The position numbers were made by a program, and so were the translations under genes. Positions 1 to 49,647 of a DNA stretch of 49,647 nt are shown here, one piece after another. Location: the NCBI GenBank assembly GCA_030595715.1, contig JAUVCN010000004.1, positions 1 through 49,647 on the forward strand. The letters run 5' to 3'. This stretch comes from Thermoplasmatales archaeon (GTDB lineage Archaea > Thermoplasmatota > Penumbrarchaeia > Penumbrarchaeales > Penumbrarchaeaceae). Positions within the stretch are counted from its first letter, which is position 1. Each line of letters begins with the position of its first letter. Under the pieces are notes generated by a model. It saw only the letters and a program-made list of their open reading frames with translations, did not search any database and had not been told where the DNA came from.

Positions 1-305
1 TGGGCTTTGTATTGAGCCATTTTAACATGACCAAATTTCAATTGGGGTGGATTCATGCTTGTAAGAAAAGATCCATTATTATCCATAATATTGATCGATA
101 CTTTGTGTTTCATCAACCAATTGATAGCTGAAAGAGTAACATTCCCCGAATGACCGTATATTATTATATTGTCATAATTAATAAAATTTAATTTGAATAT
201 CATCTCTGTAGGTTCCTTATTCCAACCTCTACCATCCATCACGATCAATTTATCATCATTTACATGCAGGTGAATGTTATAACCACTAAGAAGTAGAGAC
301 TTCAT
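1..305 (-). CDS. cas1: CRISPR-associated endonuclease Cas1, N-terminal fragment (runs off window edge)
   Basis: This ORF is not in the supplied track because it is open at the window edge; I translated it by hand from ATG at 305 leftwards. It gives about 101 residues beginning MKSLLLSGYNIHLHV, followed by YDNIIIYGHSGNVTLSAINW and MKHKVSINIMDNNGSFLT. This is the N-terminal beta-strand domain of Cas1, the integrase that inserts new spacers into CRISPR arrays together with Cas2. The hallmark is the 'D-x-I-I-I-Y-G-x-S-G-x-(I/L)-(T/S)-L-x-A-I-x-W-L' stretch. The C-terminal helical domain with the metal-binding Glu, His and Asp lies outside the window, so activity cannot be judged. The DNA is clearly more AT-rich than the genes from about 1 kb onwards. 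No repeat array or second cas gene could be identified in the window. Confidence 0.85.
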   Translation of the reverse strand, partial: MKSLLLSGYNIHLHVNDDKLIVMDGRGWNKEPTEMIFKLNFINYDNIIIYGHSGNVTLSAINWLMKHKVSINIMDNNGSFLTSMNPPQLKFGHVKMAQYKA

Positions 306-540
306 TTACTCACCTTCAACGGAATCAATGTATGAACCGGACAGCAACCATCACCTCGAATATCTACCAACACATTTTTGATAATAAACATCCCTAATAG
401 GAACATTTGGATAAAGAAATTATGGTTGGTACACCTGACAAGGTGGCATTTATCTTCCCTTTCCAATATTTGATTGACTGGAAACTTACAATTTAAAGCT
501 ACATTCCGAGTTTTTCAATTTCTAAACATGGATAATATTT
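306..540. other. AT-rich intergenic stretch upstream of cas1
   Basis: No confident gene here. On the minus strand one frame is open from about 514 down to a TGA at 302-304 that overlaps the cas1 ATG (AAATGA). The end of that frame reads GDGCCPVHTLIPLKVSK, but there is no convincing start and I recognise no family in it, so it may be chance or the decayed end of an upstream gene. I looked for CRISPR-like direct repeats and saw none. The stretch ends at the candidate terminal repeat of the IS remnant. Confidence 0.4.
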
Positions 541-700
541 TGGAGTGAACCCCCAAAGTGACACAACCAGTTAAGCAACAAGAACACCATGGGGGTGTAT
601 TATGGGAAAAACAAGACGAAAATATACCCGGGAGTTCAAGTTGTCTGTCATTCGAGAGTTGGAAGCGGGAATATCTTGGGTCCTCGATCCTCCAAAGTAA
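541..700 (+). mobile_element. Remnant of an IS3-family insertion sequence (left end only)
   Basis: The sequence TGGAGTGAACCCCCAAAG at 541 resembles the 'TG-A-CTG-ACCCCCAAAA' type terminal repeats of IS3/IS150-group elements. It lies about 60 bp ahead of a truncated OrfA reading frame, the usual distance from terminal repeat to orfA. I found no matching right-hand repeat, OrfB or DDE domain in the following sequence, so only the left tip survives. It sits where AT-rich DNA (cas1 side) gives way to the balanced composition of the rest of the window, consistent with an old recombination boundary. The terminal repeat assignment rests on resemblance alone. Confidence 0.55.
602..700 (+). pseudogene. 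Truncated IS3-family transposase OrfA (helix-turn-helix protein)
   Basis: From ATG 602 the frame reads MGKTRRKYTREFKLSVIREL followed by EAGIS, which matches the start of IS3-family OrfA proteins (typically MGK-RRKYT-EFK--AVREL-SG-S...), the HTH component that together with OrfB makes the transposase. Similarity stops after about 27 residues; the frame then reads WVLDPPK and ends at TAA 698-700. A full OrfA is about 100 residues, so the gene is broken and cannot be functional. It is in a different frame from the longer track ORF 558-983, whose first part therefore has no independent support. Confidence 0.65.
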
Positions 701-770
701 TGCGCAACGGGTCCATTCAAGGTCCCCATCATGGGATAAGATAATAACGAGACCATCACGATACGATCAC

Positions 771-983
771 ATGGCGAGAGATGCGAAATGGATATTCGGG
801 ATGTCATTGTCCATGGTCCTGATGATATCATTGCTGATACTGGTCCTTTCATCGATACTTCTATCAATGAGTATCTTCAACGCATCACCCTGTCTTGTCA
901 CGATACTTTCCCTATCCTTCTCATTTATCGTAACTTACATGATGCTGACCCTCTGGATAAGAAGATGGTGGGATGGTCAATGA
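771..983 (+). CDS. Small hypothetical membrane protein
   Basis: I do not recognise this 70-residue product. From ATG 771 it reads MARDAKWIFGM and then shows two long hydrophobic stretches (residues about 8-30 and 36-58) separated by a short NASPC turn, ending in a basic WIRRWWDGQ tail. That is a plausible two-helix membrane hairpin. The track ORF starts earlier at 558, but the upstream part overlaps the IS remnant in another frame, so the internal ATG at 771 is preferred; no clear Shine-Dalgarno sequence precedes it. The overlapping frame 788-1015 is less protein-like. It could equally be the residue of a gene damaged by the IS insertion. Confidence 0.35.
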   Translation: MARDAKWIFGMSLSMVLMISLLILVLSSILLSMSIFNASPCLVTILSLSFSFIVTYMMLTLWIRRWWDGQ

Positions 984-1055
984 TACTCTCCACAACAAAC
1001 CTTATTGTTCTATGATCCATTCAGGTGCCTGCATTATCCCAATGGAGGAACATGT

Positions 1056-1592
1056 ATGGGAGAAAGGATCGAGGAACAGGACCTGATAAAGGAACTTGGA
1101 GAAGAAAGGTTCGCCGAACTGACCTTCATGCACCTTCGGAACATGTGGGCAGTTGACGGACTCTATTTCCTCGGGATAGAGCAGAAGTTCGGAACGGAAT
1201 CTGCAACGGCGATCGATGCGGATGTGTGGAAGATCATGGGGAAGATAGAAGGAAGGAAACTGAAGAGGTTCCTGCACTTGGAGGGCGATCTTCCTTCGAT
1301 GATCAAGGGGCTCAAGTACAGTGGATGGGCAATGGACCTGGAGGACAAGGTCTGGGAGAAACTCGATGACGGCTCCATCCTGCTGAAAACGATCGAATGC
1401 AGGATACAGAACACCAGGGTAAAGGATGGACTGGAAGTATTCCCATGTAAACGTGTAAGATGGGGGTTCCTCAAGGCCTTTGCGAAGGCGTTCAACGAGA
1501 ACATAGAGGTCATATGCAACCAGTGTCCGCCGGATGAGCTGGAAGCAGGTAAATGGTGTGAATGGATATTTCGGATGAAGGAGGGATCTTAG
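1056..1592 (+). CDS. DUF6125-like cysteine-containing protein of unknown function
   Basis: The product is 178 residues with start ATG 1056, chosen because GGAGG at 1044-1048 precedes it by seven bases; the track start at 1005 adds 17 unsupported residues. The pattern matches what I know as the DUF6125 family (related to proteins annotated as L-2-amino-thiazoline-4-carboxylate hydrolase-like): an N-terminal helical MHLRNMWAVDGLYFLGIEQ segment, then IECRIQNTR, FPCKRVRWGF, ICNQCPPDE and WCEWIF. The conserved cysteines in the second half could bind a metal or cofactor, but this is inference. Its stop TAG ends directly before the ATG of the dehydratase-like gene (1593), whose ribosome site lies inside this gene, so the two are surely one transcript. 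Function is unknown; context suggests acyl-CoA or aromatic acid metabolism. Confidence 0.7.
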   Translation: MGERIEEQDLIKELGEERFAELTFMHLRNMWAVDGLYFLGIEQKFGTESATAIDADVWKIMGKIEGRKLKRFLHLEGDLPSMIKGLKYSGWAMDLEDKVWEKLDDGSILLKTIECRIQNTRVKDGLEVFPCKRVRWGFLKAFAKAFNENIEVICNQCPPDELEAGKWCEWIFRMKEGS

Positions 1593-3050
1593 ATGAGGAC
1601 ATCGGATGAATACAGGGAAAGTCTGAAAGCAATGAGAAAGAACGTATACAAATTTGGAGAGCAGATCGATGACATCACCATTCACCCATCAACAAGGAGA
1701 TGCGTGGCAGGTCATGCCCAGATATTCGATGCGACCATGAAAGATGAATACAGGGACCTCCTGACAACAACATCACATCTCACGGGGGAGACCATATCCC
1801 GATATCTCTCGATTGTGGGGTCCGAAGTGGACATGATCAAGAACGTCAAGATGAAACGCCTGATGTTCAATCTAACGGGAACCTGCACCGGGGGAAGATG
1901 TGTCGGTTTCAATGGTATCAATTCAATGTGGGCCACAACATATGACATAGATCAGGAGTTCGGCACCGATTACCACAAGAGGCTCAAGACCTGGCTGATA
2001 GAGGCCCAGAAGAAGGACATCACCCTGGCAGGGGCCCTTACGGATGCAAAAGGTAACAGGGCCCTCCCTCCGCATAAACAGGAGGACCCCGACATGTCCC
2101 TCCACATAGTGGAGAGACGCGATGACGGGATCGTCGTTCGAGGAGCAAAGGTGATGATCGCCGGTGTGGCTGCGGCAAACGAGATAATGATCCTCCCCGG
2201 AACCGGATACAAAGAACCTGATGCCGATTATGCCGTATCCTTTGTCATACAAAGGGATGCGGAGAACCTTACTGTAATAGAGGCCAGACATCCATCCGAT
2301 TCCAGGGACCATGAATGCGGATTCGACAATCCGGTAGAATATGGAGGGATCACGCAGGCATACCTGCTCTTTGATGATGTATTCGTACCGAACGATCGTG
2401 TCTTCATGGCGGGAGAGTGGAAATACGCCATGAAAGCCGTACTCAGCTTCATTGCCCCTTACCGTTCGGCCATCGGGGGATGTGTTGCCGGTCAGGGAGA
2501 TGTCATAGTGGGAGCATCCGCGTTGATGGCAAGGGCCAATGGGATCCATGAAAAGGTATTCAAGGACAAGATAACACAGATGGTCATCAACAACGAGACA
2601 ACATACGGGATGGGAATAGCCGCATCGGCACTTGGTAAGCTCCATCCTTCCGGTGTCTGGATACCGGATGGGACCCTTTCAAATGTGAACAAGGTGCATG
2701 TAGCCACACTTCCCTATGACACCAAGAGGATAGCCCAGGATATTGCAGGAGGAATTGCGGAAACGGGATGCATACCTTCCTGCGAGGACCTGCATTCGCC
2801 GGAATACGGGGAAATGCTCCGAAAATATCTCAAAGCCAACGTGGATGGAGAGACCAGGGTAAGGATAGCCCGCCTCATAGAATGGCTTACCATCGGCGGA
2901 GGCGTCCCCGGATGCATGCATGGAGGGGGCTCACCCGATGGTGCGAAACTCGTTCTCAACGCAACCACTGACATGGAACGTTATATCGATCTTGCAAGAG
3001 ATGTGGGGAGGGTTCACGAGAAGATCCCCGCTCCGGAAAGGAAGAGATAA
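1593..3050 (+). CDS. 4-hydroxybutyryl-CoA dehydratase / HpaB-superfamily protein, atypical cluster ligands
   Basis: This 485-residue protein matches the family of 4-hydroxybutyryl-CoA dehydratase (AbfD, about 490 residues), a flavin and [4Fe-4S] enzyme that converts 4-hydroxybutyryl-CoA to crotonyl-CoA; the fold is shared with acyl-CoA dehydrogenases and HpaB hydroxylases. Recognisable blocks are LTGTCTGGRCVGFNG (residues 94-108), the mid-domain LFDDVFVPNDRVF, GGCVAGQGDVIVGAS (295-309) and a C-terminal GGGVPGCMHGGGSPDG loop. In the Clostridium enzyme the cluster ligands are C99, C103, H292 and C299. Here cysteines lie at 98 and 103 (spacing one residue longer) and at 297, but the position seven before C297 is Tyr290, not His. 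The cluster may be altered or lost, so the reaction should not be assumed. RBS AGGAGG lies in the end of the preceding gene. Confidence 0.75.
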   Translation: MRTSDEYRESLKAMRKNVYKFGEQIDDITIHPSTRRCVAGHAQIFDATMKDEYRDLLTTTSHLTGETISRYLSIVGSEVDMIKNVKMKRLMFNLTGTCTGGRCVGFNGINSMWATTYDIDQEFGTDYHKRLKTWLIEAQKKDITLAGALTDAKGNRALPPHKQEDPDMSLHIVERRDDGIVVRGAKVMIAGVAAANEIMILPGTGYKEPDADYAVSFVIQRDAENLTVIEARHPSDSRDHECGFDNPVEYGGITQAYLLFDDVFVPNDRVFMAGEWKYAMKAVLSFIAPYRSAIGGCVAGQGDVIVGASALMARANGIHEKVFKDKITQMVINNETTYGMGIAASALGKLHPSGVWIPDGTLSNVNKVHVATLPYDTKRIAQDIAGGIAETGCIPSCEDLHSPEYGEMLRKYLKANVDGETRVRIARLIEWLTIGGGVPGCMHGGGSPDGAKLVLNATTDMERYIDLARDVGRVHEKIPAPERKR

Positions 3051-3155
3051 TTCGCACCTTAACATCCAAACGATAAGGGTTAAGTAAGTCGAGAAACTAC
3101 CCGTTCTATCCCCCGAAATCTCATCCCATACGGGGAAGGATGGACCCTATCAGGG

Positions 3156-3174
3156 CCAATACGAAAGATATTGG
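3156..3174 (+). promoter_or_regulatory. Small inverted repeat just ahead of the acyl-CoA synthetase RBS
   Basis: CCAATA and TATTGG form six-base arms around a seven-base loop (CGAAAGA), ending six bases before GGAGG at 3181-3185. It lies in the 142-bp gap between the dehydratase-like gene and the synthetase, which otherwise shows no strong TATA box. It could be an operator or an mRNA hairpin, or chance; no partner copy was seen. Confidence 0.25.
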
Positions 3175-3192
3175 ACCATCGGAGGTTTGAAA

Positions 3193-4842
3193 ATGTCACT
3201 GGAAGATTGCAAAGCCGTTTCAGATATGGATTATGACACCCTTTATAATGAGTTCAAGTGGGACATTCCGGAGTATTACAATTTCGGGTTCGATGTGGTT
3301 GACAAATGGGCGGAGGACAGGACCAAACTATCTCTGGTATCCCTTCATGGTGATGGATCAAAGGCAAATTATCACACATTCTACGATCTGAAGGTCCTTT
3401 CCGACAAGTTCGCCAATATCCTGCTTGACCTCGGTTTGAAGAAGGGAGATCGGGTCCTTGTGATACTGGAATCGATCCCTCAGTGGTATGTGGTCCTTCT
3501 TGGAATGTTCAAGATCGGTGTGGTCCCGATGCCGGGAACGGTACTCCTTACCTCCAAGGACATCAAATACAGGATAAACAGTGCGGGGGCCAGCATGATC
3601 ATCACGGATGTGAACCATGTTGGAAGGGTGGAACGCATCGCAGCAGAATGCCCCACACTTGAGCACAAGATGATCGTAGATGCACCCGTAATGGAGTGGC
3701 TGGATTACAAGGATGAGATGGAAAAGGTGGCCAGGGAGCTTGATATGGATCGGGTTGAGCCCACAAAGACAACAGACCCGATGCTTCTCTATTTCACATC
3801 CGGAACAACTGGAAATCCCAAGATGGTCCTTCACACCCATTCCTATCCACTTGGCCACTATGTCACAGCGAAGTTCGCACAATCGCTGACATCCTGCGAC
3901 CTTCACTGGACCATCTCAGAGACAGGATGGGCCAAAGCGGCATGGGGAAAGCTGTTCGGTCAGATGATAGTCGGAGCAGCCATCATCCAGTGGGAAACGC
4001 CGGGCAGGTTCGATCCTGACGGGCTCCTTAAAGCAATGGCAAAGCAGGGGGTAACATCCTTCTGCGCTCCACCTACCGTTTACCGTCTTCTGATACAGCA
4101 GGACCTGACAAAATACAACCTCAAGCTCAGGAACTGTCTATCTGCAGGAGAACCACTGAACCCTGAAGTGATCAAGGTATGGAAGGAGACGTTCGGTTTG
4201 GACATATACGATTTCTTCGGACAGACGGAGACCGTATGCGTTCTGTCAAACTATCCCTTCATGCCCATCAAGTATGGTTCGGTTGGAAGACCAACCCCTG
4301 GACATGATGTGCGTATTGTGGACGATGAGGGCAATGAGATGCCGCCGGGAGATGAAGGCAACATAGCTATCTACCTGGGAGACAACAGACCCCCCGGTCT
4401 CATGAAGGAGTACTGGAAGGACGAAGAGGCCATGGCGAAGGCATTCCATCACGACCATTACTTCACAGGCGACAGGGCATATCGTGATGAGGACGGATAT
4501 TTCTGGTTCGTCGGAAGAGATGACGATGTCATCAAATCATCGGGATACAGAATAGGTCCATTCGAGGTGGAATCAGCCATTCAGGAACATCCATCGGTTG
4601 CCGAGTGCGCAGTCGTCGGAGCTCCGGACCCCAAGGGTCTAAGGGGTACCCTTGTGAAGGCCTATATCATACTGGTCAAGGGCTATGAGCCATCGGACGA
4701 CCTCACGAAAGACATTCAGAACCATGTCAAAGAGACGACCGCCCCGTACAAATATCCCAGACTGGTGGAATATGTAAAGGAGCTGCCAAAGACGATATCA
4801 GGCAAGATCAAGAGGAAGGACCTCAGAAAGGAATCCGAGTGA
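3193..4842 (+). CDS. Medium-chain acyl-CoA synthetase (ACSM-type AMP-forming ligase)
   Basis: This 549-residue enzyme belongs to the ANL superfamily and would activate a carboxylic acid to its CoA thioester through an acyl-adenylate. The motifs are in order: P-loop-like YFTSGTTGNPKMVLHTH (about 205-221), DFFGQTETVC (about 342-351), YFTGDRAYRDEDGYFWFVGR with hinge region DDDVIKSSGYRIGPFEVE (about 430-460), and the C-terminal catalytic-lysine region KTISGKIKRKDLR. Length is normal for medium-chain or benzoate-type synthetases. The start ATG 3193 follows GGAGG by seven bases; the track begins two codons earlier at a TTG. It follows the dehydratase-like gene on the same strand, so it may supply that enzyme's CoA substrate. 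The acid substrate cannot be read from sequence. Its stop lies 2 bp from the stop of the convergent gene. Confidence 0.9.
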   Translation: MSLEDCKAVSDMDYDTLYNEFKWDIPEYYNFGFDVVDKWAEDRTKLSLVSLHGDGSKANYHTFYDLKVLSDKFANILLDLGLKKGDRVLVILESIPQWYVVLLGMFKIGVVPMPGTVLLTSKDIKYRINSAGASMIITDVNHVGRVERIAAECPTLEHKMIVDAPVMEWLDYKDEMEKVARELDMDRVEPTKTTDPMLLYFTSGTTGNPKMVLHTHSYPLGHYVTAKFAQSLTSCDLHWTISETGWAKAAWGKLFGQMIVGAAIIQWETPGRFDPDGLLKAMAKQGVTSFCAPPTVYRLLIQQDLTKYNLKLRNCLSAGEPLNPEVIKVWKETFGLDIYDFFGQTETVCVLSNYPFMPIKYGSVGRPTPGHDVRIVDDEGNEMPPGDEGNIAIYLGDNRPPGLMKEYWKDEEAMAKAFHHDHYFTGDRAYRDEDGYFWFVGRDDDVIKSSGYRIGPFEVESAIQEHPSVAECAVVGAPDPKGLRGTLVKAYIILVKGYEPSDDLTKDIQNHVKETTAPYKYPRLVEYVKELPKTISGKIKRKDLRKESE

Positions 4843-4844
4843 TC

Positions 4845-7800
4845 TCAATCCTGTTTGGGGGGAAGGCCTATCTTTTCCTTGCCTTTCCCCTTCAATCTTT
4901 TATTTCCGGCATTGCCCTTCAGCTCATCCTTCTTTCCTGACGGGAAGGACCGGATAGTACCTTTTCTTGAGGGGATCACGTCAACATCCATCTCCCTCTG
5001 TCTGCGATCGATCCTGTAATAGGCATAACCCATTGCAAACAGGACGATCAACATTACGGCAAAGAACAGCCACAACAACAGCCCTGTATCATCGGGTTCA
5101 TTGACCTTCCCCGAACCGATGATCCCGCCTATATCGGCAGGATCGACGATCCTGACCGAGAGTGCCTTCGTGAACGAGGAAACCCCATCGAGAGATGTAA
5201 CCGTTACATTCAGTGTGTAGATACCTATCTCGGTATTCTCGTTCACCAGGATCATCAGGGTTGCGTTCATGGACGACCCGGGTGATATTTCGAGAAGATC
5301 GTTCTCTGTGTAGATGTCAATATCATCCCTGCGGGTAGCCTCGCCATCAAGCCTTATTTTGATGTTATCGAATGTGAATCCTCTGTTGTATATCTTCAAT
5401 TCCACCCTTTCGAACTTGATATCGGTCTCTCCCTTGATCTCATCCTCCGGAGGATAGATGACAATGGATGTCCTTTCGGACTCGACAAGAGGTGAATATA
5501 TCCCGATAGAGAGCGTGAAATGAGAGATAGGTGAGAAATCCCGCCCATCTGAGCATATGATCTGGATGTGGTACATGCCGGCTCCAAGTATCCTGTCAAC
5601 AACAAATTTCGGATCGGTATATGTCGTTGTCCATTCCTGGATATCCCCTCCATTATAGAAAGTGCCGATCCTGATGAAGTAGAGTACTGTCTCGTTCTCC
5701 TGATCGACCGATTCATCCCATCTAAGGGTTGGAGACGGATCACTCGTTGCTTTGGGTTCCAATCCGGTTACAGGAGAGGGGGGCATGTTCGCATCGTTCG
5801 ATATCAGAAGTATGGACTCTGCGGCAGTGCCGTTCAGTCCGTTTGCCTCGGGAACGATCTCTATCAGATAGGTCTTGCTGGGTGAGAACGTGGTCTCCTG
5901 ATCAGGATCAAAGTATGTGATCCCCGGTCCGAGGAACTTCCAATCCAGTATGGGTTCACCCGTGTCGACATCCGTGATCTTCATCCAGTATGAGACCAGA
6001 TCCCCATCGGGGTCATATGTGGGTGCCCATGTGATATGAGGTCTGACGGACCCTGATACCTTGGGTTGGATCGAGCTGACAGCATATGGAGGTCTATCCT
6101 CGATTATTATCTCCTCTTTCTCTATTACGACCTGGACACCGTTGGATATACTCTTGTGACCAAGATGATCCCTGGCGCTGAACCTGAAGAAATTATTGTA
6201 ACCGTATGCAAAGGAAAGGTTCAATTTGACATTGTATCCTCCTTCGCTTTCCGGGTCCTCCGAGATGTTTGCGCCGAACCCGGAGATCGGCATCCATTCA
6301 CCATAATTATCGGGTCCTCCAAGGGAGTATGAGACGTTGATGGAATCAAGGTCCAGTCCGGATCCGAGGTCCCAAACGGTCACATCAACAGCAACCTCGG
6401 TGTCATATGATCTCTGCCCCGAACGTGGCGAGTTCACTCTGAAAAAGGGTCCTGTTGGATCGACCCAGACATTGAACGTATCAGTTACCGTGTATCCATT
6501 CTCATCTTCACCGTTCCCAATTTTATCTTTGGCGCGGAACCTTACCTGATTCTCATCGCCTCCGAACAGGACGATATTGACGGTATATTTCACCGTGTTG
6601 TTGTCTATGATCTCCGAGGTCCCCTTCCTCTGCCAGCTTTCCCATGCTCCCGTTGCCAGGTTGTATCTTTGATAGGATATGGACCAGGGGTCAACACCTG
6701 ACAGTTCATCGGATATTTCCAGAGTGAAATCAACGATATTACTGTCCTTCCATTCATCAACTGCGGGCTCCAAGTAGGTGATAACGGGACCTTCGAAATC
6801 GAGGATGGGTCCACGTACCAGTGGTGTCCTGACCACTGTCCTGTTCCCGGACAATGCCGTAGCATTGAACCGATGATATAGTTCGAGCTCCCTTGTTGGA
6901 GTGACGGTCATTATGAATGTCTCACCATCTCGATAATCGAAGTTAACACCCTGTCCCATCCTCATGGTCATATTGAACGGACTTCCGGGATACGGGAACA
7001 GAAGACCTCCTGTGGACCTGTAATATAGTTCCAGCTTCGGATTTCCAGGCACCGGTATATCGTTCTCGAAGTCGGTGTATGTGACCCGGAATGTGTATTT
7101 CTCATTCAAACCCCCAAGGCTCGGGTTGACAATACCCCCCGAAAGAACCGGACCTTCACCCTCTTCTCCCGAGCCAACTGTCCGGGTATAGTAGATGTCC
7201 GCCTGTGAGTTTGTCCTGTAATCCCTCCATACAAGATGAGCTGCACCGTTCGATACTGCCAGGGAGGGTGTATCCTGGGTGATGCCAACTCCTGCATCAT
7301 TCACGGTCTTGACCGCATCGAATGAACCGTTCCCCCACATTCTGGTCATCTGTATGTCCGATCTCTGATCATTGAATCCGGGGGATGAAGTCCAGCAGAT
7401 GGAAATGTTGCCATCTCCCTCGATCCCCACTTCCGGTTCATACTGATGTCCGGAAGTTGAAAGTGGATGCGCAACCTCTTCCAGAGGGAACGATCGTGCA
7501 AGATCATTGGAGATCGTGATATAGATGTCCGCAGAGGACGTCCTGGAATCCTTCCATACGACAACAACGGCTGTCTCGTTGGCATCGATGTCGCTCATGT
7601 CCTGGTCGCTGGAGGATGGGTCCCTGTTGATAATGTATGACGGTAGGAATGTATCTCCTCCGTCCTCGGAAGAGCAGATCAGGATATCCATGTCTATCAG
7701 ACGATCCTCGGTCCAGACCACATGGATGTTGTCATCATCCGTAAATGCGACCCTGGGATTGTAGCAGTTATGGTCAACAGATGTATCGGAGATCCTCACT

Positions 7801-8408
7801 GCATCCTCGAACGTTCCATCACTTCCGGCATGGGCTCCAAATATCTGTTCATGACCTATCGAGAGCCTCGTATCCTCCCAGACGACCATGATCTTGCCGG
7901 TGGAGGAGACATCAAGATGAGGTAGTGTTTGACTTCCCATTAATTTGTATGATACCATGTAATTGCTGGAAAATGTCCCTCCACCATCTGTGGATCTGGA
8001 CATGTAGATCATGGGTCTTCCCTCTCTATCGTCGGACCAGACGATCCAGATCGTCCCATCCGGTCCAACCGATATCTCAGGATCGACCTGGTTTGAAACA
8101 TCATCGGTCAATGTCTCGGTGATGCTCGTGTCATCCACTCTCTTTTCGGGACCGAAGTTCAGACCGCCATCGTCCGAGGACCTGAAATAGAGATCCCAGT
8201 TACCGTTCCTTCTATCCTGCCAGACGATGTGGATATCATTTCCATCAGCGGCAATATCGGGTCTCCCCTGGTCAACATCCGCTGCATCATTATTGATCAA
8301 TATGTCATCTTCGAATGCCAGTGCTCCTTCTGTATGGGTGTTCACCATAAGTCCCATGAACGAAATGGAGATCATGAGGAATGCCAGTGCAAAGTAGTTG
8401 ATCCTCAT
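4845..8408 (-). CDS. Membrane-anchored surface protein with BNR-like repeats, Ig/FN3-like domains and a basic cytoplasmic tail
   Basis: The product has 1187 residues, starting at ATG 8408 behind GGAGGTGG; the track start lies five codons upstream inside that ribosome site. A signal peptide (about residues 1-29, ending near EGALA) is followed by BNR/sialidase-like repeats with Asp-box character, for example IHIVWQDRRNGNWDLYFRSS, IWIVWSDDREG, IHVVWTEDR and AHLVWRDYR (about 40-420). Ig-like and FN3-like domains follow (about 430-960), then a stalk and one helix (about 1108-1131). The 56-residue cytoplasmic end is rich in Lys and Arg. The ATGA overlap (8405-8408) with the upstream FG-GAP gene implies translational coupling. 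Binding to glycan or protein ligands is an inference; no complete sialidase active site was identified. Confidence 0.8.
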   Translation of the reverse strand: MRINYFALAFLMISISFMGLMVNTHTEGALAFEDDILINNDAADVDQGRPDIAADGNDIHIVWQDRRNGNWDLYFRSSDDGGLNFGPEKRVDDTSITETLTDDVSNQVDPEISVGPDGTIWIVWSDDREGRPMIYMSRSTDGGGTFSSNYMVSYKLMGSQTLPHLDVSSTGKIMVVWEDTRLSIGHEQIFGAHAGSDGTFEDAVRISDTSVDHNCYNPRVAFTDDDNIHVVWTEDRLIDMDILICSSEDGGDTFLPSYIINRDPSSSDQDMSDIDANETAVVVVWKDSRTSSADIYITISNDLARSFPLEEVAHPLSTSGHQYEPEVGIEGDGNISICWTSSPGFNDQRSDIQMTRMWGNGSFDAVKTVNDAGVGITQDTPSLAVSNGAAHLVWRDYRTNSQADIYYTRTVGSGEEGEGPVLSGGIVNPSLGGLNEKYTFRVTYTDFENDIPVPGNPKLELYYRSTGGLLFPYPGSPFNMTMRMGQGVNFDYRDGETFIMTVTPTRELELYHRFNATALSGNRTVVRTPLVRGPILDFEGPVITYLEPAVDEWKDSNIVDFTLEISDELSGVDPWSISYQRYNLATGAWESWQRKGTSEIIDNNTVKYTVNIVLFGGDENQVRFRAKDKIGNGEDENGYTVTDTFNVWVDPTGPFFRVNSPRSGQRSYDTEVAVDVTVWDLGSGLDLDSINVSYSLGGPDNYGEWMPISGFGANISEDPESEGGYNVKLNLSFAYGYNNFFRFSARDHLGHKSISNGVQVVIEKEEIIIEDRPPYAVSSIQPKVSGSVRPHITWAPTYDPDGDLVSYWMKITDVDTGEPILDWKFLGPGITYFDPDQETTFSPSKTYLIEIVPEANGLNGTAAESILLISNDANMPPSPVTGLEPKATSDPSPTLRWDESVDQENETVLYFIRIGTFYNGGDIQEWTTTYTDPKFVVDRILGAGMYHIQIICSDGRDFSPISHFTLSIGIYSPLVESERTSIVIYPPEDEIKGETDIKFERVELKIYNRGFTFDNIKIRLDGEATRRDDIDIYTENDLLEISPGSSMNATLMILVNENTEIGIYTLNVTVTSLDGVSSFTKALSVRIVDPADIGGIIGSGKVNEPDDTGLLLWLFFAVMLIVLFAMGYAYYRIDRRQREMDVDVIPSRKGTIRSFPSGKKDELKGNAGNKRLKGKGKEKIGLPPKQD

Positions 8409-11400
8409 TCTTCCACCTCCCATTCCTCATCGAGATCTTCCTCCTCGAGTTCAAGGTCCTCCAGATCGACCTCGATCTCTTCAACTTCTTCCAGATCATA
8501 TTCATCGATCCCTTCAACTTCTATCTCCTCTATCTCGATCTCTTCAGGAGAATCGGTGAAGAGATCCGATCCGATCTCGTCTTCATCCGGTATTTCCCAA
8601 TCCTCGATGAGAACCTCATCCGGTGGCTCAATATCCGGTGCGGCCTTCAAGGGTTCCTTTTTCCTTTTTTTCTTCTTCTTTCCCTTCAACATATTGTCCT
8701 TATCCTTTTCAGTGAATACAGAACCGCATTTTACACAGTACTCATCGGATATCTTTGCTTCTTCACTGCAATATGGGCAATAGGGCGTTACCTGTCCGGG
8801 ATCGTAAACTGCATTGATCATCATCGGATCGTCCATCGGTCTTTGATCGACCTCTCTTTGACCCCAGAACAGGTATGCGGCAAACAAGCCTGAGAGAGAT
8901 CCGAGGATCAATACCAGGATGAGGAGCCAAATAAGATCCTTGATCTTTGTACAAAGGCTATCCTGTTTCACTTCATCGTCATCGATCGCTTCCTTGATCT
9001 CGATGACCCGGATCCGGACCTTTTCCGAGGAAACGGTATGGGTGCCATCTGTTACTATCAACTGGATGTTATGGACGCCTATTGTGGTCAATGTCGCATT
9101 TGCTTCCATCCCGGTTGCTATCAGCCCGTCACCCGGATATCCTTCAAGGTCCGAATACCATTTGAATGTCAATTCCTCCCCTTCGGGATCGATGGAGGCA
9201 GAAGCGTTGAGGATAATGGATTCTCCTTCATAGATGAGATCCACAGCCGGCAGGATGCTGAAGAGTGCGGAGGGAGGGAGGTTCGTCTTCGAGAGAGCAA
9301 CCTCGATGGAGATGGGTGTGCTGATCACCCACCCATTACCTGCCTGATCCCTCGCCCTGAACCTGATGAGGTTGAAAGCCCCCTCATCCAGTGTTACGGT
9401 GGAAGTGGCCATGTAAGAACCACCTATGGTCTGGAGCTCATCCACCTGTGTCCAGGGAGAGTATCCACCAACTCCGTAGAGGATCCACGTGGATAATCTT
9501 GAAACTGAGAACTCCACATCACCCTTGACCATCCCGCTCGCTTCTTCGGAGATGAATGCGGACACATCCAGATCGACCTTTGATTGGACCAGTGAGGAGT
9601 TTGGAAGGAATCCGGTGAATTCCGGCATGGTCCTGTCCACCAGCACAGCCACCTGATCACCCTCTGCAAGGTTTCCGGCTCTATCCCATACACGCCACTG
9701 GGCATATCCATAACCCTGGAAATCCGGGTCCACTTCTATTGATGGTGACGCCGAAACCCTGGATCCTTCAAGTCCTATCTTGTACCAGTTCGAATCCTGG
9801 AAGGATGAATGGCTGTCGAACCTGAACTCCACAGTGGAAAGATCGAGCCACGAAAGTTGATCATACATGTAGCATTCGAACATGTATGTTCCCGGGCCGA
9901 TGGTGACACTGGTATCACCGGCATCTATGGATGGAGGTGTGAGGTCGATGCTGAAAGGGATAGGTTCGGATATGGCAGTGATGCCTGCCATATCTGCAAC
10001 GCTCCACTGGATGTAATGGTTGTAGGCTTCCATTGATGGAACCGGAGCTACCAGGCGTGTTCCGTTTTCTTCTTCCTGCCAACCGAGGACACCGGACCAT
10101 TCTGTCAGTATATCCGAATCTGCCCTGAATGTCCTGTATCTGGCAGTTGAAGGATCGATCCCCGATCCGCTATCGATCACGAGGATGGATAGCTCATCCA
10201 CTTCCCATGTCAGCCATGTGTCGCTTGGAGGCATGGATCTTGTGAATATTGGGGGTGTTGTATCTGTGAGTATGTTCCTTGTTACCCCTGGCCCCAGGTT
10301 CCCTGCTCTGTCTATGGCCCACAGGGTAAGTTCTATCTCGCCTTCATCGAGCATGAGAAGCGTGCCTCTTTCGGCAGGGTCATATATCTCTGGTTCCGCA
10401 TTGCCCCGGCTGATCTCCAGTATGAACCTGTCAATGCCCGATGGGCCGATATCGAATATATTTTCCCAGTATATCTCGACGAACCTGTCATTATCTATCT
10501 CATCTATTCCGGCTTCCTTGCCATCTGCAAATACCGCGAAGGAGCTGACCTCGGGAGGTGATCCTGTATCGACCTTCAGGGTGATGGTCTGATTATCCTT
10601 CCAGATGGACCCGACGGGAAGTGGTTCATCCATCAATGGAGCAAGTCTGAAATTAGCGGCTGAACTTGTTATTCCATCCCCAACGGGAGTTGCATTGATC
10701 ATCAGAGTTGACCCATTCACGATCCCCCTGCCGATCAGGATGCCGTCAGGTCTGTAGAGGCCGAGGTTCACACCGTTCAGGGCCATCCCTGTGATCTGTT
10801 CCCCGTTCATTGTGTGATGAAGGGTGATGTTCTCTACCATGATCTCGGTGTCATTCCTGGCCCAATCATCCAATGTCCTATCCTGGGTGTAGGAAGCAAT
10901 GAAACCTTCCGGGTCGATCGAGATGGTCCTGTCGACCCTGAACTCCTTGCTCAGGTAGTTGGTGTATGTTCCGAGTCCACCCTGTATCTCCGTCGTGATC
11001 ATGCTTGGGTCCGGCATATTCCAGCCTATGTAGAAGGCGATGTCGGCATACCATGTCTCCACATCATCATTGGATGCCGAACAGTTGGATATGTCGAGCC
11101 ATATCCTGTCCTGGAAGATACCTGTTGTTTCCAGGCTGAAGGTCCGGGTATCCGTATCGAAGTCCATCATCGCGTCCCCTGTCCCCATCAGCGTCTTCAT
11201 CTTGATCGAAAGCGAATCAATATCCTGATATCCACCAAGGGACCTGCCGGAGACCTTTATCGTGTAAGGCCCTGCCATGGGAGAGAGGTATTGGAGCTCT
11301 CCTCTTTCACCATCCGGATCCGGTACCAATGTATCGGAGATGATCCTCGCGGTGGAGATCTTGACATCTCGATAGAACAGGTCCTTTCCTTCCCAGAGGA

Positions 11401-14395
11401 ATGCCCCACCCGGCCTTCTACCGTCACCATACGGGTCATGGGCGGGGGACCCCATCAGAAGGTCCATTTTCTCATTTCCACTAAGGTTCCCTATGGAGAT
11501 AGATGATCCGGACAGGTCTCCATCTCCTTTTGAAGATAGTACCGGTAGGGATGAGGAATTCAGCATCGTCCCATCCTTGATCAGTTTTGAATAGAGGACA
11601 AGTGTCCCTCCGGTGGTGGCGCCTGATAACTGGTCCTTGAATCCCTTGGCTCCGATCCCGAGGTCTTTGGATCCGTCTCCGTCCAGGTCTCCGATCGCAA
11701 GAGATGATCCCAATCTCTCCAATCTCATTTCCCCGAAGATGGACAGGTTCCAATCGGTCCGGAGCGAGATGTCCCCACCATCAATGATGGATGCGAGATA
11801 CTCTCCAAAAAGGAGGTAAGCATTCCCTCCCTGGGGTGTAGTTCTCTGATATCCATCTCCACTGGGTGAACCGATGGCAAGCTCTGCCTTACCATCGTTA
11901 TCAAGGTCACCAATTGCCAATGATAGACCTATCTGATCGTACTGCCAGGGTCCGAATATCCTTACGGACCCATCACTCAGAAGATCGTATGATGCATTCC
12001 ATGTTGACCTTCCTTTCATGATGTATACAAGTCCCTGATCCGGTATGGAGCCGAGATCTGACCTCGGTGCTCCTATCACGAGGTCATCGATGCCATCCCC
12101 GTCCACATCTCCTGACACCAGGGTCTGCCCTATCATCTCGTTGGCGATGGATCCTGTTATCTTCACATCGGCCATTCCGATCCTTCCGGATGTGGAGGAG
12201 ATCGGACCGAGGAAGATGAATACGTTTCCTGCGTGATATCTGTTCAATGATTGTGAGGCCATGGTCCCAGGGGACGAAACTGCCAGGTCATCGATGCCAT
12301 TTCCGTCGAAGTCTCCCACGGTTACCGCATAACCGACCTTTTCAACAGAATAACCCAGTACCCTCTTGTAGTTCTCCTGTTCCATGTAGGATCGTGTGCC
12401 GCCCCAGAAGATCTGGAATGCACCGCCGTTGTTCATTCCGTCATACTGTTCGGGCGCCCCTATGACCAGATCGGGATAGCCATCATTGTTCAGATCGCCC
12501 GAGGCAAGAGAAGATCCGAAGTTCGTCTGGCTTGGATGCAAATCGGTCTCATAGACAATGTCCGCATCTTTTTCCGCATCATAGATGGGCTTCCAACCCG
12601 TCGCACTTCCGAAGAAGAGGTAAACCCCTCCCACATTGGTGGTATAGGCCAGGGGGTCACTGATCACCATGTCGTTGTATCCGTCGGAATTGAGATCCGC
12701 TATCAATGTGACCGCACCAAAAGTAGATGATACATCACTCCCGAACAATCTGGTCTCGAATTCCTGAACCTGCATGAACATTGAAACCATTCCAATGGTC
12801 GTGGTCCCATCCTCCCCCGTGAATCCAGGTGAAGCCGTCAGGAACTCGCTGTGATCATCGCTGTTCACATTCAGGGCAAGGATATGTGAAAATGCCATTT
12901 GTCCTTCCTTCATTCCCATATATCTGATATCAGCGTCCGTCACGTTCAATATCTCGGGGAAGGTCCCATCGATCTCGTACCTCAATCCTTCACCGCAGGA
13001 TGTGAACTGGTTCCTTGCCCCATCGGCTTTTGGAGCACCTATTAATATCTCGTCAATGGAGTCACCGTCGAGATCGGAGCATAACAATGTCGCTCCAAGA
13101 TGATCTGACGAGTCCTCGCCATAGATCGTCGTGTTGATCCTGTCAGAATAGATGATCTGTCCATCGGTATGGTCGAATCCTCTCAGTATCCATACCTGAC
13201 CTGCATCTGCCCTTGTTCCGGTGATGTCATATGTCGCTGGGGCGCCGATCACAAGGTCATGATACGGATCACCGTCGAGGTTTCCACCTTCAAGGATCGG
13301 GGATACCAGGACGGTATCGTTCAATTCTATAGTCATATTGGGGGCGTAAGAAGGAATGATGACATCGATGGTCGAGTTGAGTGGAACATGAGGGAAATCA
13401 GGCCCTCCGGTGATCACACTTATCTCCGAGGACATCGCAACATCGAGCTCCCATCGCGTGAATGAAAAGACAAGATCCCCGGTCCCGTCCCCATTGAAGT
13501 CCACGATATCCATCCCTTTTCCGATCTCCATGGCATGATTATCCGTCGTGACCGTGGCGGTCGAATTCCAGGATGAGAAATATCTGACCATCTTCGGGTC
13601 CAGGTCCAGGATAATATTGTTGATAGGGTCGGAGGATCCCTGGATCACCTCGATCTCCCAGGAGCCCAGAGCGCTGTTCTCATACCCATGTTCATATTCG
13701 GATGTACCACCGTATCCTCCGGCTCCATTGGTTCCCAGTGCCAGATCGTACAATCCGTCACCTGTGAGATCTCCAAGGACCATTCTCTGTCCGATCAGGT
13801 CCGCTGCATCCCTGCCGTATATGTGGCCGTAAAGACCTACATTTCCGATCCACATCCGTGAGGGATATTCTGATCGAAGCCTTCCCTGAAGAATGTAGAC
13901 CTCACCGGAGCTTCGTCTGCTCTCTCCCACCCCATCGGCCTCACTGGCCGAGATCAGGAGCTCATCCCTTCCGTCACCATCCATGTCCCCGGCAGCGATC
14001 GTCGTCCCGAAACGATCCCCGCTATCGACACCATAGATGATCAGGTCCGCATCGGATGTCCCCTGGAATGGAAAGAACTCATCAAGGTCCCTGGCGAAAT
14101 ACACGAGGACCGCACCAGCGCCATTTTGACCGGTGTATGTGGGGATCCCGACCATGATATCATCCCTTCCGTCACCATCAATGTCACCCGTTGCAATGGA
14201 ATTACCGAAACCCCATGCGGTTTCATCGCCTCGTATCTTGAGATATTCATCCCTGCCGACCAACATCCAGTCGTCGATCTCGGTGTAATCGGCCCCCTTT
14301 GCCGGAAGATGGTCGATCACAAGGACAAATGAAAAAAGCTGCAAAAAAAGCAGAGCGGTCAAGAATACTGTAATCTTTGATATTGTTCGGGACAA
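8405..14395 (-). CDS. Giant FG-GAP (integrin-alpha-like) propeller surface protein with PKD domain, zinc ribbon and acidic cytoplasmic tail
   Basis: About 1996 residues. I prefer TTG 14395 as start because GGAGGT (14402-14407) sits six bases before it; the track ATG at 14425 is upstream of that site. After a signal peptide come about fourteen FG-GAP blades with calcium-loop signatures such as GDIDGDGRDDIMVGIP, GDMDGDGRDELLISA, GDLNNDGYPDLVIGAP and GDVDGDGIDDLVIGAP (about residues 50-1010), enough for two seven-bladed propellers. Ig-like domains with AxDxAGN motifs follow, then a PKD-like domain (PPSALFSILP...). A single membrane helix (LIWLLILVLILGSLSGLFAAY) is followed by a cytoplasmic zinc ribbon (CPYC...CVKCG), a KGKKKKKRKK patch and a long Glu/Asp tail. 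Integrin-like propellers usually bind proteins or sugars. It is cotranslated with the next surface protein (ATGA overlap). Confidence 0.85.
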   Translation of the reverse strand: MSRTISKITVFLTALLFLQLFSFVLVIDHLPAKGADYTEIDDWMLVGRDEYLKIRGDETAWGFGNSIATGDIDGDGRDDIMVGIPTYTGQNGAGAVLVYFARDLDEFFPFQGTSDADLIIYGVDSGDRFGTTIAAGDMDGDGRDELLISASEADGVGESRRSSGEVYILQGRLRSEYPSRMWIGNVGLYGHIYGRDAADLIGQRMVLGDLTGDGLYDLALGTNGAGGYGGTSEYEHGYENSALGSWEIEVIQGSSDPINNIILDLDPKMVRYFSSWNSTATVTTDNHAMEIGKGMDIVDFNGDGTGDLVFSFTRWELDVAMSSEISVITGGPDFPHVPLNSTIDVIIPSYAPNMTIELNDTVLVSPILEGGNLDGDPYHDLVIGAPATYDITGTRADAGQVWILRGFDHTDGQIIYSDRINTTIYGEDSSDHLGATLLCSDLDGDSIDEILIGAPKADGARNQFTSCGEGLRYEIDGTFPEILNVTDADIRYMGMKEGQMAFSHILALNVNSDDHSEFLTASPGFTGEDGTTTIGMVSMFMQVQEFETRLFGSDVSSTFGAVTLIADLNSDGYNDMVISDPLAYTTNVGGVYLFFGSATGWKPIYDAEKDADIVYETDLHPSQTNFGSSLASGDLNNDGYPDLVIGAPEQYDGMNNGGAFQIFWGGTRSYMEQENYKRVLGYSVEKVGYAVTVGDFDGNGIDDLAVSSPGTMASQSLNRYHAGNVFIFLGPISSTSGRIGMADVKITGSIANEMIGQTLVSGDVDGDGIDDLVIGAPRSDLGSIPDQGLVYIMKGRSTWNASYDLLSDGSVRIFGPWQYDQIGLSLAIGDLDNDGKAELAIGSPSGDGYQRTTPQGGNAYLLFGEYLASIIDGGDISLRTDWNLSIFGEMRLERLGSSLAIGDLDGDGSKDLGIGAKGFKDQLSGATTGGTLVLYSKLIKDGTMLNSSSLPVLSSKGDGDLSGSSISIGNLSGNEKMDLLMGSPAHDPYGDGRRPGGAFLWEGKDLFYRDVKISTARIISDTLVPDPDGERGELQYLSPMAGPYTIKVSGRSLGGYQDIDSLSIKMKTLMGTGDAMMDFDTDTRTFSLETTGIFQDRIWLDISNCSASNDDVETWYADIAFYIGWNMPDPSMITTEIQGGLGTYTNYLSKEFRVDRTISIDPEGFIASYTQDRTLDDWARNDTEIMVENITLHHTMNGEQITGMALNGVNLGLYRPDGILIGRGIVNGSTLMINATPVGDGITSSAANFRLAPLMDEPLPVGSIWKDNQTITLKVDTGSPPEVSSFAVFADGKEAGIDEIDNDRFVEIYWENIFDIGPSGIDRFILEISRGNAEPEIYDPAERGTLLMLDEGEIELTLWAIDRAGNLGPGVTRNILTDTTPPIFTRSMPPSDTWLTWEVDELSILVIDSGSGIDPSTARYRTFRADSDILTEWSGVLGWQEEENGTRLVAPVPSMEAYNHYIQWSVADMAGITAISEPIPFSIDLTPPSIDAGDTSVTIGPGTYMFECYMYDQLSWLDLSTVEFRFDSHSSFQDSNWYKIGLEGSRVSASPSIEVDPDFQGYGYAQWRVWDRAGNLAEGDQVAVLVDRTMPEFTGFLPNSSLVQSKVDLDVSAFISEEASGMVKGDVEFSVSRLSTWILYGVGGYSPWTQVDELQTIGGSYMATSTVTLDEGAFNLIRFRARDQAGNGWVISTPISIEVALSKTNLPPSALFSILPAVDLIYEGESIILNASASIDPEGEELTFKWYSDLEGYPGDGLIATGMEANATLTTIGVHNIQLIVTDGTHTVSSEKVRIRVIEIKEAIDDDEVKQDSLCTKIKDLIWLLILVLILGSLSGLFAAYLFWGQREVDQRPMDDPMMINAVYDPGQVTPYCPYCSEEAKISDEYCVKCGSVFTEKDKDNMLKGKKKKKRKKEPLKAAPDIEPPDEVLIEDWEIPDEDEIGSDLFTDSPEEIEIEEIEVEGIDEYDLEEVEEIEVDLEDLELEEEDLDEEWEVEE

Positions 14396-14488
14396 TTCTC
14401 TACCTCCTCTGTAGATCCTCCACAACTTCCAATATGGCCCAAAGGCCTAAGATCGGTACCTGGCCTGGAGTAACCAGCCATTTCATCC

Positions 14489-14511
14489 TTTATAAATTAT
14501 AAATATATTTT
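14489..14511. promoter_or_regulatory. Divergent TATA-rich promoter between FG-GAP gene and DUF2085 gene
   Basis: TTTATAAATTATAAATATATTTT contains TATA-like boxes readable on both strands. On the minus strand it lies about 95 bp ahead of TTG 14395, leaving a leader with a ribosome site. On the plus strand it lies about 70-90 bp ahead of ATG 14579. It is the only AT-rich patch in this divergent gap, so it probably drives both genes. Confidence 0.5.
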
Positions 14512-14578
14512 GGGGCAGAATAGAATTCAAGCCAGGGCATGTTTTATCAATGAGTCGATCGATCCGTGTTCCGTTCAA

Positions 14579-14998
14579 ATGAGAAGGAAAAAAATTGTGA
14601 AGAGATCGGAGATGACAAAAGCGGACATCGATCGTAAAATTATCGATGACAGGCACTATATTCTGAGGAGGACCTGCCATGGGGATCCCAAGAGGAGCTT
14701 TTGGATCAACGGCCATCCGTTTCCTCTCTGCGCCAGGTGTTCCATGTTCTATCTGTCGATCCCCCCGGGCATGATCCTTTGCATCCTGATAATTGGATAT
14801 CTCGATCCTTCTTCATTGATCCTGTTGGGACTGACAACACTGCTAATATTCCCTATGGTGATCGATGGCCTTACACAGTATTATGGGGCCAGATCATCGA
14901 ACAATATCTTAAGAGCTATCACCGGAGCTGCTGCCGGCATCGGTTCAGGGGTTGCCCTGGTGTATATGATCTACAGGATGTTCTTCCCTTTTCAATAG
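14579..14998 (+). CDS. DUF2085 family membrane protein
   Basis: From ATG 14579 the product has 139 residues. It contains the DUF2085 signature: a CHGDPKRSFWINGHPFPLCAR block with nearby CSMFY, followed by three hydrophobic helices (about 55-77, 78-98 and 115-135) and a DGLTQYYG motif between helices. The clustered His and Cys near the first helix suggest metal or redox binding, but the family's function is unknown. The track start (TTG 14510) lies inside the promoter region, so I take the first downstream ATG; ATG 14612 is another option. The gene's end overlaps the end of the convergent zinc-ribbon gene by seven bases. Confidence 0.7.
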   Translation: MRRKKIVKRSEMTKADIDRKIIDDRHYILRRTCHGDPKRSFWINGHPFPLCARCSMFYLSIPPGMILCILIIGYLDPSSLILLGLTTLLIFPMVIDGLTQYYGARSSNNILRAITGAAAGIGSGVALVYMIYRMFFPFQ

Positions 14999-16202
14999 AA
15001 GTTCTTGCATCTTGGGCAGTACCAGGAGCTGACCCTTTTTTTGTAGGTCATACCGGATCCGCAAACGGGGCAATTTTCACCCTTCTTGCCTTTATCATGC
15101 GTGACACTGAACATATCTGATGGGTCCTGGGACCCGGTAACACCCAGGTCCTCAGGTCTCTTGAAACTGAAATCGCTGCTTGAACCCTTCTTTTTTTTAT
15201 GTTTCTTCTTGGGGGGTTCGTATTCCTCATCGTCTTCATCGATGTCGCGACTTACCTTCTTTTTTTTTTAGGTCTCTTCTTTCGGGGAGGTTCGTATTCC
15301 TCCTCGTCATCTTCTTCTACGGGGCGTCTCTTTTTCTTCTTGGGCTTCTCTTTCTTCTCTGGCCTCTTTTTCTTCTTATGTTTCTTCTTGGGAGGTTCGT
15401 ATTCCTCTTCTTCTTCTTCCTCCTCTTCTTCAGGAGGTTTGATTACGCCCTTTCTTCCACAATCATCACATTCGAATCTGAATGGAGGTTTCTTTGCTTT
15501 GACCTTGATGAGGTTGCCACACTTGCAACGGATCTTGATGATCTCTTCTTCATCCTCATCGTCTTCATCTTCTTCTTCATCGTCCTCTTCTTCATCTTCT
15601 TCTTCATCGTCCTCTTCTTCTTCATCATCTTCATATTCTTCTTCGTCTTCTTCTTCATCGTCCTCTTCTTCTTCATCATCTTCATCTTCGTCTTCTTCAT
15701 CTTCTTCTTCATCGTCCTCTTCTTCTTCTTCATCGTCTTCATATTCATCTTCGTCTTCTTCATCTTCTTCAGGCTCTGGTTCCACCTTTGGTTTAGATGT
15801 CTTTCCAATAACGAAGATCTCTTCCTCATCATCCTCGAGGCTGATAGGTCTGTAGGATGATTTCACCGCATGTTCATCCTCATCCAGGTCAAGGTCGAAC
15901 CCCTTCTTCTTCTTGGACTTCTTCTTTTTGGGTTTTTCCTCTTTGACCTCGACCTTGGCCTTCTTCTTCTTTGAAGATTTCTTCTTCTTCGGTTTCTCTT
16001 CTACTGTCTTCTTCTTTGATTTGGATTTCTTGGTGGAAGCTTTCTTCCCCTTTTTCTTGTCCAACCCTTCTTCCTTGGCATATTTCTTTGCAAAGGCCTT
16101 TGCCTTTTTAGCATAAACGCCAGTGGGTACCCAACCGCACTCCTGGCATTCCTCGAAAGGGTAGTCCATTTCAATTTTGCATTCCTTGCACTTGACCTTC
16201 AT
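14992..16202 (-). CDS. Highly charged three-zinc-ribbon protein, interrupted by a frameshift in an A10 run
   Basis: The track ends this ORF at 15252 (316 residues), but the protein clearly continues in another frame to TGA at 14992-14994. An N-terminal ribbon (CKEC...CQECG), a Lys-rich segment, a very long Asp/Glu segment, a second ribbon (CKCG...CDDCG) and two copies of an EEYEPPKKK-like motif come first. After the shift, a third EEYEPPKKKHKKKK copy appears, then FKRPEDLGVTGS and a final ribbon CPVCGSGMTYKKR...WYCPRC. The break lies at ten T on the plus strand (15260-15269); one more base restores a 403-residue protein. This is either a sequencing or assembly error or slippage on poly-A. There is no signal peptide, so it is cytoplasmic. 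A good TATA box lies upstream and GAGGTGG precedes the ATG. The function is unknown; nucleic-acid binding is one guess. Confidence 0.75.
15540..15780. repeat. Low-complexity GAA/GAT tract encoding the Asp/Glu-rich segment
   Basis: The minus strand runs as GAAGAAGATGAT-type triplets for about 240 bp, with near-repeated units such as DEEEDEEE and EYEDDEEEE. It behaves like a coding microsatellite that can change length by whole codons. The poly-Ser ORFs on the plus strand are its shadows. Confidence 0.85.
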
Positions 16203-16260
16203 CTCTCCACCTCATTTTCTATCTTTAATGAAGCCGAGTTTATTTTAAGGTTTTCCCCCC

Positions 16261-16275
16261 TTTTATATTTTATAT
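16261..16275 (-). promoter_or_regulatory. TATA box for the zinc-ribbon gene
   Basis: Read on the minus strand the sequence is ATATAAAATATAAAA, followed by GGGGGG. It lies about 60-75 bp upstream of ATG 16202, placing the transcript start near 16240 and leaving a short leader that ends in GAGGTGGAG before the ATG. Confidence 0.5.
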
Positions 16276-16349
16276 TGGTAATAATATCAAAGAGTGCCCG
16301 ATATTGAATTCGGTCAACGCATTGATCTTGGGATCGGTTATCGGAAGGT

Positions 16350-19300
16350 TCACAATGATGGTGGTTCGTTCATTTCTATCCCTTCATCAGCTTCAGGTGG
16401 ATATGAGAGATCGTCATCGACCTCCTCGGGGCCGGGAATGTCTGTATGTTCTATCTGCCCTTCCACGACCTCGGATCCTTCATCCATCACATCATCTTCC
16501 TGAATATCCAGGCTTCCCGAATCCAACCCATCCTCAAGAGGGATGTTGGCTCCGCATTCCGGACAGTAATCCAAACCATCTTCAAGTGTAGCACCGCAGG
16601 AGGGGCATTCTCCCTTGTTTGCCTCTTCCTGCTCACTCCAGGTGGTCTCAGTGGTTTCTTGAGCTTCCTCAATGACATCCTGCTCTTTTTCTTCCTGGGA
16701 CCTTTTCTTCAATATGATGAGGGTCACTGCAATGATGACTATCAAGACGATGACAGCGGCCACGATCAGGAGGATCATCGTTGGATCACCGCCGCCGTCA
16801 GCTGGTGTGGGCTTATCTTTGGCATCCAGAGGGTCCGTATTCGCTCTGAACTCTTCCAGGTTCGTATATCCATCTCCATCCGGATCCTGGAGAGCATCAC
16901 TTCGGTCCAGTGGATGGAATCCGTTGTCGACCTCCCATCCATCGGTCATCTCATCTCCATCGGAATCCTTCAACTCGGGATCGCTTCCTGTGTTGTACTC
17001 TTCCACATTTGTCAGTCCGTCGCCATCTTCATCCTCGGATGCATCCGTTGGATCGGAGGGACTGAGGAATGTCTTTTGCACCTCATACACATCCGGGATA
17101 CCATCGGAGTCGGAATCGACCCTGTCATCATCGATCGTTCTGAAGCTGAATCCAAGGGTCGGTCCCAGGTTCCCCCTGAGGTCCTCGATATAATTGATGG
17201 TAAAAGTGTAGTTCTTACCTCCTGACAATGCCTTTGTGAGAAGATATTCAACGGTCCTGTTCTCCTCATCGATCGTCGCGATGAGATCTATCGTGCCATC
17301 AGAGAACGGATCATCGACCACTGAAGCTTCCAATTGGCTCCAGATCACGAGTTCGCTGAACTGGATAATGAATACAGGTGCATGATCAAGGTCAATGTAG
17401 GTGGTCGGCTGTAAAACGGTCGCAACAGGGACAGTGTCATCTGGCACACGGGATCTGATCTTGAACAAAACGCTATCATGATTTCCCGAAAGATCATAGA
17501 CGGTCAATAGCACGGTGTAATTGCCCTCATCGAACATATGCTCCAGGGTATCGCCCGTTATCTCTTCTGTTCCATCCGGGCCTGTTATTGTCCAGACGGC
17601 TGAATGAACCCCTACATCGTCTGACGCGTTCGCCGGCAGGATCATGATCCAATCATTGTCCGTCTCTATCATTTTATCTTCAGGTAGTTCGAGCCCTATC
17701 GTTGGTTCGCTCAGATCTATCTGGATGGATTCTACATCGGAAAAGGCTCCCTCATTGTTTCCGGGATCCACCGATCTTACCTTGATATCATGGACCCCCT
17801 GGCCCAATTCCATGAAGAAGAAGAAGTGTCCTTCGAACGTCGCGGGCCTGGGAAGGTCAGGGTTCGGGTTCACATAGAGTTCATCATCCACGAATACATC
17901 GATGAAGCTCCTGTTCTCCCCTTCCACATTTCCTCTAAGAGCGATCTGGGTCCCATTATAATATCCGGACCCTTCAACGAACTGTGACGGGTCGTCAAAT
18001 ACGATCTCAAGTGTTGGAGCTACAGGAGGTGTGATGTCCAGGGTTCCAAAGATCAATTCATCTGTAAGATTGGAATAGTTCGGGATCTCACTATCGTCCA
18101 CACTTCTCATTACGAGTCTATATGCCGTTTCATTGGTAAGGCCCGTCAAATTGTAGGTCTGTGTTTTTTCACCGACACCCAGGGTCGAATTGACAAATGA
18201 ATGGAATACACTGGGTCCCATTTCATTTCTCAGGAAGAACTCGTAGCCAATGACATCAGCGGATGATGATCTGTTCCATTGTACCTCAGCCCAATCCCCT
18301 CCTCTTCCTTCGATCGAAATATCAACAGGTACCTCGGGAGATGTCTGATCAAGGGTTTTTACCCTGATCGGTCCGACGACATCGGATGGGTTATTGCTGC
18401 CATCTATACAGGATAATTTGATGTCATATTCCAATTCCTCAAGTAGTCCTTCAACCGCATTGGCCGGGATCTCGCTTGATATGTTCCAGTCCCTGGAACT
18501 GGGTCCTGGTTCCTCCGTATCCCATTCGGATTCCGATTCCCACCATTTCTTGTAATTGATGATGAAGAACTTCACCTCTGATGCGTTACCATTGAACTCC
18601 CATTTGATATTGATATGATGAGCCCCCTTTCCGGTAACCGTCAGATTGACCGGTGTTTCCGGAGGTGTGAAATCCATTTCCCATAGGAGATCGATATCGG
18701 CTCCCATATGCAGGGGCGGATCGTTTATTGCTTCACTCCACCTGTTGTTCTCAGCGGTCATTTTCAATGTGAAATTGACCCTGGCATTGGACCTGGATCC
18801 CGAATGGAGATATTCTTCAACTGCAATGGGCGGTAATCTTCCATCAACACCAGTTGTGGGGTCACCCGCCTTGGAATCATATACGTCCCAGTCACTGGTC
18901 CCTGGCTTCGTGGCAGATATCTTCAGTTCGGCTCCCATATAAGGTGTTCCGTCGATATCCCTTACCGCTTTGAAATTGAACCAATTTCCCTCGTGGAGTG
19001 TGCCTCCGGACACATCGACATTGTACTGTGCGGACAATGAGCAGTTGATCGCCCATACCTCTGAACCGGAATATGCGAAAACACCGGTGGAGGAGACAAC
19101 CGTGGAATTGTACAACCTGAGGGTTGACCCGGAACCTATTGCACCAACACCTTCGTTCGCGGTTATGGTACAATGGTCAAGAATCCCTATACCTCCAGCG
19201 GTGATATTGATCCGATCGAAACCATTCGATCCGGACCCCGTGAATTGGACAGGTGAGGGCCCGGTCCCTATCGCAGTTAGATTTCCCTTCACTTCCATCC

Positions 19301-19559
19301 ATATGTCATCTGCCAGATTAACGATGACCCCGGGAGATATTGTCAGTGTGGACCCTTCGGTGATCGTTAGATTTCCCTCAATGATCACCGGTGAATCAGA
19401 GGTGGACCACGTGACATCACCATTGATCTCCCCTTCTGACAAGGTAATTGCTTCTACCCTCTCACTTGAACCAATAAGGACCAAGGCTGACATCAAGAAC
19501 ATTAACAATACTGACAAAGGAGCCAGTCTTCTGGCTCCCGAAAGATACGATCCACTCAT
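16350..19559 (-). CDS. Surface protein: beta-helix, FN3, SbsA-type Ig and calcium repeats, with cytoplasmic zinc ribbon
   Basis: The product has 1069 residues. A signal peptide (about 1-37, ending ERVEA) precedes a right-handed beta-helix-like start (GNLTITEGSTLTISPGV, GILDHCTI). FN3-like domains follow (about 295-510, for example VNLTVTGKGAHHINIKWEF), then Ig-like domains and an SbsA-type Ig domain (about 730-820). Next come thrombospondin-3-like calcium loops (DSDSDGIPDVYE, DEDGDGLTNVEEYNTGSDP, DPDGDGYTNLEEFRANTDP; about 822-915). A membrane helix (about 927-951) leads to a cytoplasmic zinc ribbon (CPSCGATLEDGLDYCPECG, 985-1003) and an acidic tail. GAGGTG precedes the ATG by six bases. It probably acts as a cell-surface adhesion or scaffold protein; no enzymatic domain was seen. 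Confidence 0.8.
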   Translation of the reverse strand: MSGSYLSGARRLAPLSVLLMFLMSALVLIGSSERVEAITLSEGEINGDVTWSTSDSPVIIEGNLTITEGSTLTISPGVIVNLADDIWMEVKGNLTAIGTGPSPVQFTGSGSNGFDRINITAGGIGILDHCTITANEGVGAIGSGSTLRLYNSTVVSSTGVFAYSGSEVWAINCSLSAQYNVDVSGGTLHEGNWFNFKAVRDIDGTPYMGAELKISATKPGTSDWDVYDSKAGDPTTGVDGRLPPIAVEEYLHSGSRSNARVNFTLKMTAENNRWSEAINDPPLHMGADIDLLWEMDFTPPETPVNLTVTGKGAHHINIKWEFNGNASEVKFFIINYKKWWESESEWDTEEPGPSSRDWNISSEIPANAVEGLLEELEYDIKLSCIDGSNNPSDVVGPIRVKTLDQTSPEVPVDISIEGRGGDWAEVQWNRSSSADVIGYEFFLRNEMGPSVFHSFVNSTLGVGEKTQTYNLTGLTNETAYRLVMRSVDDSEIPNYSNLTDELIFGTLDITPPVAPTLEIVFDDPSQFVEGSGYYNGTQIALRGNVEGENRSFIDVFVDDELYVNPNPDLPRPATFEGHFFFFMELGQGVHDIKVRSVDPGNNEGAFSDVESIQIDLSEPTIGLELPEDKMIETDNDWIMILPANASDDVGVHSAVWTITGPDGTEEITGDTLEHMFDEGNYTVLLTVYDLSGNHDSVLFKIRSRVPDDTVPVATVLQPTTYIDLDHAPVFIIQFSELVIWSQLEASVVDDPFSDGTIDLIATIDEENRTVEYLLTKALSGGKNYTFTINYIEDLRGNLGPTLGFSFRTIDDDRVDSDSDGIPDVYEVQKTFLSPSDPTDASEDEDGDGLTNVEEYNTGSDPELKDSDGDEMTDGWEVDNGFHPLDRSDALQDPDGDGYTNLEEFRANTDPLDAKDKPTPADGGGDPTMILLIVAAVIVLIVIIAVTLIILKKRSQEEKEQDVIEEAQETTETTWSEQEEANKGECPSCGATLEDGLDYCPECGANIPLEDGLDSGSLDIQEDDVMDEGSEVVEGQIEHTDIPGPEEVDDDLSYPPEADEGIEMNEPPSL

Positions 19560-19659
19560 GCAAACACCTCATTTCCGACGAAGCCAAGCTTCGATGCTGG
19601 TGACCATTACGGACCATGTGACTATCTAAAACTTTTGCCAGGGAATATCAAAGGAACTC

Positions 19660-19860
19660 TCAGGTCCTGGTCCACACCCATCCTTTCTTTACTTTATCCA
19701 TTCGCCCTCGGACGAGTCCCTTGCCCTTCATTCTCATCAGATGCTTGACAGCTCCATCCGGGCAGGAATCTCCTTTCCTGGTGAACTCCTTTTCGATCTC
19801 TGATGTTGTGAGCTCACCCATTTCATCGAGCATCTCAAGTATCTTCTCTTCTTCGCTCAT
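19660..19860 (-). CDS. Small winged-helix DNA-binding protein
   Basis: Sixty-six residues: MSEEEKILEMLDEMGELTTS is helix 1-2 of a winged helix, then EIEKEFTRKG and DGAVKHLMRMKGKGLVRGRM form the recognition helix and wing, ending WVWTRT. This is the size and layout of minimal archaeal wHTH regulators. Its ATG overlaps the stop of the symporter gene (ATGA, 19857-19860), so it is translated with the transporter and may control the operon, perhaps in response to amino acids. That role is inference from position. Confidence 0.7.
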   Translation of the reverse strand: MSEEEKILEMLDEMGELTTSEIEKEFTRKGDSCPDGAVKHLMRMKGKGLVRGRMDKVKKGWVWTRT

Positions 19861-21449
19861 GTTTGCATCTCCTCTGGGACATCGATCCGAACCTCGTTGG
19901 AGATCATCGGGACCTCGTATGGAGAATCCTCTTTTTCTATGTCCTCATCGATCGTGGAATCGGGATCGAAATCCTCATCAACGAGTTTGTCCTCGACCTT
20001 CCTGCTCAAATAGATCAGGCCAACGATGGCAATGGTCCATTGGGCCATCATTATAAGGAATCCAATGATCCCTCCCTTCCACCATTCATCCACTGGTGCG
20101 GTGATCGTCTGGAAGATGAACCAGATGGACATCAGTATCAATTCAATGGGTATGACGAACTTGAAGATGATATCAAACGCTTTTCCTATTTTCATATCCG
20201 CATATGATGAATTGATGAAGTTCACCCTGAACCTGGTGATGCCGTATTTCCAGACGAGGAAGTAGATGAATGCACCCGAAACGACCAGTCCCATTCCCCA
20301 GACGAAATCCTGATTATCAAGGAAAACAGGTATATCTGCCCCAGGGGCCGGTAATAGGATCAAGGAAGATGGAAGACCAAGTAATACCATTCCTGCGGTC
20401 AGGACCAAAATGGCCTTCTTTCTGGTCCAACCAATATCAACGAAGTTCTTGACCGCGTTCTCATATGTTGCGATCATGGATGTAAGAGCGGCAAACGCCA
20501 TCGCGGAGAAGAATGCGATCGCCACATATCTTCCCCCTATCATCTGTCCGAATAGCTGGGGGAGATATATGAATGTCAGACCCGAGCCACCGGCTTCGAC
20601 CGCTGTCTCGGCTTCTGCCATTGTCCCGGACATCGCGAACACCGTTGCAAAGATCATGATACCTGCAACAAGGGCGATAGTGGTATCACCAAGCCCTGTC
20701 AATGCCGTGTTGAGGGTGGTATCATCCTTTCGCCTGGTATACGCCCCATATGTGATGGCCATTCCCATTCCTGCACTGCAGGACCAGGCCGATTGGGCCA
20801 ATGCTGCGATCCATGTCTTGCCGTTGAAGAGACTGTCCGCCTGAGGTGTGAAGATATAGGCCACCCCCCTCATTGCACCCGGCAAGGTCAATGCCCATAT
20901 CATGGAGAACAGTAAAAGAACAAAAAGGGTTGGGATCAATATCTTGTTGACCTTTTCCACACCTTTTTCAATGCCCCTGTATACGACAAATGCAGATATC
21001 GCTATCGCAAGGATCTGGAAGAAAACGATCGATCCAGGGGAATTGAGGAAGGATTCCCATGCTCCCTCGGCATTCGAGAATGATACCGTTCCCGACATGG
21101 ATCCCCATGCATACCTCAATGTCCATCCCATTACAACAGCATAGTAGAAGCCTATTGCCGTTGATATCCAGGCCATCCAGGCACCCATCCAGGCCTTGTT
21201 CTTTCCCAGGATCGATGCGAAGGAACCCATTGTCCCCTTTCTTGTCTTCTTTCCCAGGTTGAACTCGACAAGAAGAATGGGGATCGACCAGGTGAAGAGA
21301 AAAATGATGTAGGGGATCATGAATGAACCGCCGCCGTTGTCGGCGACCTCCTTCGGGAACCTCCAGATGTTCCCTGTGCCAATGGCTGCGCCCAATGCAG
21401 CCATGAGCAGTCCCCATTTACTGGTGAATAAACCCCCGCCCTTGGTCAT
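19857..21449 (-). CDS. Sodium-dependent amino-acid symporter of the NSS (LeuT/SNF) family
   Basis: The 530-residue protein has about twelve hydrophobic helices. The family's first-helix signature is clear: WGLLMAALGAAIGTGNIWRF followed by PKEVADNGGGSF, which forms part of the sodium and substrate site. Helix 6 contains AWSCSAGMGMAITYGAY, matching the unwound LeuT segment. NSS proteins import amino acids or related amines with sodium. The tail is acidic (DEDFDPDSTIDEDIEKED). The ATG at 21449 lies 1 bp after the end of the M14 carboxypeptidase gene, so uptake is co-expressed with an exported exopeptidase. The actual amino acid carried is unknown. Confidence 0.92.
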   Translation of the reverse strand: MTKGGGLFTSKWGLLMAALGAAIGTGNIWRFPKEVADNGGGSFMIPYIIFLFTWSIPILLVEFNLGKKTRKGTMGSFASILGKNKAWMGAWMAWISTAIGFYYAVVMGWTLRYAWGSMSGTVSFSNAEGAWESFLNSPGSIVFFQILAIAISAFVVYRGIEKGVEKVNKILIPTLFVLLLFSMIWALTLPGAMRGVAYIFTPQADSLFNGKTWIAALAQSAWSCSAGMGMAITYGAYTRRKDDTTLNTALTGLGDTTIALVAGIMIFATVFAMSGTMAEAETAVEAGGSGLTFIYLPQLFGQMIGGRYVAIAFFSAMAFAALTSMIATYENAVKNFVDIGWTRKKAILVLTAGMVLLGLPSSLILLPAPGADIPVFLDNQDFVWGMGLVVSGAFIYFLVWKYGITRFRVNFINSSYADMKIGKAFDIIFKFVIPIELILMSIWFIFQTITAPVDEWWKGGIIGFLIMMAQWTIAIVGLIYLSRKVEDKLVDEDFDPDSTIDEDIEKEDSPYEVPMISNEVRIDVPEEMQT

Positions 21450-21450
21450 A

Positions 21451-23157
21451 TCAACCCTCCATCTTCCTCTGGGATCTGATGGATTTTGTCAGTCCCAGGG
21501 TAAATCCTCCCCATGCAATACCCAATGTAAAAAGCATCACTATCATGGTATCGAAACCGAAATAGAGTGAAAAGATAGAATCCCTTTTCATTTCGAATGT
21601 GATCAGAGAATAGGGCGCATAGGCAGGTTCTGTGAACACGTTCCCGTTTCCATCTATCATCTCTATGTACAATTCCAGTTTCCCCTCGTCCATCTCAATG
21701 GGGACAATGCCTGTCAGGTTACCGTTATCGAGGATATCAAGAGGGGTTCTCTTCCATGGGCCATTTTCCCATCTGTAGACTATGCTGAACGAATCATCAT
21801 CCCATGGGATGGGATAACCCTCATCTGTGAATCCGAACTCCACCCTCATATTATTTCCAGCTCTCCATACCCTGGTGGAATTCTCATCCGTCCTCAGATA
21901 TGATTTGTACCTGTTATCGGCTGAATAGATGAGGTATTTGGCAGGTTCTATGTTCGTTCTCGTATGTTCAAGTATCTCCTCTGCAGGGATAGTATGTCTC
22001 TTACCGATCTCGAACGTATAACTGAATGTACCATATTGTGAATAGAACCAGTCATCGAATTCTCCCGTGACCGGGTATAGCTCATATCCCTGCATGGGTC
22101 TGTATCCGTTCATCTCGGCCATTCTCGTTCCGAGCTGTTCAAGGTCGGGGCCGTCGGGGGGAGCCTCGCTCTCGAAACCCCACGGCCAGAGGATCAGCTC
22201 GGAATATGAGTGATATGTTATGGAAACAGGGAATTCGACGGAATCCCCGAGTTCTCTGATCGCCTGTGTTTCCCGGGTGGAGAAACCACCTGCAGGGTCC
22301 TCATCGACCTCTCCATCTCCATCGTTGTCTATGCCATCCCATGGATCCTCGTCCACTCCTTCATCCGGACCAGGTAGTATGCCATTCCTGATATCCACCT
22401 GGATGATGGCATCCCCATCGTCATCCACATTATCCGGAGGTCCTCTGTAGGTCCCTCCGTTGGCGATCACGATATTGGATCCGCCAAGTTCATGCCACAT
22501 CCATCCATAGTTCCTGTTAATGTCGGTCCCATAGGATGATGGGACCAGGTCGGGTTCAATGAAGTTTCCGGGAGCCTTGTCGTAGATATAATTTGGTTCT
22601 CTGTTCTTCCGCCAGCCCCTGTCGGTCTCGTGGGCATACTGTGTTCCGTCAGCGTTCAACATGGGGACTATGTAGATCTCCCTGTTATCCATAAGGTATG
22701 TGGCGGCAGTTCCATTGTCACATCCATGGCCGTAGAATTCCAGAAGATAGGTAAGAACGTAAAGTGCCGTCTCGTAGGATATCCATTCATTGCCATGATG
22801 GGCTCCCACAAGCAATGCATTGGGTTCCGAGCCAGGGTTTCCATCGTCGATCGTCCTGACATTATCCGACAGTTTGGCACACCAGATCTCCCTGCCCTCA
22901 TAGGTCCTCCCGATGGAGAAGAGGTACATCAGATCAGGGAACCTCTGTTCAAGGTTCTTTAGGTAAGAGGTCATGGTGTTATAATCGAAATACTCCGTGA
23001 AGTTGGACTCGAATGAGGGAGGGGTGTAGCTGTCCTCCTCCTGGCTTATGGTGATCCCTGTCACATTGGGAGAGAAAAGTGACATCGATGAGACCATTAC
23101 CACTGAAACGATGATCATCGTCCAGGTCCCTGGACCAGGGCCCTTTTTGGAGCGCAT
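21451..23157 (-). CDS. Exported M14-family zinc carboxypeptidase with C-terminal membrane anchor
   Basis: The track ORF is 570 residues from GTG 23163; I favour ATG 23157 (568 residues) because a TATA-like ATATAT at 23182-23186 lies about 27 bases upstream, as expected for a leaderless transcript. In track numbering, zinc ligands are visible as HxxE in GAHHGNEW (H123, E126) and as H318 in ITYHSYSE; R217 in DINRNYG and E385 in SYTFEIGKRH fit substrate binding and the catalytic base. An Asp-rich insert (DDDGD, DNDGDGEVDEDP; about 245-290) looks like a calcium-binding loop. A signal peptide is present (about 14-36), and a C-terminal helix (FDTMIVMLFTLGIAWGGFTL) would hold it on the outer face of the membrane. 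It should cut C-terminal residues from external peptides, feeding the adjacent symporter. Confidence 0.9.
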   Translation of the reverse strand: MRSKKGPGPGTWTMIIVSVVMVSSMSLFSPNVTGITISQEEDSYTPPSFESNFTEYFDYNTMTSYLKNLEQRFPDLMYLFSIGRTYEGREIWCAKLSDNVRTIDDGNPGSEPNALLVGAHHGNEWISYETALYVLTYLLEFYGHGCDNGTAATYLMDNREIYIVPMLNADGTQYAHETDRGWRKNREPNYIYDKAPGNFIEPDLVPSSYGTDINRNYGWMWHELGGSNIVIANGGTYRGPPDNVDDDGDAIIQVDIRNGILPGPDEGVDEDPWDGIDNDGDGEVDEDPAGGFSTRETQAIRELGDSVEFPVSITYHSYSELILWPWGFESEAPPDGPDLEQLGTRMAEMNGYRPMQGYELYPVTGEFDDWFYSQYGTFSYTFEIGKRHTIPAEEILEHTRTNIEPAKYLIYSADNRYKSYLRTDENSTRVWRAGNNMRVEFGFTDEGYPIPWDDDSFSIVYRWENGPWKRTPLDILDNGNLTGIVPIEMDEGKLELYIEMIDGNGNVFTEPAYAPYSLITFEMKRDSIFSLYFGFDTMIVMLFTLGIAWGGFTLGLTKSIRSQRKMEG

Positions 23158-23181
23158 TACCACGTGTATGGGTATTGTTGA

Positions 23182-23186
23182 TATAT
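23182..23186 (-). promoter_or_regulatory. TATA-like box for the leaderless M14-symporter-wHTH operon
   Basis: On the minus strand AACGATATAT lies about 27 bases before ATG 23157, which would make the ATG the first transcribed codon. No Shine-Dalgarno sequence is present there, which agrees with leaderless translation. Confidence 0.4.
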
Positions 23187-23402
23187 CGTTTTTGGCCTAT
23201 CACTGCATATCTATTTCAAAGGATCATTTTCACATTCGAGGGTTCCACCGCCCCGTCCTGATACGATCGAATGATGGTCCTTTTAATACTGCAATACCGC
23301 TCTTTGAGATCTGCAGTGGAAATGGTCCCCAAGGTTGTTATATCACGTCTTATATCCTCCTTTTGACCCGAGTTAGGGTGGGTCTTTTTAGGAGTTTCCA
23401 CC

Positions 23403-25139
23403 ATGAGAGATTGGCTGGAAAAGAATACCCGGGGCAGCCTTAGTGCTGAGGGGATATTCAGGGTGGAAGGGTCCGCATCGGTTCCTTCCAGTTCCACAAA
23501 AAGGGGACATGAGGATATGCATCTGCCTTCGATTGGCATAGATAGAGGTATCTTTATTCCGACCTCTCCAAAGAAGATAGATCCCCTTTTCATACCCGAA
23601 CTTCTGGAATGTAAAGATGTAAACATATTCTGTGATGTGATGGTCAAGCATCTGGGAGATATGATGGACTTTGACATCGGAACACTGAAATGGCGTCCTC
23701 TTGACCTTAACAACGAAGAGGGTTCCTTGGAATATCCGGAAGAGGATCTTCCGGAACAGCTGGAATTCACAAAAAGAACGAACCTGGTTATCGGAAAAGC
23801 CTCGATCTATCCCGATGAGGAGATGGTATCGGACGATTCTCCCTCGTTCATCGATGATTATTCCGGATCCTTCAGAGCGAAATCTGCCTTTGGTGACCCG
23901 ATAATGATCAATCTCAGGTCCGCAATATTCGTCCCACTTAGATATCAGGGGGAACTGATCGGGAGATTATCTCTCTATTCGTCGAGCATGAAGAGATCAT
24001 CCGATGACCTCAAGGACCTGCTTTCTCCATTATGGCCGACCATTGGTTGCGCTCTTGGGAGAATTCTCGAGCATCATTCCATGAATATCGAAAATGATCG
24101 AACCAGGGATCTACTGGATAGCACAGATGATATTCTCATTATCTGGAGGAACCGGGGTGATGTCTGGGAAGTGGACTGCAATCGAAAGGCCGAAGAACTG
24201 ATCGATATGCGAGAGGTATCGCCAGATCTAATGGACGGTCCATTCTTTGTCCCCCGTGGAAAGGAGAGGGAGAGGGCATCGATCGCCTGGGATTCCACAT
24301 ACCGGTCCGGCGAGTCCCATCAGCTGGACCTGGAACTTATCGATAGGTCGGGTGAGCCCAGGTCCTTCCTCTGCAAGTTCAAGCCGTTGATCAATGAGGG
24401 TACGGTCGAAGGGATAAGGATGACCGGTGTGGAAATGGAGACACTTGAAAGTGGGATGAGAGGTCTCGAATCAGCCAATAGAACGTACAGACTGCTCCTC
24501 TCTGTATTATCTCATGACCTGTTGAATCCACTTTCCGCAATTAGCGGATACAACGAGCTTCAGGAATATGCGGATGAGAAGAAGAAGATGGTATACATCA
24601 ACAAGATCTCGAGCCTTACTAGGAGGATGTCCGAGACCATATCCATGGTTAAGACATTCTCACAACTCCAAGAGGGCAAACTATCATCGGATCTGGAGAG
24701 TATCGATCTCAGCAAGATGGTGTCTACCTGTATAGAGATGCTTTATCCAAAGACCGAAGACCACAATATCATATTCGAATCCGCTGACACTTCCTTCAAG
24801 ATCAAGGGACACGGATTCCTGCAGCAGGTGATCTTGAACCTTCTGGACAATTCTATGAAATACTGTGAAAAAGGGGCGGAGATCCATATCGGGCTGGGAT
24901 CCACTGTAAGTGGGATCACCCTCTCGGTCCAGGATAACGGGCATGGAGTTCCTGATAGATACAAAAGATCTATATTCGAGAGGTTCACGAGAGGGGAAAG
25001 ATCCACAGGGATCATGGGATCGGGGCTGGGCCTTGCCATCTCGAAGGGGATCGTTGACCTGCACAACGGAGATATCTGGGTGGAGGATAACCCGGATGGA
25101 GGCTCCATTTTCAGGGTATTCCTTCCATGGGAACCTTGA
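23403..25139 (+). CDS. Soluble sensor histidine kinase with GAF-like and PAS-like domains
   Basis: The 578-residue protein has no membrane helix. A GAF-like region (about 65-220, with FVPLRYQGELIGRLSLYS) is followed by a PAS-like region (about 235-345, IWRNRGDVWEVDCNRKAEEL). The dimerisation/phosphoacceptor helix is LLSVLSHDLLNPLSAISGY with His371. The ATPase domain shows the N box LDNSMKY, G1 DNGHGVPD, F box FERFTRG and G2 GSGLGLAISKGIV. It should autophosphorylate on His371 in response to an internal signal. No response regulator gene adjoins it. AGGAG precedes ATG 23403 and CTTTTAATA near 23281 is a plausible TATA box. The stop is 2 bp from the convergent MBL gene. Confidence 0.88.
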   Translation: MRDWLEKNTRGSLSAEGIFRVEGSASVPSSSTKRGHEDMHLPSIGIDRGIFIPTSPKKIDPLFIPELLECKDVNIFCDVMVKHLGDMMDFDIGTLKWRPLDLNNEEGSLEYPEEDLPEQLEFTKRTNLVIGKASIYPDEEMVSDDSPSFIDDYSGSFRAKSAFGDPIMINLRSAIFVPLRYQGELIGRLSLYSSSMKRSSDDLKDLLSPLWPTIGCALGRILEHHSMNIENDRTRDLLDSTDDILIIWRNRGDVWEVDCNRKAEELIDMREVSPDLMDGPFFVPRGKERERASIAWDSTYRSGESHQLDLELIDRSGEPRSFLCKFKPLINEGTVEGIRMTGVEMETLESGMRGLESANRTYRLLLSVLSHDLLNPLSAISGYNELQEYADEKKKMVYINKISSLTRRMSETISMVKTFSQLQEGKLSSDLESIDLSKMVSTCIEMLYPKTEDHNIIFESADTSFKIKGHGFLQQVILNLLDNSMKYCEKGAEIHIGLGSTVSGITLSVQDNGHGVPDRYKRSIFERFTRGERSTGIMGSGLGLAISKGIVDLHNGDIWVEDNPDGGSIFRVFLPWEP

Positions 25140-25141
25140 TC

Positions 25142-25933
25142 CTACGGGCAGGTCTCCCGGATCTTGTTGAAAGATGGTCCCGTGAAATGAACATGCCAAT
25201 GTTCCAATGAGCTGCTGCCCAGTTCACATGATCCATTGATGTCCAGATGGACATCTTCGTGGCCTTCCGGCGTCCGGGCGAATGTTGTCTCCACGATGCC
25301 AAGGTCCGCGCCCTTGAAGAACGGTTCAAGGGATCGAGCTTCACCAGTATCCCCGGAATAGACCACTCTATCATTTCCAAATGAGATAGAATATGCCATG
25401 GCCGGTACTTTATTTCCCACCGCTCCCGGTCGCGAGTTCCTGTGCATCACCGGAACGCTCTTGAACAACCACCCATCGATGCTCATCTCTGTCTCATCTT
25501 CGACAGGGATCAGTTCTATGTCGAATGGGCATTTCTCCCAGAGCGTGGACAGGAAGTGATCCACCAATCCTTCTATGGGGGATGAACCCTTCGGGTAGAT
25601 TATCCTGATCGGTCTGGACCTCTGCATCAGATGGAGAAAGTTCAACAGGTTCAAGAGCCCGGAATAATGGTCGTAATGCGGATGGGATATCACTATGGCC
25701 TGGAGGGATTCTACCTGTTTTTTTGTATCGATCTCTTCATTTGGCAGGTTCCTTTGAAGTTCGATCAAGTCCCTGGTGCACCCATCACCCGCTTCCATTA
25801 TTATCCGGCCGATGGGCATATCTAAGAACATGGATGTTGAGATCCCTGCGACCGAATAGAAAGTGGAGACCCTGATCGAACTTCCATTCCAGGTCCTCAG
25901 TTCCGGGCCCGGTGGAAGGAGTTCTGAAGGCAT
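25142..25933 (-). CDS. MBL-fold (RNase Z-like) metallohydrolase
   Basis: The 263-residue protein carries the metallo-beta-lactamase-fold metal motif HPHYDH (H84, H86, D88, H89) after a VSTFYSVAGISTSMFLDM core strand. Later ligands fit MHRNSRPG, VYSGDTGE and the His residues near LEHWHVHFTG. The arrangement resembles RNase Z and other hydrolases of that clan, but the substrate could be RNA, a phosphodiester or a thioester. No clear ribosome site precedes ATG 25933; the gap to the upstream gene is 38 bp, so it is probably the last gene of the minus-strand run that starts with the glycosyltransferase. Confidence 0.8.
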   Translation of the reverse strand: MPSELLPPGPELRTWNGSSIRVSTFYSVAGISTSMFLDMPIGRIIMEAGDGCTRDLIELQRNLPNEEIDTKKQVESLQAIVISHPHYDHYSGLLNLLNFLHLMQRSRPIRIIYPKGSSPIEGLVDHFLSTLWEKCPFDIELIPVEDETEMSIDGWLFKSVPVMHRNSRPGAVGNKVPAMAYSISFGNDRVVYSGDTGEARSLEPFFKGADLGIVETTFARTPEGHEDVHLDINGSCELGSSSLEHWHVHFTGPSFNKIRETCP

Positions 25934-25971
25934 GTGTTCCGGAAGGAAAGGGTGAATGATATGATTTTGGA

Positions 25972-27081
25972 TTATCTGAACATGGGATATGGCCTTCCTT
26001 CCTTCTTTCTTCTTGCAATGTTCTTCCTGGTCCTCTTGCGTTTTCTCCGGGGCATGATCAGATCAATGATGAATTGGGCGACCTTCCGATTGATCGAGGA
26101 CCTTTTCAAAGCATTTGCCTTGATGGCGGAATCGACCAATCCTTCCCCTTTTTCGGTCCTGATATAGGGCATTCCGAAGGTAATGTCCGACAGGTCATTG
26201 GAATAATCCGGACACATCATACATCTCGGCCAGACATCGACCTTGTTGATCTGAGCGAGGTATCTGTTGAGAGACATCTCCTTTTCAACGACATTCCCAT
26301 CTTTCTTTGTGACCTTGAAATGGATCCTGGTGCCGGAGACCTTCCATGCCCTGAGATCCAGTATGTCCTCCTGTTCAACGTCCGTGAGTTTCTCAATTAT
26401 CCTCTTCCAATTCTCTTCACTCAGGTTGGATGCTCCGCAATTGAGGCCTATCACATATTCGATCTTCCCTGTAAGGTGGACCGTTCCCGGATGCAATTCC
26501 ATGTTCCTGAACGCATGGACCTGACATGGAAGTGCCACGATGGCCGCCTTCCGGATCGAATCATCCTTGTACAAATCCTTCAATTCGGATAGGACAGGTG
26601 AGAATAGATATTTCGAGGAGGCATATCCAAGGACCTCCTTTCTGGTCCGTGCGATCCCGGCTGAACCGATCGAAAGGTTCCCTGGGCCGGCCCAATCTGT
26701 CAACAGTGCAGCATCGATGGACCCTGCTTCCAATGCATGGATCAGGATAGCCGAGACCCTGCCTCCGAAGTAACCCTTCTTGAAGATATCGATATCATAG
26801 GCTGAAAGGTCCAACTTCTTACGGTATATTCCCAGAGGGGAACCCAGTGGTTTCTTTCTGGTAGATCCGAACAATCTCCCCTCGTGGGAAGATAGGTCAA
26901 CACCGCCCCCGGGACAGATCGTGACACAATTTCCACAGCCGATACATTCGCCCGTCAGGACCATGCCGATGTTCGTGAACGATATCGCGTCCACCGGGCA
27001 GGAAGCTGCACAACCTCCACATCTGGTACAGAGTCCTGTGTCGATGATGTTCTTTTTCAGATCGATGAAGCTGTTTGCCAT
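25972..27081 (-). CDS. FrhB/FdhB/FpoF-type flavoprotein with two [4Fe-4S] ferredoxin motifs
   Basis: The 369-residue protein starts with two four-cysteine cluster motifs, CTRCGGCAASCP and CIGCGNCVTICP (about residues 18-60). The rest matches the coenzyme F420 hydrogenase/dehydrogenase beta-subunit domain, including VALPCQVHAFRNM, VIGLNCG and a C-terminal cysteine block MCPDYSNDLSDITFGMPY. Family members move electrons between F420H2 (or another deazaflavin or flavin substrate) and iron-sulfur partners. No hydrogenase, Fpo or formate dehydrogenase partner is nearby, so the redox partner is unknown. AGGGTGG precedes the ATG by a few bases. The C-terminus is strongly basic (PRRKRKRTRKNIARRKK). 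Confidence 0.88.
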   Translation of the reverse strand: MANSFIDLKKNIIDTGLCTRCGGCAASCPVDAISFTNIGMVLTGECIGCGNCVTICPGGGVDLSSHEGRLFGSTRKKPLGSPLGIYRKKLDLSAYDIDIFKKGYFGGRVSAILIHALEAGSIDAALLTDWAGPGNLSIGSAGIARTRKEVLGYASSKYLFSPVLSELKDLYKDDSIRKAAIVALPCQVHAFRNMELHPGTVHLTGKIEYVIGLNCGASNLSEENWKRIIEKLTDVEQEDILDLRAWKVSGTRIHFKVTKKDGNVVEKEMSLNRYLAQINKVDVWPRCMMCPDYSNDLSDITFGMPYIRTEKGEGLVDSAIKANALKRSSINRKVAQFIIDLIMPRRKRKRTRKNIARRKKEGRPYPMFR

Positions 27082-27114
27082 TCTTCCACCCTGTTGAAAG
27101 ACCGTTCTCCCGTG

Positions 27115-30100
27115 TTATTCCATATCTTCGTAGTAGATCGCATTTGCATCGTCCAGTTCATCATCAACAAGTGCGGAGGACGGCGATCTCCTGACCGCCA
27201 TGAACATTATGAAAAGAACGGCGATCATCGCAAGTGCGATCCCGACAGCGATCAATATGGGTTCATATTTGAATTCGTTCACATCTCTTACATCATCCCC
27301 GCCGGGGAGCATCGTCACTCTGAATTCCAGGTAGATTATATTGATACCATCCGATATCTCTATTGTAACATCAGTGTCACCGACGTATCTCTCATCCCAT
27401 CGGACCTCAAGGGTCCGATCTCCTGTCAATGTGATGAACGAGTGACTTGGTAATATTGTGATATCATCTCCCTCCTCATCAAATATCGAGAGGGCGATAC
27501 TGTTGGAACCATCCGGTTCTATTGTGATATCCTCGATGGAGACGGCATCGGGTGGATCGTTCATCTCTGTTACATCCAGTATGATATCGAATGCGGTCTC
27601 TCCACCTTCCGAATCCCTCACAAGGACCGTCCAGGTCGATGTTCCGACATCTTCCTGTCCAGGTGTCCATGTCAATCTTCCATCGGAATCATCGATATCG
27701 AACGGGGCTCCCTCTGCATGGAAGCTGATATCGTTCCCTTCCTTATCGATAACTGAGATGATAATGGAGAACAGGGAGTCCTCCAGAAGTGTCAATCTGA
27801 TCGTTCCATCGATCGTATCAAGGACGATCGGGGGATCATTGACAGGTAGTACATTTACTGCAAGGTCCACATCGACCGGTCCAAGGCCATCAGATACCTT
27901 GACCGTTACGGTCTCGTTCCCCCACCAATCCTCCAGTGGTTCCACATGGACATATGTCCCGTTCCCCTCCTCCAGTATTTCGAACGTAAGGTTCTCTGTA
28001 TCTTGAACACTGTAGGTGATATCGGATGTGGAATTATCGGGGTCGTTCACCTTCGTATCGATCCTCATCCTCCCCGGCCCGGAATCCTCCAGCATCACGA
28101 TCGAAAGCTTTTCAATGGGCCTCGGTGGTTCATTGATCACGATCAATGTCTTTACCGCTCCATCCACCATCTCGATCGGGTATTCATTCATCGGGTCCAT
28201 GACAATGTAGATGAAAGTGGTTGACACGGGAGCTGCGATACCGAATGAACCGTTGGACCATGAATTCGATCCGACGCTTCCAATGTATAGGGGATCAAGG
28301 ATCGGCTTCCCATCAACATCGGGATCACCGAGGTATAGTTGTAGGGTCAATGTTCCCGATGCAGGACCCTGGTTGAATATATCGAACTCGATCGTCAGAG
28401 GATCACCTGGCCGGGAAATACTGTCCGGCCGAACCGCACCGGTTCCCGCTTCGAAGATGAACTCGGGACCGGATATGTCGAATTCTATCTCAAGGGCATT
28501 ATTTATCAAGTCCACCTCCATGGAGGATGTTTCCATCGTGAATCTTTTCAATGTGTGTCCGGCCCTTACCTTGAACAGGTGAGATATTTCAAAAGTACCA
28601 CCTTCATCGATATCTCCCAGTTCCTTTCTCTCTTCCAGTGTCCAGTTCCCTCCGCCGTCGATCGATATCTCGACCCTGGAGGATACATCCAACGCCGGAA
28701 GTCCACCATGATTGAGGATCGAAAAGGTCACATTGACCATGTCCCCATGTTCAATGTTCGATGGTGAGATGTTGAGTGTATCCTTCTCAATGAGAATATC
28801 AGCTATCTCATCCTTTACCTGCACGTCATAAGATCCCATTACCATGTTGTGGGCCGTGATAGTGATGTTCAGATGTTCATCACCTAGCGGATCGATGATG
28901 CCTTCCACCCATCCTTCTCCATTGGAACCGAACCTTTCGTAGGTGGAATGGGAGCTGACGGTCATCAATGCATTGGCCACTCCTTTGCCGTTCCTATCGG
29001 TTATCCTGAACCTGAACGAGTGGTTTCCCTGATAGATGTCGACCCTATCTGTCAGATCAGATGGGAACCTCTCGGCTTTATCGGTATAGATGTCAATGTA
29101 AGGTTCACCCAGAAGTATGTAGGCATACACCATTCCCATGATGGTCTCCTTGATCTGCATTGTTGGAGAATACCATTCATCCTCGTAATTGCCCTTGAGA
29201 AGATAAAGTGCCTTTCCAGGCCTGGTCTCACCGGAGTTCAGGAACAGGTCCCAGAACTCCTCATCAAGATACCAGTTCCCCCAGGACCTGTTCTGCTCCT
29301 CTCCCCTGGCCGACACATTGGTAGCGGAGATAAGTCCGATTATCCCTCCGCTTTCCGATGTTAACCATGTTTCAAGCGACTTGTCCTCCCAGTATCCTGT
29401 CTGGAAGAATTTTGCGGTATCGCAGGTGGAAGCATACATGAATGGCATCATATCGCCATTGGTGAAGTTCTCATGGTCCCTGTATGTCAGGGGTTCATTC
29501 CAGGTCCAGGCCGTCCCATCCCCGTGCGGAGGGCCGTAATCGTTGAGCGCATAGGCAAGATATCTTGCCTGTCCAACGAAGTTGAGCATCGATGATCCCT
29601 GGTCGAATTGAAGCAGCATGCTGTTACGGTGCAGCGTGTCCTTGCCATCGTACATCGTGTAGTTGCCACCCTCCAGCTGTGGATAGTCATACAGCTCCTG
29701 CAGTTCGATGTGTTCCGGAAGTCTATCGTTCACCCTTTGACAGACCTTGTATGCATTGGAGCGGTGGTCATAATATGCATGATCTCCCCAGTCCCTGTTC
29801 GGAGGTTCCATCAATGAACCCCAGTTGTTGAACCTCTTCATCCAGGTTCCAATGGGGGGGTCCTTCTCGTATCTCAGTAATTTGGACACATAGTTCGTTA
29901 CATGTTCCTCTGTCGAAGCCGGTATCCTTCCCACATACAGGTCCCAGTCGGTATCGGCTTCGACCGTTCCGTTGTAATAAACCTCTCCGTACTTCATGTC
30001 ACCGTCATTGTCCCAGTTGGAACCCAGGCCGGCAAAGTACACATCGCTGTAGTAGTGATCACCAAATGGCTGTGAACGGGCTTCGGCATTGTGCCAGAGC

Positions 30101-30543
30101 TTCCTCGGATGAAGGAATTCCGAATCACCCATTATCAACAACCACTGGAAGGAGGGATACTCTCTTTTCATATCCCTCAGGAATCCATGTATCCTCTCTT
30201 CCAGGTCCCTTCCTGTTGAATTGACATCAATATCCTCGATGCAGTATATCCTGGTCGGGAGCCCCATCAATGTCCTGTGTACAGCAAGGGGTCTTGTTTC
30301 CTCACTGAAGTTCCTGGGACATATCATGATATATTCCGGATCGATATCCGGCAGATCAAGATCGAGAGGGAAAGGTTCTGTACTCGTGGACCTGATCGAT
30401 ATCTCGAAATGATCCCTATCCGTGTCAGAGGACCCCCTCTGGATCATAAGTGAGGAGATCAGTGTTGTGAACAGGATCAGGGTGGCCAACATACAGATCG
30501 ATCGACGAAGGGAAATCAACATCTTGTGGCACCAGTTCGTCAT
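27115..30543 (-). CDS. C25 (gingipain-like) surface protein with CARDB and cadherin-like domains; catalytic His apparently replaced
   Basis: The 1142-residue product has a signal peptide (about 10-38) and a peptidase C25-like region (about 68-500): YIMICPRNF, WLLIMGDSEFLHPRKLW, DVYFAGLG and DLYVGRIPAST are typical. The catalytic Cys position fits MYASTCDTAKF (C374). However, where family members have 'GHG' or 'GHA' the sequence reads NFVGQARYLA (Q325), so the His of the dyad seems absent. CARDB-like domains (about 590-830) and cadherin/dystroglycan-like repeats (about 850-1075, DPPIVLDTIDG, LTWTPGQEDVGT) follow, then a membrane helix (about 1095-1117) and a short acidic tail. It may be a binding protein rather than a protease. 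It follows the GT39 gene by 36 bp in the same direction. Confidence 0.75.
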   Translation of the reverse strand: MTNWCHKMLISLRRSICMLATLILFTTLISSLMIQRGSSDTDRDHFEISIRSTSTEPFPLDLDLPDIDPEYIMICPRNFSEETRPLAVHRTLMGLPTRIYCIEDIDVNSTGRDLEERIHGFLRDMKREYPSFQWLLIMGDSEFLHPRKLWHNAEARSQPFGDHYYSDVYFAGLGSNWDNDGDMKYGEVYYNGTVEADTDWDLYVGRIPASTEEHVTNYVSKLLRYEKDPPIGTWMKRFNNWGSLMEPPNRDWGDHAYYDHRSNAYKVCQRVNDRLPEHIELQELYDYPQLEGGNYTMYDGKDTLHRNSMLLQFDQGSSMLNFVGQARYLAYALNDYGPPHGDGTAWTWNEPLTYRDHENFTNGDMMPFMYASTCDTAKFFQTGYWEDKSLETWLTSESGGIIGLISATNVSARGEEQNRSWGNWYLDEEFWDLFLNSGETRPGKALYLLKGNYEDEWYSPTMQIKETIMGMVYAYILLGEPYIDIYTDKAERFPSDLTDRVDIYQGNHSFRFRITDRNGKGVANALMTVSSHSTYERFGSNGEGWVEGIIDPLGDEHLNITITAHNMVMGSYDVQVKDEIADILIEKDTLNISPSNIEHGDMVNVTFSILNHGGLPALDVSSRVEISIDGGGNWTLEERKELGDIDEGGTFEISHLFKVRAGHTLKRFTMETSSMEVDLINNALEIEFDISGPEFIFEAGTGAVRPDSISRPGDPLTIEFDIFNQGPASGTLTLQLYLGDPDVDGKPILDPLYIGSVGSNSWSNGSFGIAAPVSTTFIYIVMDPMNEYPIEMVDGAVKTLIVINEPPRPIEKLSIVMLEDSGPGRMRIDTKVNDPDNSTSDITYSVQDTENLTFEILEEGNGTYVHVEPLEDWWGNETVTVKVSDGLGPVDVDLAVNVLPVNDPPIVLDTIDGTIRLTLLEDSLFSIIISVIDKEGNDISFHAEGAPFDIDDSDGRLTWTPGQEDVGTSTWTVLVRDSEGGETAFDIILDVTEMNDPPDAVSIEDITIEPDGSNSIALSIFDEEGDDITILPSHSFITLTGDRTLEVRWDERYVGDTDVTIEISDGINIIYLEFRVTMLPGGDDVRDVNEFKYEPILIAVGIALAMIAVLFIMFMAVRRSPSSALVDDELDDANAIYYEDME

Positions 30544-30579
30544 TGGGTGATATTAAGATATCTTTTTCGGTGAGATGTG

Positions 30580-32307
30580 CTACATTTCATTCGGCAAGGG
30601 GGTCCACAACAATGCCCAGAGCTCATGATCTCTCAGCTCGCTTTCCTCTGACAGCGAATAGACCCTGAATATCTCCTCGGATTCAAGCAGCGGGAGGGAA
30701 TTGTCCCGGTATTCGGCCCTCAGAGTGTAATGTTCCTCAACGAAATCAACAAAACCTTCCATTTCCGCCAGATGGTAGGTAAGGATCACCGCTTCAACTC
30801 CAAATTTGATCGTTGTTTCGTTCAGTTGATCATTGGTGATGTCGGGATACTTCAATTTTGCAACATTTACAACGGTCCAAGGTTGCCTTCTGTCCGCGAT
30901 CGCATTGATCAGAGGGTCCCCCGAGAATACATAGTCCTCGGGTTCGGTGATATCCTCTATCAGGGAAGCAGCTTTGTATTGGGCAGATGGTCCTCTCTCC
31001 TTGACAAGAATTGAGAATCCCCCTCCGATCACCGCAACGAGCAGGACGAGTATCACCTGGATGTAGATCATGGTCCTGCTAGCGGATCTCGATAGTTCCC
31101 TCCTGGACCTTCTCTTGTTCCTCCTGGTGACCTTTGTGATCCATTTCCCAAATTCTATGACACCTACACCTGCCGTGATGGCAATACCGGGAGACAGGAA
31201 CACAAAGTGGTGGATCCAGGTCGTTGCCTGGAACATGAAATAGATGAAGAAGACGAATGTGATGATCAATATCACTCCTTCGGTCCTCTTATACAATGGT
31301 TTCAGGCCGATGAAGAAGAAAGGAAGCGCGAAACTGTTCAGCAGTGCGAAGACTCCGAGGAACTGGAGCTTTGTTGTGAACGGTGCGACAGGTCTGTTAA
31401 GTTGATTCAGGAGCATTCCCTCGACAACATCCATGAAACCGAATCTGGCCATGATGAATAGGACCACCAGAGAATAAGATAGCAAGAGAAGGACCATGTG
31501 TCTGAACTTGACATTTTGGAATTTCCTTCCCGGAAGGAACTTCTCGGTCCTGAACTTCTTCAATGGCCCTGCATCCGTATCATTGAGCCAATCCAGGAAG
31601 ATTATAATTCCCATGGTTCCCGCTGCGATCACTGCAAATAGTTTGATCATCGATCCGATCCCCAGTGACGCCCCCATGAAAAGGACAGCCCATTTCTTTC
31701 CCGACTGTCTGTATTTGATAAAGAATCCAATTGAAAGCGCGATCCACAGGAGGCAGAACATGTCAAGTGAGGCCAACCTTGATTCATGAAGGAACATGAG
31801 GTCCATTGCAGCAAAGGCTCCTGCCGCCACCATTACATACCTCCCTCCTACTCTTCTCCCCACCCATAGAACGCAGGCCAGCACTATCAGGGATGCGATG
31901 GTCGAAAAGATCCTGAATATGACCGGGTCTCCTTCGATGATACCATACAGTGATATCATCAATGGTGCCTGAACGGTATTGATCTGAGTATAGAACTCAT
32001 AACCGGCGTCCCTCATTCTCCCCGCCATGATCTGAACACCTTCATCGACACCGTTCGATTGGATATCACGTCCTAGGTAGAAGAAGCGGGGGATCGAAGC
32101 GATCAACAGTATGATAACGGCAAGATATTTGTTGGAATGTTTGGAGTGAAGGAATCTGTTGAAAAGTGATCTTGCACCCTTCTCTTCTTCAACAGGATCC
32201 CTGACCGTTGGTCCTTCCCCCTTATCCAATACCATATAGCAGAAGACCAGTTCTGATAATCTAATAAGCCTTTTGGTCTTTTCGACCCAATTGCCCGGTA
32301 GTTCCAA
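30580..32307 (-). CDS. GT39-type (PMT/ArnT-like) membrane glycosyltransferase
   Basis: The track ORF of 575 residues has about ten or more membrane helices. The first extracytoplasmic loop contains the acidic pair in SNGVDEGVQIMAGRM, as in GT39/GT83 enzymes that take sugars from lipid-linked donors and transfer them to proteins or lipids. Further family-like features are YTQINTVQAPLMISLYG and HESRLASLDMFCLLW. A basic linker (RRNKRRSRRELSR) leads to a last helix and a soluble outer domain. A start at ATG 32235 (551 residues) is possible: GCTTATTAGATT lies about 30 bases upstream and would fit a leaderless transcript. It heads the run that contains a C25-like surface protein, so surface-protein glycosylation is a reasonable inference. 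Confidence 0.8.
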   Translation of the reverse strand: MELPGNWVEKTKRLIRLSELVFCYMVLDKGEGPTVRDPVEEEKGARSLFNRFLHSKHSNKYLAVIILLIASIPRFFYLGRDIQSNGVDEGVQIMAGRMRDAGYEFYTQINTVQAPLMISLYGIIEGDPVIFRIFSTIASLIVLACVLWVGRRVGGRYVMVAAGAFAAMDLMFLHESRLASLDMFCLLWIALSIGFFIKYRQSGKKWAVLFMGASLGIGSMIKLFAVIAAGTMGIIIFLDWLNDTDAGPLKKFRTEKFLPGRKFQNVKFRHMVLLLLSYSLVVLFIMARFGFMDVVEGMLLNQLNRPVAPFTTKLQFLGVFALLNSFALPFFFIGLKPLYKRTEGVILIITFVFFIYFMFQATTWIHHFVFLSPGIAITAGVGVIEFGKWITKVTRRNKRRSRRELSRSASRTMIYIQVILVLLVAVIGGGFSILVKERGPSAQYKAASLIEDITEPEDYVFSGDPLINAIADRRQPWTVVNVAKLKYPDITNDQLNETTIKFGVEAVILTYHLAEMEGFVDFVEEHYTLRAEYRDNSLPLLESEEIFRVYSLSEESELRDHELWALLWTPLPNEM

Positions 32308-32336
32308 CCGGAAAGGCCAAATTCTGTTCCAGCCTG

Positions 32337-32345
32337 TTTATATAG
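32337..32345 (+). promoter_or_regulatory. TATA box for the beta-propeller protein gene
   Basis: TTTATATAG lies about 75 bp before ATG 32418, placing the transcript start near 32366 and leaving a leader of about 50 nt that ends in GGAGG (32406-32410). Confidence 0.5.
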
Positions 32346-32417
32346 ACACCATGACAATACTATCGATACCAAAAGAGATACGAATATCCAGTTCCGTATG
32401 TCGAAGGAGGTTCTCCT

Positions 32418-35400
32418 ATGAGAAAGGAAGGACATGAAGAGAAAAAGGATAAGACAGATCGAATGGCAAAAATGGGGATCGCATTGATCGCGATCCTGCT
32501 TCTTTCGTTACCAGTGTTCGCCCTTCTGGCCTCATTCCAGGATGACGATACACCCGGGATACAGTACCAGGATCAAACAGGATCGATCACTGGCGACATG
32601 TCCATGGACACGGCTTCCCGTGAAGCATGGGGTGAATTCCTTTCATCCGCTCCAGCCATCGAATTCTCCTTTATCGGGCCCGAGGGTAAGGTCACAGCCG
32701 AAGATATCGAGATCGATGTCAACGAACCGGACCTCAACGGCTCCGATGTCGAGTTCAGGGAATCAAGTTCCGACGGAAATGTCGATGACGAATATACCGA
32801 GACCCCACAGGCAGCCAAGGACTCGGACAGGAACGATGATCTCTCATCGGATGCAGAAGGCGGGGCCGGTGCCGAGGATAGGGAGGTTGAAGAATCAGAT
32901 ATCGTCAAGGTAATTGGTGACAGGATGTATGTCCTGAGCAGATACCGCGGATTGGTCGTGGTCAATCTGGAAGACACCTCCTCCCCCTACATCGAAGGAT
33001 CGGTCCAGGTCCTGGGCGATCCGGTTTCGATGTATGTTCTGGACTTCCTTGGTTTCGTTATCGTATCCAATGCACCTTCCCTTGATGGTACGGGCCAGTA
33101 TTCCGGCATGATGTATATAGTCGATCTCCTGGACAATTCCGCACCAAGGGTCGTGAAGACCGTTGAACTGACAGGGTATCCTGTAGACAGCAGGAGGGTT
33201 GGCGAGGTCATATATGTGGTTTCGAACGAGTATTCCTACAACTGGGGCCCATGGTTCGGAGGTGGTATGCTGGATACAGGTGATATGATCATTGATGAAG
33301 CGGTGGAAGAACCGGATATCCCGGATGATGAGGGGCCGAAGACATTTGTGACCTCGATCGCATTCACCGATCCTCTGACCATGGGCCAGAGGGACAAGGT
33401 CGTGATCGACGGTGATGCCGGTATGATCCATTCATCCGCATTCGAGATATACATCCCCCAACCCAACTATGACTATGCCGATCCAACGACAAGGTTCGTT
33501 TATGTGGATATCTCGGACCCCAAAGGGGATGTGGAGGTAAGGGGCACGATCACACTTCCAGGCCTTCTGAAGGATAGATTCCAGATGGACCATTACAAAG
33601 GAACCTTCAGGGTCGTGACCCAGAAATGGCCCTCGGGTCAGAGATGGAATGAGCTCCCGATGTCAACCCTCTATATCGTTGACGCGAGGGACCCTGACCA
33701 TTTGAAAAGGATCTCATCCCTTCTGATAGATGACTCCGGAAACCTTATGGCAACCAGATTTGCGGGCGAGAGGGCCTATACGATCCATCTTCCAAGGACC
33801 ATCGATCCGCTCGATGTGATAGACCTTTCGGACCCGTCAGACCCGAAATTGACCGACATCCTGGAACTCCCGGGTTGGGTCGAACACATGGAAGTGATCG
33901 GATACAGCATCATAGCCATAGGTGTGGACGACACCGGAGAGGATGGATGGAAGGTTTCGATCTCATTGTTCGATGTGACCGATGCGTCCAATGCGATCCT
34001 TCAGGAGAGAATAGTGATCGGGGACGGATACACCTATTCATCTGCCAACTATGATCCAAAAGCACTGACCGTTCTCGAAGATGAAGAATTGATATTGATC
34101 CCTTTCAATTCCTATGGCCGGGAGAGATACCATGGACAGATGAACGGTGTTCAGATAATAGACTTCGATCTGGAAGAGGGAACCCTTGAAGAGAAGGGAA
34201 CGATCATCTCCGATGACAATGTCGAGAGGACCAGGTGGATGAACGATGCGGTTGTCACCATGTCCCAGAGAATGGTGATGGCAGTTGACGTTTCAGACCT
34301 GGATTCCCCCGAGGTCCTGGGAAGGGTCGAGCTTGCATCCAATGTTGCTGATGCATTCTTTGCCGATGAGAAGCTTGTAACGCTCATTGAACCCTACTAC
34401 GGGGATACCGGTGGATCGATTCGTGTGTCTTCCCCCTCATCCCCACATATGGTGATCTCGGAATTCGGTCCCGAGGGGCTGGAATTCACCCAGATGAAAA
34501 GGGATGGGAACGATGTCTACATCAAAGGGATCAGACAGGGCGGAGATGCTCCTCCTGTTTCCGAATTGTACAGATACGATCTGACGGATCCGATGGATCC
34601 CGTGGAATACTCTTCCATCTCGATCGATGTCCCGGGATCGGAGTACGAATACTATTACGAGAAGTATGAAGATGATGATGTGGAGATCGTTGATGGAGGG
34701 GAAGCACCCTCTGGGACATCCGAACAGCAGATGGTCTACTATGATCCGTTTTCATGGGAGATCCTGAATGACGGCTCGGTTGTCGTCTACAGATGGGAGT
34801 ACAGTTATTACAGCTCCGGATCTCAAAGATGGGTGGAATTGAATGTGGTCTCCTGGGATGATGAGGGAGATCCAACCATAGTGAATTCGAAGCTCCCCCT
34901 GATGGACTATGTTCAGGATATAGTTGGAAACAGTGATAGACTGCTCATCTCCTCACATGATTGGTGGCCTCCGTCGAGCAGGATATATGATGTCGACCTG
35001 ACCGGTGAGAACGTATCTATCACATCCGTCAACGAGCTGACCGGCAGGTTCATCGGAACGAGTGAGGACCTCTCGAAGGTCTACACGGAGGTGACCTACT
35101 TCGATGATGAGACGGCCCATTATGATATCAATGTCTACGAGTATTCGGGTGGACAGCTCGATCTGGTCCAGTCAATGGATATCGGGAGCCCGATCAGCGA
35201 TGTGAGGTTCAATGGCGATTCCATCGTTGTGATCTCGCAGAGTTGGGATTACTGGTACGGATACGGCTACGTCAGGGACGATGTCTACTATGATGACGAT
35301 GTCAACTCCGGAGATGGTGTTGTCTCCGATGAAGAACCTTACTCTGATGAAAAGGAAGGATCTTCATCCTCCTCCTCATCTGCGACCCCTGGAGATCCCG

Positions 35401-35711
35401 AGGAAGGGGCGACCTCACCGAAGGAACCTTACGAGATGAAGGGAACCGAGATAGTGATGATCAAGCTCGAGAACGGGTTGTTCGGTGAGGCCAAGAGCCT
35501 TCAACTCGAGACAACGGCCTATGCGTCACTCGTGACAGATGAGTTCCTGGTCCTTGACAGCGGGTCTGTCCATACTGTGATCTCTTTCGATGATGGCCTT
35601 GAAGAACTGGGTTCCTGGTATGGAAGTGGCTGGGTACGCGGCGGCGATCTATCGGATGATGATCTCGTCCTTGCACTCGGAATGTGGGGTGTTGAGATCA
35701 GAGAAGTTTAG
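32418..35711 (+). CDS. Secreted or N-terminally anchored beta-propeller protein (Beta_propel/COG4880 type)
   Basis: The 1097-residue product begins with a charged stretch and one hydrophobic helix (MGIALIAILLLSLPVFALLA, about 17-40) that can serve as a signal anchor. After an acidic linker comes the entry motif of the archaeal/bacterial C-terminal beta-propeller family: EESDIVKVIGDRMYVLSRYR and GLVVVNLED. Blade repeats of 'xxVxIxDPxxP' type recur (YVDISDPKGDVEVRG, VIDLSDPSDPKLTD, VDVSDLDSPEVLG, RYDLTDPMDPVEYS). A Ser-rich, acidic insert (about 965-1010) breaks the last part, and the chain ends VLALGMWGVEIREV. GGAGG precedes the ATG. The family is surface-located with unknown ligand. It is divergent from the GT39 gene. 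Confidence 0.82.
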   Translation: MRKEGHEEKKDKTDRMAKMGIALIAILLLSLPVFALLASFQDDDTPGIQYQDQTGSITGDMSMDTASREAWGEFLSSAPAIEFSFIGPEGKVTAEDIEIDVNEPDLNGSDVEFRESSSDGNVDDEYTETPQAAKDSDRNDDLSSDAEGGAGAEDREVEESDIVKVIGDRMYVLSRYRGLVVVNLEDTSSPYIEGSVQVLGDPVSMYVLDFLGFVIVSNAPSLDGTGQYSGMMYIVDLLDNSAPRVVKTVELTGYPVDSRRVGEVIYVVSNEYSYNWGPWFGGGMLDTGDMIIDEAVEEPDIPDDEGPKTFVTSIAFTDPLTMGQRDKVVIDGDAGMIHSSAFEIYIPQPNYDYADPTTRFVYVDISDPKGDVEVRGTITLPGLLKDRFQMDHYKGTFRVVTQKWPSGQRWNELPMSTLYIVDARDPDHLKRISSLLIDDSGNLMATRFAGERAYTIHLPRTIDPLDVIDLSDPSDPKLTDILELPGWVEHMEVIGYSIIAIGVDDTGEDGWKVSISLFDVTDASNAILQERIVIGDGYTYSSANYDPKALTVLEDEELILIPFNSYGRERYHGQMNGVQIIDFDLEEGTLEEKGTIISDDNVERTRWMNDAVVTMSQRMVMAVDVSDLDSPEVLGRVELASNVADAFFADEKLVTLIEPYYGDTGGSIRVSSPSSPHMVISEFGPEGLEFTQMKRDGNDVYIKGIRQGGDAPPVSELYRYDLTDPMDPVEYSSISIDVPGSEYEYYYEKYEDDDVEIVDGGEAPSGTSEQQMVYYDPFSWEILNDGSVVVYRWEYSYYSSGSQRWVELNVVSWDDEGDPTIVNSKLPLMDYVQDIVGNSDRLLISSHDWWPPSSRIYDVDLTGENVSITSVNELTGRFIGTSEDLSKVYTEVTYFDDETAHYDINVYEYSGGQLDLVQSMDIGSPISDVRFNGDSIVVISQSWDYWYGYGYVRDDVYYDDDVNSGDGVVSDEEPYSDEKEGSSSSSSSATPGDPEEGATSPKEPYEMKGTEIVMIKLENGLFGEAKSLQLETTAYASLVTDEFLVLDSGSVHTVISFDDGLEELGSWYGSGWVRGGDLSDDDLVLALGMWGVEIREV

Positions 35712-35858
35712 ATCGAAGAAATATCATGGGGCGCCGGAAGGTCCTTGATGGGGATCTATCCGGCGATACCATGGTCCTTGTAATTGGTCTCTGAGGCCTT
35801 GAAATGATATCACTCTGACCTCCATAGGTCTATCTACCTGGAATCGGATTCAGGTCCA

Positions 35859-36854
35859 ATGGCAAAGGGTGAACGCCCATTATGGATCCGGGGGATCCAA
35901 CGGGAAGCCGGAAGGATAAAGGAAAACCCGTTGTTTCGATATCTGAGATGGTCCAGATATGCCAAGAGGTCCCACAAGAAGATGTTCAAGGGCATTCTTC
36001 TGTCCCTGAAGGGACTCGCCTACATTCTGATCCTCATGGCATCCTTAGGTGTTATCCTCGACATCCCCACAGGGATGACAGTGGTGATCATCCTTCTCGG
36101 TTTGAGAGGGGCCTACAACCTGGCACGGGGCGCCTACCTGATGATCGCGGCCAATAGGATCGCCAGAAAGGCCAGAGGAAAAGGGGAGGACAAGAAATGG
36201 AGATATTTCCTGCTCTGGACCAATACAACCTCCCTTATCGTTCTATTATCCTTCAGCTTTCTATTCATAACCGAACAACTGCAGGCCCCACAGGATATTG
36301 CCGGAGACCAGAAGTGGTATGTCTGGCCCTTCATCTACCTCGGACTGTTCATCATCTGGTCCGTCACCGTCAGATCATTGATCCTTGGTGGGGCCCGATC
36401 GTTCAGGGTCGGAGGCGATCTGGCCAAGATAAGACATGACAGAAGGCTCCTCAAGGCAGGTGACGGAAAGGGAAAGAAAGGGCAGGCTTTCCTGCTCCTC
36501 ACGGGTTATCTGCCTCTCGTGGGTCTTTTCTTCATGCTTGTGATGATCTCACTGCTCAAGGTCCTGTTGCGATATCTCACATCTGTCATCTTCGACCGGG
36601 AAACAGCTAACTCGATAGGAGAGGAACTTGTCAGGATCACTGCGGGGAGCCATCTCTCTCTCGGTTCCATCCATCCATTCTTCGTCAGCTGGTATGGTCC
36701 GATCCTTTTCTACATCGTGGTCATAATAATGATAGGGATCTTTTCAAATCTCAGGACCCGGGCAATGCTCAGTTCGCAGTACCGGAACCTTTACCAGACC
36801 AGAATGGGCAGAAGGATAGACATGGTGAAGCAGTTCGGAAGGAACAGAAGATGA
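35859..36854 (+). CDS. Polytopic membrane protein of unknown function
   Basis: I do not recognise this 331-residue protein. It has a basic N-terminus (RYAKRSHKKMF) and about six hydrophobic helices: ILLSLKGLAYILILMASLGV, MTVVIILLGLRGAYNL, LLWTNTTSLIVLLSFSFLF, YVWPFIYLGLFIIWSVTVRS, LTGYLPLVGLFFMLVMISLL and WYGPILFYIVVIIMIGIF. The C-terminus is basic. It lies 147 bp after the beta-propeller gene on the same strand and could share its transcript. Its stop directly abuts the stop of the convergent C25 protease gene with no gap. Confidence 0.6.
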   Translation: MAKGERPLWIRGIQREAGRIKENPLFRYLRWSRYAKRSHKKMFKGILLSLKGLAYILILMASLGVILDIPTGMTVVIILLGLRGAYNLARGAYLMIAANRIARKARGKGEDKKWRYFLLWTNTTSLIVLLSFSFLFITEQLQAPQDIAGDQKWYVWPFIYLGLFIIWSVTVRSLILGGARSFRVGGDLAKIRHDRRLLKAGDGKGKKGQAFLLLTGYLPLVGLFFMLVMISLLKVLLRYLTSVIFDRETANSIGEELVRITAGSHLSLGSIHPFFVSWYGPILFYIVVIIMIGIFSNLRTRAMLSSQYRNLYQTRMGRRIDMVKQFGRNRR

Positions 36855-39800
36855 TCACTCATCGTCGTCCCACTCGAGGTCCTCATCGTCATCCCAGTCG
36901 TCATCCTCTTCATCGTCGGATTCCCACTCCATTCCGAGGTCCTCCAGATCCTCTCCTGACCTCTTCCTGATGAACATCACCGCCAGAACGATGGCTATTA
37001 TCAGAATGACAGCAGCCATGGCCAGGGCCATTGATGTTACCGTCCAATCGATCTTTTCGGACAGTTTTTGGTCCTTCGAACCTTCAATGCTCAGGGAGAT
37101 GTTTCCCGTTGCGGCCTCATCTCCAAACGATGTGACGGAGATGGATATATTGTAATTGCCACCGGTAACGTTCCTGGCCGGAATGTAGATAATAACTCTG
37201 ATGGTCCTGTTCTCACCAGGCGAGATCCTCGAGAATGAGGCACCTTCGATCCTGATCCAATCTTGGATATATTCACTGGAATTCCACTTCACATCTACAT
37301 TGTCCCGTACATTCCCATAGTTCTTGACATTGAATTCTATGATGTAGGTCCCATCCGGGAGGAGGTTCTCCTGGACAACGGAGACGGTCTGGATGGAGAT
37401 GTTGTAGACCTCTTCAACCTCGATCATAAGGGATCTTGAAAGGACCATTTCCGATCCGATGGACCTGACCCTTATTTCGACAGGATACTGGCCCGCAAGC
37501 GCATTCATCGGAGGAACGATCCTGAATCCCATGTAAAGGTCACCGCCAGGGCCCGTGGCGGGTTCTGTAGCGTCCAGGATGACCTCGAAACCTTCCGGAG
37601 GTATTGCCTGGATGAGATAAGTATCATTACAATTGGATAATGATGACACATGAACGATCCCCGTCATCTCCGAACCTGGTAATGCCCTGTCGATGATCAT
37701 TTCGCCATCAATTGTGAAATTGAACAGCGGAGGGACAATGACAACGAGGTCTATAACTGTCGAGGGTACATTCGAATATGGTTCGATCTGAACGGAGAAT
37801 GTGTAATTTCCCGTATGTGGGAACATGTTCGAGAACGATACACGAACCGTCCTTGTATTCTGGGGGTCCACGCTAAGCTCCCGTGCACTGGTCGAGAACG
37901 ACCAATTCGAATTATTGTTATCCATCATCGAAACGGTGAATACATTGAAGATGTTACCAAGGTTAGAGATGTCTATATCGAAATAGGTGGACCCGCTTCC
38001 GTTCTGGAACTTGCTGATGTCATTGCAGGTGGCGATGTAAGAATAGACCTTGGAGACATTTATCACGACCGATGTCGTTTTCAGGACAACGCCATCGGTA
38101 GCATTGACGAAGACCCTGTATGTCATTGGCGGGGCCAGGTCGGGAACACCCACCGAAACCGTCACTATCGTATCCGAGAAAGGACCAATGGTGACCTCTT
38201 CGCTCTCCATCATCAGCCCCCATCCGTTTAGGTCAGTTCTACCCCAACCAAGATCGACAATGACCTCGGAGTTTCCAAGATTGGATACCGTCAAGCCGAA
38301 CGTGCCATAAGTTCCCGGTAATGCGTCCATCCTCGCGATATCCGTTTCGAGCTCAAGTCCGTATTCCTTTTTGATCTCCACAGATATCCTTGACACCACA
38401 AAGGCGGGATCTATGGTGGATGACGCATTTATCGTCAGATCATAGATGCCCGCAGGACATCTATCGGGGATCCCGATCTGGAATGGGACCCTCTCTTCAT
38501 CAAAAGGACCCATGTCAATGGTCGGAGATGGGAGGGTCAGGTTCCACTCCGCGGGAAGATCGGTAAAAGCGATATGTATCGTTTCAGGTCCGTTTCCCAG
38601 ATTCGAGAGGTTCAGATGACCGGCGACCCTTCCCCTCTGATAACAGCTTGTCGAGGATGGATCGGATACAAGGTCCAATTCCCATCGTCTTCCCACCGTG
38701 AAAACAATATTCACAGATCTTGGCTCGGACATTATGGGTGAATCGACCTTGACAGAGATGGTCTTCAATGTTCCCATGATCGCATTCCAGGGAGCAGTGA
38801 CCGTCAATGTTCCATTGATTGTCTGATCTGGGTCGATGGACCCATTTTCCGGGGTGACCGAAGCGATCCAATTCCCGCCCCCGACGATCACGGGTTCGAT
38901 GGCTATCGATGATGAAAGAAAGCCGGTATTTGTCATATTGAAATCCAACTCAACGGTCTGGTTGGGTAGGATATCCATTTCCATCATGCCACTGGTCACC
39001 GCAATATTGGCGCCGTTGACACCGCCAACCGTCACGGTCGGATCGCCCAGCAGGATATATTCGGTGATCGTTTTGAAACTTGCATAACCACCCGGGCCTA
39101 TGTTGTTCATGTAATCCTCAACGGCCTTTGTGAGCATATCTCCCGTTTGATCGTATCCATCCGCATATGCTTCATGAATGTGCAGGTTCATGTATCCGGA
39201 GTTCCTGTTCTTGTAGCTGGTCCCCCATCCACCATAACCAACCCTGGTGCATCCGTAGGTGGCGATCCCCCCTCCATTTGGGGCCTTGTGGAAATATTCG
39301 CCAATGCAGTCCCTGTTCGCATAAGATGGGCCAGGTGGATAGTAGGAGTAGCCTGTGACAGGGTCCAGCCCCGCGGCTCCATTCGAAGCGTTCTCATTGT
39401 CGAATCCATGTGTGAGACACGCATCCAATATGACAACAGGGAGTTTGTATCCATTATCAAGGCCGTAGGCCATTGAGGACCTCACTGCAACCCCCGTTGT
39501 TGTATAGCCCCAACCATCGTAGTTACCATGGTCCGACATCTCGAAGAATCCGCACCCCTTGTTGACCGTCGATGCGATCGAAGTGAGATTTGAAAGTGAT
39601 TCATAGTGCTTCGTGGTATTGAATTCTGATAGAGGTCCCGCGGATATCAGATCGGACATGTATTCTCCTTCAGCCACACCCGAGGTCTCCCCATAAGAGG
39701 GAGGGAATGTATCTGTACCACAAACTGTTGCATTCATGAACCAGGTGGACCCCATAGCGGACAGTTCATAATTGGTCACTTTATCGAGCATCAACGTGAG

Positions 39801-40883
39801 TTCTGAAGTGCTACCAGCGGGTATCCTCCCTATGGATACGTCCGGGTAGAGGTCAAGGTCATCCAGATTGCCACCATTGTACTCTCCCCATAGCAGGTCG
39901 TGATAATCGGTCCTGTATTCGTTCCAGGTGCAGAAATCGGTGGTCCCGTCCTCGAACAGGTCCGCGAAATACAGATCGCTTGGAAGAAATCGCCCATCGC
40001 TGTTCCCATTGTCATCGTAACCGTCAAGGACCATTATCTCTCTGGCCGGCATGACGTTGGAATCTCCCACGAGCAGAACATAATCGATGGACCATTCGAG
40101 TCTTGCATTGTAGATGAACCTCTTCATCTCTTCCTGTGTGTCATTGTCGGAGATATCCCAGTAGACATCGTCCGCAATGTCAGAGAGTGTTACTACCATG
40201 GCATCGAATCCGGTAAGATTCCGGAAAAGAGCATATTCATCCATCTGGTCCTTGAAGATATCCGGACATATCACCAGAAGATCATGTTGGACCGGACCAT
40301 CGATCGGTCCAGCCTTCGGTAGTTCGAAATTTATCCGAAGTGTGCCGGATGTTAACGATATGAGGTCCCCGTCCCTGGCTATTGCAGGATATATGAAGAT
40401 CGGCAGCTTCAATACCGTTTCCTGCGATTCCAGATCGAGGCCGGTTCCCACGTTATATTCCATATGGTCCCGGGGGACAGGGATATTCTCCAATGTACGA
40501 TCGAAAAGTGAAGGATCAGCGCTCGGGACGGGTATAGGGTTCCTGGCCAGATATCCATCCAGCGGGATCACTGATATCTCGTGGTCAACTATCTCCAATG
40601 ACACTATCTTCGAGTTGACGGGGAGGTCAAGTGAGATCGGTAGACGGGGTATGGAATACGCCGAAGATCGTGGGTCCATATCCACTCCTGGGATATGTAC
40701 CTCAACGCCATGCCCTGTGTGGGTCAGTTCAGGTCCATGGAATTGGAGTGGTATCTCGATCGATCTGATATCATTCCGTTCATCGAACGAACCTGCGGAA
40801 TCATCAGGGATGATGACGGATACAGCAGATAATAGCAATAGCGAGAAAATAGCAACAGCTACCTGGACCTTGGAAGAGCTCAT
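36855..40883 (-). CDS. Large C25 (gingipain-like) surface cysteine protease with NEW3/CARDB-like repeats
   Basis: About 1342 residues from ATG 40883, chosen because AGGGTG lies six bases upstream; the track uses GTG 40892. In track numbering, a signal peptide (about 8-32) and a propeptide-like region precede the C25 domain (about 200-650): DLLVICPDIF, YVLLVGDSNVMPARE, PSDLYFADLF and VSIGRIPAG. The catalytic pair appears intact, with H455 in EMSDHGNYDGWG and C492 in VVILDACLTHGFD. About six NEW3/CARDB-like Ig domains follow (about 660-1280, for example LSNLGNGPETIHIAF). A membrane helix is followed by a very acidic cytoplasmic tail (DDEEDDDWDDDEDLEWDDDE). It should cleave proteins at the cell surface. 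Substrate preference cannot be read from the sequence. Confidence 0.85.
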   Translation of the reverse strand: MSSSKVQVAVAIFSLLLLSAVSVIIPDDSAGSFDERNDIRSIEIPLQFHGPELTHTGHGVEVHIPGVDMDPRSSAYSIPRLPISLDLPVNSKIVSLEIVDHEISVIPLDGYLARNPIPVPSADPSLFDRTLENIPVPRDHMEYNVGTGLDLESQETVLKLPIFIYPAIARDGDLISLTSGTLRINFELPKAGPIDGPVQHDLLVICPDIFKDQMDEYALFRNLTGFDAMVVTLSDIADDVYWDISDNDTQEEMKRFIYNARLEWSIDYVLLVGDSNVMPAREIMVLDGYDDNGNSDGRFLPSDLYFADLFEDGTTDFCTWNEYRTDYHDLLWGEYNGGNLDDLDLYPDVSIGRIPAGSTSELTLMLDKVTNYELSAMGSTWFMNATVCGTDTFPPSYGETSGVAEGEYMSDLISAGPLSEFNTTKHYESLSNLTSIASTVNKGCGFFEMSDHGNYDGWGYTTTGVAVRSSMAYGLDNGYKLPVVILDACLTHGFDNENASNGAAGLDPVTGYSYYPPGPSYANRDCIGEYFHKAPNGGGIATYGCTRVGYGGWGTSYKNRNSGYMNLHIHEAYADGYDQTGDMLTKAVEDYMNNIGPGGYASFKTITEYILLGDPTVTVGGVNGANIAVTSGMMEMDILPNQTVELDFNMTNTGFLSSSIAIEPVIVGGGNWIASVTPENGSIDPDQTINGTLTVTAPWNAIMGTLKTISVKVDSPIMSEPRSVNIVFTVGRRWELDLVSDPSSTSCYQRGRVAGHLNLSNLGNGPETIHIAFTDLPAEWNLTLPSPTIDMGPFDEERVPFQIGIPDRCPAGIYDLTINASSTIDPAFVVSRISVEIKKEYGLELETDIARMDALPGTYGTFGLTVSNLGNSEVIVDLGWGRTDLNGWGLMMESEEVTIGPFSDTIVTVSVGVPDLAPPMTYRVFVNATDGVVLKTTSVVINVSKVYSYIATCNDISKFQNGSGSTYFDIDISNLGNIFNVFTVSMMDNNNSNWSFSTSARELSVDPQNTRTVRVSFSNMFPHTGNYTFSVQIEPYSNVPSTVIDLVVIVPPLFNFTIDGEMIIDRALPGSEMTGIVHVSSLSNCNDTYLIQAIPPEGFEVILDATEPATGPGGDLYMGFRIVPPMNALAGQYPVEIRVRSIGSEMVLSRSLMIEVEEVYNISIQTVSVVQENLLPDGTYIIEFNVKNYGNVRDNVDVKWNSSEYIQDWIRIEGASFSRISPGENRTIRVIIYIPARNVTGGNYNISISVTSFGDEAATGNISLSIEGSKDQKLSEKIDWTVTSMALAMAAVILIIAIVLAVMFIRKRSGEDLEDLGMEWESDDEEDDDWDDDEDLEWDDDE

Positions 40884-41049
40884 GTGTATCACCCTGTATC
40901 TATCTTATGTTCGAACATTATTGCTCTCTTTTTAAGTCTTTGTGGTCCTATATGCAACATCTTGTCATTATCCATGTCATGGTTGAAAAACGACAGTATA
41001 AGTAAAAATCCTAAATATGATCCGTCTCTTTCCACTACCGGGGAAAAGA

Positions 41050-41649
41050 ATGTTCGATATTTCCACGTCGGTCATCTTCATCGGATCAGTGATCCTGGTC
41101 CTGATGGGGTTGATAATAGCTTACAAGGGTTTCGACCTTTTGAAACACTTTGTCAGATCAACGGGCGCAATTCTCGGAGGGATACTGTTCTTCATCATCG
41201 GTGGTGTCATAGGAATGTTCTTTGGACCTCTGATAGCGATCGCAGCGGCCATTGTAATGGGAATACTGGGTATGATCATCGGGGCCATACTGGCTCCGAG
41301 CCTTCTGTGGCTTATGCTCTCGATCGTGGTGTTCATCGTCTGTTTCAATATCGGAGGAACCGTGGCAGAGAACTTCGGAGCATCCGGGATCATGGCCCTT
41401 GTGATCGGTATGATCTCTGGTTTTATTGGTGCATGGATATTCTCATTTATGGCAAGAAAGCTGCTTGTCGGAGCAACATCCATTGTGGGTGGTCTGATGG
41501 TTGGAGCAGGAACGTTCATGGTCCTTATAGGACGATATGGTTTCACTGTGGCAGCTGTCAGCGGAACGATCATCCTCGTCCTGGTGGCTCTCACCGGATA
41601 CAGTTCGAACACCTGGAAGAAAAGAAAGAAGTCAAAGAAGAAGAAATGA
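41050..41649 (+). CDS. Small polytopic membrane protein (DUF4203/TMEM198-like)
   Basis: About 199 residues from ATG 41050; the track start at 41017 lies too close to the TATA-like TATAAG at 40997 to be transcribed easily. The chain is almost entirely hydrophobic with about seven glycine-rich helices (GAILGGILFFIIGGVIGMFFG, GILGMIIGAILAPSLLWLML and others) and a Lys-rich end (KKRKKSKKKK). The pattern resembles DUF4203/TMEM198 proteins, whose role is unknown; this assignment is tentative. Its stop lies 3 bp from the stop of the convergent surface-protein gene. Confidence 0.55.
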   Translation: MFDISTSVIFIGSVILVLMGLIIAYKGFDLLKHFVRSTGAILGGILFFIIGGVIGMFFGPLIAIAAAIVMGILGMIIGAILAPSLLWLMLSIVVFIVCFNIGGTVAENFGASGIMALVIGMISGFIGAWIFSFMARKLLVGATSIVGGLMVGAGTFMVLIGRYGFTVAAVSGTIILVLVALTGYSSNTWKKRKKSKKKK

Positions 41650-41652
41650 TCC

Positions 41653-44600
41653 TCATTTTTCCTCTTCCTCTTCATCCTTCCTTCGGAAAAGGGCCGATAT
41701 CAGGATGACAGTGACAAATGCCGATATACCTATCAATATACTGTCATTGACATCTCTCCTGTCCACCTCTTCATCGCCAGGGTCGTTCTCGGGGATGTCA
41801 GATAACCTGTAATCGAATGATATCTCCTCGCGAACACTTTCAATCCATGGAGATGATGTATCCTCGGAACTGGATGTGGCGCCGATCATTGAAAGGTAAT
41901 AGGACCCTTCATCCAGATCGAATGTCATATTGACGATCCCTTCCTTCATCGGTTCGATGTTGGTGATGAATCCCTCTGCTATTACAACGTCATCTCGCGG
42001 GAAGCCGTTGAAAAGGGCCACACGAACGATTCCCAGGGTCCTGTTCGAGTTATTTGAGATCGTTATGCTGAATTCCTTCCCACTATAGCCTGTCTCCCTT
42101 TCTGTCCATCCCATGATAGAGATATTTGTCTCTTCAACGACATCGATTCCCGTTCTCAATGTGGATCCCGGTCTGTCAACTATCTCGGACCTTATCTGGT
42201 AGCTTCCAATATCCAGCTGGCCAATAGGGAGTTCTATCATCAACCCCGTGGAATTTCCACTTTCAGGGATGGGGGTTTCCAGGGTGAACGGTCCTATGAT
42301 GTCCATCTCTTCCATATCCTCGATCGTATATGATATGGTGATGTTCTCATCTTCCCTTCCAGGATAATGGCTCACAGGGCCCGAATTCCGGAATATCATG
42401 TCGATGATGATGTCATCTCCTCTTCCTATCAATCTATACTCCTTGTTCCTTTCAACGTTAAGGTCCGGGAGTAGGTCCTTCACATAAGGCCCATATGATA
42501 TCGATCTGCCGTCAGACATCACCAGGGCACCCCATATCACATTCCTTCCTGCGGCCAGCGAGATGTTCAATCCATATGTCCTCGTGGTTTCCGCTCCCAA
42601 TCCATCTGATGTCGAATTCAGCAGGACAGCATCCTGGAACTCCCTTATGCCTGCCGTTTCCACGCCTGTCCCGGCGACATCCCTGATATCGGTTCCTATC
42701 TCTCCGAAGACCTGTATGAGCAGAGGGTCTTCGGTGACTATGCCGTGGTTCCGGACAGTGATGGATATCCTGGAAGAAAGATCGGTGCCGGATGGGGTCG
42801 ATATTGTGACCTGTTCGATCCTCGGGTCCGATACTACTGGCAGGTCCACATAACTGCTGGACCTGTATGCCGGAGGATCCCCCCATCCTGATGATGTCCA
42901 GATGTGATATCTCAATTGATGTTCAACAAGTGTTGGGTTGAAGTCAACCGTCTTGACCTGATACCTTTCGGAGAATTGGACCAGTTGCGAACTGACCGAT
43001 ATCCTCTTGACGACACCTGTTGTAGGGTCCCTTGATTCCCTGTCGAGGTTCACATAGACATTGCATTCATCAGATAGGCCTATGTTCTCGAGGTCGACCG
43101 AAAGCGTGACCGTCTCCCATCTCTTGTATTCGCCAGGGACAATGTTCCTTACATCCACTATCCTCGCCGCGTTGGATAGGTCCATCTCCTTCAAAGGCCT
43201 GCTCGATGGTTCTGATGAGTTCAAAGATACCAGATCAAAATATGTGGCAAGGACACGCCCATTTCCAAGGGGTATGAAGGCTGGATCATACTGGGGCCCG
43301 TCATCCGATGTCAGCGGTAGCGGATCGGACCAGTTCGTATCGAATGGATCACTGCTTCCCTCCGATATCCATATATCATCATCCCCGATCGATCTCCAGG
43401 ATATGAGAGGTTCTCTGTCACTTCCAGGGGAGATATAGAGGTCGGAGAGGCCTTCTCCTGAATGGGCAATTTCCAACACCTTTGACTTGATGTCACCTTC
43501 GTCAAGGTTACCGGTGATGATCTTGATCGTATGTTCCGGGGTCAGTTCCTCGGTCCTTGTCAGAACCCCAATTATAAGGGAACCATCACTCAACGTCGAG
43601 ATCCTGGTCGAGATCACATTATCATCTCCCAGGGAATTCGTAAGAGTTCTGGTCAGGCTGGCCAGACCAGTGAATGGGTCATACCTTTTGTATTTACATT
43701 TGCCCCCTTCAGATGTCCAGGTGATCCAGAGTTTGCCATCATCACCGAATGTGATCCTGGCATTGTCATCCCACAGTGAGTTGGTGGTGATCCTCTCCGG
43801 CTCCGACCATGAGGATCCTGAGAATATCGCCAACATGATCTCATTATCATGGAGGGTCCTTGGATCGGAGTCCTCATCCTCTGTCCATACCAATGCAATG
43901 GTCCCATCGCCGTTGGTGCATATGTCAGGGTGGAATTCCATGTTTTCGGACGTTGTAACACGTGAACCATTTTCCGGAAATGATCCATCTCCGGATCCCA
44001 GAGAAAAGAAGATCTCCAGGGACCCCATTCTTTCGAGCGGGGCCGTTGACCATTCCCTGGACTTCGTCCAGACCGCCATCGGTGATCCGTCGGGAAGGTA
44101 GACCAATCCCGGAGATGAGATGTAGCGGTTTTCAGGGTCCAGTTGGACACGGGACCCGTTGTATGAAAAAGTGAGAACAGAATGGTGTCCCGAATCCTGG
44201 ACCACCTGCAGGGATGCAGGTTCTCCATCCGGAGATAATGTCATTCCTGTTCCCGGTCCTATCAATGGGATGTTCCAGGTCGGATCCCCTTCCGATACGA
44301 CCAATCCTGTGTCCCGGACGAACACGGAATGATCAATGATCAATTCCCCCTCATGGGTCCAGGATCCCATCTCGTTCAGATCGAATGAGAATGTCAGGTT
44401 GACCTCGGAGAAGATATCGGAAACCGGACCATCGAATCCAGGGGCAGGATCCGTGTCGATCATCGTTCCGTTCCCTCTCAGATCCATATCCAATGTCATT
44501 ATTGGAATGATACCATCCTCGTTCAGAACGAGCCGGATATCGTAGGCGATGGTGCCTTTGATGCTCGGGTCGGTGAATACCTGAATGCTCCTTCCATCCG

Positions 44601-45735
44601 GAAGGGCATGGTCAAAATAGTAGGCTCCTTCAAAGAGATCGACATAAGGTACCACCGCTTCTCCAATGATGCCCAGATCTTCATCTGACCAGGCATCATC
44701 GAGAATATGCCTGCTCTGGAGGTCGATCGTGACGCTTCCTCCTTCCAAGTTCAGAGGGATAACGCCATCCAATTCGATCAGGGCCGTTCTATCCAGCATG
44801 ATGTTCGCCGAGATCAATATGTCCCTTTCCCCCTCGAAAATAAAGATATCCGTGGTCCCATTCATCCCCGATATCTCAATTTCTCTTCGGAATTCGGGGA
44901 TGTCCAGATAGCCACTGACCTTGTAACAATCATCATCCACATCGAAATAAGTGTCCAGATCGATCAGGTCATCGGTCCATTTGGGAAGGTTTGATGTCAT
45001 TATCTGAAATGAATAGGGGTCCATGTCGATCGATGCATATGATGAGTTTATTGTGACGTCTGAGATCCCAGGGGGTAGAGATCCAACAGGTATGTCCTGT
45101 CTGTATCGTCCATCTACCTGGAATGGGACGAAGAGCTGTTCATCACCCTGTTCGAAATAGACCTTCACAAGTGACGGATCTACCGGCATGTTCAGGTCAA
45201 CCGTGACCGGGATCTCAAGGGGGATATCTGAAATAAAATTTCCGAGTTTCCTCGATGAGGGGTTGCCATCCCATCCCGATGATATTCCCGATATCTTGGG
45301 CATTTGAACAAGATAGGAGCCCACATTGTTGGCCTTGGTCACATCCTCTTTTTCCGGATCAAGCCCAACAACAGCCCATAATCTGTGAGGCGTGATGGTT
45401 CTCGGGTCCCATTTTACCTTGATGGTGAACTCCTCGTTCCTGGAAAGTGATGGAATGCTCATCTGGGTGATAAAGGTCCTGTTCCCTGTGACAAGATCGT
45501 GCTCATCCCAGAAGAATGCCTGACATCGATCCGATACCTCATCTCCCAGGTTCTTCAGATCGAGAATGATATCAAAATCCCCTTCAGGATCCGGAAGGGC
45601 CGAAAGGGATATTATTGCAATATCCTGCCCCGGATCGACCGGTGTTCCCTGCTGCCCGGAAATGAATGGTTGTATCGTTACGATAGCGACAATCAAAGCA
45701 ACTATAACAATGGCAGGCAGGTTACCCGATCTCAT
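41653..45735 (-). CDS. Giant CARDB/Ig-type surface protein with BNR-like repeats
   Basis: The 1360-residue product has a signal peptide (about 1-27, ending ISGQQ) and a first CARDB-like domain (about 35-145, IILDLKNLGDEVSDRCQAFF). A central part (about 540-850) has repeats reminiscent of BNR or propeller blades: GSPMAVWTKS, GTIALVWTEDEDSD, GKLWITWTSEGG and EPLISWRSIGDDD. More CARDB-like domains follow (about 880-1300, RISITVRNHGIVTEDP, ISNNSNRTLGIVRVALFN). One C-terminal helix (ILIGISAFVTVILISALF) and a short KDEEEEEK tail end it. A TATA-like CCTTTTTATCC (45755-45764, minus strand) lies about 25 bases before ATG, so the transcript may be leaderless. No catalytic domain was recognised. It is probably an adhesion or scaffold protein. 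Confidence 0.75.
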   Translation of the reverse strand: MRSGNLPAIVIVALIVAIVTIQPFISGQQGTPVDPGQDIAIISLSALPDPEGDFDIILDLKNLGDEVSDRCQAFFWDEHDLVTGNRTFITQMSIPSLSRNEEFTIKVKWDPRTITPHRLWAVVGLDPEKEDVTKANNVGSYLVQMPKISGISSGWDGNPSSRKLGNFISDIPLEIPVTVDLNMPVDPSLVKVYFEQGDEQLFVPFQVDGRYRQDIPVGSLPPGISDVTINSSYASIDMDPYSFQIMTSNLPKWTDDLIDLDTYFDVDDDCYKVSGYLDIPEFRREIEISGMNGTTDIFIFEGERDILISANIMLDRTALIELDGVIPLNLEGGSVTIDLQSRHILDDAWSDEDLGIIGEAVVPYVDLFEGAYYFDHALPDGRSIQVFTDPSIKGTIAYDIRLVLNEDGIIPIMTLDMDLRGNGTMIDTDPAPGFDGPVSDIFSEVNLTFSFDLNEMGSWTHEGELIIDHSVFVRDTGLVVSEGDPTWNIPLIGPGTGMTLSPDGEPASLQVVQDSGHHSVLTFSYNGSRVQLDPENRYISSPGLVYLPDGSPMAVWTKSREWSTAPLERMGSLEIFFSLGSGDGSFPENGSRVTTSENMEFHPDICTNGDGTIALVWTEDEDSDPRTLHDNEIMLAIFSGSSWSEPERITTNSLWDDNARITFGDDGKLWITWTSEGGKCKYKRYDPFTGLASLTRTLTNSLGDDNVISTRISTLSDGSLIIGVLTRTEELTPEHTIKIITGNLDEGDIKSKVLEIAHSGEGLSDLYISPGSDREPLISWRSIGDDDIWISEGSSDPFDTNWSDPLPLTSDDGPQYDPAFIPLGNGRVLATYFDLVSLNSSEPSSRPLKEMDLSNAARIVDVRNIVPGEYKRWETVTLSVDLENIGLSDECNVYVNLDRESRDPTTGVVKRISVSSQLVQFSERYQVKTVDFNPTLVEHQLRYHIWTSSGWGDPPAYRSSSYVDLPVVSDPRIEQVTISTPSGTDLSSRISITVRNHGIVTEDPLLIQVFGEIGTDIRDVAGTGVETAGIREFQDAVLLNSTSDGLGAETTRTYGLNISLAAGRNVIWGALVMSDGRSISYGPYVKDLLPDLNVERNKEYRLIGRGDDIIIDMIFRNSGPVSHYPGREDENITISYTIEDMEEMDIIGPFTLETPIPESGNSTGLMIELPIGQLDIGSYQIRSEIVDRPGSTLRTGIDVVEETNISIMGWTERETGYSGKEFSITISNNSNRTLGIVRVALFNGFPRDDVVIAEGFITNIEPMKEGIVNMTFDLDEGSYYLSMIGATSSSEDTSSPWIESVREEISFDYRLSDIPENDPGDEEVDRRDVNDSILIGISAFVTVILISALFRRKDEEEEEK

Positions 45736-45754
45736 ACCGCTTCATTGTTGGGGT

Positions 45755-45764
45755 GGATAAAAAG
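45755..45764 (-). promoter_or_regulatory. TATA-like box for the CARDB surface protein (leaderless start)
   Basis: CCTTTTTATCC on the minus strand is centred about 25 bases upstream of ATG 45735. No Shine-Dalgarno sequence precedes the ATG, which fits a transcript starting at the initiation codon. Confidence 0.45.
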
Positions 45765-45823
45765 GTTTCCTGGATCGTACAGGTCCTGATCGAGGGGTTC
45801 GCAGGAGTATTGGACCCTACAGC

Positions 45824-45876
45824 TTTTAATATGAAAACCTCTTTGGGCCACAAAGTACCCATATGATATCATATGG
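45824..45876 (+). promoter_or_regulatory. Promoter and palindromic leader of the ribosomal stalk operon
   Basis: TTTTAATA at 45824-45831 is a TATA-like box, placing the transcript start near 45856. The leader then holds a perfect 18-bp palindrome, CCATATGATATCATATGG (45859-45876), followed by GGAGG at 45883-45887 and the uL11 ATG at 45897. A second small repeat, CTTTG-GGCCA-CAAAG, precedes it. The palindrome could be a protein operator or an mRNA hairpin controlling stalk-protein synthesis. Confidence 0.5.
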
Positions 45877-45896
45877 AAAATAGGAGGAAAAGCCCT

Positions 45897-46379
45897 ATGC
45901 CAGAAAAGATCGAAGCTCTCGTTGATGGAGGAAAAGCTTCAGCAGGCCCGCCACTTGGTCCGGCACTCGGACCACTTGGGGTCAACATCGGCCAGATCGT
46001 AAGTGAGATCAACAAGAAGACCAAGGACTTCGAGGGTATGAAGGTACCGGTGGTTATTACCGTCGATACCAAGACCAAGGAGTTCAGCATCACTGTAGGC
46101 ACTCCACCTACCTCTTCCCTTGTTAAACAGGAACTTGGTTTGGACAAGTCAGCCGGTGACGATTCAGGAAGGGCCACCATCAACCTCCCGATCGAAAAAG
46201 CGATCAAGGTCGCAAGGATGAAAAGGGATTCACTTCTTGCCGTCGAATTGGCAGAGGCCGTCTCTGAGGTTTGCGGTACTGCGGTCTCCATGCACATTTC
46301 GGTGGATGGAAAGGATCCCCGAGAGGTACAAAAGCTTATTAAGGAGGGCCATTATAAGGCGCTCCTCGACGCAGAGTGA
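45897..46379 (+). CDS. rpl11: Large-subunit ribosomal protein uL11
   Basis: A 160-residue protein starting MPEKIEALVDGGKASAGPPL and continuing GPALGPLGVNIGQIV, the proline-rich N-terminal signature of uL11, which binds the GTPase-associated region of 23S rRNA together with the stalk. The C-terminal domain VGTPPTSSLVKQELGL is also typical. Start ATG 45897 lies ten bases after GGAGG; the track start at 45873 falls inside the leader palindrome. It is the first gene of the order uL11-uL1-uL10-P1, as in many euryarchaeal-type genomes. Confidence 0.97.
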   Translation: MPEKIEALVDGGKASAGPPLGPALGPLGVNIGQIVSEINKKTKDFEGMKVPVVITVDTKTKEFSITVGTPPTSSLVKQELGLDKSAGDDSGRATINLPIEKAIKVARMKRDSLLAVELAEAVSEVCGTAVSMHISVDGKDPREVQKLIKEGHYKALLDAE

Positions 46380-46410
46380 TCCGCGTCAATGAACACAAGA
46401 TTCCGATGTA

Positions 46411-46441
46411 GGAGGGGCATCAGGGCCCAACCCTGACCTCC
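46411..46441 (+). promoter_or_regulatory. Two-helix hairpin in the uL11-uL1 spacer, candidate uL1 autoregulatory site
   Basis: GGAGG pairs with CCTCC and, inside it, TCAGGG pairs with CCCTGA around the loop CCCAA. A four-base bulge (GGCA) sits only on the 5' side between the two helices. Two helices with a one-sided bulge just ahead of the uL1 gene recall the L1-binding mimic of 23S rRNA used for feedback in archaea and bacteria. Whether the bulge bases match the L1 recognition core was not tested. Confidence 0.45.
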
Positions 46442-46464
46442 GCGAAACTACACGGGGTGATGAA

Positions 46465-47109
46465 ATGGCAGATGAAAAGATAGTAGCCGTTGTCAAGGAG
46501 GCTCTGGAAAAGGCCCCCGAGAGAAAGTTTTCCGAATCCGTAGAGTTGGCCATGAACCTGAAGGATGTGGACCTTTCCAATCCAAAGAACAGGCTGACCG
46601 AGGAGATAATCCTTCCCCATGGAAGGGGGAAGAATATAACCGTAGCACTCTTTGCAACTCCTGAGATGAAGGTAAAGGCAGAAGGTGTAGTTGATATCAT
46701 CTTCTCACCCGAGGAGATATCCAACATGAAGGATGAGAAATTAGAGACCAAGAAGAAGGTCTCCGAGATAGATTTCTTCCTTGCCGAGGCCCCATTGATG
46801 GCACAGGTTGGTAAGAACCTTGGTGTCATACTTGGTCCGAGAGGAAAGATGCCAAGACCGGTTCCTCCCGGTTCTGATCCCACTATGATCGTGTCCGGTC
46901 TGAGAAAGACGGTCAAGATCAGAACAAAGGACAGAAGGACCTTCCATGTTGCGGTCGGCACCAGGGGTATGGACCCCGAGCAGATCGCAGAGAACATCGA
47001 AGCTATTGTCAACAGGGTAAGGACAAAGCTCGAAAGAGGACTGATGAACGTTCATTCGGCCTATGTGAAGACTACAATGGGTCCAGCGATCAAATTGGAG
47101 CTGAGGTGA
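46465..47109 (+). CDS. rpl1: Large-subunit ribosomal protein uL1
   Basis: The 214-residue protein has the usual archaeal length. It contains LPHGRGKNITVALFATPE and the conserved interdomain stretch LGPRGKMPRPVPPGSDPT, ending with NVHSAYVKTTMGPAIKLEL. uL1 forms the mobile L1 stalk at the exit site and in many prokaryotes represses its own operon by binding mRNA. GGTGAT lies just before ATG 46465. The stop overlaps the ribosome site of the uL10 gene. Confidence 0.97.
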   Translation: MADEKIVAVVKEALEKAPERKFSESVELAMNLKDVDLSNPKNRLTEEIILPHGRGKNITVALFATPEMKVKAEGVVDIIFSPEEISNMKDEKLETKKKVSEIDFFLAEAPLMAQVGKNLGVILGPRGKMPRPVPPGSDPTMIVSGLRKTVKIRTKDRRTFHVAVGTRGMDPEQIAENIEAIVNRVRTKLERGLMNVHSAYVKTTMGPAIKLELR

Positions 47110-47114
47110 AAGTG

Positions 47115-48149
47115 ATGGCACACGTCGCTGAATGGAAGAAGGACACGGTTTCCACCCTTGAGAAGATCATAACCGATCACAAGACCATTGCCATTGTCAG
47201 GGTAGACAGGATCCCTGGTGTCCAGCTGCAAACCTTGAGGAAAACTCTCAGAGATAAGATGACGTTCAAGGTTGCCAAGAAGACACTGATCAAACTGGCT
47301 CTGGAGAACTCCATCGAGAACAAGCCAGACCTTGCCAAGCTGGCAAACAATATGGATGGTCAAACGGCTATCCTTGGAACCAATATGAATCCATTCTCAT
47401 TGTTCAAATTACTCAATTCGAAGGTGCAGCCAATGCCCGCCAAAGGCGGCGAGGAAGCACCTGATGACATCAAGGTGGAAAAGGGTGAGACCTCCTTCCC
47501 TCCTGGCCCGATCGTGGGTGAGTTGGGAAAGGTCGGCATACCCGCAGCCATCGAGAAAGGCAAGGTCGTTGTCAGGAAGGCCGTGACACCCGTGAAGAAG
47601 GGTGACACGATCTCCCGCGATCTCGCACAGGCATTGACCAAGTTGGAGATATTCCCATTCCAGGTTGGTATTGTCCTCGATGGAGCATGGGAGGATGGCA
47701 TGTTCTACAAACCATCCGACCTGGATATCGACATGGATGCCTACAAGCAGAACATGACATATGGCGCTCAGATGGCATTCAATCTGGCGGTATTCACCAC
47801 CTATATGACCCCGCAGACCGCTGTGCCCATAGTGCAGAAGGCCAGGATGCAGGCATTGAGCCTTGCAACATATGCTGGTATTCTTACCAAGGACACGACG
47901 GACCTGGTACTCTCCAAGGCCTATGGAGGAATGCTCGCTCTGGCGAGACTCATGAGCTCGGATGGGCTCGATGATGACCTCCAGGCCCTCGTCGCAGGGG
48001 CAGCTGCGGCGCAGGCTGCAGCTCCCACAGAGGAGGCGACATCATCAACTGATGAAGCTTCCGGTGGCGGTGAGGAACAGGCCGAAGAAGAGGAGGAAGG
48101 CGCTACTGAAGAAGAAGCAATGGCCGGCCTCGGAGCTCTATTCGGTTGA
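47115..48149 (+). CDS. rpl10: Large-subunit ribosomal protein uL10 (archaeal P0)
   Basis: About 344 residues from ATG 47115, placed behind GAGGTGA at the end of the uL1 gene; the track's GTG 47106 is too close to that site. The N-terminus VAEWKKDTVSTLEKIITDHK and VDRIPGVQLQTLRKTLRDK is typical rRNA-binding P0. It has the archaeal insertion domain, then helices that hold P1 dimers and an Ala/Glu-rich hinge. The last residues [16 protein letters not shown] are the factor-binding tip shared with the P1 protein. It forms the base of the ribosomal stalk. Confidence 0.97.
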   Translation: MAHVAEWKKDTVSTLEKIITDHKTIAIVRVDRIPGVQLQTLRKTLRDKMTFKVAKKTLIKLALENSIENKPDLAKLANNMDGQTAILGTNMNPFSLFKLLNSKVQPMPAKGGEEAPDDIKVEKGETSFPPGPIVGELGKVGIPAAIEKGKVVVRKAVTPVKKGDTISRDLAQALTKLEIFPFQVGIVLDGAWEDGMFYKPSDLDIDMDAYKQNMTYGAQMAFNLAVFTTYMTPQTAVPIVQKARMQALSLATYAGILTKDTTDLVLSKAYGGMLALARLMSSDGLDDDLQALVAGAAAAQAAAPTEEATSSTDEASGGGEEQAEEEEEGATEEEAMAGLGALFG

Positions 48150-48194
48150 ACTGACCTTGGAGAAAGAATAAGATCAATAAAAGGAGGAAAAAAA

Positions 48195-48509
48195 ATGGAA
48201 TACATCTATGGTGCCCTTCTGCTTCATTCAGTTGGAAAGAAGATCAACGAGGGAGACCTCACAAAGGTCCTCGAAGCCGCTGGTGTCTCTGTCGAGTCCG
48301 CAAGGGTCAAGGCAGTGGTAACATCGCTCGATGGTGTAAACATCGAAGATGCCATGCAGACCGCAGTAGCAGCCGCTCCAGCCGCAGCAGCTCCGGCCGC
48401 AGGCGGTGCAGCAGCTCCAGCAGAAGAGAAGAAGGAAGAGGAACCAGAGGAAGAGCCAGGCGCTACTGAAGAAGAAGCGATGGCCGGCCTCGGTGCTCTC
48501 TTCGGCTAA
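48195..48509 (+). CDS. rpl12: Ribosomal stalk protein P1 (archaeal L12)
   Basis: The 104-residue acidic protein begins [20 protein letters not shown] with the dimerisation domain, followed by [20 protein letters not shown], an Ala-rich hinge ([17 protein letters not shown]) and the conserved tip [15 protein letters not shown] that recruits elongation factors. GGAGG lies in AAAAGGAGGAAAAAAA directly before the ATG. It ends the stalk operon and is followed by a strong hairpin with a T-rich tract. Confidence 0.97.
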
Positions 48510-48543
48510 AAAAGAAGAAAGGCTTCACGCTTTTCAACACGGA

Positions 48544-48577
48544 AGGGCGGGATCTTCCCGCCCTATTTTTTCTTTTC
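48544..48577 (+). terminator. Hairpin plus T-tract terminator of the stalk operon
   Basis: AGGGCGGGA and TCCCGCCCT form a perfect nine-base stem with loop TCT (48544-48564), followed by ATTTTTTCTTTT. It lies 34 bp after the P1 stop. Archaea mainly use the T-rich tract itself, so both parts may contribute. Confidence 0.7.
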
Positions 48578-48673
48578 ATCTCTTTTATTCTGGAGTTTTA
48601 AAGCTTCCAGTCGTTTCATTCTTAAAAAACTCAATATCAGGATGATACGTACTGATGGGGGTTTTTATAAGAT

Positions 48674-48706
48674 CGGACATGAATGCGCTCATTCATGTCC
48701 GTTTTT
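48674..48706 (+). terminator. Second strong hairpin with T-tract downstream of the stalk operon
   Basis: CGGACATGAATG and CATTCATGTCCG form a perfect twelve-base stem with loop CGCT (48674-48701), followed by TTTTTC. GGGGGTTTTTATAAGAT lies just upstream. It may be a back-up terminator, a terminator for a gene on the left, or the end of a short RNA. No ORF crossing it is credible. Confidence 0.5.
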
Positions 48707-48946
48707 CATCAAGGAGATCATATATTGGATCAACAAAGGCTTTCCTACTATGTGCGGAAATAGGAAACAATTTTATTGGGTATTTAATGGATCCAATAAT
48801 TGCCCTTGATAATCTTATTAAAGTATCGAAATATCGTTCCTTTTCCGGGGGGGTTTTCGGAAAAGAACTCTAATAATTATATATACGAAAAATGAGTGTT
48901 TGGATCACCAGTCGTTTTTTATTCATTGATTTACATTGCAACTGCA
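48702..48946 (+). promoter_or_regulatory. Spacer with inverted repeat and TATA box upstream of the FRG gene
   Basis: This AT-rich gap holds no supported gene. GTTCCTTTTCCG (48836-48847) pairs with CGGAAAAGAAC (48858-48868) apart from one bulged C, around a GGGGGGTTTT loop. Directly after it TTATATATA (48878-48885) is a good TATA box, placing a transcript start near 48908. A further inverted repeat, CATTGCA-AC-TGCAATG (48934-48949), overlaps the FRG start codon and could act as operator or translation-blocking hairpin. Confidence 0.45.
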
Positions 48947-49647
48947 ATGAATGGAGATGGATTTGAAAATATATTTATTTGCAATAGAAGTGAGATTAAT
49001 AAATTATCTGAGACTCTTCCTTTTTCACAAAGGTGGTATTTTCGTGGTCAATCCAATTCAAATTATAAATTAGAATCAACATTTGAAAGAGCATATGATT
49101 TTTTATATGATCCTGGAATTCGAAAATCTTCAAAAGGAATTCCAGACTTATTACAATTACAGGAAAACCATATATTAAATGAGTTTAAGAAAAGAGCACA
49201 TCTATATTATCCAAATATTACATTTTATGAAAAAAATGATATTGATGTATTTTCACTAATCAGACATTATGGTGGCCCCTCACGGATGCTCGATTTCACA
49301 ACATCATTTATGATATCATTATTCTTTGCAATTCCATCAAAGAACTCCAATTATTCTTCAATCTGGTGTATTAAAGACAAAACGCTCGAAAATACCTTTC
49401 TTGAAACACATCCAGATATTAAAATAAGAAGAAGTATGTTAGATATTGATGATTTTCATAAAATCTGTATTAAGTATGCGAATATGTCAATATCTGGAGA
49501 ATTTAAAGATGAAGCAATAATTCCAATAAATCCGAACTTCATGAATGAGAGGTCATCTATTCAAAAAGGATTATTCCTTTTTCCATGTAAAATAGAATCA
49601 ACTTTTAATGAAAATTTGTCTAATATGCTTAACATTCCATTGAATCA
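48947..49647 (+). CDS. FRG-domain protein, 5' part (runs off window edge)
   Basis: This ORF is not in the track because it is open at the edge; I translated 233 codons from ATG 48947. The FRG domain is named for its Phe-Arg-Gly core, seen here as QRWYFRGQSNSNYKLESTF. It is followed by EFKKRAHLYYP and the second conserved block LIRHYGGPSRMLDFTTSFMI with SLFFAIP, and later RSSIQKGLFLFP. The function of FRG proteins is not established; they are often found in defence or mobile regions of bacteria and archaea. The DNA is much more AT-rich than the stalk operon beside it, with A/T-ending codons, which suggests transfer. The C-terminus lies outside the window. A TATA box stands about 65 bp upstream. 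Confidence 0.88.
   Translation, partial: MNGDGFENIFICNRSEINKLSETLPFSQRWYFRGQSNSNYKLESTFERAYDFLYDPGIRKSSKGIPDLLQLQENHILNEFKKRAHLYYPNITFYEKNDIDVFSLIRHYGGPSRMLDFTTSFMISLFFAIPSKNSNYSSIWCIKDKTLENTFLETHPDIKIRRSMLDIDDFHKICIKYANMSISGEFKDEAIIPINPNFMNERSSIQKGLFLFPCKIESTFNENLSNMLNIPLN

Follow-up and report, generated by a model that had tools for sequence, protein, structure and literature searches.

Gene Pair and Junction

Two genes coding for giant surface proteins, referred to as A and B, overlap in a 49,647-nucleotide stretch of DNA from a Thermoplasmatales archaeon; this whole stretch is called the window. The locus raises the question whether the two proteins act together and, if they do, what holds them together. 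According to the first-pass annotation, they are made in equal amounts and joined across the membrane by tails of complementary charge, with an integrin-like propeller outside. Both ORFs, the FG-GAP repeats, the transmembrane helices, the acidic and the basic tail and the ATGA overlap, all of which it had reported, are present.

8405..14395, minus strand: gene A, 1996 aa from TTG 14395, a giant type I membrane protein with FG-GAP repeats
4845..8408, minus strand: gene B, 1187 aa, a type I membrane protein with an Asp-box propeller and Ig-like domains
8405..8408, minus strand: ATGA in which the stop of A overlaps the start of B
8416..8421, minus strand: Shine-Dalgarno sequence GGGAGG of B within the final codons of A (TGG GAG G, coding for W-E), 7 nt before ATG 8408

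The start of A at TTG 14395 is backed by a GGAGG at 14407-14403, 7 nt 5′ of it. Eight sequenced junctions between the two genes were compared (window, G001, G002, G003, G004, G007, G008, and G009), which belong to two families (f1 and f2) of one Thermoplasmatota order. In each of them A lies directly before B, as the first-pass annotation had expected of relatives, the stop codon of A is located at, or at most 2 nt from, the start of B, and the 7-mer TGGGAGG upstream of the B start is invariant. In f1, the 7-nt Shine-Dalgarno spacing puts the start of B at the ATGA (-4), and in f2 the same spacing favors an in-frame ATG 6 nt downstream (gap +2; -4/+2). Both spacings are inside the coupling range of -8 to +10 nt (PMC10666635). 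These sequence features support the view that A and B are coupled in translation and that their pairing is conserved. Such coupling by itself is unspecific, given that further coupled pairs of giant membrane proteins were found in the same genome. Equal production, which had been read from the ATGA overlap, does not follow from it, because the product of the downstream gene in coupled operons can reach a several-fold excess (PMC6728339).

The W-E(-V) conserved at the C-terminus of A was considered as a binding motif and rejected, as the invariant TGGGAGG, being the Shine-Dalgarno sequence of B, explains it better. A tryptophan is also found in one unrelated acidic tail (36855-40892), whose end no gene overlaps. 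At the A/B junction a conserved protein end thus coincides with an embedded ribosome-binding site, which calls for caution in reading such an end as a protein motif.

Architecture of Protein A

The residue numbers of A given here are counted from TTG 14425, i.e., they are +10 relative to the TTG 14395 start. The ends of transmembrane helices and the tails of both proteins were set by a simple hydropathy window, and tail lengths are accurate only to within a few residues.

14318..14374, minus strand: signal peptide or N-terminal hydrophobic segment (hydropathy)
12761..14248, minus strand: first FG-GAP propeller, with blade motifs around residues 81, 147, 219, 309, 382, and 451
11336..12760, minus strand: second FG-GAP propeller, with blade motifs around residues 577, 644, 705, 773, 840, 913, and 980
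9014..9238, minus strand: PKD-like domain (Pfam PKD_4 below threshold, E = 2e-5)
8879..8935, minus strand: single C-terminal transmembrane helix (hydropathy)
8711..8788, minus strand: cytoplasmic zinc ribbon CPYC-x10-CVKC, its four cysteines invariant in 7 orthologues
8657..8686, minus strand: basic patch KGKKKKKRKK (+7 per 15 aa)
8408..8635, minus strand: acidic tail ending in ...DLDEEWEVEE

The blades carry DxDxDG loops, and nine stretches of A match Pfam FG-GAP (E = 3e-77). The 13 regular blade motifs and a degenerate one near residue 523, read from the sequence by eye as the seventh blade of the first propeller, add up to 14, which fits two seven-bladed propellers, the number per propeller being deduced from motif spacing. 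Besides the propellers, A contains Ig/PKD-like domains. A model of residues 37-1100 (pLDDT 76, pTM 0.61) has integrin alpha5, alphaV, and alphaIIb as its nearest solved structures (Foldseek; alpha5 E 8.6e-15, TMt 0.67), and all 50 Foldseek matches listed for it are integrin entries. In a phmmer search of the PDB, A matched integrin alphaV at 4e-16. The integrin-like propeller proposed for A is therefore borne out.

Following the transmembrane helix, the sequence of A reads AYLFWGQREVDQ; the tail leads through the zinc ribbon and the KGKKKKKRKK patch into about 75 acidic residues, with a net charge of -39 for the tail overall. The description of this end as a Glu/Asp tail is right for the acidic stretch and incomplete as to the zinc ribbon and the basic patch. 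The compared orthologues of A, f2 included, retain the zinc ribbon together with the K/R patch and the acidic segment (7/7), and the cytoplasmic part is best seen as a module of its own, without need of the tail of B.

Architecture of Protein B

7173..8303, minus strand: N-terminal propeller with 4 Asp-box-like motifs (SxDxGxTF)
5109..7172, minus strand: string of Ig/Fn3-like beta domains (predicted model)
5028..5084, minus strand: single C-terminal transmembrane helix (hydropathy and model)
4848..5027, minus strand: cytoplasmic tail of 60 aa, net +9, predicted to be disordered

The model of B (pLDDT 66.5, pTM 0.42; mostly 70-90 in the propeller part) shows the repeated beta strands of a propeller, for which a bacterial (Micromonospora) sialidase is the relevant structural match. 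Many Ig-rich receptors match the stalk structurally, with low TM-scores. No Pfam match was obtained in B at E ≤ 0.01, and the FRIP motif, searched for with the pattern [FYLW]R[IVL]P, is absent, which makes a sialidase enzyme (GH33) unlikely. The tail, annotated at first as Lys/Arg-rich, is basic but mildly so, with 17 K/R vs. 8 D/E and at most +3 per 15 aa.

Distribution in Related Genomes

Relatives of both proteins were identified in 10/10 genomes of f1 and f2, many of the compared genomes being fragmented; the named records among them are uncultured Thermoplasmatota MAGs. Orthologues of B occur in 8/8 f1 genomes with 40-48% identity to the window copy and in both f2 genomes with about 28-32%, and the same ten genomes have matches to A. 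G002 shows two N-termini of A at contig ends and one B. In two further genomes of the class, no comparable pair was seen: G010 has no match to B at the level of the f2 relatives, and G011 encodes a distant B-like protein, upstream of which no A was found in the 540 bp of available sequence. In G001, an in-frame TAG interrupts the A gene (L052 640-645), and the B gene of G009 has an apparent frameshift near its N-terminus (L058 about 5340-5440); each may be an assembly error or decay.

Among the f1 copies of B, the last 47 aa are 21-30% identical vs. roughly 35-60% across the greater part of the ectodomain. This segment, whose end LKG...LPP is conserved in f1 only, has no counterpart in f2. Furthermore, unpaired paralogs of B (e.g., G000:C146, G000:C32, G003:C30, and G002:C11; about 23-25% identity) share the Asp-box propeller, Ig domains, and transmembrane helix, and no orthologue of A was found beside them. 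A paralogous Asp-box/Ig surface group was also observed at L073 10566-14468, L096 9069-12614, L110 10969-14874, L111 5418-9239, and L131 949-4764, carrying a conserved cytoplasmic DPYxEQRRxYKELYGxEPT followed by an acidic tail.

Neighboring Genes and Other Surface Proteins

Upstream of A, window positions 15252-16202 encode a soluble protein with zinc-ribbon-like cysteines and alternating EEEE/KKKK blocks, and G003 has an apparent counterpart near A (L051:16566-17678). As an obligate partner of A this protein was rejected, since G001, G002, and G004 have a divergent FG-GAP giant at that place. A Fn3/Big_5 surface protein at 16350-19559 combines a transmembrane helix, a zinc ribbon, and an acidic tail of net -34, a tail of the type seen in A. 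Two further giant surface proteins, at 36855-40892 and 27115-30543, contain gingipain-type Peptidase_C25 domains and have the acidic C-terminal tails DLGMEWESDDEEDDDWDDDEDLEWDDDE and DDELDDANAIYYEDME. Tail-to-tail with B, genes for a HpaB-type hydroxylase and an AMP-binding ligase occupy 1593-4842; a similar ligase ORF converging on B was also observed in G002, G003, G005, and G007.

Tail Charge in Relatives and in the Same Genome

The net charge of the A tail ranges from -28 to -46 in f1 and amounts to -41 and -20 in f2, so that the charge pattern expected of relatives holds for A throughout. For B it fails in part: the f1 tails carry +2 to +9, with only +2 in G002, and the f2 tails consist of just LYRRERMKR and FRSRKRAE (about 8-10 residues). 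Opposite charge hence does not accompany the pair wherever it occurs. The unpaired B paralogs with readable tails are acidic to neutral (-3 to -25) and have a conserved YKELYG-type motif.

As a control, 67 type-I-like long proteins were collected from 605 kb of this genome, a sample that is enriched in surface proteins because it includes contigs picked for FG-GAP or B matches. Among these, the A tail ranks second most acidic and the B tail ties for most basic; ten of the 67 tails have a net charge of -20 or lower, and seven tails of the sample contain two CxxC pairs. Other giants with zinc-ribbon and acidic tails are encoded at L073 437-3496, L084 5167-10446, and window 16350-19568. In a test made post hoc for this single pair, random pairs were as opposite as A and B by charge product with p about 0.0005-0.002, and under a looser rule (≤ -20 and ≥ +6) with p about 0.02-0.03. 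Of the tandem giants sampled, no pair other than A and B shows strong opposition in tail charge, and several are near neutral; in the closely spaced tandem L077 3-8095 (1146 and 1554 aa, gap +2), both tails are acidic (-19/-29).

What May Join the Pair

The maintenance of the pair across two families indicates that A and B probably work as partners. That they form a physical complex would have an even chance or somewhat better, because the overlap is conserved and the two genes co-occur, and in Haloferax volcanii subunits of heteromeric complexes are encoded by 45% of the gene pairs spaced -8 to +10 nt vs. 5.6% of those further apart (PMC10666635). The same survey leaves room for a rather unlikely reading, in which A and B are co-expressed from one operon as two separate, independent surface binding proteins: for about half or more of the closely spaced or short-overlap pairs of H. 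volcanii, no complex is known (PMC10666635), and many giant surface proteins stand in tandem in this genome. However, order, overlap, and Shine-Dalgarno sequence have been retained across two families in copies only about 28-48% identical, and the co-occurrence in all ten genomes likewise speaks against independence.

As to the means of contact, the acidic A tail and the basic B tail were proposed to pair electrostatically in the cytoplasm, as a clasp that holds or switches the complex. The opposite signs in the f1 pairs, the restriction of a basic B tail to copies paired with A in this family, the unusual charge product, and the singularity of the pair among the tandem giants agree with it. 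The f2 pairs, however, persist with an acidic A tail although the B tail is almost gone, and the weak charge in G002 points the same way. In addition, A itself holds a basic patch stronger locally than any part of the B tail, acidic tails are common in this genome, the residues of the B tail are poorly conserved, and a mismatch of -39 vs. +9 leaves most of the charge on A unpaired. Complementary tails as the link between A and B are therefore poorly supported and very improbable. A tail role in one family may nevertheless be considered, because the unpaired B paralogs have acidic to neutral tails. For the A tail by itself, a K/R patch that folds onto the acidic segment and neutralizes it, or docking of the zinc ribbon/acidic segment to a separate cytosolic partner or to a scaffold shared by many surface proteins of the organism, is an unlikely though somewhat better candidate, and it is compatible with a two-subunit complex. 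The joint conservation of the three tail elements in 7/7 orthologues and the zinc-ribbon and acidic tails of other giants favor it, but the Zn-ribbon/KKKK-EEEE soluble neighbor is not constant beside A. The slimmest chance is given to an independent analogue of the integrin design, in which the zinc-ribbon/acidic tail of A and the basic B tail of f1 would transmit ligand binding across the membrane.

The reading preferred here, with the chances evenly balanced, is that A and B form a two-subunit, receptor- or adhesin-like surface complex made by coupled translation and joined by the ectodomains and/or the transmembrane helices. As the pairing is independent of a long B tail, the contacts should lie in these regions. 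Such a complex would be specific to one order of uncultured Thermoplasmatota. Both proteins would be made from one message, B being translated via coupling to A, and would be inserted as two single-pass proteins meeting mainly through ectodomain and/or transmembrane contacts. Outside, two FG-GAP propellers of the calcium type would be displayed by A and a single Asp-box propeller by B, in both proteins on a stalk of Ig-like domains, and these propellers would probably serve to bind polymers, partner cells, or an outer layer. Inside, the cytoplasmic part of A would act as a self-contained module of a type that further surface proteins of the organism also have, to which the basic B tail may add a weak contact in f1.

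Comparison With Known Systems

The lineage of this pair is known only from metagenomes, and its cell contacts are unstudied; if the complex is real, it would represent a two-chain surface receptor of archaea that bears propellers of the integrin type. Searches of the literature for Zn-ribbon tails in archaea or for paired FG-GAP proteins in Thermoplasmata brought up nothing on such a pair. The FG-GAP blades of A with their DxDxDG loops resemble the integrin alpha propeller (FG-GAP/Cage, PF01839). Unlike integrin alpha, A has two propellers in tandem, most of whose blades carry loops of the calcium type like those of bacterial examples (PMC3192720), and lacks the membrane-proximal GFFKR-type motif, instead of which a cytoplasmic zinc ribbon is found. 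Its partner B is ruled out as an integrin beta, since the vWA/beta-I (MIDAS) domain is missing and the model consists of a propeller and Ig domains. With sialidase-type/Asp-box propeller proteins, B shares the SxDxGxTF Asp boxes of its N-terminal propeller, but it differs from sialidases in having neither FRIP nor a Pfam match and in its propeller being followed by an Ig-like stalk and a transmembrane helix. Its unpaired paralogs differ from it in the charge of their tails and the YKELYG-type motif. Finally, the -4 ATGA overlap and the internal Shine-Dalgarno sequence are shared with overlapping gene pairs that encode heteromeric complexes (PMC6728339; PMC10666635), from which this pair differs in that A and B are both giant single-pass surface proteins.
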